A DNA stretch of 31,852 nucleotides from a virus, in the IMG/VR virus record IMGVR_UViG_3300000216_000011, positions 1 through 31,852 of that record; one strand, given 5' to 3'. A model generated the notes under the pieces. It searched no databases, was not told the DNA's origin, and saw nothing but the letters and a program-made list of their open reading frames with translations. The position numbers were made by a program, and so were the translations under genes. Of this stretch, positions 1 to 31,852 are shown in pieces. Positions within the stretch are counted from its first letter, which is position 1. Every line of letters begins with the position of its first letter.

Positions 1-276
1 GGAGGGGGTGTAATTGATACTGTTTCTTTTGCATTACGGATTGCTTTGTGGACTTTGCAAAACCCTAGAAGCAGGAACACAATTATATTAGACGAGCCAT
101 TCAAGTTTCTCTCTAAAGACCTTCTTCCTAGGGCATCAGAATTATTAAAAGAATTATCAAAGAAGCTTAACCTTCAATTCATCATTGTAACTCATCTAGA
201 TGAGTTAACAGATTGCGCAGATAAAACTTTTGATGTTAAGATTAAGAAAGGCGCATCTCATGTTAAAGAAAGTTAA
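1..276 (+). CDS. SbcC/Rad50-like recombination ATPase, C-terminal end (partial)
   Basis: Only the last 91 codons are present; the frame is open to the left edge, so the gene starts outside the window. It opens with GGGVIDTVSFALRIAL, which resembles the ABC signature region of SMC/Rad50/SbcC ATPases. Walker B follows (NTIILDEPF), then an H-loop-like IIVTHLDEL. These are the C-terminal ATP-binding elements of a DNA repair/recombination ATPase, such as phage gp46-type nuclease subunits. A TTG at 46 is not a credible start because conserved residues lie upstream of it. It is the only plus-strand gene and converges on the late genes, its stop lying 9 bp from the stop of the next gene. This suggests the edge of an early DNA-metabolism module. 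I am sure of the ATPase class; the exact subfamily is inferred. Confidence 0.85.
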   Translation, partial: GGGVIDTVSFALRIALWTLQNPRSRNTIILDEPFKFLSKDLLPRASELLKELSKKLNLQFIIVTHLDELTDCADKTFDVKIKKGASHVKES

Positions 277-285
277 AAAAGAAGC

Positions 286-1152
286 TTAAAACTGAAAGTC
301 TACAGTGTCTTCGTCTAAATCTCCATGACCAGTTGTGGTATGATTTCCAGTAGCATCAAGAGCTGTCCACCCATCGGTTCCCTTGCTTCCAGAAACCACA
401 GGCTCTGCTCCATGTATTAATAATTTTGTAGAACCATCAACTGTGTGTTGTTCAGTTGGAGCTGTTATTGTATCAGACAGCCCTACATTTGGTGCAGCAC
501 CAAAAGGATTGCCATGATAAATCCTTATCTCATCTTTATTGCCGTTGAAGAAATTGCTTGAGGCATTCCAGCATCCAATGTTAAGTTGTGTAGTGATTGA
601 AGAAATAGTGCTTGGGTCATCAAGGAAGCTTACCTGTGTATCGTCTACATATATACCATACTCGTCAACAACTTTTATGAAAGCCAGATGATGCCAGTTT
701 GTGTCTGTTATTTCGCCACCAAGAGGCATATCAATTACTTCAGTGGAGTCTATAACAGCCATCTTAAACCCACTGCCATGTACATGCTGGAAATTCCATG
801 CCAAAGTACCGTTTCCTTGATTCATTATATACTCAGTGCCAGTATGTACGGCAAACTTTACAAACAGGTCAATGGTCATATTAGATGTGTCGGTAAATAA
901 ATCCCAATCAGAAGAATCTGGTGCAGATTTAAAATCGCCAGTACCATCAAAAATGTAAGAAGTGGCATCCGCAGATACACCTACAGCACCACCACTACCA
1001 AAACCGATCAAATGTGTACCCATCAATCTATAACAAACTCTTTTGTGCTGTTCAAATTGAGCAGGAGGGCTTAACCTTGCAGTAAAATCTGCTTCAAAAT
1101 CTGCAAGATGATCGTTTAAATATAGCCCACATTTCTTTTTTGACCATGCCAT
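286..1152 (-). CDS. LamG/concanavalin-like tail fibre or receptor-binding protein
   Basis: This 288-aa protein has a LamG-like (concanavalin A-like) jelly-roll pattern over about residues 60-210. The pattern elements are NMTIDLFVKF, NWHHLAFIKVVDEYGIYVDD and FFNGNKDEIRIYHG, the usual order of strands in LamG_3-type domains. Such domains bind sugars or proteins and are common in phage fibres and adhesins. It is the last gene of the minus-strand late cluster, 1 bp after the preceding gene, next to other fibre-type genes, so a receptor-binding or virion surface role is likely. It has no signal peptide or membrane segment. The fold is well supported; the specific role is inferred from position. 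Confidence 0.7.
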   Translation of the reverse strand: MAWSKKKCGLYLNDHLADFEADFTARLSPPAQFEQHKRVCYRLMGTHLIGFGSGGAVGVSADATSYIFDGTGDFKSAPDSSDWDLFTDTSNMTIDLFVKFAVHTGTEYIMNQGNGTLAWNFQHVHGSGFKMAVIDSTEVIDMPLGGEITDTNWHHLAFIKVVDEYGIYVDDTQVSFLDDPSTISSITTQLNIGCWNASSNFFNGNKDEIRIYHGNPFGAAPNVGLSDTITAPTEQHTVDGSTKLLIHGAEPVVSGSKGTDGWTALDATGNHTTTGHGDLDEDTVDFQF

Positions 1153-1153
1153 G

Positions 1154-1588
1154 CTATACAGAATCCTCCCCTCTTAATATTAAACGAGCATTGATGACAT
1201 CCCAATCAGTCTCAGGAAAATCATTTCTTTTTAATGGTGCAGGATTATTTGCAATCGCAGCCATTATCCTCTCAACCATATCAAACAACATTTCATTAGT
1301 TGCTTTTATCTTTCCAAGTGTGACAGTCTGTAGTTCATCAGGTGATAATGGTATAACGTCATACCCAAGTACTCTTTGCACTGTTGGAGAAACATCAATA
1401 TCTAAATCTGATAAGTCTGGTTGAGTAATAGTCCTGACAGCTTTATGAGTCTCTCTGTCATAAACAGGCATGTCCTCTTTAACAATCTCAATCCATACAT
1501 GAGGTTTATTCAATGGCATATTGATATTGTCAAACTCTTTAACTTTTAAGACCTTGCCAGTTGCCCTGTCAATCTTTGCATATCTCAT
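1154..1588 (-). CDS. Small tail-fibre-region protein of unknown function
   Basis: I do not recognise this 144-aa protein with certainty. It starts MRYAKIDRATGKVLKVKEF, a short strand-rich N-terminal part. The second half is predicted helical (LSPDELQTVTLGKIKATNEM onward, then a segment rich in Met, Ile and Ala). That layout is like small proteins beside phage fibres, including fibre chaperones and XkdW-like proteins. It lies 1 bp from each neighbour in the fibre cluster, so it is surely cotranscribed with them. A fibre assembly or attachment role is a guess from context. Confidence 0.55.
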   Translation of the reverse strand: MRYAKIDRATGKVLKVKEFDNINMPLNKPHVWIEIVKEDMPVYDRETHKAVRTITQPDLSDLDIDVSPTVQRVLGYDVIPLSPDELQTVTLGKIKATNEMLFDMVERIMAAIANNPAPLKRNDFPETDWDVINARLILRGEDSV

Positions 1589-1589
1589 A

Positions 1590-2624
1590 TTATGTGTCCT
1601 CTCCTTGATCTGTATTAAATGTTACATGTGTTCCAATGAATAACATATCTTGAGTCATATCATCGTTCCCATCAGAAACATCACGGAATAATCTTAGATA
1701 TACCATATCAAAATCAGCCGGAGTGCCACCAATAGTGACTGCGGTACTTTCCGCAGCTGTTAATTGTTCGTAAGCGGCTCCTTGTGCATCATCTGTAACA
1801 ACTACTGGAGTTCCACCAGAAAACACTTGATCTATACTTTCATTATCACTTACCGCTATTCCCTGTAAAGCTATAGCAACCCCTGTTGATACTGCGCCAG
1901 AAGTAGTCCATTGTGGTTGGAATGTGAGTGTTCCTAAATTCCAAGACTTCGGAAACATAATTCCGACTTGAGCATGCTCGTCTGCACTTGCATCAAATGC
2001 AAGTGCTTGTACATCTGGATTACCAGCAGTAGTTTCAATATCTGCAATTGCAGCGCACCCATTTGATGTAGTTGGCCTCCACGCATTTGCTGGAATCCAT
2101 ATAGTATGTTTACCTATAGTAGAAGAGAATGAATTAAATATTAATCTCCAATCTCCTGCTGCATATTCATAAAATCCAAGAATCTGCCCGGCTTGAGTTA
2201 AAATATCCTTACCTTGTGGCAATACTAAATCAGTTGCATGATGTGTAACAGTTAATGCTCCATCGAATTGTAAATACTTAGTTGAGCCAATACCAAGTGC
2301 ATTGATTGAAGTAAATGTAGTTGTACCTGTAACATCATTAAACAAACCATCTGCAAGTACTGGCAATGCAGTTGCACTCGCAATATCCGCACCAACTGCA
2401 TAAAACCCTGTAGATATTTTCCATAATACTATCCATGCACTGTTACCTGTATTTCTTTGCTTCATCAAATCATTTGCAGTGTCAGCCCATGTTTGAAATG
2501 CAAACGTGGTAGAGGGTGCAGTTGCACCAGAACTGTGAGTGACTAATGCACCAATCTGAGAATTCATATCTGCTCTCACTGTAGCACCATCCGCATTGGC
2601 TATATTCATATCATCTTGTGACAT
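1590..2624 (-). CDS. Tail fibre protein
   Basis: The 344-aa protein begins MSQDDMNIANADGATVRADM, followed by SSGATAPSTTFAFQTWADT and then NTGNSAWIVLWKI. This N-terminal arrangement is a recurring one in phage fibre proteins, where it mediates attachment to the tail. The rest is rich in Ala, Thr, Gly and Ser with short beta segments, as expected for a trimeric fibre or a beta-structured head domain. The start is backed by a strong ribosome binding site (TTTAGGAGGAG) just upstream, and the ATG overlaps the stop region of the preceding gene. Host receptor binding or fibre extension is inferred. Confidence 0.7.
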   Translation of the reverse strand: MSQDDMNIANADGATVRADMNSQIGALVTHSSGATAPSTTFAFQTWADTANDLMKQRNTGNSAWIVLWKISTGFYAVGADIASATALPVLADGLFNDVTGTTTFTSINALGIGSTKYLQFDGALTVTHHATDLVLPQGKDILTQAGQILGFYEYAAGDWRLIFNSFSSTIGKHTIWIPANAWRPTTSNGCAAIADIETTAGNPDVQALAFDASADEHAQVGIMFPKSWNLGTLTFQPQWTTSGAVSTGVAIALQGIAVSDNESIDQVFSGGTPVVVTDDAQGAAYEQLTAAESTAVTIGGTPADFDMVYLRLFRDVSDGNDDMTQDMLFIGTHVTFNTDQGEDT

Positions 2625-2983
2625 TATCTACTCCTCCTAAATAATAATTCTTCCTCTTCTCTAATTTTTAAATTTTCCTCATACCATGTCAACCACTGTG
2701 AGCATTCACTAGGCATGATTTCTACTACTTCACTATCTATAACAGCTTTCATAAATAGGTACCATACCCTCTCCTTTGTCACTTGTGGTTTCTTTGGTTT
2801 TGCAAAACCATGCCCAAATGGGACAAATTGTTTCGTTTCCTCGTTATACCAATACCTGCCATCTGCAACTAGATCACAATTATCTGGAACAACTACATCA
2901 TCATCCTCAACTTCTTCTTTGTCCTTGTATCCTATTAAGGATTTCTGTTTCCCTATTAATTCAAACACCGCCACTTTAGGCAT
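2624..2983 (-). CDS. Hypothetical protein between tail tip and fibre genes
   Basis: This 119-aa protein has no family I can name. The first 30 residues are strand-like (MPKVAVFELIGKQKSLIGY), followed by an acidic run EEVEDDD. An aromatic segment GRYWYNEETKQFVPFGHGF then leads to a helical, charged C-terminus. It sits between the J-like tail tip and the fibre gene: 1 bp after the former and overlapping the latter by one base. That position is typical of small fibre adaptors or chaperones. The function is not established from sequence. Confidence 0.5.
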   Translation of the reverse strand: MPKVAVFELIGKQKSLIGYKDKEEVEDDDVVVPDNCDLVADGRYWYNEETKQFVPFGHGFAKPKKPQVTKERVWYLFMKAVIDSEVVEIMPSECSQWLTWYEENLKIREEEELLFRRSR

Positions 2984-2984
2984 C

Positions 2985-5900
2985 TTATAATTCCTCCGCT
3001 ATAACTTGTAATTTACTTACTAAAATATTAAATGATGTATCTGTGGTTGTCAATTGGCATCTGAAATCGAAACCTCTCGCATTAAATTCTGCACTATCTA
3101 AATCATTCCATGCTGTCCACGATGCTGCTGACGTAGCAGGATCATCATCTGTCTGCCTTACCTGTACTTGTGCTGTTGCAGGAGCACCTCCATCACCATC
3201 CCAATCTTCTCTATCATCCACATTACCTGCCCATGAATCCATTAGATCAATCAGACCAGTAATTACTACAGTCAAATCAGTAGTTAGCCTTACAGCCTTA
3301 ACAGTAGTTAAATCAAACCCTGCAGCAAAGTCGTATGTTCCTGAAGTCTCCATTCCTCCTTCACTATCCCAATCTGCTATTGTATCTACATCTGTCCAAG
3401 TATCCATTAAACCTGCTGCTGAAAGTTTAAGTATTCCATCAGGGGCAGCAGTATTTGTATGAATTCCTGAGAAAGCTGTTTCCTCCACTACATCAGATGC
3501 TGCAGAAGAGAATGCTTGAATTGTAGCTTGCTTAGTATCTACTTTAGCTACATCACTTGATCTCCCTCCCTTATCAAATACTTTTGCTAAGTAAGTTCCG
3601 GGTTTTAGGGGTAACTGTGCTATTAAATCTGACCCCTTTGCTGTTGTACCTATAGAAACTGATTCAGACCAAGAAGCATTCGCTTCATCTAGTTCATCTG
3701 AATGCCTGAATTGAACCGTTCCACCAAAAAGTACATCTAAATCTGTAGGAGTACTCCATCTAAGTAAAGCAGAGCCTCCAAAAGCTGATATAGTTAAGTT
3801 AGCTAAAGCTGATGGTGCAGATGTCTGTCCAATAATAAGGACACCATTTGCATAAGACCAATTTCCATTTACAATAAAGTTAGGACTTGTGGCTTGAAGT
3901 CTTACATCATAGGTCTCTCCCTCTAATACATCTCCTAATATAATCTCAGAAGCTGATTGGGAGATTATAGTGGCATCAGCCCACTCTCCAGAACTACTTG
4001 TTACTCTGATTTGAGCATTAATTGAAGCATCAAACACATTAGCTATTGGGACAAAACTGACTCCCAATCTAGAAAGTAAAGTATTACCTACTCCTATTTC
4101 TAATATACTCTCATCAGTTCTAGTTGATAAAATAGTTACATCAGGTAAAGGACTAGGAACGACTATCTTTGAATCAAAATCAGGTATAGTACTTGTGTCT
4201 GCTGTATAAACTGCTGCTGAATTAGGTACTATATTTAATCTAGCTGCTAATTCATTCTGTGGCTCTGCTGAAAGTAAAAGTCCTTCAATTGTCTCTGAAC
4301 CTGAGATTCCAAAACTAAACATGTCTCCCACTATAGGTGCACTAGCTGCTGCTATAACACTATCAAAAGTAACACTTGTTTGATCACCTACATCAAGAAC
4401 AACTGTCTTTACTATCTCTTGGTCAGATACAGTTCTTATAGACACACCATAAGCATTCCCTAACTCCATAGTAAGTATTTCATCACAGGTAAATCCTGTC
4501 ATGTCTCCTGCACTATTTGATACAATAGTCTTAATTCTACCAGAAGCTATTCCCACTACTAGAACATCATGAGTAACCAAAACCATGTCACCCTTCTTAG
4601 CTGTAATCCATTCAAAGTCTGTGCTTAAAGACCATCTTTCAGGTCTCAATCTTATTTGTGCTAATGCGAACCTACCATTCTTCCATACATGATCAGTATT
4701 AGTTATGCCTATAGCATCCATCTGTTCAAACACTGTAGCATTTGCAGAAGTGTAGCCATCATCATAAACTATTCGTTCATCTGACAACCATTCTTTATCT
4801 CTATTAGCAAACCTCATTCTTAATGCGTGAGGAGCATCGGGAAAAAGTTTCTCTGCTTCAAATCCCCAAGAGTTTACTGGAGTGAAATGCTGTGTAGGTA
4901 CAGTTTTAGCCTTATCAATAGCAACTCCCCACTTGCCATCTATCTGTGTAACTGAGCCTCTACCTGCAGAAACAATAGTTGTCAATGTATCAAATACACT
5001 AGCTTGGAAATCTCGTACCATATTGAACTCAAAACTGTTAGTATCACAGTGAGACCAGAATTCTTCTACACTATCTAAGTCAATTCTGCTTTCAGCTACA
5101 GCACTATCATTACCTACTCCTTCTAGAACATGTCTAAACAGGGAAGCAGGATTACTGGTTAATGCATCAGCCCAAGATGACCCTCCAAATTCTGGAGCGT
5201 AAGATTGTGTAGTGGCACTAAGATTACTTATGACTCCATTCAACTGATCTGTCGCTCTAATAGAAATAGCTGTAGTAGCTAGAGGGTGTGAAAAGTTTAT
5301 TGGGTCTTCGTTAGTTATTGATCTCAAAGTTGTCCAAGTAGCTACATCAAATACTTTATCATCTGTTAGTAAATCTACAGATGTTCTTCTTACTCTTACA
5401 TCATATTTTCCTCTAGTACCCGTAGACCATCTAAAACCATGCCTCACAGCTTGGAGTTTGTTATTAGTCAAAGTTATGTTAGAACCTGATATAGCTGAAC
5501 TAGAAACTGTTTTGGCTGTGTAGGTTGGAGCACTCCATGAGTTAGCTCCTGAAACGCTATACTCTATCGCATGTGTTACAGTAATAGGTATTTTTGCTCC
5601 TTCTCCAGTGTATTGAGCTAAACCAGAAGCCCATACTAAATCCACACTGATCTCATCACAATTATCTTGAGTGGTTCTCGTAGTCCAACTATCTGTAGCT
5701 GTCAAAGTGATTGTGAAATCATCTTGTGACACTGTATCTGGGTAGATTGTATGAGCACTATCTCCTGACACTCCTTCATTTGTTTCTATTGTCACATCAT
5801 CAAATTCTGTTATAAGTGTATGACCTATTTTGATATTTGATATATCTAATCTGCCGTATCCCCATATCACCATCATCTTGAGGTATTGGTCATTTCCTAC

Positions 5901-6563
5901 TATCTCTGTATATGTTTGAGCACCTAAAGGAGGCACATTTTTATGCTTTCCTAACACCATTGGTATTGGTGCGAAAGGTCTTAAAGTATTACTCGCTCCC
6001 TCTATAAATAATGTAGGACTTTCTCTGAAAGAGTCTGTACTAGAAAGTGATCCCAGACTAGGAGAAGAAACACTAGGAGGAGGAGATAAGGCATTTATAG
6101 CCAACATACCTACTCCAGAAACAGCAGCGAATATTAAAGATGAAGATATATAAGTACCTGACCAACCGAATGCACCTACAAGTGAAAGAGAACTACCACC
6201 ACTAGGAGCAGCCAATGCTGCTGCAACAACAAACACAGCTACTTGTGCTATAACTTTGATGGGGCTTTTACTACTGCTTCCACCGCCTCCTCCACCTCCA
6301 CCGCCCATAGGTATGGTTCTAATAACTACAACACTGTTCTTTTCTGGGACTATATCCCAATCGTTTATGTATTCATCATTTATACATACATGTGCACATC
6401 TTCTCAAGAAAGGATCAGGTTGCACCATTTCAGTTATTTCTGAAATAGACATTCCCTCATTCACTATCTTGTCTATACCTGCTGCTTTAAAGGGATGCGG
6501 TACTGCTATGATTCTTAGTTTATTTTCTGCTTCTTCTGGAAGCATTAAATTATTCTCCGACAT
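2985..6563 (-). CDS. Tail tip / host specificity protein (lambda J-like)
   Basis: At 1192 aa this is the largest protein here, and its size, order and layout match lambda J-type central tail tip proteins. The first 90 residues form a ubiquitin-like segment (LRIIAVPHPFKAAGIDKIV) that resembles lambda gpI-type domains, ending in IPM plus nine glycines. A hydrophobic stretch with two likely helices follows (about residues 105-165). The central part matches tail-tip hub domains (RFANRDKEWLSDERIVYDD, then ATVFEQMDAIGI). Towards the C-terminus are fibronectin III-like repeats (SAPSALANLTISAFGGSALL). It follows the NlpC/P60 gene with a 14-bp overlap, as lambda K is followed by I and J. The role is to form the tail tip and contact the host receptor. 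Residue positions are approximate. Confidence 0.88.
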   Translation of the reverse strand: MSENNLMLPEEAENKLRIIAVPHPFKAAGIDKIVNEGMSISEITEMVQPDPFLRRCAHVCINDEYINDWDIVPEKNSVVVIRTIPMGGGGGGGGGSSSKSPIKVIAQVAVFVVAAALAAPSGGSSLSLVGAFGWSGTYISSSLIFAAVSGVGMLAINALSPPPSVSSPSLGSLSSTDSFRESPTLFIEGASNTLRPFAPIPMVLGKHKNVPPLGAQTYTEIVGNDQYLKMMVIWGYGRLDISNIKIGHTLITEFDDVTIETNEGVSGDSAHTIYPDTVSQDDFTITLTATDSWTTRTTQDNCDEISVDLVWASGLAQYTGEGAKIPITVTHAIEYSVSGANSWSAPTYTAKTVSSSAISGSNITLTNNKLQAVRHGFRWSTGTRGKYDVRVRRTSVDLLTDDKVFDVATWTTLRSITNEDPINFSHPLATTAISIRATDQLNGVISNLSATTQSYAPEFGGSSWADALTSNPASLFRHVLEGVGNDSAVAESRIDLDSVEEFWSHCDTNSFEFNMVRDFQASVFDTLTTIVSAGRGSVTQIDGKWGVAIDKAKTVPTQHFTPVNSWGFEAEKLFPDAPHALRMRFANRDKEWLSDERIVYDDGYTSANATVFEQMDAIGITNTDHVWKNGRFALAQIRLRPERWSLSTDFEWITAKKGDMVLVTHDVLVVGIASGRIKTIVSNSAGDMTGFTCDEILTMELGNAYGVSIRTVSDQEIVKTVVLDVGDQTSVTFDSVIAAASAPIVGDMFSFGISGSETIEGLLLSAEPQNELAARLNIVPNSAAVYTADTSTIPDFDSKIVVPSPLPDVTILSTRTDESILEIGVGNTLLSRLGVSFVPIANVFDASINAQIRVTSSSGEWADATIISQSASEIILGDVLEGETYDVRLQATSPNFIVNGNWSYANGVLIIGQTSAPSALANLTISAFGGSALLRWSTPTDLDVLFGGTVQFRHSDELDEANASWSESVSIGTTAKGSDLIAQLPLKPGTYLAKVFDKGGRSSDVAKVDTKQATIQAFSSAASDVVEETAFSGIHTNTAAPDGILKLSAAGLMDTWTDVDTIADWDSEGGMETSGTYDFAAGFDLTTVKAVRLTTDLTVVITGLIDLMDSWAGNVDDREDWDGDGGAPATAQVQVRQTDDDPATSAASWTAWNDLDSAEFNARGFDFRCQLTTTDTSFNILVSKLQVIAEEL

Positions 6564-6948
6564 AACGATAAATTCCCTCTATTCTTCTAAAATTTTTAAT
6601 TCTTTCATAAGTTGTACCTGTACCATGCTCTGTATGAAGCATCATTTTATCTGTTACTGCAAGTCCTACATGGCATGTCCTACCTGCTGCGTAATACATA
6701 ATGCCATCTAAAGGTTGAATGTCATCTACTTCTTTCCAATACTTTTCTATTCCTTCTGCAAATAATCTTTGCAGTAAGATTCTGTCTTTCACACTGTACG
6801 CTATTTTATCATACTTAATCAATTCCACATTCTTTACTTCTTTGTATCCTTGATACAAAAGTCCATAACAGTCCCACCCACTCCAATCTCTTCCATGTGG
6901 TTTGAATGACACACTCACAGCTTTTTTTGCAAATTCTTCTATGTTCAT
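6550..6948 (-). CDS. NlpC/P60 peptidase, tail-tip cell wall hydrolase (lambda K-like)
   Basis: The 132-aa protein has the NlpC/P60 papain-like layout. The catalytic Cys lies in DWSGWDCYGLL (near residue 27) and the catalytic His in CHVGLAV (near residue 93). A further His in MLHTEHG could be the third polar residue. These enzymes cut peptide bonds in peptidoglycan so that the tail can reach the membrane. It lies between the DUF1833 gene and the J-like gene, matching the L-K-I-J order of lambda. It lacks the N-terminal JAB/Mov34-like domain of lambda K, so it is the short form. Confidence 0.88.
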   Translation of the reverse strand: MNIEEFAKKAVSVSFKPHGRDWSGWDCYGLLYQGYKEVKNVELIKYDKIAYSVKDRILLQRLFAEGIEKYWKEVDDIQPLDGIMYYAAGRTCHVGLAVTDKMMLHTEHGTGTTYERIKNFRRIEGIYRYVGE

Positions 6949-6951
6949 AGT

Positions 6952-7416
6952 TTAAAATATTGAAGGAAAAAATGCAGGTGACATCTGACCTGCAGGATAA
7001 GGTTCTGCTTCCATGTTCTCACCAACTAACTCTCCACTTAAAGTGGTGAAGTCCCAATGTACATTTCTTAATGTTAGAGGAGCAAATGTTATTTCTAACG
7101 TGTCTGGTGCTGCTGCTCTTATTACAGAAATAGTTATTGTTGGAGGTGTAGTTATATTTCTAATATGTGTAGAAATTTCTCTAGAAACATTATCAATAGT
7201 CACAGTAGACCTCGGTGGAGCATTCTCCTTGCTATCAGGTAAAGTTATAGTAAATGGCATTGCTGTAAAGACAACACTATTGCTAGTAATATTCTCATTG
7301 TTATTAACCAGATTTATATCAGATATGTCAGCGTGAGATACAGTTAACAATATTAAGAATACATCTGATGTCTCTCTTAAAAATGCTTGTTGTTTTGTAG
7401 TGTCTGTAATAGCCAT
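6952..7416 (-). CDS. DUF1833 tail-tip protein (lambda L-like position)
   Basis: The 154-aa protein matches the DUF1833 pattern throughout. It has FLILLTVSHADISDINLVNN, then the ITSNSVVFTAMPFTITLPD segment, TVTIDNVSREISTHIRN, a PDTLEITF strand and a final Pro-rich SPAFFPSIF. Members sit in the distal tail just upstream of the NlpC/P60 gene and are thought to be tail hub/tip proteins. It lies 1 bp after the M-like gene and 3 bp before the peptidase gene, so it is translated with both. It lacks the C-terminal Fe-S motif known for lambda L. The family is clear; its exact place in the tip is inferred. Confidence 0.85.
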   Translation of the reverse strand: MAITDTTKQQAFLRETSDVFLILLTVSHADISDINLVNNNENITSNSVVFTAMPFTITLPDSKENAPPRSTVTIDNVSREISTHIRNITTPPTITISVIRAAAPDTLEITFAPLTLRNVHWDFTTLSGELVGENMEAEPYPAGQMSPAFFPSIF

Positions 7417-7417
7417 T

Positions 7418-7789
7418 TTATGGTAGTATCTCCAATTCTAATTTAGACTCCCATATTCTTGTAGCCGTAGTAGAGCCATCACAATTAGCCAACAGACTCC
7501 ATGATGGAGGTGTTTTAAACCTACATGTGATAGCTGAGTCATCCACTGGATCAGTCCATGTAAATGTAGCCGAACCTTCTGCTGTAGTAGTGATGTAGAA
7601 AGTGTCAAAGGTAGCTCTCTGTGTCCCATTAAGTATCATCTTAATACTCAGGTTCCTTACTGCAGCCGTAAACTTTTTACGCACCTTTGGTGCTCCCTGA
7701 TCCATAGATGACCTCGCTAATGCGTTCTGTCTAGAATCAGTTATGTCCATGAATCCTTGTTGTGGTAGTGATACAGGCCACGCTGCCAT
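7418..7789 (-). CDS. Minor tail protein (lambda M-like position)
   Basis: The 123-aa protein starts MAAWPVSLPQQGF and is beta-rich (KFTAAVRNLSIKMILN, SATFTWTDPVDDSAITCRF, ESKLELEILP). This profile is typical of small distal-tail proteins encoded directly after the tape measure gene. It lies 3 bp after the tape measure gene and 1 bp before the DUF1833 gene. That is the position of lambda gpM, which starts the tail tip next to the tape measure C-terminus. Assignment rests on position plus general pattern rather than catalytic residues. Confidence 0.7.
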   Translation of the reverse strand: MAAWPVSLPQQGFMDITDSRQNALARSSMDQGAPKVRKKFTAAVRNLSIKMILNGTQRATFDTFYITTTAEGSATFTWTDPVDDSAITCRFKTPPSWSLLANCDGSTTATRIWESKLELEILP

Positions 7790-7792
7790 ATG

Positions 7793-9991
7793 TTATCTCC
7801 CTGTTAGTTTAGTATTCATTCCTGCGAATGTATTTGTTAATTTACTGAAAGTCTTCGTTCCCGGTCTTATGTTCTGTGCAGTCATTTCATCAAGAATTAC
7901 GTTAACACTCTTTCCACCTGCCCCATCATCTTTCTCTTCTGTCTTAGTTCCTTCTGGTGCTCCTATAACATTCACTGTCACGTTAGAACCACCTTGGAAA
8001 TCTTTGAACCTATCGAGTGGTATTAATGCTTCTGCTCCTGCCTCACCAAAAGTTCCGAATGTAGGTTTCGTAGCTACACCGCCCTCTGCTGCTTGTATGC
8101 CTAGCCCTGCATTATTTAGTTTGAAATTTGAAGGCAGACTATTTGGTACTGATGGAAGACCTGCATCGGGAGAACTATTGCCAAATTTAGAAAAGATATC
8201 ACCTATTAATCCTCCTCCTGAACCACCTCCTGCTGCACCAAACAAACCTCCCAAAATAGGCTGTACAAACTGTGTTTTAATAGCCATTTGTATGATCATT
8301 CTAGAGAATGATTCTAAGATATTTCCAAAGGTGACTTCTGCACCCATAACCATATCAGTCATAGTGTCAGTGAAATCATCGCCAAAATTCTTAGCTGCTG
8401 ATGCCATAGTTTGAAAAGTCTGATCGTTCTTTAATCGGATTTGCTGCAAGCCCTTTGTTCTGAACTCATCAAAATCTTTTTGGCTGATCAGTTTCTTACG
8501 AACCAATATTTCAAACTCTTGTGCCTCTCTCTGAAACTGCACAATTGCAAAATCTGTAGAACTTTTTGTAACCTTATCATAGTCAGATTTAAATCTTTTT
8601 ATTTCTGCACCAAAAGATACTAGGTCAGATTTTAAGTTCTCTGCTGCAGAGGAACCTGTGCCACCTTTAGGAATATCTTCTCTGCTAAGACCACCTCTGA
8701 GATCATTCATATTACCGCCAGAAGATATGAAAATCTCACTTTGTTTCTCTAATTCTCTCATACCCTCTCTGATTTTTTTTGCTTTCTCCATTTCCTTGAT
8801 GAAAGCATCCAAGCCAGCAATAGCTATTCTGAACCCAGGGAGGAATAATACGTTGAGCACACCTGAATTTTTTAATGATATAAAGATCTTAGCAAATAGG
8901 GTTAAGGATGAAAGCAACTCTCCACCAAATGCCAGTTTCAAGTCATTCATATGCTCAACAAAAACTTTCATCTGTTCATTGAAGAGTTTTTGAGCCTCCA
9001 TAGTTACTCTGTCAGTAATTCCTGCTTTACCCGCAATTTCAGCAGCATCTTCTTGTGCTTTAGCTTTTTGGTTCAGAATAGCTGTTGCTGCCCTCAATGC
9101 ACGAACATTTTTGAAAATGATACTTAATTCTTCTGCACTGGCATCCTTAAATTTTAAAATGGATTCTATAAGCTTACCATTTTTTATAGCTGTTGAATTT
9201 AAGGTAACACCGAATTTTTCAAAGGCTAATCTTTGTGAGTCTATTGACTGTGTCTGTGTAAATGTTTTTATCAATGCAGCAAATTGCACAGCAGTCTTAG
9301 GAGCACTTTTCGCTACCCTGCTAATCATTGCGAAACCTTGTCCCAAGTCTTGCAATGAAACACCTGCTGATTTGGCCACACCAATTACCGTGCCAATGTT
9401 TTTCGCTAAATCCTCTAAAGTCAATCTACCACGTTTTTGTGTGGCGAATAGGAAATCAGTTGCCTCTGTAGCATCCTTTAACTCATTCCTGTAAAGTTGG
9501 AAAGTTGAGATGGTGGCAGATGTTGCAGTAGTTACGTCAGTAAAACCTCCGACTGCTAATTTAGCAGAAGCTCTTAAAACATCCATAGCTTCTGATGCAG
9601 GAATTGTGGCATCAATGATATCTTTCAAACCAGTAGCTAAATCTATTTTTGATCTCCCGAACTCCTTAGATAAATCTATGACACCACTTCTGAATTCCCC
9701 AAATACTAAATTTGAGTTCTCCATAAGTGAATTGATTTTTCCTAGTGACTCTTCAAAATTACCTGCTTCTTTTACAGCAGAACCAAATATTTTTCCTACT
9801 AAAAGAGCACTTACCGCACCAAAGGCAATTACTGCAGACCTAGCCGAAAGAATAGACTGCTTCATAGTTTTGAAACCAGACGTACTCTTTTTGGTAAATC
9901 CCTGCACCTGTCCTTGAGCCTTTTTAACTGCTTTTTCAAGTTTAAAAGTTTGCCCATCAATTACAACTGTTAATGTTCCTATATTAGCCAT
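7793..9991 (-). CDS. Tail tape measure protein
   Basis: The 732-aa protein has the layout of TP901-type tape measures. A basic N-terminus is followed by a hydrophobic helix (SARSAVIAFGAVSALLVGKI, about residues 48-67). The core domain carries SLGKINSLM, IDLSKEFGRSKIDLATGL and TLEDLAKNIGTVIGVAKSAG. A long helical middle and a lambda H-like end follow (SFSRMIIQMAIKTQFVQPIL), then a Gly-rich segment and PTFGTFGEAGAEALIPLDRF. The protein spans the tail lumen and sets tail length; by the usual rule of about 0.15 nm per residue this would be roughly 110 nm. It is directly downstream of the G/GT chaperone genes, which bind it during assembly. Confidence 0.93.
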   Translation of the reverse strand: MANIGTLTVVIDGQTFKLEKAVKKAQGQVQGFTKKSTSGFKTMKQSILSARSAVIAFGAVSALLVGKIFGSAVKEAGNFEESLGKINSLMENSNLVFGEFRSGVIDLSKEFGRSKIDLATGLKDIIDATIPASEAMDVLRASAKLAVGGFTDVTTATSATISTFQLYRNELKDATEATDFLFATQKRGRLTLEDLAKNIGTVIGVAKSAGVSLQDLGQGFAMISRVAKSAPKTAVQFAALIKTFTQTQSIDSQRLAFEKFGVTLNSTAIKNGKLIESILKFKDASAEELSIIFKNVRALRAATAILNQKAKAQEDAAEIAGKAGITDRVTMEAQKLFNEQMKVFVEHMNDLKLAFGGELLSSLTLFAKIFISLKNSGVLNVLFLPGFRIAIAGLDAFIKEMEKAKKIREGMRELEKQSEIFISSGGNMNDLRGGLSREDIPKGGTGSSAAENLKSDLVSFGAEIKRFKSDYDKVTKSSTDFAIVQFQREAQEFEILVRKKLISQKDFDEFRTKGLQQIRLKNDQTFQTMASAAKNFGDDFTDTMTDMVMGAEVTFGNILESFSRMIIQMAIKTQFVQPILGGLFGAAGGGSGGGLIGDIFSKFGNSSPDAGLPSVPNSLPSNFKLNNAGLGIQAAEGGVATKPTFGTFGEAGAEALIPLDRFKDFQGGSNVTVNVIGAPEGTKTEEKDDGAGGKSVNVILDEMTAQNIRPGTKTFSKLTNTFAGMNTKLTGR

Positions 9992-9994
9992 ATG

Positions 9995-10324
9995 TTATTC
10001 TTCCTTTTTTATCATTGACCTCATCATGCCAACATGGTCTTCGGATGTTTGTTTCATTCTACTTCTCTTGCCCTCATATAATTCAGGCATAAAATCAAAT
10101 GGTGTAAACTGTTCTTTTCCTTCTTTTAATTTCAAGTTGATCAGTAAGCTACAATACCTACCAATTCTACTCCACTCAGCTTCCTCACCAAATGGTTCTA
10201 CTGCGTAGTAAATTTCCCAATCACTAAGTTGTTTCGAAGTCAGACCCTCCATTAAATAATCTGGATGTGGGAATCCTAAAGCCAAACAAAGTCTGAATTT
10301 AATAAGGTTGCTTGGCTTCTTTAG
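9995..10324 (-). CDS. Tail assembly chaperone, T-like part, made by -1 frameshift
   Basis: The recognisable domain (LTSKQLSDWEIYYAVEPFGEE, about 96 aa, ending near 9995) matches the lambda T/DUF4035-type minor tail chaperone. It has no ATG; the nearest possible start is a TTG at 10285. The same frame stays open upstream to the A AAA AAC site at 10324-10330 in the preceding gene. A -1 shift there would join the two frames into a product of about 224 aa (115 from the G-like gene, 13 linker residues LKKPSNLIKFRLC, 96 from this domain). This matches the G/GT arrangement of lambda. The fusion recruits tail tube subunits to the tape measure and is absent from the virion. The start coordinate given is the first codon after the shift. 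Confidence 0.82.
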   Translation of the reverse strand, partial: LKKPSNLIKFRLCLALGFPHPDYLMEGLTSKQLSDWEIYYAVEPFGEEAEWSRIGRYCSLLINLKLKEGKEQFTPFDFMPELYEGKRSRMKQTSEDHVGMMRSMIKKEE

Positions 10325-10330
10325 TTTTTT
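10279..10330 (-). promoter_or_regulatory. Programmed -1 ribosomal frameshift signal (slippery site plus hairpin)
   Basis: The heptamer A AAA AAC is at 10324-10330 in the correct phase, two codons before the TAA stop of the G-like gene. About 5 bases downstream a hairpin can form. The 5' arm is at 10308-10318 (minus-strand AAGCCAAGCAA) and the 3' arm at 10279-10289 (TTGTTTGGCTT): 11 pairs with one G-U, and one more G-U possible outside. The loop is 18 bases. Heptamer, spacing and stem together fit a classic frameshift stimulator and explain why the downstream gene lacks a good start. It is seen directly in the sequence; activity is inferred from the conserved phage G/GT mechanism. Confidence 0.82.
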
Positions 10331-10668
10331 ACTAGCTCTTCAACTTCTTCTTTTTTAAGTCCTGCAAGTCTTTGTCCTGCTTCGAATAATTTATCCATTG
10401 CAGAAGCTGATTTCTTTCCTAGATCAATCAAATCCATTTTATTAAACATAAGCTTTCCTTTTTCGTCAACTACTGTAGCTGCTACGAATTTAGCTCTTAT
10501 GTTTTCAAGGTCTGCTTGATCACCACTTATCAACTGCTTCTCAAATTCATCTCTCTCTTTAGCTGTGATAGTTCTTACCTGTACGTCACCACCCCACTCT
10601 TCAACGTGGACTGTTTCAGTCTTTAAATCTTGTGCTTGCATTATTTGTTCTTTTGTTAAAAATCCCAT
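10321..10668 (-). CDS. Tail assembly chaperone, G-like
   Basis: The 115-aa protein has a mixed strand/helix layout: TVHVEEWGGDVQVRTITAKE, then FEKQLISGDQADLENIRAKF, VAATVVDEKGKLMFN and a Lys/Glu-rich C-terminal helix. This is the pattern of phage tail assembly chaperones of the lambda G class. It lies between the tail tube gene and the tape measure, the expected place. The ATG has an AGGAG at about 9 bases upstream. The last codons contain the slippery A AAA AAC, so a fraction of ribosomes should continue into the T-like frame. Confidence 0.85.
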   Translation of the reverse strand: MGFLTKEQIMQAQDLKTETVHVEEWGGDVQVRTITAKERDEFEKQLISGDQADLENIRAKFVAATVVDEKGKLMFNKMDLIDLGKKSASAMDKLFEAGQRLAGLKKEEVEELVKN

Positions 10669-10691
10669 TTTAAAACTCCTATGGTTAAGGT
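10669..10691 (-). promoter_or_regulatory. Leader of the G-like gene, near copy of the sulfotransferase leader
   Basis: The minus-strand leader ACCTTAACCATAGGAGTTTT directly before the ATG contains the ribosome binding site AGGAG. It matches the leader of the sulfotransferase gene (14256-14278, ACCTTAATCAAAGGAGTCTT) at 22 of 26 positions including the ATG, with identical spacing. The likeness extends well beyond the ribosome binding site. Confidence 0.5.
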
Positions 10692-10701
10692 CAAAAAATT
10701 A

Positions 10702-11106
10702 TTATGATGTTTCTGTAATCTGTCCGTCAATCTTAATTGTTACACTCATTGTGATTTTATCATCCAATGGTATACTCTTACTGATAGATGTCACCCATCC
10801 AGAGAAAGCAAACTCTGTGTTCCCTGTATCAGGCATCACTATTACATAAGCTTGAGCAGTTGTGTTGTTTTCAAAGTCAGTGTTAAGCGAATCAAATCCT
10901 GCTCTTGTGTAGTTCATATCTATAACTACTTCTCCACCATCCCTGAAACCACCAATAAACTCTCTGTAACCACCTGTTGAATCTAGAGTCGTTACGTCAA
11001 TCGTGTCTCTTGTTCTATTCGGCCCTGATATAGAATTAACTTCTGCCAAAGCTACAGCGTTTCTTTTGAACACTGTTCCTACACCACTAATTGCACCACT
11101 TGCCAT
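10702..11106 (-). CDS. Major tail tube protein
   Basis: The 134-aa protein shows the tail tube pattern throughout: GVGTVFKRNAVALAEVNSIS, TIDVTTLDSTGGYREFIGGF, RDGGEVVIDMNYTRAGFDSL, YVIVMPDTGNTEFAFSGWV and IPLDDKITMSVTIKI. Subunits of this fold (shared with lambda V and Hcp) stack as hexamer rings to form the tail tube. It has a very strong ribosome binding site (AGGAGG) in a leader shared with the decoration protein gene, which suits a highly expressed virion protein. It lies between tail terminator and chaperone genes, as expected. Confidence 0.93.
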   Translation of the reverse strand: MASGAISGVGTVFKRNAVALAEVNSISGPNRTRDTIDVTTLDSTGGYREFIGGFRDGGEVVIDMNYTRAGFDSLNTDFENNTTAQAYVIVMPDTGNTEFAFSGWVTSISKSIPLDDKITMSVTIKIDGQITETS

Positions 11107-11130
11107 TTTGTTTTCCTCCTAAATTTTAAG
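11107..11130 (-). promoter_or_regulatory. Strong ribosome binding leader of the tail tube gene
   Basis: The minus-strand leader reads AATTTAGGAGGAAAACAAA before the ATG, with a perfect AGGAGG at 11115-11120. An almost identical leader precedes the decoration protein gene (23911-23935), and a related TTTAGGAGG precedes the fibre gene at 2624. This suggests a reused high-efficiency translation start for abundant virion proteins. Confidence 0.6.
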
Positions 11131-11212
11131 CTGTTCTTATAATTCTAAACACATAAAAGATCACCTTTATGTTCCTTTTCCAATCTTCTCTTTTTCCAAA
11201 AATCACTAATTT
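11126..11212 (-). pseudogene. Remnant duplicate of the 3' end of the tail terminator gene
   Basis: Between the tail terminator stop (11221) and the tail tube start, an open frame without a start codon encodes 28 residues ending VFRIIRTA and a stop. The terminator protein ends NFRLMRTA. The last codons differ almost only at third positions (ttc/ttt, agg/aga, atg/ata, agg/aga, aca/aca, gca/gct), and weaker similarity extends about ten residues further. A partial duplication left by recombination is the simplest reading. The same stretch also holds a 24-codon ORF in another frame (11145-11219, MMKISDFWKKRRLEKEHKG), which may be fortuitous. Confidence 0.4.
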
Positions 11213-11220
11213 TCATCATA

Positions 11221-11625
11221 CTATGCTGTCCTCATTAACCTGAAGTTCATTGTCCACATCGGTCTGTTATTCTTATCAAATCCTAAAAACAATATATCCG
11301 ATGTAGCTATGATGTGTACATACCTAGTAGAATTAACTGTAGTATTCTTTACTCCATGTAGAACATCGAATACAGTTTCTGCTAAAGTATATCCTGCTTG
11401 ATAACCGAAGTCATCTCCTCTTACTCTTACTTGAATTGTTGGTTCTTTCAAGCTTCTGTTTGGGTCAGGCTCTCCACCACCTGTATCAAAAACAGTTACT
11501 ACCTTGTCTGCTATGCCTCCACCATCAGGTTCTTGTCCTACAAATAGATCAGTTCCAAATGTAAGTCCTGTAGCTGCAGATGATGCTTCTAATAAATCTT
11601 TTATGTCTTGGCTAGGACTATTCAT
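11221..11625 (-). CDS. Tail terminator / minor capsid-type tail completion protein
   Basis: The 134-aa protein matches tail terminator-like proteins of the phage minor capsid 3/DUF3168-type fold. It has an N-terminal helix (SQDIKDLLEASSAATGLTFG), VVTVFDTGGGEPDPN, IQVRVRGDDFGYQAGYTLA, ETVFDVLHG and a C-terminal strand pair. Such proteins cap the finished tail and bind the head connector. It lies between the HK97 gp10-like gene (4-bp overlap) and the tail tube gene. Lambda U is the functional counterpart. The family call comes from the pattern and position. Confidence 0.78.
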   Translation of the reverse strand: MNSPSQDIKDLLEASSAATGLTFGTDLFVGQEPDGGGIADKVVTVFDTGGGEPDPNRSLKEPTIQVRVRGDDFGYQAGYTLAETVFDVLHGVKNTTVNSTRYVHIIATSDILFLGFDKNNRPMWTMNFRLMRTA

Positions 11626-12092
11626 CTCTTCACACTCTCCTTCAATATCTTTAGTATTTCTCTTCTCGATTGTGCTACAGCAGTCTCTAAGAACTTTGGC
11701 TGCCCTATAACATGCACTTCATCCAAAGCTTCATGTTCTTTTAAAGCATAAAAAGCTGAATGTCCTACTACTGCAAATGGATTAGGTCTTCTGTTAGCTG
11801 TATGTTCTGCTACCACACTACCATGTTCTGAGGCAACTCTTTTTCCTTCTGGTTCTGAGGTGTTAAAGTTATTTGTAGATATAGATTGTGGAGCTATCTT
11901 ATCACCTCCAAACACAACAAAGGCACTTTCCATTAAGTTACCTTTATCCATTGGTGTTAATGCTTTTGATCTGTCCATAACCAATCTACCTACTCTAAGC
12001 ATTCCTACTCTAGATAGTTTCCCCTCTATCTTTTTTATAGCTCTTTTAAGATTGTTTATAACTAATTTTCCACCTATTACTTTTATTCCCAT
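11622..12092 (-). CDS. Head-tail joining protein, HK97 gp10-like
   Basis: The 156-aa protein has the HK97 gp10 layout. A basic N-terminal helix (LVINNLKRAIKKIEGKLS) is followed by the segment MDRSKALTPMDKGNLMESAF, the signature AVVGHSAFYALKEHEALDE, and GQPKFLETAVAQSRREILK at the end. Members take part in head-tail joining. It overlaps the tail terminator gene by 4 bp and follows the small connector gene by 2 bp, so the three are translated as a unit. Confidence 0.85.
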   Translation of the reverse strand: MGIKVIGGKLVINNLKRAIKKIEGKLSRVGMLRVGRLVMDRSKALTPMDKGNLMESAFVVFGGDKIAPQSISTNNFNTSEPEGKRVASEHGSVVAEHTANRRPNPFAVVGHSAFYALKEHEALDEVHVIGQPKFLETAVAQSRREILKILKESVKR

Positions 12093-12094
12093 GT

Positions 12095-12472
12095 TTACCT
12101 CGTAGAAGTTGCCTCTGTCATAAAAGCTATCCTTTGAAACTTGTCTGCTCTTAATGACGGTATTTTAGTTCTTGCTTTCACTTCCAGAGCATTTGTCACA
12201 TTCTTAGGATTGGTCTCATCTATGGCAGAAGCTATGTCAGTTAATGATCCTAAAAATAACCAATCATTAGGTTCTACATCCTGTCCTACATATGCAACGT
12301 GACTACTTTCTAATCTCTGACCTGTAGTAGTGGTGTACATCTTTTGCTTAATTTCCCACCTAGCAGATATCTCAACTGGTGCAGTAAACGTAGCACCGCC
12401 ATAACCATCTCTAGCTGAGAAAGCCCAATAGACTAATGTTTGATTGTGTCCTCTTGTTATATGTGATGTCAT
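12095..12472 (-). CDS. Head closure / neck protein
   Basis: The 125-aa protein is beta-rich: QTLVYWAFSARDGYGGATFT, APVEISARWEIKQK, GQRLESSHVAYVGQDVEPND and WLFLGSL. This matches small phage neck proteins that close the connector after packaging. It overlaps the upstream connector gene by one base (12472) and lies 2 bp before the gp10-like gene. Assignment is by pattern and neighbours; no catalytic motif is expected. Confidence 0.72.
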   Translation of the reverse strand: MTSHITRGHNQTLVYWAFSARDGYGGATFTAPVEISARWEIKQKMYTTTTGQRLESSHVAYVGQDVEPNDWLFLGSLTDIASAIDETNPKNVTNALEVKARTKIPSLRADKFQRIAFMTEATSTR

Positions 12473-12858
12473 TACGCATCCTCTGCTCTGCTAATTGCTA
12501 GAATTGGTTTGAATCTTCCTATTCTCTTTCCTAAATTTGATAATGTTCCTGATGTATCAAGTGCTAATGCTGTCTGTCCATATAGAGTAGAGTTTAAAAG
12601 TTTCTCATTTGAAGCACCAAAGAATGTAGATTTGGTTTCTCCTACTTCTTGTACTTTCTCTTGAGGCTCTAAACTACATTTGAAAAAATGTGCTGCTAAC
12701 CATCTCTCTATTTCTTTCAGTAAAGATGTACTCGTTATTTTAGCAGGAGTTGACAACGTAGTTGTTACCAGTATATTCGCTGCTGTAATAAACGGTGTGA
12801 AACTAGAAACACTTGTATCTAATATCGCTGCTACTTCTGCATCTGTCACACGTGCCAT
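12472..12858 (-). CDS. Head-tail connector protein (gp6-like adaptor)
   Basis: The 128-aa protein is mostly helical: VTDAEVAAILDTSVSSFTPF, ITAANILVTTTL, SLLKEIERWLAAHFFKC, then LNSTLYGQTALALDTSG. The element IERWLAAHFF followed by TLYGQTALALD is typical of phage adaptor proteins that bind below the portal ring. It is the first of three connector genes. In most related phages such a gene follows the capsid genes directly. Here about 9.6 kb of accessory genes separate it from the major capsid gene. Confidence 0.78.
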   Translation of the reverse strand: MARVTDAEVAAILDTSVSSFTPFITAANILVTTTLSTPAKITSTSLLKEIERWLAAHFFKCSLEPQEKVQEVGETKSTFFGASNEKLLNSTLYGQTALALDTSGTLSNLGKRIGRFKPILAISRAEDA

Positions 12859-12859
12859 G

Positions 12860-13555
12860 TTATCCTATCCTTCCTTCGTCAAATGCTTTCGCTATAAGTT
12901 TGTCATTGACGATAGTTTTTTGTCTTTTCATAGAATCAGAAATCCTTTTTTTATGTTCCTCCGAAAGTTTTCGGCCTTTTTTAGCTAAAGACATCTTTTT
13001 CTTAGATTCATCAGACATTTTCTTTCCTTTATGTGCAGAAGACATTTTTTGTTTTGTCTCTTCTGTATGGACAAAATCTTTTTTACTTAAGACCCTCTTT
13101 TCAACATGCTCAACAGTTTGCTTTTTCCCTTTAAAGAATAAAGATAAGATTCCCTTGGTTTCCTCAGTATGTTGTTTGTTGAAGAAAGGATTTTTATTGC
13201 CAAATCTATTTTTTACTTTATCTGATATCTTTTGTCTAGTCTCATCTGTATGCTTTATGCCTAACCTAGAACCTGCTGTTTTGCATAAATTAAAAAGAGG
13301 AGAATCTTTTTCATAATGATCAAGAAATCTTTGCTCTTGAAAAATTAATTCTGATGGCTCATAATAACAAAGTATCTTAAATTTAAAATTCTCTTTTCCG
13401 TATTTATTATAAGCATTTTGAAGATATTTGTTAGCATGTTTATTTCTTTTTAATTCCGAATAATGTTTATTTTTTCGTCTTTTTAAATCTACAGCACTCC
13501 CTATATACTTCTTACCATTAGAATTACATACAATTTCATAAATACCACTATTCAT
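12860..13555 (-). CDS. Free-standing GIY-YIG homing endonuclease with NUMOD3 repeats
   Basis: The 231-aa protein carries the GIY motif (MNSGIYEIV), KKYIGS as the YIG motif (residues 17-19), the Arg-rich helix DLKRRKNKH (catalytic Arg near 26-27), and Glu in IFQEQRFLDHY (near 74). From about residue 98 it has several NUMOD3-type DNA-binding repeats (KHTDETRQKISD, HTEETKQKMSSAHKGKKMSD, SEEHKKRISDSMKR). This is the build of Seg-type homing endonucleases, which cut intron- or gene-lacking alleles to spread themselves. Its ATG overlaps the sulfotransferase end by 8 bp and has AGGAG upstream. It lies 1 bp before the connector gene, at one border of the accessory block. Confidence 0.93.
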   Translation of the reverse strand: MNSGIYEIVCNSNGKKYIGSAVDLKRRKNKHYSELKRNKHANKYLQNAYNKYGKENFKFKILCYYEPSELIFQEQRFLDHYEKDSPLFNLCKTAGSRLGIKHTDETRQKISDKVKNRFGNKNPFFNKQHTEETKGILSLFFKGKKQTVEHVEKRVLSKKDFVHTEETKQKMSSAHKGKKMSDESKKKMSLAKKGRKLSEEHKKRISDSMKRQKTIVNDKLIAKAFDEGRIG

Positions 13556-14255
13556 GACAAACTCCTACAATGCGATTGTTTACAACTATCTTACCCTCGT
13601 TCCACAGATTTGGAGAAACAAATTCTTTTACTTCATCTTCTTTCCATTCCAAGCCTAGCCATTCAACAACTGATTTAGCTTCACTGAACTGTCCATCAAT
13701 CATCTCTTGAGGCCAAACTTCGATAAGGTCTAAATCAGCATGCAGCATCTCATTAAATCTATTTATGTGTTGGTGAATCCAACCCTGCCATCCTTGTTCT
13801 GTATCGAAAGCTCTCATGAAGCCTGTTCTCATACAGGAGTTTACTATCTCTTTACTTCTTCTTCTTACTATAATCCATTTAGCATCTGGGAAAGCTGCAT
13901 TCCATAAAGGCCACATCAAACACATCTTTGCACCCTTGTAGAACCAAGTGTCATCTTCTCCCACACCCTGATATCTGAGAGTGTCTTCTACTTTCTTTCT
14001 CCACTCTTCACCATCTAAATCCTTGAATAACTTTACATCTGGTAAAGGATGCTGTGCCATAGGATCAACTCCTAGAGTTTGTAGAAGAGGTTTAACTAAA
14101 TCGTTTCTAATTTCAGCATTCTCAAACATGCCTTTCTTATTGTATATTGTTGCAGGACTTGTCTGACCGCCTTTTGCCCCACATATATTCATGACTCCTG
14201 CAGTCATTGATGTACCACTTCGTGCACAGCCAGTTATCAAGATTGGTGATTTCAT
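13548..14255 (-). CDS. Sulfotransferase family protein
   Basis: The 235-aa protein has the P-loop-like 5'-phosphosulfate binding motif GCARSGTSM (residues 9-17). The 3'-phosphate binding segment is KWIIVRRRSKEIVNSCMRT (residues 126-144, with Arg131-133 and Ser140). The family moves sulfate from PAPS to hydroxyl groups of sugars or proteins. It belongs to an accessory block with glycosyltransferases, so a glycan acceptor is likely, though the substrate cannot be read. The leader resembles that of the G-like chaperone gene. It is close in length to short sulfotransferases and has no membrane segment. Confidence 0.85.
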   Translation of the reverse strand: MKSPILITGCARSGTSMTAGVMNICGAKGGQTSPATIYNKKGMFENAEIRNDLVKPLLQTLGVDPMAQHPLPDVKLFKDLDGEEWRKKVEDTLRYQGVGEDDTWFYKGAKMCLMWPLWNAAFPDAKWIIVRRRSKEIVNSCMRTGFMRAFDTEQGWQGWIHQHINRFNEMLHADLDLIEVWPQEMIDGQFSEAKSVVEWLGLEWKEDEVKEFVSPNLWNEGKIVVNNRIVGVCHE

Positions 14256-14278
14256 ATTAAGACTCCTTTGATTAAGGT
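14256..14278 (-). promoter_or_regulatory. Leader of the sulfotransferase gene, near copy of the G-like gene leader
   Basis: The minus-strand leader ACCTTAATCAAAGGAGTCTT before the ATG holds AGGAG as ribosome binding site. It matches the leader at 10669-10691 at 22 of 26 positions including the start codon. A partly similar TTAACCATA also precedes the small gene at 21770. Confidence 0.5.
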
Positions 14279-14286
14279 TTCTTTCT

Positions 14287-15282
14287 TCATGTTATTGTCC
14301 TTATGTTATCTTTTCTGTAAAAGTAAAAATCTTCTTTGTTCTCTTTGAAGTTCTTAACAGGCTTTGTATATCTGTAATCTGTTGCCTTATCAAAAGCTTT
14401 ATTAATACCTCCGCAAATGTTTTGCAAGTCACACTCTTTACAAGAACCATTTTTACATTCTACATTGTTACTTGTACGCTTTCCCCAATTATCAAAAGCT
14501 CCTACAGTTTTTGGTTCTATGTTGTAATCCCATTCATATGGATCAAAGACTACATGACGATCATTACAAATACATCTTCTATATTCTTCTGCTACTCTAC
14601 ACATAGGGTAGTACCTAACATTAACTCCTACTCCATTATCTTCTAAATGCTTGATAGCTTTGTTAAGCAATGGTTCTACCACATCTAAGTCTGCTGCTAC
14701 TTTTCCTGTTTCTATGGACTTGTCTTGCCATTCATGGTGAGGATTCATATTAATGAAATTCACTATTCTAGGTTTATGATGAACAAGTTCTTTAGCTATA
14801 GCAAAAATCTCTTCTTGATTATAATGATTTATAACACAATTAAATCTAATCGGTATCCCTGCTGTACGCAAACTGAATAAGAAATCTAATTGTTTTAAAT
14901 AAGCATCCTTATAATTAGTTATGAAATTATGTGTCTCTTCTAAACCATGTCTAGATACTAAGAACTCATCTACTCCAGAACTTACTAAATCACGAACTGT
15001 TTTCTTATTAACTATTCCATTTGTTATGATACAGGTTTTAACATCTTTAGAAAGAGCGTAGGCAACCACCTCACAAATGTACTTGTACATTGTAGGTTCT
15101 CCCCCTGTAACATCCATATAATTATTACCCCTAGCAATTCCATCATTAATCACTCCCTTTGCTTTGTCAAGACTCCAATCATACTCTTTCCATTTTTCAT
15201 AAGTATGTAAGTAATAACAAAATTTACATTTAATATTACAACTTCTAGATGAATCTAACACAAATCGTTTAGTCGGTTCCAT
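14287..15282 (-). CDS. Radical SAM protein with SPASM-like C-terminus
   Basis: The 331-aa protein has the radical SAM cluster motif CNIKCKFC (Cys15, Cys19, Cys22), which binds a 4Fe-4S cluster and S-adenosylmethionine. GGEP (residues 60-63) is the SAM-contacting motif. The C-terminal part holds Cys228, 237, 239, 276, 281, 284 and 290, including SCKECDLQNICGG, in the manner of a SPASM/twitch auxiliary cluster domain. Such enzymes carry out radical modification of peptides, sugars or alcohols. It overlaps the glycosyltransferase-like gene upstream by 14 bp and has GGAG before its ATG. The substrate is unknown; context favours a role linked to glycan or peptide modification. Confidence 0.87.
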   Translation of the reverse strand: MEPTKRFVLDSSRSCNIKCKFCYYLHTYEKWKEYDWSLDKAKGVINDGIARGNNYMDVTGGEPTMYKYICEVVAYALSKDVKTCIITNGIVNKKTVRDLVSSGVDEFLVSRHGLEETHNFITNYKDAYLKQLDFLFSLRTAGIPIRFNCVINHYNQEEIFAIAKELVHHKPRIVNFINMNPHHEWQDKSIETGKVAADLDVVEPLLNKAIKHLEDNGVGVNVRYYPMCRVAEEYRRCICNDRHVVFDPYEWDYNIEPKTVGAFDNWGKRTSNNVECKNGSCKECDLQNICGGINKAFDKATDYRYTKPVKNFKENKEDFYFYRKDNIRTIT

Positions 15283-16141
15283 TGCTTAACTCCTCCAATA
15301 AATGAGGATGTAGTTGGAACACCTCTGGTAAATCCTCTAAGGTTATCTCTTTTATACCTGCCCAATGCTTCTGGAAATGTGTTGCAGGATGAAAACCTCT
15401 TTCCCATTGTCCTTCTAAAGGTTCTGGAATTTTCTTCCACACATTCTCAGTCCAATCATCTAAGTCAACTATTTTGTTTCCTTCATAGCCATTTGAATTT
15501 CTTATCTTTTCTAATACAGTATTGAAATCTCTTCGCACATAAACAAAGTGATGAAACCACACAGGCTTTCTAGGAATAATGTCAGTTACCATTTTCTGCA
15601 TGAAATTCTCTTGACAACATCTATGATTCTTCCCTAAGTCTTTTCTACGAGCACTTACAAAGATTGTCGGAGCCATTACTTCTTCTGGTTCCACTCTGTA
15701 GAATGGACTCTTTATGTAAGTATAAAGTCTAGCTCTATAAACATAGTCATGATTCTCATTTCTCTTTAGGTACTGAATAGCCTGTGTTAGATTGTAATCA
15801 TCCCAAACTTCATCAGTGTCGATTAACATTACCCAATCAGCATTGAAGTTATCTTGTATGAATCTGTAACCTTCCATACACTGATGGAACTGATCTCCTG
15901 TATTGCAATCAATAGAATAAATCTTGTCATCAACATCTAACCATTTCAGAGAATTGATCACTGATTTACAAGTGTTACCATACTTATCTACATTTCCTCT
16001 TAGACCATGATCCCAAGCCTTCTCAGAGTTAACAAACACAATGTAATCAACATGATTATAGATACTCCTAACCATAGCTTCTATGAATTCATCTCCTCTG
16101 AATGTTTTGCAAAGGGCTGCTATTTTTGGTGTCTTACTGAT
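15269..16141 (-). CDS. Glycosyltransferase-like protein (GT-A, DxD), probable non-AUG start
   Basis: From the first ATG (16075) the protein is 268 aa and has a GT-A metal-binding motif WVMLIDTDEVW (Asp86, Asp88). YIVFVNSEKAW, typical of a GT-2-like N-terminal strand, lies close to that ATG. The frame upstream reads SKTPKIAALCKTFRGDEFIE, which looks like a real N-terminus missing from the ATG-initiated form. No ATG, GTG or TTG lies in that extension. An ATC at 16139-16141 sits 6 bases after AAGGA, so I place the start there, inside the preceding gene. The cassette context suggests it adds a sugar to a shared glycan. The enzyme class is inferred from the fold motif; the start is tentative. Confidence 0.7.
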   Translation of the reverse strand: MSKTPKIAALCKTFRGDEFIEAMVRSIYNHVDYIVFVNSEKAWDHGLRGNVDKYGNTCKSVINSLKWLDVDDKIYSIDCNTGDQFHQCMEGYRFIQDNFNADWVMLIDTDEVWDDYNLTQAIQYLKRNENHDYVYRARLYTYIKSPFYRVEPEEVMAPTIFVSARRKDLGKNHRCCQENFMQKMVTDIIPRKPVWFHHFVYVRRDFNTVLEKIRNSNGYEGNKIVDLDDWTENVWKKIPEPLEGQWERGFHPATHFQKHWAGIKEITLEDLPEVFQLHPHLLEELSNGTD

Positions 16142-18132
16142 GTGTTTTCCTTTCCTTCATGGAATCCACAACACTTAGGATTCGTACATGGATAATCTGT
16201 TATATCTCTATTCTCGATTCTCTTTATTAATTCTCTTCTCTTTTCACCGTTAAAGATATCTAATATGTGTTCATCCATTATGTTTCCACATGTCATCTCA
16301 TCTTGGTGATCAGCATAACAATTAGAACTCCAAACAGCTTTTCCATTTCTTCTTACCCATAAAGTATGATTTTTTTCTACTGTTATATCATAAACAAAAC
16401 CATCATAATGAACTTGTTTGATACCATTATCAATAAGAGAATTGATCTTTATACTGTTCCGTTCCTCTTTAAAGATAGTAACAATCCATTGAGGCAAGTT
16501 CATTTTAGTCTTATCAAAAGGATTTTGCCTTGGCTCCTGAAGAACTATATTCGCACCATAGCCACATTTATAAGCTATCTCTTGGACATCATCAGCCAAT
16601 TGTTTCGAAACTGTATAATAACGATGACCAGTTTTATAACTTGTACCATCCCCTTTAATCAATGTGCCTAACAAAGCTTCTAAATGTCGTTTTGGTAATT
16701 GTTTAATATCGTTAGGTATGAATTTATCAAAAGATTTACCAAATTGATCAACATAATCATAAAACTTTTTATCATTGAACTTCCATGAACTCCCATCTTT
16801 GATAGGATGGAAACCACATTTTTTTATGAGTACACCAATTTCTTCATAAAAAGCAGGTTTTTTTTCTGGTGATTGGCTAATCCCCACAGACCATCTATCA
16901 CGGACATTTCCATTAATAGAACCATCTTTTCTTACTCTTTTATCTACAGATTTGTTATTATAATGATACCCTTCTGATAGATACCAGCCTAAAAGTGCCA
17001 AGAAATCTATGCTGTATTTCTTTGTAAGTTCTTCATCACCATCCCAATCAAAGAATCTCGGTATAAAGTAGTTTCCTTTTTTGAAATTCTGTATCTCTTT
17101 CCATACATAACCATCTTTTAATTCTTTAGGTTTATTTGCAAAGTTACTCTCATATGAAGCCTTTGGCTCAAGAGGGAATTTATGTTCAGGAGTAACTTGC
17201 AGGTCAATATTTCTGTTTTTTATCTCATACAAATCTCCTTCAAATTCATATCTTTGTGTATCAGTTATTTTTGACCATTCAGTTTCTTTATTAGCTTTTC
17301 TAGTTAATATAGTCTCTTTCCCTGTTAAATCCTTAAAAAACTTCCAACCTTCATCGGTAAAAACTTCCGTATCTTCAACGTAACAACAAACCTGTACGTC
17401 ACCGTTAGGACATATCCAAGTAACAGTTTTTATTATATCTAGTTTAGGACAAGCTGTTTCTGTATCCTTTGGAGCTTTTAATCTTTCTCCCCATAGACAA
17501 TGACTGATACTTGTGATTGATAAAGGTGAACTATTGTCTTTCTGGAAATAGTTTATTATCTCACCTTCTTCACATTTCAGTTTGCTTAGTTCCTCATCTG
17601 TATAGATATCTCTAGCAGGTCTCATACCTAGAACCCTTTGACACTTTGCATAATATTTTCTTATATCATTATAAAGTATGACAACTGGTATCTTTTTATT
17701 TATAGATAAGAAGTATTTAAGGTTATCAAATACGTTATCCATATTAAGATTACTGTTCTTTTCAAAAACTGTCCTGTCAAGACTTTCTAGTCTTACATGA
17801 ATCCTATCGAACAAATCTTCTTCTACTATTCTATCTGCTTTTTCTTTATCTAACATAGAGAAGTTATTATAAGTCCACCTTACCTTATCTGGGAAAGTGT
17901 CCTTTAACTTCTTAATGTAGTCTAGGTAATTTGGATTTAAAAATGTCTCTCCATTACCACTTGTTTGTATCATTGTAAAATCTACATCTTTTAATTGTTC
18001 TAATAATGTATTGAATACATCCCACTTCATGAAGAAGCTGTTACCACATCCATGAGGTCTGGAACATATAATGCATTCTGCACCACATATATTCGACATA
18101 TTTATTTCTATTTCATAAATCGTTTTATTCAT
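16120..18132 (-). CDS. Radical SAM/SPASM protein interrupted by an intein
   Basis: The 670-aa precursor begins with the radical SAM motif CGAECIIC (Cys16, 20, 23). The host protein runs to Cys249, then a 355-aa intein (residues 250-604), then resumes at Cys605. Joined, the exteins give a 315-aa protein reading GDVQVC then CYADHQDEMTCGNI. This is the SPASM-type pattern in which two adjacent cysteines lead into GNI and a C-terminal helix. The end has further cysteines (PCTNPKCCGF) that could hold an auxiliary cluster. Without splicing, the cluster site would be broken. Its ATG overlaps the glycosyltransferase gene upstream by 4 bp (18129-18132). The substrate is unknown. Confidence 0.88.
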   Translation of the reverse strand: MNKTIYEIEINMSNICGAECIICSRPHGCGNSFFMKWDVFNTLLEQLKDVDFTMIQTSGNGETFLNPNYLDYIKKLKDTFPDKVRWTYNNFSMLDKEKADRIVEEDLFDRIHVRLESLDRTVFEKNSNLNMDNVFDNLKYFLSINKKIPVVILYNDIRKYYAKCQRVLGMRPARDIYTDEELSKLKCEEGEIINYFQKDNSSPLSITSISHCLWGERLKAPKDTETACPKLDIIKTVTWICPNGDVQVCCYVEDTEVFTDEGWKFFKDLTGKETILTRKANKETEWSKITDTQRYEFEGDLYEIKNRNIDLQVTPEHKFPLEPKASYESNFANKPKELKDGYVWKEIQNFKKGNYFIPRFFDWDGDEELTKKYSIDFLALLGWYLSEGYHYNNKSVDKRVRKDGSINGNVRDRWSVGISQSPEKKPAFYEEIGVLIKKCGFHPIKDGSSWKFNDKKFYDYVDQFGKSFDKFIPNDIKQLPKRHLEALLGTLIKGDGTSYKTGHRYYTVSKQLADDVQEIAYKCGYGANIVLQEPRQNPFDKTKMNLPQWIVTIFKEERNSIKINSLIDNGIKQVHYDGFVYDITVEKNHTLWVRRNGKAVWSSNCYADHQDEMTCGNIMDEHILDIFNGEKRRELIKRIENRDITDYPCTNPKCCGFHEGKENTSVRHQK
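16321..17385 (-). mobile_element. LAGLIDADG intein inside the radical SAM gene
   Basis: The 355-aa intein starts at Cys250 (CYVEDTEVFTDEGWKFFKDL, block A). It has block B LQVTPEHKFPL (His317), two LAGLIDADG motifs (LALLGWYLSEG near 378-388; LEALLGTLIKGDG near 484-496), block F VYDITVEKNHTLWV and block G AVWSSN, ending at Asn604 before Cys605. Both endonuclease motifs keep the expected acidic residue (Glu, Asp), so homing activity looks intact. The residue before the terminal Asn is Ser rather than the usual His. The element sits between two adjacent cysteines of the host SPASM motif. Confidence 0.92.
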
Positions 18133-18767
18133 TTAGGCTGTGTCCAATCTCGCTGATTTGTCACTGTTGTATCGTCAGGGTATAAACTTAAGTATAATTT
18201 CTTATTGTGTTCAAAGTACTTACCACCTTGATTCTTTTGAATATTGTTATGAATCAACTCACAATCATTATTAATCATTATTCTTTTATTGTTAAAGTGA
18301 ATGTTAATTCTGTTCATGTAATCAGTATCTTCATAACCACTTCCTATAAAACCTTCATTGTATCTGAGACTGTTTCTTCTTACCGCCAAACATGCTGTCG
18401 GGATTCTGTAATGTCCTTTATAAGTGCTAGGCAGTACATCGTGTGTTCCTGAATGCTGTACTTTGTTGTCTCCCATCATGTGACCCCTAGTACCGTCTGG
18501 ATTCATTAACCTAGCAGACACAATAAGTATCATTTGGTTATGCATCATAGGTCTGATTAAATCCTCAACCCATCCCTCATAGAACCCTTCCATATCGTCA
18601 TCCATCATTATATAGATGTCAGACTTAACTTCATTCAATCCTTTATTCCTGTTAGCACTTGCAGAGTCATCAAGTCCTGTGAAAATTAAATTATGCTCTT
18701 TAGAAATATTTTCTTCTATCTCTGATGTGTCAAAATCTTTGTTGTTCGTTACTAATATTATATCCAT
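18129..18767 (-). CDS. Glycosyltransferase family 2-like protein
   Basis: The 212-aa protein has a GT-A fold signature: a short N-terminal strand (MDIILVTNN), the element ASANRNKGLNEVKSDIYIMM, and DDD (residues 56-58) as the metal/nucleotide-sugar motif. GFIGSGYEDTDYMNRI holds a likely catalytic Glu-Asp pair. It is short for the family and lacks a membrane segment. It is 4 bp overlapping with the radical SAM gene and directly adjoins the next glycosyltransferase gene. Donor and acceptor sugars cannot be read from the sequence. Confidence 0.8.
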   Translation of the reverse strand: MDIILVTNNKDFDTSEIEENISKEHNLIFTGLDDSASANRNKGLNEVKSDIYIMMDDDMEGFYEGWVEDLIRPMMHNQMILIVSARLMNPDGTRGHMMGDNKVQHSGTHDVLPSTYKGHYRIPTACLAVRRNSLRYNEGFIGSGYEDTDYMNRINIHFNNKRIMINNDCELIHNNIQKNQGGKYFEHNKKLYLSLYPDDTTVTNQRDWTQPK

Positions 18768-19475
18768 TTAATGCTGATATCCTTCTGATAATCCCTCACC
18801 TATGTGCTCAATATAAATTTTATCTACTGGATTAGCTCTTTTAAATCCTAATTCCAAATACCTTAAAGCATGTGCTCTATCCCACCTTCTAGATATGTTT
18901 GAGTGACCCTCATCTAATTCCCCAATTATTTCTAATGTTGGTATGTGATGGAGACCGGGATTCCAACTATATCCAAACCAATTAGTATCACAATCTAGTA
19001 TACATGGTGAACGATGTTTTACTAATGGAGGCTCCATTACAGGATCATACTTATGAAGGTTGTACATTAAATTTCCTTCTCTTCCATACAGGACATTTCC
19101 CCTTTTATTTCTCAGTATTACATTTTTAATCCTCCTATCATCATTGGCTATATCAAATAAATTACCTATGAAAAACGGCACTAAAAACATCCAATCATCT
19201 TCACAATGAAAAAACCATTCAGTCTCCACCATGTCTATGATCTTATTCAGACTTACAGGTTGCCCTCTGCGATCTGCAGTATTCTGCACAATCTCAAATA
19301 CTGGATAAAGTTCCTTGATTTCATCGAGTTCTTCTTGAGGACTTCCATCGTCTACAAGTATCCATCTAGTTATCAAATCTTTGTCCATGCACTTCTTCAT
19401 AAAACTTTTCATTGTTTTTTTAAACATTTCAAGTCTTTTATAAGTAGTTATAGTGAATGTAACTTCAGGATACAT
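18768..19475 (-). CDS. Glycosyltransferase family 2-like protein
   Basis: The 235-aa protein starts MYPEVTFTITTYKRLEMFKK, the standard opening strand of family 2 glycosyltransferases. It has WILVDDGSPQEEL (VDDGS at 41-45) and the metal site FFHCEDDWMFL (Glu92, Asp93, Asp94). These enzymes transfer a sugar from a nucleotide donor with inversion. It overlaps the next gene upstream by 11 bp and ends just before the next start, so translation is coupled. The substrate is unknown. Confidence 0.88.
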   Translation of the reverse strand: MYPEVTFTITTYKRLEMFKKTMKSFMKKCMDKDLITRWILVDDGSPQEELDEIKELYPVFEIVQNTADRRGQPVSLNKIIDMVETEWFFHCEDDWMFLVPFFIGNLFDIANDDRRIKNVILRNKRGNVLYGREGNLMYNLHKYDPVMEPPLVKHRSPCILDCDTNWFGYSWNPGLHHIPTLEIIGELDEGHSNISRRWDRAHALRYLELGFKRANPVDKIYIEHIGEGLSEGYQH

Positions 19476-20145
19476 ATTTTTGAACTTTCTCCTCTAATAC
19501 TTTTTTACTGTTCTGGAATCTAATTGAATTCTCATCCTTATCTTTGTAGTTCTCTGGTTTCCTAGATTCATGCCACAGGTGAAACCACATATCATATAAT
19601 TCTTTTCTCTTTATTAAAATTTCTTTTTCTAACAGTTTGCTCTTGAATGAAATATCTGAATCCTCTCCACCCCATCCAGTGTACGACTCATCATAAAACT
19701 TCTCACCAAAACAATCTTTGAATATTTCTAATGTTTGCTTGGTAATAGTTATTTGTGAACAACCTTTGAAACTTGCTCCTTCTCCCCTGAAACACTTCTG
19801 CATATTCTCAACTATATACTCGGACTGTTCTTTAGGTAGTTTCTGCCCATAAGAAACAATGTAATCGTATCCTGCATGAAAAGCTATTTCTATTGTGCTG
19901 AAAAATTGATAACTGTAAATCATATCGATATCAAATACACAGAGCACATCAAAATCTTGCCTCATATCAGCTATTGCTATATTTAATAATTTAGCTTTAT
20001 TAAATTCCTCATCTGTACCTCCTACTAAGAGATACTTAATGTCATGATCTTCTTTATAATGCTCTATCAGTATTTCTATATAACGTATAAAAGTTTTCTC
20101 ATGATCATCTCTATTCTGATTAACTGCAATAACATTTATTTTAAT
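19465..20145 (-). CDS. GT-A glycosyltransferase-like protein, probable AUU start
   Basis: The protein has FDVLCVFDIDMIYSYQFF with an Asp-x-Asp metal motif and TGWGGEDSDISFKSK, resembling the galactosyltransferase C-terminal type (catalytic Trp-Gly-Gly-Glu-Asp). No ATG precedes the conserved start. A TTG at 20166 has a weak ribosome binding site, whereas an ATT at 20143-20145 lies 7 bases after AGGAG and gives MKINVIAVNQNRDDHEKTF, a natural-looking N-terminus. I give the ATT start. It overlaps the stop region of the upstream gene, so coupled translation is likely. The start is tentative; the class is firmer. Confidence 0.75.
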   Translation of the reverse strand: MKINVIAVNQNRDDHEKTFIRYIEILIEHYKEDHDIKYLLVGGTDEEFNKAKLLNIAIADMRQDFDVLCVFDIDMIYSYQFFSTIEIAFHAGYDYIVSYGQKLPKEQSEYIVENMQKCFRGEGASFKGCSQITITKQTLEIFKDCFGEKFYDESYTGWGGEDSDISFKSKLLEKEILIKRKELYDMWFHLWHESRKPENYKDKDENSIRFQNSKKVLEEKVQKYVS

Positions 20146-20780
20146 GCGTACTCTCCTTGTAGCCAATTAACATCTCTAGGTCTAGGGTGTCCGTGAAAAA
20201 CAACTGCATCAATTAACGGATGCACACCATCTTGGCAATTATGTTTGTATGAAGCCACATTTACATAATCATTTACAGATAATATTTCATTTGTCTTTAA
20301 GACTGTATCTGTAATGTACTCCTGATCCCATTTATCATATTTTTCAATTGTTTCTTTATTAATACCAGTTAACAGATGGCTAAAGTCTCCATTCCATCCC
20401 ATTATAGAAGAATTGAATCTACGATCTTTATGGAATCCTTCCATCATATAAAAATGAGATTTCCCATTAGACCTAAAAGGTGAAAAGGTTACAGCTTTGA
20501 AAAAATCTGTTAATTCATATTTAAGTATTATATCTAAATCAAAATATATTACTTGTCCCTTCATTTTGAATACTTCTAATTTCGACCAGTAAGATTCTAG
20601 ATCAGTTGTTAACGATTGTATATTGATTCCATACAAAGAAAATCTATCTATCTTGTCAGTAAAAACTGTAAATTTAAAATCAAAATTTACTATCCTATCT
20701 TTCAGATTCTCATGGAGCTTATCAACGTAGTCCCAATCAAAATCTCCTCCTGATTTCAAGCAGCATACTATTTGCAGCAA
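20136..20780 (-). CDS. Glycosyltransferase-like protein (DxD)
   Basis: The 214-aa protein starts with TTG after a GGAGG-type site about 10 bases upstream. It opens with MLQIVCCLKSGGDF and has the metal site VIYFDLDIILKYEL (Asp81, Asp83), RRFNSSIMGWNGDF, and a C-terminal VVFHGHPRPRDVNW with a His that could bind metal. This is the general build of retaining GT-A (GT8-like) enzymes. It overlaps the DUF115-like gene by 13 bp. No donor or acceptor can be assigned. Confidence 0.78.
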   Translation of the reverse strand: MLQIVCCLKSGGDFDWDYVDKLHENLKDRIVNFDFKFTVFTDKIDRFSLYGINIQSLTTDLESYWSKLEVFKMKGQVIYFDLDIILKYELTDFFKAVTFSPFRSNGKSHFYMMEGFHKDRRFNSSIMGWNGDFSHLLTGINKETIEKYDKWDQEYITDTVLKTNEILSVNDYVNVASYKHNCQDGVHPLIDAVVFHGHPRPRDVNWLQGEYALK

Positions 20781-21445
20781 AGTTTTATAGCCTCCTCTAG
20801 TTCCATTTTTTCAAAACATTCTATCTTGCTCTCTAACGATGTGTTAATTATCCTGACTCTGAGTGAATCAGCATCTAATTTTATTTCTGCAAATGCTTGT
20901 AGCATTCGTTCATAAGGTGTGGTCGCTATCTGATTAGGTATCACATGTGCATTGTGCCAATTATCTGCACCATCTGCTTTTGCGAACATATCAAACCCAA
21001 TCAAGACTATGTTTTTAGCACCTAAGTGTACAGCTAAATTAATAGCTGCAGCACCAGATGATTTATTCCATTTAATGATCTTGGGGTCTTTGTGAATCCC
21101 AAAACCATTTTCTCTATCCACAGTCTTTATCCAAGCGATTTTATTTTGTGGGTGACAACAAACTACTAAACCTGCAAAGTGAACAATTTTATCTTCATTC
21201 CAATCTAACCATCTAGTATCACCGTAGAAACAGATGTCAACCCAATCTCCTAATTCGAAAGCGTTGTTGACACCTATAACACGTTGATTATGAATACAAG
21301 CTAGATCATCAGAAATAGATTTCTTGATAACATCTTTTGTATCTTCATTCCATTGCAAACCAGTTTTGTTGAGACTTTCACCACCACCTATGATAAACAC
21401 AGTAGAATTCGGCCACAACTTCTGAACAGTCCAACGATCAGCCAT
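20768..21445 (-). CDS. DUF115-like / motility accessory-type protein
   Basis: The protein has a Rossmann-like N-terminus STVFIIGGGESLNKTG, then VIGVNNAFELGDWVDICFYG, SGAAAINLAVHLGAKNIVLI and a final helix INTSLESKIECFEKMELEEA. This resembles DUF115/6-hydroxymethylpterin pyrophosphokinase-like and motility accessory factor proteins, which are linked to nonulosonic acid or glycan work. A longer frame starts at 21514. An ATG at 21445 with AGAGG five bases upstream gives MADRWTVQKLWPNSTVFII and overlaps the upstream stop by 8 bp, so I prefer it (225 aa). A glycan role follows from context; activity is not certain. Confidence 0.72.
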   Translation of the reverse strand: MADRWTVQKLWPNSTVFIIGGGESLNKTGLQWNEDTKDVIKKSISDDLACIHNQRVIGVNNAFELGDWVDICFYGDTRWLDWNEDKIVHFAGLVVCCHPQNKIAWIKTVDRENGFGIHKDPKIIKWNKSSGAAAINLAVHLGAKNIVLIGFDMFAKADGADNWHNAHVIPNQIATTPYERMLQAFAEIKLDADSLRVRIINTSLESKIECFEKMELEEAIKLCCK

Positions 21446-21770
21446 TAGCCCTCTGTGCTTTAATAAGCTTTTTGGCTTCTTCATGTGACAAGCATTCATC
21501 GTTGAGCTTATCACCTGTTTTTTCGCTGATCACATCGTACTGCTTATCCGCAACTTTCCTTATTACAAAACCATATACAGGTTCTTGTTTTACTTCTTGT
21601 TCTTGTATTAGAATAAACTTATCTCTAGCACTACCGAGTTCGCATTCTTCACATACAAGTAAATCACCACCTTTAAGTAATCTGTCATTAAGAACGGAGT
21701 CTTTCCCACCTCTCACAACAGCTTTCTTCCAGTAGTGTTTCTTTCCTTCTTTAACTTGAAACTTTGGCAT
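21438..21770 (-). CDS. Small hypothetical protein, head-module type
   Basis: The 110-aa protein is basic at the start (MPKFQVKEGKKHYWKKAVV), then LLKGGDLLVCEECELGSARD, DKFILIQEQEVKQEPVYGF and a Lys/Glu-rich helix. Small proteins with a similar start and a GD-containing turn often follow capsid genes and may be virion proteins. It has a clear AGGA before its ATG and lies at the border between capsid genes and the accessory block. I cannot assign a function. Confidence 0.5.
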   Translation of the reverse strand: MPKFQVKEGKKHYWKKAVVRGGKDSVLNDRLLKGGDLLVCEECELGSARDKFILIQEQEVKQEPVYGFVIRKVADKQYDVISEKTGDKLNDECLSHEEAKKLIKAQRANG

Positions 21771-21834
21771 TTTATTGTCCTTTTATTTATGGTTAAAATA
21801 AAGTATTAAAAAACAGATTGGTTACTGTGAGCAA

Positions 21835-22368
21835 CTATGTCTTGACACGTTTGTTACTGTTCTGTTCTTCCCATGTTGCCCACCTACAATTTTCAGGTTC
21901 ATAATTGCCATCATTATTTTCCCTGTCTAATGTTAATCCTTCCTTGTAGGTGGTTAATAAATCATCTTCAAAGGCTTGATAATCATTTTTCCATCTGCTG
22001 CAAACTTTGATACCTCTACCGCCATAGTTAGGATATGATCGGTGGTTTTTTCTGTAACACCTTTCCTTCATACCTCTCCAAGTACCGTAGAGTGGTCTTG
22101 TCTGGAGAAAAACATCTTTACTTGTCTTCTTTTTCTCAGGATTTCCAACATCCCATTTATTTTTCGTGTATGCTCTTGATAGTTTAGAGCATTCCTTAGA
22201 ACAAGTCTTATGGAAACTGTTTTTAGCCTCAAACTCTGTACCACATACTGAGCAATTTCTTATGCCCAAATGTAAACTGCCAGTACGGGTAAGTCTCTCA
22301 TAATGTTTTTGACACAATCCTTTAGCAAGGAATTTATTATCACAACCTTCTACTTTACAAACTTTCAT
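21835..22368 (-). CDS. Free-standing HNH endonuclease
   Basis: The 177-aa protein starts with a Cys/His-rich segment (MKVCKVEGCDNKFLAKGLC, then KHYERLTRTGSL) and a second zinc ribbon (CSVCGTEFEA ... CSKEC). The C-terminal half is a known phage type: YGTWRGMKERCYRKNHRSYP, NYGGRGIKVCSRW, then LTLDRENNDGNYEPENCRWA. Members are homing-type nucleases inserted between genes. It follows the major capsid gene, with a hairpin in the spacer and its own AGGAG. It borders the accessory block opposite the GIY-YIG gene. Confidence 0.88.
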   Translation of the reverse strand: MKVCKVEGCDNKFLAKGLCQKHYERLTRTGSLHLGIRNCSVCGTEFEAKNSFHKTCSKECSKLSRAYTKNKWDVGNPEKKKTSKDVFLQTRPLYGTWRGMKERCYRKNHRSYPNYGGRGIKVCSRWKNDYQAFEDDLLTTYKEGLTLDRENNDGNYEPENCRWATWEEQNSNKRVKT

Positions 22369-22392
22369 TCTTATCTCCTATAGATAATTCCT

Positions 22393-22459
22393 AAAGAAAA
22401 TATTTAAGAGCAATCAGTTAGGATACTGACTTTCAGAGATATCATCCTAGCTCTTAAAT
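22393..22459 (-). terminator. Possible terminator/attenuator hairpin after the major capsid gene
   Basis: On the minus strand, ATTTAAGAGC (22450-22459) pairs with GCTCTTAAAT (22402-22411). Inside it, TAGGAT (22444-22449) pairs with ATCCTA (22419-22424). A T-rich stretch TATTTTCTTT follows, as at an intrinsic terminator. A competing small stem TCAGT/ACTGA with loop ATCCTA exists in the same region (22414-22429). The stem is long but AT-rich and its inner part is interrupted, so terminator strength is uncertain. Confidence 0.45.
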
Positions 22460-22470
22460 TTTACTCAGTC

Positions 22471-23463
22471 TTAACTGATGTGAACGATACCGCTTCTGTT
22501 AGCCTGAGTAGACCTAATCTGCGGAACCATGATTGTCATCACTTTAAAGTTCACTTGCATTCCACCTTCAGTTTCCCACTGTACTGTTGTAAGCGGAAGA
22601 CCTTCAATCATTCTAACAACTGTGCTTTGCATAGAAACCATCACTATGTTATTCGCAGTCAAGAAATCAGAAACTTTAATACCTTGCAGTCCTTCAAGCT
22701 CAAGCAATCTACTTCTGATTGACCTTGGGTACTGAGTACTAAATTCGTCATCAAGAACTGACTCGTAAGCAGTTGGTATATAAAGCATAAACGGCCCGAA
22801 ATGTCTATCATTAATCAGAGCCTGTTTCGCAGTAATAACATCTGTTAGAATCTCTTGTCCTGTTTTACCAGAAGCATCCCAGTTCTGTGAAAGCGTTTGA
22901 GTATTTCTATCAGGATGATCAGTGTATCCGTAAATGATACCTCCGTTTGATCCCATAGAGTATGTACTCAGACCGTTGAACAGAACACTTTCTGCTTTTT
23001 CAGCAACTTTTCTTGAAGCTTCTTCTGCCATTGAAAGGTCAAGTGGCTGACTAGCATTATGGTTTCTAGAAGCTTCGATTTCTCTAATACTGAAACCAAA
23101 ATCTCTATGAATAATAGGCAAAGGTAGATAGTTCGTATCGAACTCTTGTCTATCTTTAGCACTTCTACTCACACCATCCATGTTAACTTCTGCATCATCA
23201 GTATCACTAGCATCCTGCCATTGTAGTACCGTACTTCCCAATCCACCACCAGTTCTAACAAGTCCTCTTTCGATAAGGTCATTAACTCCACCTAGTCTCC
23301 TGTGTGCTTCCTGTAGAACTACAGTGTCTATATCCTTCCATTCATCATATGTAAGGACAGCGTTTGTTCTTAAAGAAGATACATTCATGCCATTATGTAG
23401 AAGCTTTTCAGCAACTCCACCATAGCCTGTACCTGCGTTAATTACATCAATGTTTACATCCAT
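22471..23463 (-). CDS. Major capsid protein (HK97 fold)
   Basis: The 330-aa protein has the HK97-fold capsid pattern: YDEWKDIDTVVLQEAHRRLG, a helix with SSLRTNAVLTYD upstream, LPLPIIHRDFGFSIREIEA, VAEKAESVLFNG, and the C-terminal QVNFKVMTIMVPQIRSTQ. It lacks a recognisable delta domain, and its maturation protease is the separate gene at 23954. Its ribosome binding site is TAGGGAGAG in a leader similar to those of tail tube and decoration genes. It lies between the decoration protein and the HNH gene. Confidence 0.9.
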   Translation of the reverse strand: MDVNIDVINAGTGYGGVAEKLLHNGMNVSSLRTNAVLTYDEWKDIDTVVLQEAHRRLGGVNDLIERGLVRTGGGLGSTVLQWQDASDTDDAEVNMDGVSRSAKDRQEFDTNYLPLPIIHRDFGFSIREIEASRNHNASQPLDLSMAEEASRKVAEKAESVLFNGLSTYSMGSNGGIIYGYTDHPDRNTQTLSQNWDASGKTGQEILTDVITAKQALINDRHFGPFMLYIPTAYESVLDDEFSTQYPRSIRSRLLELEGLQGIKVSDFLTANNIVMVSMQSTVVRMIEGLPLTTVQWETEGGMQVNFKVMTIMVPQIRSTQANRSGIVHIS

Positions 23464-23481
23464 CTTTTATCTCTCCCTAAA

Positions 23482-23910
23482 TTAGATTATGATTGCGATT
23501 ACTCTGCCTTTAGCAGTATTTGCAGAAGCTGACAAATCAACTGCAGCTTTTGCTACAGCAATAGGTTGTCCAGAAGCAAGTTTTATTAACTCACCATCTG
23601 TTGTTCCTGCTTCTAGTTCATCACCGATTACTACACTCTCTCCGTCTGAAAGCCATGCATATACTTCATCTCCGCTTCCGAAGATACCATACTGTACCTG
23701 TGCAGATACAGCATAGTCAGTTCCAATCTCATCACCAATTAGTGAGTTCTCTAATGCAAACATTCTAAGACAATTCACGGCTGCAGTTGCTTGTTTTGCA
23801 ATTGTACCTGCTGTCAGAAATTCGCAAAGATGTCCCGGTGTGATAGCTGCTGCTGCAATCTTCTCACCTCTAACTGGATTTCCTTTAACTGTAATAGTTT
23901 TTGGAGCCAT
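23482..23910 (-). CDS. Capsid decoration / stabilising protein
   Basis: The 142-aa protein is beta-rich with Ala-rich stretches: KTITVKGNPVRGEKIAAAAI, DEVYAWLSDGESVVIGDELE, TTDGELIKLASGQPIAVAKA and GRVIAIII at the end. This is the layout of small capsid cement proteins (DUF2190-like, lambda D-like role). It lies directly before the major capsid gene and after the protease gene, as expected. A very strong ribosome binding site (AGGAGG) suggests high expression. Confidence 0.8.
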   Translation of the reverse strand: MAPKTITVKGNPVRGEKIAAAAITPGHLCEFLTAGTIAKQATAAVNCLRMFALENSLIGDEIGTDYAVSAQVQYGIFGSGDEVYAWLSDGESVVIGDELEAGTTDGELIKLASGQPIAVAKAAVDLSASANTAKGRVIAIII

Positions 23911-23935
23911 CTTTTGTTTTCCTCCTAAATTTAAA
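23911..23935 (-). promoter_or_regulatory. Strong ribosome binding leader of the decoration protein gene
   Basis: The minus-strand leader AATTTAGGAGGAAAACAAAA before the start codon is nearly identical to the tail tube leader at 11107-11130, with a perfect AGGAGG at 23921-23926. This is direct sequence likeness; shared high translation is inferred. Confidence 0.6.
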
Positions 23936-23953
23936 AATTATTATTTCTCTACT

Positions 23954-25738
23954 TTACTTCTTCTCTTGAATGAAACTTGATAGAGTCTGTACTGCAGGGA
24001 TGCCTTTACCATTATCTTGTCTTTCACCTGCTTTAGGTACTTTGACAGTAGTGTCAGGGTCATTCCCTTCGTAAGAAACTGGCACGTTACCAAGAACAGC
24101 TAGTTCCTTTAGTTCTTTCAAGCTCTTTGCTTCCAGTGTTTCCTGAGAGAAAGGATTTCTAGAATTTGCAACTAATGCACTAACAGCTTTCGCTTTTTCT
24201 TCTTTGTACATTTGAGTTCCATTTTCTATAAACTCTCTATCCTCTGGAGCAGCGTTCTCAAGAAGTTCAGCATAAGTCATTTTAGTGTCTTCCACTTTTT
24301 TCTCCTCATTAACTGTAATTTCTTCTTTAACTTCCTTTACTTCTTCTTTGTTAGTTGTGACTGCTTCTTCTTTGCATTTACAGTCAACGAACTTAACTAC
24401 GTTCTCGAACTTCTCTTCACTCATTGCAACGAGAGAATCCCTATCATCTTCATCATACGGAGTCTCGGCATTAGTAATAAGAGCTTCGACTAATTCTTTT
24501 CTTAGCATTACTGCCTCCTCAATTTTAGAATTTTTATTCACTTCAAGTGGAATAAATTCAACTTTTTCTCTTACTTCTTTCGGATCACCTTTGATCTTTA
24601 ATTCGTCATTACTTGACTCCACCGAAAATTTCTGACTGAATAACTGAGTTCCATCTGCAGAAAGTTTCTCAAAAATAAAGTGGTCATCAAAAACCTCTCT
24701 TAAAAAATGCATCGTACCACTGGTGTCCATAGAATTAACTTGTTGAAGCAGAGCTTCTCTAAGTTTACTATGACTAAGTTCATTTACATAAAATCCTGCT
24801 TTCCTAAGTTCTTTTATATCTACTTTAATTTCTGTTTCACCCCCTTCTGGTTCAATTATTTTCTTTTCTTCTGTACCTGCTTGAACTAAATCAATAGCTC
24901 CTAATTTTACTCTGCAGGTATCGCATTCACCTTCATCTCTTATACCACATCCATCCATCATACTACAAGCACCTTCATCATTTGGTAACAATGCTAAATG
25001 ATCTGGAACTATATCTAATACTGTTCCTGTAAATTTCTCACCATTCCAAGTACCTTCGATGTTATCTGTCTTACTGAAGAATCCTGTTGATACTTCGAGT
25101 TCCTCTCCTTGTTTTATTCTTACTAATGTTTCTGGTGATAACTGAGAAAGTTTCTCTGTGTTAATCCAACCTTCTCCTTTAAGCTTACCTCCTTCATAGA
25201 AAACATTTTCAAATGTTCCCACAGCCCACTGTTTCATGATAGTAGGATTTAAAGCTGAAACACTGTCTCCTCCTACTGTAGGATGGTTCAACGTAAGTGG
25301 TACACCATTCCAATCTCCTGCTGTACGTTGTATCTCACCTGATGAGTGAAGTACTGCTCCACCACTACCACTGTGCACACCTTCTACTAATGCAACTATA
25401 GGCACTACGATATGTGGGATACCATCTTTAATTTCTCTACGCATACTGAAATTCTCAACAGCAGCCACTAAACTATTAGAAATCATGTTCTCACTCCTCT
25501 TCCCTTCATATACTTGTGTACAAGCTACCCATCTATCTCTTTGCATAGGAAAATCCTTCATCATTTCAGGTTGCAGCATACATCTGTTAAAGAAAGTATC
25601 AAATGCCTCACCTGAATTAGGTGTGAGAGAATCAGTTGTGTCCGTACTTTCTTCCTCAGTAGATACTTCATCAGTGTCTATAACTATTGTAGCATCATCT
25701 GTTTCTACTGTAATGATAGTGTTTTCTATTTTATCCAT
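23954..25738 (-). CDS. DUF2213 capsid maturation protease / scaffold
   Basis: The 594-aa protein has an N-terminal CM-containing segment (FFNRCMLQPEMMKDFPMQRD), then the DUF2213 domain: VPIVALVEGVHSG, LTLNHPTVGGDSVSALNP, LEVSTGFFSKTDNIEGTWN and LDIVPDHLALLPNDEGACS. His152, Ser217 and His247 are candidate catalytic residues of the prohead protease kind. After about residue 280 the protein is charged and helical with coiled-coil-like runs (VTTNKEEVKEVKEEITVNEE), which suits a scaffold that is cut up on maturation. It lies directly before decoration and capsid genes. The protease/scaffold fusion is inferred from domain order; the DUF2213 match is clear. Confidence 0.85.
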   Translation of the reverse strand: MDKIENTIITVETDDATIVIDTDEVSTEEESTDTTDSLTPNSGEAFDTFFNRCMLQPEMMKDFPMQRDRWVACTQVYEGKRSENMISNSLVAAVENFSMRREIKDGIPHIVVPIVALVEGVHSGSGGAVLHSSGEIQRTAGDWNGVPLTLNHPTVGGDSVSALNPTIMKQWAVGTFENVFYEGGKLKGEGWINTEKLSQLSPETLVRIKQGEELEVSTGFFSKTDNIEGTWNGEKFTGTVLDIVPDHLALLPNDEGACSMMDGCGIRDEGECDTCRVKLGAIDLVQAGTEEKKIIEPEGGETEIKVDIKELRKAGFYVNELSHSKLREALLQQVNSMDTSGTMHFLREVFDDHFIFEKLSADGTQLFSQKFSVESSNDELKIKGDPKEVREKVEFIPLEVNKNSKIEEAVMLRKELVEALITNAETPYDEDDRDSLVAMSEEKFENVVKFVDCKCKEEAVTTNKEEVKEVKEEITVNEEKKVEDTKMTYAELLENAAPEDREFIENGTQMYKEEKAKAVSALVANSRNPFSQETLEAKSLKELKELAVLGNVPVSYEGNDPDTTVKVPKAGERQDNGKGIPAVQTLSSFIQEKK

Positions 25739-25739
25739 C

Positions 25740-25919
25740 TTATTTTTCCTTGACTACTCTTTTATCAACTGATTTACCGACTAAGATAATACCAATAAGA
25801 CCCATCACTCCTTCTAACACTCCTGCAGGAACTTCAATTCCATAGCCAACTACTATTGCAGTTACCAATGATGCAAGTCCTGTTAAAAAGGATTTTGACT
25901 TCCAAATACTTTTTCCCAT
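25740..25919 (-). CDS. Small holin-like membrane protein
   Basis: This 59-aa protein has the pattern MGKSIWKSKSFLTGLASLV, a hydrophobic stretch TAIVVGYGIEV, a turn with PAGVLEGVMG, and a second hydrophobic part LIGIILVG, ending in a charged tail VDKRVVKEK. Two short membrane helices joined by a turn and a basic end are typical of small phage holins or holin-like proteins. Its ATG shares its first base with the stop of the lipoprotein gene (25919), and it ends 1 bp before the protease gene. Location in a head module is unusual for a lysis gene, so the lysis role is tentative. Confidence 0.6.
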   Translation of the reverse strand: MGKSIWKSKSFLTGLASLVTAIVVGYGIEVPAGVLEGVMGLIGIILVGKSVDKRVVKEK

Positions 25920-26041
25920 TATTCAGCCACCTTTACTTTGTCAGTTGTCACATTTCCTACTTTTAAATCTGTCATAGTACATCCTACTACGCTCATTACT
26001 ACAAAAACCAGTACTGCGACTAATATAACTATTTTCTTCAT
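25919..26041 (-). CDS. Small lipoprotein (lipobox)
   Basis: This 40-aa protein starts MKKIVILVAVLVFVVMSVVG with Cys21 next, an N-terminal signal sequence with lipobox VVGC, so it should be lipid-anchored after cleavage. The mature part is only 20 residues, CTMTDLKVGNVTTDKVKVAE. An AAGGA precedes the ATG. Its TAA overlaps the next start by one base. Candidates are an outer spanin-like lysis protein (but it lacks the usual proline-rich region) or a superinfection exclusion lipoprotein of the T5 Llp kind. Both are guesses; lipoprotein processing is well supported. Confidence 0.7.
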   Translation of the reverse strand: MKKIVILVAVLVFVVMSVVGCTMTDLKVGNVTTDKVKVAE

Positions 26042-26057
26042 TTTAAATCCTTTCTAA

Positions 26058-27437
26058 TTATGTCAATTCCTTCCAAGTAATTCCACCTTCTACCTTGGCA
26101 TTTACTGCTGATAATGATTTTGCACAGAGAACAATAGTAGTGGGAGTCTTAGCTATGCTTGACCCTAATAATAAAGCATTTGTTATATCTCCAACACTTT
26201 CACCTGACGAGTTCTTACCAGAATCAGAGGAAACATACCCTGCATCTATTCTAACTCCATTAGTAATAGTATGGGCTGTTGCTCCTGTGAAAGTCTGTAC
26301 TGCACTATTAGTCTCATCATTCCAAGTAGGAACTCCTGCAATTGTTGGGTCATACATCAATACCCACTCTATGTCATCACTTGCAGAAAATAATGCGACT
26401 GCTACTTTCAATATCTTAACTGTGTCATCTAAATGAGCACTTTTTAATCTTATACCTTTGATAGCATAGAGAGTACCAACTGAAGCACAAGTAACCTGAG
26501 TGCCATCTGTAGAAGCGTTTCTATCAACCCCTATCTCTTGTTGTCCTCCTTCACTGATAACAGTTCCACATATATGCTCCAAAGTAGAAGCTGCCCCTGT
26601 CCCATCATTCTCTATCTCATATCTAAGAGGAAGGTTTGGACTAGACATATATACACCAGACAACAGATTAGCATGGTGGAAGAAATGTACATAATAAGGA
26701 ACACGATTAATAACAAAGCCCACTCCCACAGTACCAACTCCCAACCACTCAAAATCAATGAAACCTATTTGGGATTTATCAGTTGCATCTAAAGTTATCC
26801 CTGATGGATTCAATGAATTACTCACATGACCCAATCCATCTACATTCCAATTAGCCTGACTCACTACATTATCTACAACACTCCCTGTTGCCTTTGATCT
26901 TATACCTACTTGGATAGTTCCTTCATTATCCTTAAAGTAAATACCATTACTATCTTCAAAGTATCCCATGTAACGAGTGATACCTGTCCCTCCACCACTT
27001 AGTCCTAGAGTGCCTGTCAGGAATATTAATTGAGATTTTCCCGGTTGATAATTAAAACATCTAAATGTTTGCCTTACTCTCCTTCCTGCTGTATTGAGAG
27101 AGACTCCCATAGTTGTAGAAGCCTTGTTGACTGAATGAGTAGAAGTAGTTCCACTACCTCCTGCTATCTCTTGGTCATCCCATGATAAGGGAGAGCTGTC
27201 ATGTAATTGCTTACTATCAAATATAGTAGTAGGTTGAGACATCCTCTGTCTTGCAAAGGCATCCACACTGAAAAAACCTGCAGCAGTACTTATGTATAAA
27301 GGTGCTGTTTGAGTACCTATCTGATCACCATTCTCATCAACAAGTACTGTTCCTTCTAATGGCTCACGATCATCACCTGCTAAAAATACTCTCTTGTTAT
27401 GTTTCTGAGTACTTTCTCTTGATTTAGTTAGTGCCAT
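26058..27437 (-). CDS. Virion structural protein
   Basis: The 459-aa protein is rich in Gly, Ser and Thr with many short strands. The N-terminal MALTKSRESTQKHNKRVFLA, then FARQRMSQPTTIFDSKQLHD, LNTAGRRVRQTFRCFNYQPG and a beta-rich remainder are like phage virion proteins of unknown exact place. It lies between the lipoprotein gene and the coiled-coil membrane protein gene, in a head/portal setting, overlapping the latter by 14 bp. A decoration, fibre or head-fibre role is possible; I can only call it structural. Confidence 0.55.
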   Translation of the reverse strand: MALTKSRESTQKHNKRVFLAGDDREPLEGTVLVDENGDQIGTQTAPLYISTAAGFFSVDAFARQRMSQPTTIFDSKQLHDSSPLSWDDQEIAGGSGTTSTHSVNKASTTMGVSLNTAGRRVRQTFRCFNYQPGKSQLIFLTGTLGLSGGGTGITRYMGYFEDSNGIYFKDNEGTIQVGIRSKATGSVVDNVVSQANWNVDGLGHVSNSLNPSGITLDATDKSQIGFIDFEWLGVGTVGVGFVINRVPYYVHFFHHANLLSGVYMSSPNLPLRYEIENDGTGAASTLEHICGTVISEGGQQEIGVDRNASTDGTQVTCASVGTLYAIKGIRLKSAHLDDTVKILKVAVALFSASDDIEWVLMYDPTIAGVPTWNDETNSAVQTFTGATAHTITNGVRIDAGYVSSDSGKNSSGESVGDITNALLLGSSIAKTPTTIVLCAKSLSAVNAKVEGGITWKELT

Positions 27438-27840
27438 TCATTTCCTCTTTTAATAGTTCTAATCGTGAAATTCTTTTTTCTAGTTTAGTACCGTCTCTTT
27501 TATAGAAGCGATTTTTGCCTGAACTACTGGCTGCCATCATACTGAATACGATAGCTGCTGTAACTCCCACACATGTAAAAATTATTCCTACATTTGCCCA
27601 CAAACTTCTCTTCATCATGCCTGTGTTTTTCAGAGTAGTCTTTATTCTGTCCACTTCTATAACTAATCCTGCTTTACCATTGCCGTGAACTACTTCTTGT
27701 AATGCATCTTTGTCATCGCCACAATTCTCAATAAGTACTTTGTGAGTAGTTATCTCTGTGCTCATTCCATCAAGTTTATTATGAATCTTACCGAATTCTT
27801 TCTCTATTTTGTTGTATACCCTGTCTAAGTCATTTGACAT
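27424..27840 (-). CDS. Coiled-coil protein with one membrane segment, lysis-accessory-like
   Basis: The 138-aa protein has a charged helical N-terminus (LDRVYNKIEKEFGKIHNKLD), VVHGNGKAGLVIEVDRIKTT, a single membrane segment near residues 80-104 (SLWANVGIIFTCVGVTAAIV) and a basic C-terminus. A coiled coil followed by one membrane helix is the layout of XhlA/hemolysin-like holin partners. It shares its last base with the next gene. With the holin-like and lipoprotein genes nearby, it could be part of a lysis set; this is inference. Confidence 0.5.
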   Translation of the reverse strand: MSNDLDRVYNKIEKEFGKIHNKLDGMSTEITTHKVLIENCGDDKDALQEVVHGNGKAGLVIEVDRIKTTLKNTGMMKRSLWANVGIIFTCVGVTAAIVFSMMAASSSGKNRFYKRDGTKLEKRISRLELLKEEMNGTN

Positions 27841-28055
27841 TAAATTGCCTCCTCAAACAATTCAGGATGTTTTCCCACAAATAACTTCTTAGGGCAATCA
27901 GGATCAATGTCATGTGTCAGAAACATTCCTACTTCCAAGGCTAGAAAATTAACTGTGTTAACAAGATCATTGTAATCTTTCGTTTTCATACTAAAAGACT
28001 CTGAGAGTTCAGGGTCTCTTGTTTTTAAGAATTGAATCTTATGCCCCTTACTCAT
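27840..28055 (-). CDS. Small hypothetical protein next to the portal gene
   Basis: The frame allows an earlier start at 28073 (77 aa). An AGGGGG lies five bases before an ATG at 28055, which gives MSKGHKIQFLKTRDPELSES and overlaps the portal stop by 8 bp, so I prefer that start (71 aa). The rest is helical and acidic (MKTKDYNDLVNTVNFLALEV) with a short C-terminal HPELFEEAI. I do not recognise a family. Its tight coupling to the portal gene suggests a small head-related role. Confidence 0.5.
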   Translation of the reverse strand: MSKGHKIQFLKTRDPELSESFSMKTKDYNDLVNTVNFLALEVGMFLTHDIDPDCPKKLFVGKHPELFEEAI

Positions 28056-29466
28056 CATCACCCCCTGCTGCATCTTGTTTAGGATTGTTATCCTTGCCTG
28101 TAGGGTTATTCTTACTTGAAGGTTCGTTTAGCTTTGTTCTAGTTGCACCTTTAGTTTCATCAAGAACTTTCTTGATTAACTCTGCATCAAAGTCTAGGAA
28201 CTCCCTCATGTAAATTTCAAATGGTAAGAAATCAAATGCATCTAGTGCATTGAAGTAAGTCGCTATAGCTTCTGAAAGGGTTTTCACTATTTCAGCTTTT
28301 TCCTTCTCAGAAGGTACAGCTATTGGTTTCCATTCAATACTATAAGACGCTTCCTTTAATATTCCAAATTTTTGAAGTCTTTGTATGAATGGATCAATTA
28401 TGTTCGGGGATATAAAATTTATTCTTCTTTCTTCTAATCTCTTATTCCAAGCTGTTTCATCCTGAGAACTAGCTAATTCGCCTCTCTCACTACCTATCAG
28501 AATTCTCTTTGGAATACCTGTCGCACCTGAAATAAGTGATACATATATGTCTATGTGATTTGATGGATCAGCAACTTGCGGAGCTAGACTCTTTATGTCC
28601 ATGCCTTGTAAGTTTACTGACCTTTGTAAATTATGAAAATACTTTTCTAGATCAGTTGCCATAGTTGCTTCTGTTAAAGAAGAATCTAGTACTGCATCTT
28701 TGTCAAGTATGAAAGCAAATCCCGGTAATGCTCCTCTCCAGAACATCTCAGCACTCCCACAGCTTACTAACTCTAAATTCTTTAACTGATTAAAAATAGC
28801 TTCTAGTCTTGGAGTACCATACACATCATCTTCAAGCAATCCTTCTGCTATGTGTATAATTCTAGACCAATGTACTAATCTAGTCTTTGTACTATTACTG
28901 TCTGTTGATACTGCAGTTGTTTGTATTTCATATAGTTCTGGTAATCCAAATCTCTCATCTGTAATATCACTTACAAATGTTTTGATTACTGCGTTTTCTT
29001 CTTTGTATGGTCTGAGATAAAGTAACTGTGTTGCCGTACCTACAGGTTGATCTAAAGAACGACCATCATCAAGTCCAAGTAAAAGTCCACTGTATCTACC
29101 TATACCACTAAGTTTATCTGCTCTTAGTAAGTAATTAAGAACTTTCTTTTCTCTATTTAATACATCCCACTGATCTTCGAACTCAGTTGTTTCATTCGAA
29201 TCATTTTCGATAATCATAGGAGGGAGTCTCCATGACTCTGTGACTGGAGCTTCTACAACTCTCTTTGCTATGTCTCCTCTTTTGTATTGTTCCCAATAAT
29301 GCTTAAATGTTAGAGAGCTTTCAAAACCTAATGCTTTGTAAATGTCTCTATCATCTGTATATGATTTTCCTGCTCTTTGTAAAAGATCACTCCTACCTAC
29401 AATACCATTCATAGTTCTTAGGAAATCTTTTTTATTAAATGTTACTGTGTCAGCTTTTTTTGTCAT
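28048..29466 (-). CDS. Portal protein (DUF1073-like)
   Basis: The protein (472 aa from the ATG at 29466) shows the DUF1073-type portal pattern: SSLTFKHYWEQYKRGDIAKR, VVEAPVTESWRLPPMI, IGRYSGLLLGLDDG, VHWSRIIHIAEGLLEDDVYG, GIPKRILIGSERGELASSQD and a C-terminal acidic/Lys-rich tail. Twelve copies should form the DNA entry ring. A TTG at 29481 could add five residues. The ATG is preferred because its ATGA overlaps the stop of the terminase gene and has GGGGA upstream. It directly follows terminase, as usual. Confidence 0.88.
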   Translation of the reverse strand: MTKKADTVTFNKKDFLRTMNGIVGRSDLLQRAGKSYTDDRDIYKALGFESSLTFKHYWEQYKRGDIAKRVVEAPVTESWRLPPMIIENDSNETTEFEDQWDVLNREKKVLNYLLRADKLSGIGRYSGLLLGLDDGRSLDQPVGTATQLLYLRPYKEENAVIKTFVSDITDERFGLPELYEIQTTAVSTDSNSTKTRLVHWSRIIHIAEGLLEDDVYGTPRLEAIFNQLKNLELVSCGSAEMFWRGALPGFAFILDKDAVLDSSLTEATMATDLEKYFHNLQRSVNLQGMDIKSLAPQVADPSNHIDIYVSLISGATGIPKRILIGSERGELASSQDETAWNKRLEERRINFISPNIIDPFIQRLQKFGILKEASYSIEWKPIAVPSEKEKAEIVKTLSEAIATYFNALDAFDFLPFEIYMREFLDFDAELIKKVLDETKGATRTKLNEPSSKNNPTGKDNNPKQDAAGGDDE

Positions 29467-30527
29467 TTCTTTTGTCCCCAAGTACCTGCTCTACCTTTTC
29501 CATTCAATAAATTAAATGCCCCACTAGAGCAATCTACGAAATCCTTTTTTAGTCCCATAGGGAATAATTCGTGTTGTTTTATAAAATCTGCATTCCATGC
29601 TCCTCTAAGTAAATAGACATTTCCTATTTCTATCTGAGTAGCATATGGTTCTGCTCTTGTAACTTTATCTTTTCCAACTTTATCTTTTCTAACAGAGAAC
29701 CCTGCAAGATTTTTTACTGTTGCATCTGCTGATTCTAAACCACCCGATCCCGGTTCTTGCTCAATCCCTATTGTTGTTGCTCTGCCATCATTCATTGCTA
29801 CATTTTTTATCATCTTCTCTCGTTTAGGAGCTTTCCATAAACCAGAAACTAAATGTTCCACAATGAAAGAATTATTTTTCATCTTGTGCATTTTACAACC
29901 ACCAGTGAAAGCATTATTAGGATCATCAGTTCCACCTTTATCCCAATATCTTACAGTCCTCACTATCTCTGATGGAGGGATGCTGTCTACATAACTAAAC
30001 TTATCTACTTCGAACATCCCACCACCTCTAGGTGATGGTCTTTGTTGTAACTGTCCTGCTATTGCATATTCTGAACCTAAATCAGATTCTAAAGTTGAAA
30101 GTGATTCTTCATCATAAAGATTCTTCCAGAGTGGTTCTCCCTCCTCTGTCCTTGGGTCTTCAAATCCAATAACGGTTACACATTTATTTTCTTTTTCAAA
30201 TCTTGCAGGAAGAATTAAGTGAACTACATCCTCACCACTTTTCTCTAACCAGTGACCTGTTAAATCAGCTTCATGCAACCTTTGCATGTCAACAACTTTA
30301 ACAACTGTTTTAGGGTTGTTACCTCTAGTGGACATCGATTCATCCCACCAACGTAACGTACCTTTTCTAACTGCTTCTGATTCTGCTTGTTTTACATTGT
30401 GAGGGTCATCACAATTATGGGTCAAAATACCATTGACGAAGTAATTGTGATTATCAGCTATTCTTATATTGTAAACTTTTCTTTTGCCTAGCTTACGTTT
30501 AATACATGTGACAGTACGTTTTTCCAA
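29463..30527 (-). CDS. Terminase large subunit, C-terminal part, fused to split-intein C-fragment
   Basis: The 354-aa precursor begins with TTG at 30527 (weak AGAG upstream). Residues 1-38 are a split-intein C-fragment. From Cys39 the terminase continues with CDDPHNVKQAES. The DD belongs to Walker B, whose first half (GEGGDFIV) ends the extein at 31453. Further terminase marks are IAGQLQQRPSPRGGGMF and the RNase H-type nuclease residues in VRYWDKGGTDDPNNAF (Asp), IGIEQEPGSGG (Glu) and KKDFVDCSSGAF (Asp). It cuts and packages DNA with the portal. The TerL N-terminal ATPase parts lie on other polypeptides, so only trans-splicing can give a full enzyme. Confidence 0.9.
   Translation of the reverse strand: MEKRTVTCIKRKLGKRKVYNIRIADNHNYFVNGILTHNCDDPHNVKQAESEAVRKGTLRWWDESMSTRGNNPKTVVKVVDMQRLHEADLTGHWLEKSGEDVVHLILPARFEKENKCVTVIGFEDPRTEEGEPLWKNLYDEESLSTLESDLGSEYAIAGQLQQRPSPRGGGMFEVDKFSYVDSIPPSEIVRTVRYWDKGGTDDPNNAFTGGCKMHKMKNNSFIVEHLVSGLWKAPKREKMIKNVAMNDGRATTIGIEQEPGSGGLESADATVKNLAGFSVRKDKVGKDKVTRAEPYATQIEIGNVYLLRGAWNADFIKQHELFPMGLKKDFVDCSSGAFNLLNGKGRAGTWGQKK
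30414..30527 (-). mobile_element. Split intein C-fragment (IntC) in terminase
   Basis: The 38 residues end KVYNIRIADNHNYFVNGIL then THN, followed by Cys+1. Block F (VYNIRIADNHNYFV) and block G (ILTHN, with the usual His-Asn) are intact. IntC of known split inteins such as DnaE is about 35-40 residues, so this is the normal split site. Together with the 99-residue N-fragment it would make a 137-aa mini-intein. Confidence 0.92.
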
Positions 30528-31156
30528 AAAGCTCTGTTCCCATTAGTTGTTGAATGACAACTATTACACAAGGCTATCAAATTATCTTCTAAATTGTTCG
30601 TCTTATCATAATCAATATGATGGACATCCAAATTCTTGTCATAATCATCTTCATGCAAACCACAAACTTGACAAGTAAAATCATCTCTTGTTCTTATTTT
30701 CTTCTTTAATCTTTTATTAAACTCAACAGGATGTCTACTAGAACCGTTTCCATCTACATAATTAGGATTGTCCTCACCTCTCATCTTTAAGCTGTGAGCT
30801 AGATCAGCACATTCTCTATCACAGTGTTTTCTTAAAGAAGCTTTATTAACTATAAACTCCTCATTACATATTAGACAATTCCTTAAATCCTTTGCTCTTA
30901 AAGCTAATAAATGGCCCTTACATTTTTGACTGCAAACTTTTGATTCTTTTTCACTTTGTTTGACAGTATATTCCTTTTCGCAGATAACACATTGTTTTTT
31001 AATCCTGCCACCATTCCAAGAAGGATTATTTTTGCCTCTTTGCCATATCCCTTGACATTTGTGATCACAGAAAACATTCTTAACTGCTCTATTCCTTTTA
31101 GAGTTTTCCCTCACAACATCTTTATCACAATTTGAGCATTTTCTGATTATTTTCAT
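30488..31156 (-). CDS. Free-standing HNH endonuclease between the split-intein halves
   Basis: The 222-aa protein has three zinc ribbons in a row: Cys7/10/30/34, Cys56/59/75/79 and Cys94/97/112/116. A C-terminal HNH domain follows: FTCQVCGLHEDDY, LDVHHIDYDKTNNLEDNLIA, LCNSCHSTTNG (His179, His180, Cys197, Cys200, His201). Its ATG overlaps the stop of the upstream terminase/IntN gene as ATGA (31153-31156). Its end overlaps the start of the IntC/terminase gene (30488-30527). It thus occupies the place where an inteins' endonuclease domain normally lies, but as a separate gene. Homing into intact terminase alleles is the likely role. Confidence 0.92.
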   Translation of the reverse strand: MKIIRKCSNCDKDVVRENSKRNRAVKNVFCDHKCQGIWQRGKNNPSWNGGRIKKQCVICEKEYTVKQSEKESKVCSQKCKGHLLALRAKDLRNCLICNEEFIVNKASLRKHCDRECADLAHSLKMRGEDNPNYVDGNGSSRHPVEFNKRLKKKIRTRDDFTCQVCGLHEDDYDKNLDVHHIDYDKTNNLEDNLIALCNSCHSTTNGNRAFWKNVLSHVLNVS

Positions 31157-31852
31157 GTCATTTTCTCATACAGGACTACATCATCCTCTTCAAGTAATTC
31201 AGCTTTCTTATATCCTTGTCCTTCAACATAAATCAAATGATCTGGTGAACATTCTATTTTATGACTCTCATTGAAATATATTTCTATTATTTCCTCTACT
31301 TCTCGTTGTTCGTAAGCCTCTATTTCTTTATACTCAGTTTGCTCACTTTCATGATTATATGAAAGTATCTTTACAGGCATTTCACTTTCAACTATTTCTT
31401 TGATATCAACATAACCTATATCTGTAGTTATATAGTAACCTTCGGGAATACAAACTATAAAGTCTCCACCCTCACCTGTTACTAATCCACTTACAGATGT
31501 TGCAAGCCTGTAACCTGTTTTATCATTTTCGAAACGAGTCTTTTGGTTTTGATCACCAGTGAGATGGAATTTGTGACCCCATCTTTTCATATACCACTCA
31601 GAAGAAATTAATCTTCTACATTTCAAACTATCCCTAGTGGATAACTCTTGTGCGTATGAAGAAAACAACCATCTAGAAGAAGGATCATTAATCCACACCC
31701 AACAAGGCCAAAAAACAGAAATGGCAAGACTATTATGTGTTGGAATAAGTGTTTCACCAACTAAGTACAACCCATCTTCACTGTTTACTGTTATACAATT
31801 GCCTTGTTCTGGATTCTTACTTTTAGTAATTGATTTTATACCAATTTTTCTT
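31153..31852 (-). CDS. Terminase large subunit, middle part, between two inteins (partial)
   Basis: The frame is open to the right edge, so the gene starts outside the window; a TTG at 31770 is not a real start because intein sequence continues upstream of it. From right to left it encodes the end of an intein (to Asn at 31732), then 93 terminase residues starting SLAISVFWPCWVWINDP and ending LVTGEGGDFIV, then the N-fragment of a split intein, stopping at 31153. The extein begins with Ser where the Ser of Walker A GKS is expected, and ends within Walker B. ATP binding would therefore depend on both splicing events. It also carries RLATSVSGLVTGEGGDF, typical of terminase. Confidence 0.9.
   Translation of the reverse strand, partial: RKIGIKSITKSKNPEQGNCITVNSEDGLYLVGETLIPTHNSLAISVFWPCWVWINDPSSRWLFSSYAQELSTRDSLKCRRLISSEWYMKRWGHKFHLTGDQNQKTRFENDKTGYRLATSVSGLVTGEGGDFIVCIPEGYYITTDIGYVDIKEIVESEMPVKILSYNHESEQTEYKEIEAYEQREVEEIIEIYFNESHKIECSPDHLIYVEGQGYKKAELLEEDDVVLYEKMT
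31156..31452 (-). mobile_element. Split intein N-fragment (IntN) in terminase
   Basis: The 99 residues start CIPEGYYITTDIGYVDIKEI (block A, Cys1) and include ILSYNHESEQTEYKEIEAYE and block B HKIECSPDHLIYVEG with the conserved His. They end VVLYEKMT followed by a stop. A length near 100 is usual for IntN of naturally split inteins. The matching IntC begins the gene at 30527, beyond a free-standing HNH gene. Confidence 0.92.
31732..31852 (-). mobile_element. C-terminal end of a further intein at terminase Walker A (partial)
   Basis: The last 40 visible intein residues end ITVNSEDGLYLVGETLIPTH then Asn, followed by Ser+1 of the extein (SLAISVFWP). Blocks F and G are recognisable, with His-Asn at the end. 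The element runs off the right edge, so whether it is a contiguous intein or another split C-fragment cannot be decided here. Confidence 0.85.

Follow-up and report, generated by a model that had tools for sequence, protein, structure and literature searches.

The virus record IMGVR_UViG_3300000216_000011 is 31,852 bases long and was analyzed over its full length, which is called the window here; its structural genes lie on the minus strand, as do all of the tail features described below. Read 5' to 3' on this strand, the gene order is major tail protein, G, T and tape measure. The gene of the major tail (tube) protein (10702-11106; PHROG 158, E 5.8e-19; Pfam Phage_TTP_12, 44.6 bits) is the adjacent upstream neighbor of gene G (10321-10668), which encodes a 115 amino acid tail assembly chaperone, starts with ATG and has a Shine-Dalgarno-like AGGAG upstream. 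The slippery heptamer A_AAA_AAC (10324-10330) is in phase with G, belongs to a heptamer class that is shared with relatives and is followed immediately by the zero-frame TAA stop of G (10321-10323). The T extension (9995-10324) is found in the -1 frame, with 109 codons and a stop, and the tape measure gene (7793-9991; 732 amino acids; PHROG 991, E 2.3e-30; Pfam PhageMin_Tail, 68.7 bits) is adjacent downstream. A G-like chaperone ORF is thus placed between the major tail protein and tape measure genes, as expected of a G/GT locus.

Several other features were seen elsewhere on the minus strand of the window. The terminase gene (29463-31852) appears to be interrupted by inteins: the C-terminal end of one (..LIPTHN|S) is near 31740, and a second looks split, with an N-half ORF that ends at 31153, an HNH endonuclease ORF (31156-30488) and a C-half that contains Terminase_6C (30527-29463). 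This arrangement resembles the published 'fractured gene' split inteins. A SPASM/radical-SAM-like protein (16120-18132) also seems to contain an intein (C|YVEDTEVF ... AVWSSN|C); it matches LAGLIDADG weakly, and its Intein_splicing score of 22.3 bits is under the cut-off. The protein belongs to a non-structural block amid the structural genes (12860-21514), together with a GIY-YIG endonuclease with NUMOD3, a sulfotransferase, a radical SAM protein, a family 2 glycosyltransferase and similar ORFs. No tRNA genes were found in the window and no Rfam family matched within it.

The heptamer AAAAAAC is located at offset 338 in G, which is phase 2, and its zero-frame reading is A_AAA_AAC. The 3' end of G reads GTA AAA AAC TAA, with AAA and AAC as the final two sense codons, which confirms the in-phase site two codons before the stop that the initial annotation had described. 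It had also claimed a downstream frame that is open up to the slippery site and a fusion of 224 amino acids; both hold, as the open -1 frame spans 10339 to 9995, slip site included, and 115 amino acids of G plus 109 of the -1 extension give a predicted GT fusion of this size. A G/GT site is marked by an X_XXY_YYZ heptamer in phase with G, close to its end, and by a T domain in a -1 frame that is open up to this heptamer, and the locus has both. Among 52 in-phase X_XXY_YYZ heptamers in the window (36 genes, 10,013 codons), only the A_AAA_AAC of G offers an extension of more than 90 nt past the stop. The further claim that no ATG exists downstream was wrong: ATG codons are found in the T frame at 10252, 10090 and later positions, none of them before T residue 25, and the first lies inside the conserved domain and has no ribosome-binding site. 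The first start-like codon in this frame is TTG at 10285. A Shine-Dalgarno stimulator was not found upstream of the slip site, where the best duplex (-2.1 kcal/mol) is weaker than the background median (-2.8).

The identity of the two proteins was examined by families and by models. The T extension passes the cut-off of Pfam Phage_tail_T (PF06223), with 34.7 bits against 25.9, and seven of ten aligned T sequences match this family at E 0.01. The NCBIfam equivalog TIGR01715 phage_lam_T scores the window T at 13.9 bits, below its cut-off of 77.35, and from these sequence scores we regard it as a lambda-like protein that is not an equivalog of lambda T. G likewise scores below the cut-off of Pfam Phage_TAC_13 (PF16459; 18.4 against 28.8 bits) and is matched instead by the PHROG 344 tail assembly chaperone (E 2.6e-24). 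The AlphaFold model of G has a mean pLDDT of 66.7, and its best fold match is 2ob9, the tail assembly chaperone of HK97 (Foldseek E 1.2e-3; Z 9.8 and rmsd 3.6 over 97 residues). The T model has a pLDDT of 72.9 and a pTM of 0.42; T-domain proteins and N15 GT are among its top rows in BFVD, at E values over 0.04 and query TM-scores under 0.4, so that this modeled resemblance is only suggestive. A sequence-profile search of the PDB gave no match for the T profile and only weak, unrelated ones for the G profile. In all of the ten aligned proteins G keeps K114 and N115, with which it ends ahead of the shift, and the first T residue, Leu, is likewise invariant; the similarity of T among the relatives begins at the first codon past the heptamer.

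Relatives were sought in IMG/VR with both G and T, and in GTDB genomes, with the best 80 of 283 relatives kept from one G scan. The resulting test set contains 54 distinct sequences, the window included. All 54 are matched by the G profile in frame 0, and 51 also by the T profile, in the -1 frame relative to G; up to 10 rows of the profile derive from phages of this set. Of the three that miss, L107 has its contig end 32 nt past the match, L071 has a -1 frame that is open for only 34 codons and in which no T match was found, and L117 is a false match with weak G similarity, whose translation we take to be an RNA polymerase subunit. With L117 left out, the heptamers of 53 members were counted: A_AAA_AAC in 34, G_GGA_AAC in five, A_AAA_AAG in four, other types in seven and none in three. 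The comparison of the signal in related phages that the initial annotation had proposed as a check gives the -1 T frame in 51/54 and A_AAA_AAC in 34/53. In relatives where G extends beyond the heptamer, often by 36 nt, the T frame remains -1. It was also observed that T of L067, L109 and L112 lies in the -1 frame relative to G, yet these three lack a canonical X_XXY_YYZ heptamer near the G end. When the T of L024 was used as query it matched only within its own group. A scan with a DNA pattern returned 14 stretches, ten of them known relatives and four (L123, L132-L134) chance matches with neither G nor T.

Among named phages, G matches 20 GenBank records, mostly of Streptomyces and Rhodococcus phages; the window T matched none of the GenBank phage records by sequence. 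The annotation was read in seven of the 20 records. A two-piece joined CDS is annotated in four of these (phiSASD1, Dubu, Jflix2 and Kovu) and in none of Wentworth, REQ1 and Mae-JY09. The heptamer is GGGAAAC in phiSASD1, Dubu and Wentworth, GGGTTTC in Jflix2 and GGGAAAA in Kovu, and no heptamer was found in REQ1 and Mae-JY09. In the records of REQ1 (L141) and Wentworth (L138) the T part is annotated as a separate hypothetical gene with no joined CDS. In Wentworth the in-phase GGGAAAC leads into a -1 frame of 111 codons, and judging by these reading frames its GT fusion was probably missed in the public record.

A stem is found downstream of the heptamer in the window. Its 5' arm GAAGCCAAGCAA (10308-10319) starts 4 nt past the heptamer and pairs, 10319-10308 with 10289-10278, with the 3' arm TTGTTTGGCTTT (10278-10289) in 12 pairs that include two G-U, around a loop of 18 nt (10290-10307). 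The spurious TTG start (10285-10283) falls inside the 3' arm. If the outer G-U pair is omitted there are 11 pairs at a spacer of 5 nt. The initial annotation had given 11-12 pairs and a spacer of about 5 bases; the stem stands, with 12 pairs, and the spacer of 4 nt is one base shorter than suggested. Stimulatory structures are placed about 5-8 nt after the heptamer in the accessible part of one survey (PMC4066793), and we counted the window as having a stable structure at about this distance (z -4.02), as expected of a stem-stimulated -1 signal. When 4,000 minus-strand positions were drawn at random, 0.4% had a stem of at least 12 pairs at equal spacing, and when the T codons were recoded synonymously 5,000 times, 0.64% of the versions had a fold as stable as that of the window (-16.7 kcal/mol). 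A pseudoknot was considered and is not claimed: the hexamer TCAGAC in the loop (10290-10307) is complementary to GTCTGA at 10246-10240, a match for which the chance level may be about one in six per sequence by a rough estimate. By eye, the nearest relatives L005 and L006 have this match and L024 lacks it at the aligned position, with a different six-base match a few codons further on. Four distinct close sequences (the window, L005, L006 and L024) were available for such comparisons.

The stem was then compared among the relatives in two ways. The first was the folding of the 60 nt past the heptamer in 49 of the 50 heptamer-bearing sequences, one being dropped for too little downstream DNA. 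Their mean z past the heptamer is -1.87, whereas four control offsets give means of -0.12 to -0.31; z is below -2 in 41% of the sequences past the heptamer and in 6-8% at the control offsets. For the second, the T codons were aligned and the pairing of the first post-heptamer codons with the R-L-A-L codons was summed over 40 sequences, with those that lack the three main heptamers excluded, as well as L107 (too short), L071 (no T) and L082 (misaligned). The expected homologous stem pairs are 291 against 163.5 +- 23.7 in synonymous recodings, with none of 150 nulls as high, for two regions that were picked after the window stem and some of the relatives had been seen. Where G overlaps T, this null takes no account of the zero-frame constraint, a problem from which the 20 non-overlapping cases, in which G stops at the site, are free; for these, without the window, the value is 128.6 against 81.3 +- 16.8, and for the 19 overlapping sequences, also without the window, it is 149.6 against 84.6 +- 16.4, with 0/200 nulls as high in either group.

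The stem is more than chance would give, as homologous positions pair more than synonymous recoding predicts, and the share of 0.64% of recodings places the window stem beyond the coding expectation. We regard the comparison as evidence that a coding-embedded stem at the homologous place is favored across the branch, and only this is modestly new here; the frameshift site itself is well supported and an ordinary one of a known type. The homologous stem is weak or absent (fewer than 5 pairs) in 16 of the 40 sequences. In the closest divergent relative, L034, which shares a contig with L024, about 8 pairs, only the core of the stem, are kept and two A-U pairs are broken, as judged by eye. RNAalifold gave no consensus structure on the codon alignment, probably because the stem registers differ between sequences, and the pairing sum took its place. 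Heptamer type was also compared with stem strength by eye, and a link between the two was dropped: three of the four A_AAA_AAG sequences show no excess folding but are near relatives, and the fourth has a z of -4.58.

One option is that the frameshift is real and the stem is incidental, with no role. The 16 sequences that miss the homologous stem fit this option, as does the statement, in the part of the literature available to us, that in certain tailed phages the shift seems to proceed without stimulators (PMC5009743). The low share of recodings that fold as stably as the window, together with the strong excess in the group, argues against it, and we consider an incidental stem unlikely. Whether the hairpin is part of the G/GT signal in a group of tailed phages described as shifting without stimulators is a broader proposition, for which we see even odds. 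In a survey, conserved hairpins are reported for three of five phage clusters, and only one of them was judged relevant in the text available (PMC4066793).

Another option is that T is a separate gene that starts at TTG 10285 or ATG 10252, perhaps coupled to the termination of G. The mechanical ORF list does start T at TTG 10285, and the records of Wentworth and REQ1 annotate the T part as a gene of its own. Upstream of TTG 10285 and ATG 10252 the best anti-Shine-Dalgarno duplex has +0.4 kcal/mol, whereas G has one of -6.8 and the tape measure gene one of -5.6. A start at TTG 10285 also loses 13 conserved residues, including the invariant Leu1, Phe10 and Leu12, and a separate gene leaves the conserved in-phase heptamer unexplained. 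We find this option very improbable and agree with the initial annotation that TTG 10285 is a false start, as it is part of the 3' stem arm, falls within the conserved beginning of T and has no Shine-Dalgarno pairing. Least credible of all is that the -1 product comes from slippage of RNA polymerase on the A run and not of the ribosome, as a run of only six A is short for transcript slippage, the relatives' G_GGA_AAC, AAATTTC and similar heptamers fit two-tRNA slippage and not homopolymer slippage, and the downstream mRNA hairpin fits a ribosomal signal. In its favor, the site does consist of six consecutive A, and longer A runs are known to permit slippage (PMC3711429, as far as the available text goes).

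The reading that fits our data is a lambda-type G/GT programmed -1 ribosomal frameshift, to which we give a probability of about 95% from sequence comparison. It is supported because the gene order, the protein families, the in-phase heptamer, the -1 T frame in 51/54 and the joined-CDS annotations agree, and the initial proposal of a frameshift signal that joins tail chaperones G and T is borne out by the same evidence. Most ribosomes would read GTA AAA AAC TAA and stop, which would give the chaperone G. A minority would slip one base back on A_AAA_AAC, with the Lys and Asn tRNAs re-pairing in the -1 frame; these ribosomes would bypass the stop and read CTA AAG AAG, and the product would be the 224 amino acid GT with the junction ...VKN-LKK... 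The hairpin 4 nt past the heptamer most likely holds the ribosome at the slip site and so raises the rate of the shift. By analogy with lambda, G would coat the tape measure protein, and GT would recruit the tube protein through its T part. Against this frameshift reading count the three of 53 members with no canonical heptamer and the seven more with unusual ones only. L071, with its short -1 frame and no T match, REQ1 and Mae-JY09, with no heptamer, and the lack of an upstream Shine-Dalgarno stimulator speak against it too. The 16 of 40 sequences without a homologous stem and the two broken pairs in L034 also count against it, as does the weakness of A_AAA_AAC as a slip site in E. coli, where it is reported, in the accessible text, to be much less shift-prone than A_AAA_AAG (PMC5009743).

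A correct reading of this locus prevents a mis-annotation, in this phage and in its uncultured relatives, in which T is called as a short gene from TTG 10285 and GT is missed. According to the available part of one source, low-level G-T frameshifting is widely conserved among long-tailed phages, with a G:GT ratio of about 30:1 in lambda, where this ratio is crucial for tail assembly (PMC5009743). For an HK97-like chaperone cluster, 6% and 7% frameshifting in E. coli is given for two genes in reporter tests (PMC3711429, text available in part). With a stem present in much of the branch, the way in which tailed phages tune the G:GT ratio becomes open to test here.

The site can be compared with several known systems. 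In E. coli dnaX, whose frameshift product is shorter and not longer, an A-rich heptamer is also combined with a downstream stem-loop. It differs in its A_AAA_AAG heptamer and in an upstream Shine-Dalgarno-like stimulator, as described in the text available (PMC3711429), of which none is seen in the window. The same heptamer as in the window, AAAAAAC, was proposed as the tail-chaperone slip site of Acinetobacter phage Loki gp12/gp13 and of Caulobacter phage phiCbK gp93/94, and in Loki it adjoins the stop codon as it does here; we liken both by their published descriptions, the accessible parts of which mention no stem for either (PMC5313236, PMC3556154). A_AAA_AAC is also listed for the haloarchaeal HCTV-2 in the part available (PMC5009743). 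The HK97 chaperone 2ob9 is the top fold match of the G model (Z 9.8), with only 12% identity and for a model whose mean pLDDT is only 66.7. In phiSASD1 gp35/gp35.1 and Dubu gp13/14, G is about 40-44% identical, the two pieces are annotated as a joined CDS, and the heptamer stands immediately before the stop and is followed by a -1 T frame of 115-118 codons; they differ in the heptamer, GGGAAAC, and in a T that is too distant for a tblastn match from the window T. In lambda the slip site is G_GGA_AAG and not A_AAA_AAC, and the window differs further in its 12-pair stem and in a G that falls below the Pfam cut-off. With lambda G/GT the locus shares the gene order, the -1 direction, the PF06223 T domain and a shift site near the end of G, ahead of the tape measure gene.

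Follow-up and report, generated by a model that had tools for sequence, protein, structure and literature searches.

A Predicted Glycan Island with Conserved End Genes and a Variable Interior in the Late Head Operon of Uncultured Phages

Introduction

Bacterial O-antigen and capsule loci carry swapped cassettes of co-oriented glycan genes between conserved flanks. Glycan genes linked to virions have also been described in viruses: mycobacteriophages encode glycosyltransferases and bear glycans on their capsid and tail-tube proteins (Freeman et al. 2023, as cited in PMC12619734), and Chlorella and giant viruses encode multi-enzyme glycan pathways linked to the capsid (see PMC9614988). In pelagimyophages, a hypervariable host-recognition region beside the tail-fibre genes holds glycosyltransferase (GT) and radical SAM cassettes, which have been read as O-chain modifiers, and diverges gradually (PMC7029224). 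Two further precedents concern single components of the locus described here: one Maf flagellin glycosyltransferase takes both CMP-Neu5Ac and CMP-Kdo to flagellin Ser/Thr (PMC11339370), and islands flanked by homing endonuclease genes (HEGs) have been described in phages (PMC10448857).

The locus that we analyze lies in a window of 31,852 nucleotides (the whole of the stretch examined, from IMG/VR record IMGVR_UViG_3300000216_000011). Like bacterial O-antigen and capsule loci, it has conserved flanks, swapped cassettes and co-oriented genes, but it is phage-encoded and carries no flippase, polymerase or export genes. With the mycobacteriophage system it shares phage-encoded glycosyltransferases, here linked to virion genes by their position between the capsid gene and g16; compared with that system as summarized in the citing article, it differs in its conserved first and last gene, in an interior that can be swapped, in encoding a sulfotransferase as well as radical SAM enzymes, and in being known from its genes alone. 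The Chlorella and giant virus pathways, in the account cited, belong to eukaryotic viruses. The pelagimyophage region is likewise found in environmental phages, whereas the present island sits between capsid gene and g16, is bounded by a DUF115-like gene and the sulfotransferase gene, and is replaced wholesale.

Results and Discussion

Layout of the Island

All nine cassette genes were confirmed on the minus strand (as are all features given below) between the major capsid gene and g16, as an earlier note on this DNA had it: a DUF115-like gene, five GT-A-like glycosyltransferase genes, two radical SAM genes and a sulfotransferase gene, all co-oriented between capsid and connector. The left anchor is the major capsid protein gene (MCP; 22471..23463; phrog_771, E 1e-28; 57 IMG/VR relatives) and the right anchor is g16 (12472..12858), presumed to be a head-tail connector gene; in relatives with empty sites the capsid gene is followed directly by g16. 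Between the capsid gene and the island lies g26 (21438..21770), a small conserved gene with no PHROG match whose homologues occupy the same place in relatives. Counted from the sulfotransferase gene to g26, the spacings are 31, -14, 44, -4, 0, -11, -31, -13 and -8 bases, so that an overlap by a few bases describes most junctions (-31 to 0 bases) but not the gaps of 31 and 44. The same layout is seen in dozens of independent contigs, which excludes chance. We consider it almost certain that the block is a glycan island.

The cassette is, as had been noted, flanked by two endonuclease genes, and both are homing-endonuclease insertions: an HNH gene between the capsid gene and g26 (21835..22368; phrog_374, E 1e-40) and a GIY-YIG/NUMOD3 gene between the sulfotransferase gene and g16 (12860..13555; TIGR01453, E 1e-34). 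We rejected the pair as fixed boundaries since the junctions differ in each relative (the HNH gene is missing from the capsid-g26 junction in L009 and L005, and the GIY-YIG/NUMOD3 gene from the sulfotransferase-g16 junction in L009). The block resembles HEG islands (PMC10448857) in its flanking HNH and GIY-YIG endonucleases and wholesale exchange, but its fixed boundary is formed by the DUF115-like and sulfotransferase genes.

The Conserved First and Last Genes

The first gene of the island encodes a Maf- and CstII-like transferase (DUF115; 20768..21445; phrog_4603, E 1e-32). Its start, originally placed at 21514, was corrected to the ATG at 21445, leaving an 8-base overlap with g26, as in relatives. 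A profile match links it to CstII (E 1e-5), and its AlphaFold2 model (pLDDT 94) finds CstII (1ro8) as its best Foldseek match in the PDB (E 1.5e-4), with a TMq of 0.52 that denotes moderate similarity. Scoring 28.3 bits against the 34.6 demanded by the Pfam MptE-like family (PF01973), the protein is classed only as Maf/CstII-like. Both profile and fold align it with the CstII-like central domain of the Maf flagellin glycosyltransferases (PMC11339370); unlike these, it is a single 225-aa domain without the extra N- and C-terminal domains, falls below the Pfam cut-off and sits in a phage head operon. The KdsB found in some island relatives would fit the use of CMP-Kdo, and initiation from a CMP-ulosonate is possible, though somewhat less likely than not.

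The last gene, ST (13548..14255), very probably encodes a PAPS-type sulfotransferase, a prediction drawn from its score over the Sulfotransfer_3 cut-off (32.2 bits vs. 27), its PAPS-site motifs and its fold. In the RSGTS-type loop, R12, S13 and S16 are invariant in 67 relatives, as are R132 and S140, and G14 and T15 are nearly so. The AlphaFold2 model (pLDDT 92) matches STF1 better than any other single fold (E 1.3e-5), and human tyrosylprotein sulfotransferases also rank near the top (E about 1e-4, TMq about 0.60). Conservation of ST is on a par with that of the capsid protein (median identities 52% and 50%), and APS-kinase-like genes, whose matches lie below the equivalog cut-off, abut it in five of five loci.

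Interior Enzymes and an Intein

Of the five glycosyltransferases, GT1 (20136..20780; phrog_1962, E 1e-13) is of GT-A type with a DLD motif; it is recurrent in the island, and its D83 is invariant in an alignment of 21 relatives. GT2 (19465..20166) is GT7-like, just over the cut-off of Pfam Glyco_transf_7N (E 3e-6), and GT3 (18768..19475) and GT4 (18129..18767) belong to the GT2 family (Glycos_transf_2, E 4.5e-7 and 1.6e-7, respectively). GT5 (15269..16075), of GT-A type, matches Glycos_transf_2 below the cut-off (E 1e-3) and has a homologue of 36% identity in a block of the unrelated phage L145, where GT4, GT3, GT5, rSAM1 and rSAM2 precede the portal gene. A sulfotransferase-like stretch picked out by eye in L145 (7373-7996) has no Pfam or NCBIfam match and was not counted.

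Both radical SAM genes reported earlier are present, although an intein in one had been overlooked. The 670-aa reading frame of rSAM1 (16120..18132) comprises a 315-aa enzyme and a 355-aa LAGLIDADG-type intein (16321..17385; Cys1 to Asn, with Cys at +1), which scores over the intein_Cterm cut-off and weakly against Intein_splicing and LAGLIDADG_3. It splits the SPASM motif between its two neighbouring cysteines (PNGDVQVC|CY) and is a precise insert relative to the uninterrupted allele of L009 (94% identical); the L145 allele (about 50%) is uninterrupted as well. Splicing is predicted, with Ser rather than His as the penultimate residue. The CX3CX2C cluster motif reads CGAECIIC in rSAM1 and CNIKCKFC in rSAM2 (14287..15282; Radical_SAM, E 5e-18; cysteine-rich C-terminus), and is conserved in L145. 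The SPASM domain is just over the cut-off in rSAM1 and clearly over it in the L145 copy; rSAM2 gives no SPASM match. For rSAM2 the closest solved relative is the cytosylglucuronate decarboxylase BlsE (profile E 3e-14), and SkfB and PqqE are among its further matches; the rSAM1 C-terminus comes closest to BtrN. A viperin-like defence role for rSAM2 was rejected (53.8 bits, cut-off 180), as were radical SAM proteins of Campylobacter phages as its relatives (~27% identity; phage CP220 has no comparable adjoining GT/ST block).

Fixed Ends and Swapped Interiors across Relatives

The search in other phages that the earlier note had called for places the island beside the capsid gene: each of the 37 ST lineages in which a capsid gene is visible has DUF115 between that gene and ST, and g16 follows ST in 59 of 61. 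Judged from these comparisons, the island has kept its place in the head operon even between deeply diverged phages, with DUF115 first and ST last; on a capsid tree of 60 tips, 3 changes account for the presence of ST, vs. 18 with shuffled labels. Nearly all of the relatives' records are fragments.

Exchange of cassettes in the interior is, on sequence grounds, close to certain. L005/L067 are close to the window outside it (DEC 81%, MCP 95%, g26 79%, DUF115 89%, ST 89% and g16 93% identity) yet share none of its interior enzymes, and their interior matches phages whose capsid proteins are just 45-53% identical. Relatives' interiors hold glycosyltransferases, methyltransferases, epimerases, GDP-mannose dehydratase-like enzymes, a transketolase, GT29 and radical SAM enzymes, and the island can be as small as DUF115-GT1-ST (L006) or DUF115-ST (L151). 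The latter, a prophage of Euryhalocaulis caribicus, is an independent case, in which DUF115 (9396-10001) and ST (9998-10612) are adjacent and lie near terminase and portal genes; the L145 block is another. The island products look soluble: none of 262 proteins from 34 islands has three or more hydrophobic segments, the pattern sought for polytopic membrane proteins.

That the block holds no nucleotide-sugar synthesis genes is true within the window; relatives encode some, in the same slot or beside the portal gene. The CMP-Kdo synthetase KdsB, over its cut-off, lies upstream of the portal gene in four of four carriers. Since most ST-bearing records lack both KdsB and APS kinase, the links to these two enzymes rest on few loci. 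The supposed reliance on host donors is therefore only partly right: no gene for making them was seen in the window, but CMP-Kdo synthetase, epimerases or an APS-kinase-like gene do occur in some relatives.

Proposed Function and Alternatives

On balance, we favour the hypothesis that DUF115 initiates O-glycosylation of a virion protein, with the interior genes building up the glycan and ST sulfating it; the island, set in the late head operon, would then be a phage serotype locus. In the cytoplasm, DUF115 would use a CMP-activated acidic sugar such as CMP-Kdo to attach the first residue to Ser/Thr of the virion protein; GT1-GT5 would extend the glycan, rSAM1 (active only once its intein is spliced out) and rSAM2 would alter a sugar en route, and ST would transfer sulfate from PAPS, yielding a strain-specific, negatively charged particle coat. 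The original proposal of a sulfated or otherwise modified glycan gains from the other glycan enzymes and APS-kinase-like genes of relatives, and the data suggest that these uncultured phages coat their particles with sugars that can be varied and are probably sulfated, much as O-antigens vary in bacteria. A more specific form is offered tentatively and is somewhat doubtful: a large group of uncultured phages would have an O-antigen-like serotype locus for the particle, in which a Maf-like enzyme attaches Kdo or another ulosonic acid to a head or tail protein as the start of an acidic O-glycan, ST sulfates the glycan, and the interior is exchanged through recombination within the conserved first and last genes.

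The target had been left between virion and host surface. Modification of a host surface polysaccharide during infection, excluding other phages, would parallel the pelagimyophage cassettes (PMC7029224) and suit the LPS-like KdsB, epimerases and heptosyltransferase-like GT9 domains of relatives, but we think it unlikely: the island has no flippase, polymerase or lipid-carrier transferase and no polytopic-looking product, genes that neighbour the capsid gene in a late head operon come late for superinfection exclusion, and the E. caribicus prophage, too, has DUF115-ST near its head genes. The absence of polytopic proteins, the stable head-operon position and the Maf/CstII-like DUF115 fit a cytosolic or virion acceptor better, and the acceptor is probably a virion protein. 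Direct sulfation of such a protein by ST, for example on tyrosine, with the glycan genes a separate function in a shared operon, would agree with the tyrosylprotein sulfotransferase fold matches and with the retention of ST, conserved like the capsid protein, even in the minimal islands; it is nevertheless improbable, as STF1 is the top-ranking fold match (the fold leaves the acceptor unsettled) and the presence of DUF115 between capsid and ST in every lineage scored argues for a single pathway.

Hypermodification of phage DNA, with hydroxymethylated bases built on by glycosyltransferases, radical SAM enzymes and ST, has precedents in the diverse glycans that phage glycosyltransferases add to DNA (Pyle et al. 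2024, as cited in PMC12619734) and in a proposal of GT/ST-based nucleotide modification for viromes (PMC10829341), and the island enzymes all appear cytosolic. We consider it quite improbable: a thymidylate synthase homologue occurs in none of 11 large ST-bearing records vs. 9 of 14 controls (the records being fragments), a 5mC methylase in one of 15 records, and a TET/JBP match in none of the 15, although the control was equally silent. To our knowledge, DNA-modifying gene sets do not usually lie between capsid and connector genes, which we also count against it. Peptide maturation is a common role of radical SAM/SPASM enzymes, and the SkfB and PqqE matches of rSAM2 would suit the modified peptide suggested earlier, ribosomally synthesized and then glycosylated by the island's glycosyltransferases. 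We give this idea hardly any credence: with cassette gaps of at most 44 bases there is no coding-strand room for a precursor in the window, no maturase family cut-off was reached, the closest solved relatives act on sugars, and the pair travels with GT3, GT4 and GT5, as in L145.

Among MCP, DEC, g16, g15, g13, PRO and POR, the candidate acceptor residues tracking ST (MCP S198 and DEC S123) are confounded by ancestry, so we make no claim for either. Late timing, rather than the target, may also be the reason why the genes lie in the head operon.

Significance

If the acceptor is a virion protein, the island would vary particle surface chemistry by cassette exchange, a strategy undescribed for phages in the literature searched, and would bear on the survival, sticking and recognition of particles in water and sediment. 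Phage glycosyltransferases and sulfotransferases are usually filed as auxiliary metabolic genes, and their role here becomes directly testable. Regardless of function, ST defines a sulfotransferase family of at least 244 viral contigs that is missing from the 50,697 deposited phage records searched and from PHROGs. E. caribicus JL2009 is a cultured strain in which the two-gene version is open to study.

Conserved island ends and exchanged interiors

The window, a 31,852-base IMG/VR virus record, has its capsid (phrog_771), decoration, portal and terminase genes on the minus strand at 22–31 kb (PHROGs). From the capsid gene to g16, the presumed head–tail connector gene, the order is g26 (a small conserved gene), DUF115 (a Maf/CstII-like transferase), the glycosyltransferase genes GT1–GT4, the radical SAM gene rSAM1, GT5, rSAM2 and a sulfotransferase gene (ST). 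The gene set that an earlier note placed between the capsid and connector genes is borne out by Pfam, NCBIfam and PHROGs matches. Cassette genes are spaced by −31 to +44 bases, with homing endonucleases at both ends (HNH at one, GIY-YIG at the other), and cassette GC is 31–36% versus 36–40% in the surroundings.

Among 57 loci from a capsid-protein scan, a large subset has a capsid–g16 gap of ~340–680 bases with one small ORF, as do the cultured Brevundimonas phages MaInes and StAshley; elsewhere this slot reaches 11.5 kb. An ST-alignment scan gave at least 244 confirmed relatives, the best 80 of which represent 66 lineages after collapse at 95% ST identity. The arrangement beside the capsid gene, which the earlier note had proposed to seek in other phages, recurs: DUF115 lies between capsid and ST in all 37 lineages with a visible capsid gene (starting 347–576 bases past it in 35), and g16 follows ST in 59 of the 61 with sequence past ST (within 200 bases in 48). 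Because the loci come from searches with capsid or ST sequences, the latter limited to the best 80 matches, these counts hold for this phage group rather than for all ST carriers. The smallest island is DUF115–GT1–ST (L006/L007), and 261 of 262 ORFs in 34 complete islands share one orientation.

On a 60-tip capsid tree, ST presence requires 3 changes versus 18.2 with shuffled labels, indicating that the island ends are stably inherited while the interior is exchanged. L009 keeps the window's gene set at 67–94% identity, plus one methyltransferase. L005/L067 (one contig) has flanks 79–95% identical to the window, but shares no interior enzymes with it. The L005/L067 interior matches those of L013, L015, L017 and L104, with cargo up to 73% identical; the capsid proteins of these phages are just 45–53% identical to that of L005/L067. 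Homing endonuclease positions vary among relatives, and in other phages such genes have been suggested to drive exchange (PMC10448857). The interior common to L017 (12177–19057) and L005 (12045–20210) comprises Zn-ADH, split transketolase, SDR and methyltransferase–GT fusion genes.

Predicted functions of the island enzymes

Judged by Pfam matches of representatives, the interior content is a glycan repertoire: methyltransferases, GT2, GT9, GT-D, GT29, SDRs, epimerases, GDP-mannose dehydratase-like proteins, Zn-ADH with split transketolase, FkbM and rhamnosyl O-methyltransferase-like proteins, and additional sulfotransferases and radical SAM/SPASM enzymes. The island of L148, a deltaproteobacterial MAG contig, also holds a bAvd-like gene and a reverse transcriptase gene (RVT_1) at 2908–4576, the components of a diversity-generating retroelement.

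DUF115 matches CstII sialyltransferases by profile (E 1e-5) and as the best match of its model (pLDDT 94). The same domain occurs in flagellar Maf enzymes, one of which glycosylates Ser/Thr of flagellin with CMP-activated Neu5Ac or Kdo (PMC11339370). Four ST-bearing records, and none of 15 ST-less ones, encode a CMP-Kdo synthetase (KdsB), always immediately upstream of the portal gene; three of the four pass the TIGR00466 cut-off and the fourth has a Pfam match. The visible part of the window has no KdsB. Together, these matches, the Maf precedent and the synthetases suggest that DUF115 may start a glycan from a CMP-ulosonate. DUF115 (20768–21445) also matches phage P1 PmgO/PmgP-region morphogenetic genes and Caulobacter phage proteins (27–34% identity).

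In ST, the PAPS loop and 3′-site Arg/Ser are invariant or nearly so among aligned relatives, and its model (pLDDT 92) matches mycobacterial STF1 first and human TPST1/2 next. APS-kinase-like genes, scoring under the apsK equivalog cut-off, touch or directly neighbour ST in all five loci that have them (L103, L106, L124, L126, L148) and occur in none of the 15 ST-less records. L159 has an APS-kinase-like/nucleotidyltransferase-like fusion (796–1515) immediately upstream of ST. ST relatives number seven in GTDB genome contigs and zero in both 50,697 phage records (E 1e-3) and PHROGs.

Two gene sets recur beside head genes in other contexts. A prophage of the cultured alphaproteobacterium Euryhalocaulis caribicus JL2009 has adjacent DUF115 and ST (L151, 9396–10612) near terminase and portal genes. 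In L145, whose portal (phrog_156) and capsid (phrog_334) differ from the window's, homologues of GT4, GT3, GT5, rSAM1 and rSAM2 are grouped a few genes ahead of the portal gene, so the radical SAM genes belong with GT3–GT5. The best solved relative of rSAM2 is the sugar-acting decarboxylase BlsE; the rSAM1 C-terminus weakly matches BtrN.

Candidate roles of the island

We somewhat favour a cytosolic pathway decorating a virion protein; sequence comparison pointed to no acceptor. Modification of the host surface is unlikely: a simple Kyte–Doolittle scan finds at most two hydrophobic segments in any of the 262 island proteins, hence no sign of a flippase, polymerase or lipid-carrier transferase. 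Direct protein sulfation by ST seems about equally improbable. DNA hypermodification is less probable again, as no hydroxymethylating enzyme was found in any of 11 large ST-bearing records, though these are fragments and the TET/JBP control was silent. The modified peptide raised previously on account of the radical SAM genes is very improbable, no precursor having been found on the coding strand.

GT-encoding phages, mycobacteriophage virion glycosylation and viral sulfotransferases classed as auxiliary metabolic genes are all known. The literature searched, which took in few subscription papers, describes no island next to a capsid gene that is framed by DUF115 and ST and exchanges its interior.

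An intein in rSAM1 and an apparent one in TerL

The 670-aa rSAM1 holds a 355-aa insert (16321–17385) that begins with Cys, ends in Ser-Asn before a Cys and splits the SPASM motif (VQVC/CYADH). It scores over the intein_Cterm cut-off, with weak N-terminal and LAGLIDADG matches (Pfam, NCBIfam), and is absent from the L009 allele (94% identical) and the L145 copy (50% identical). By these features the insert is an intein, which corrects the earlier account of rSAM1; the auxiliary cluster site would form only after splicing, if it splices as inteins do.

TerL is broken by an apparent split intein (30415–31449) into terminase parts at 29463–30527 and 31153–31852, the putative N half ending ORF 31153–31770 and the C half starting ORF 29463–30527, with an HNH endonuclease gene (30488–31156) between them. 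L005 has an empty site at this position, and TerL of L002 and L003 carries a second, LAGLIDADG-like intein.
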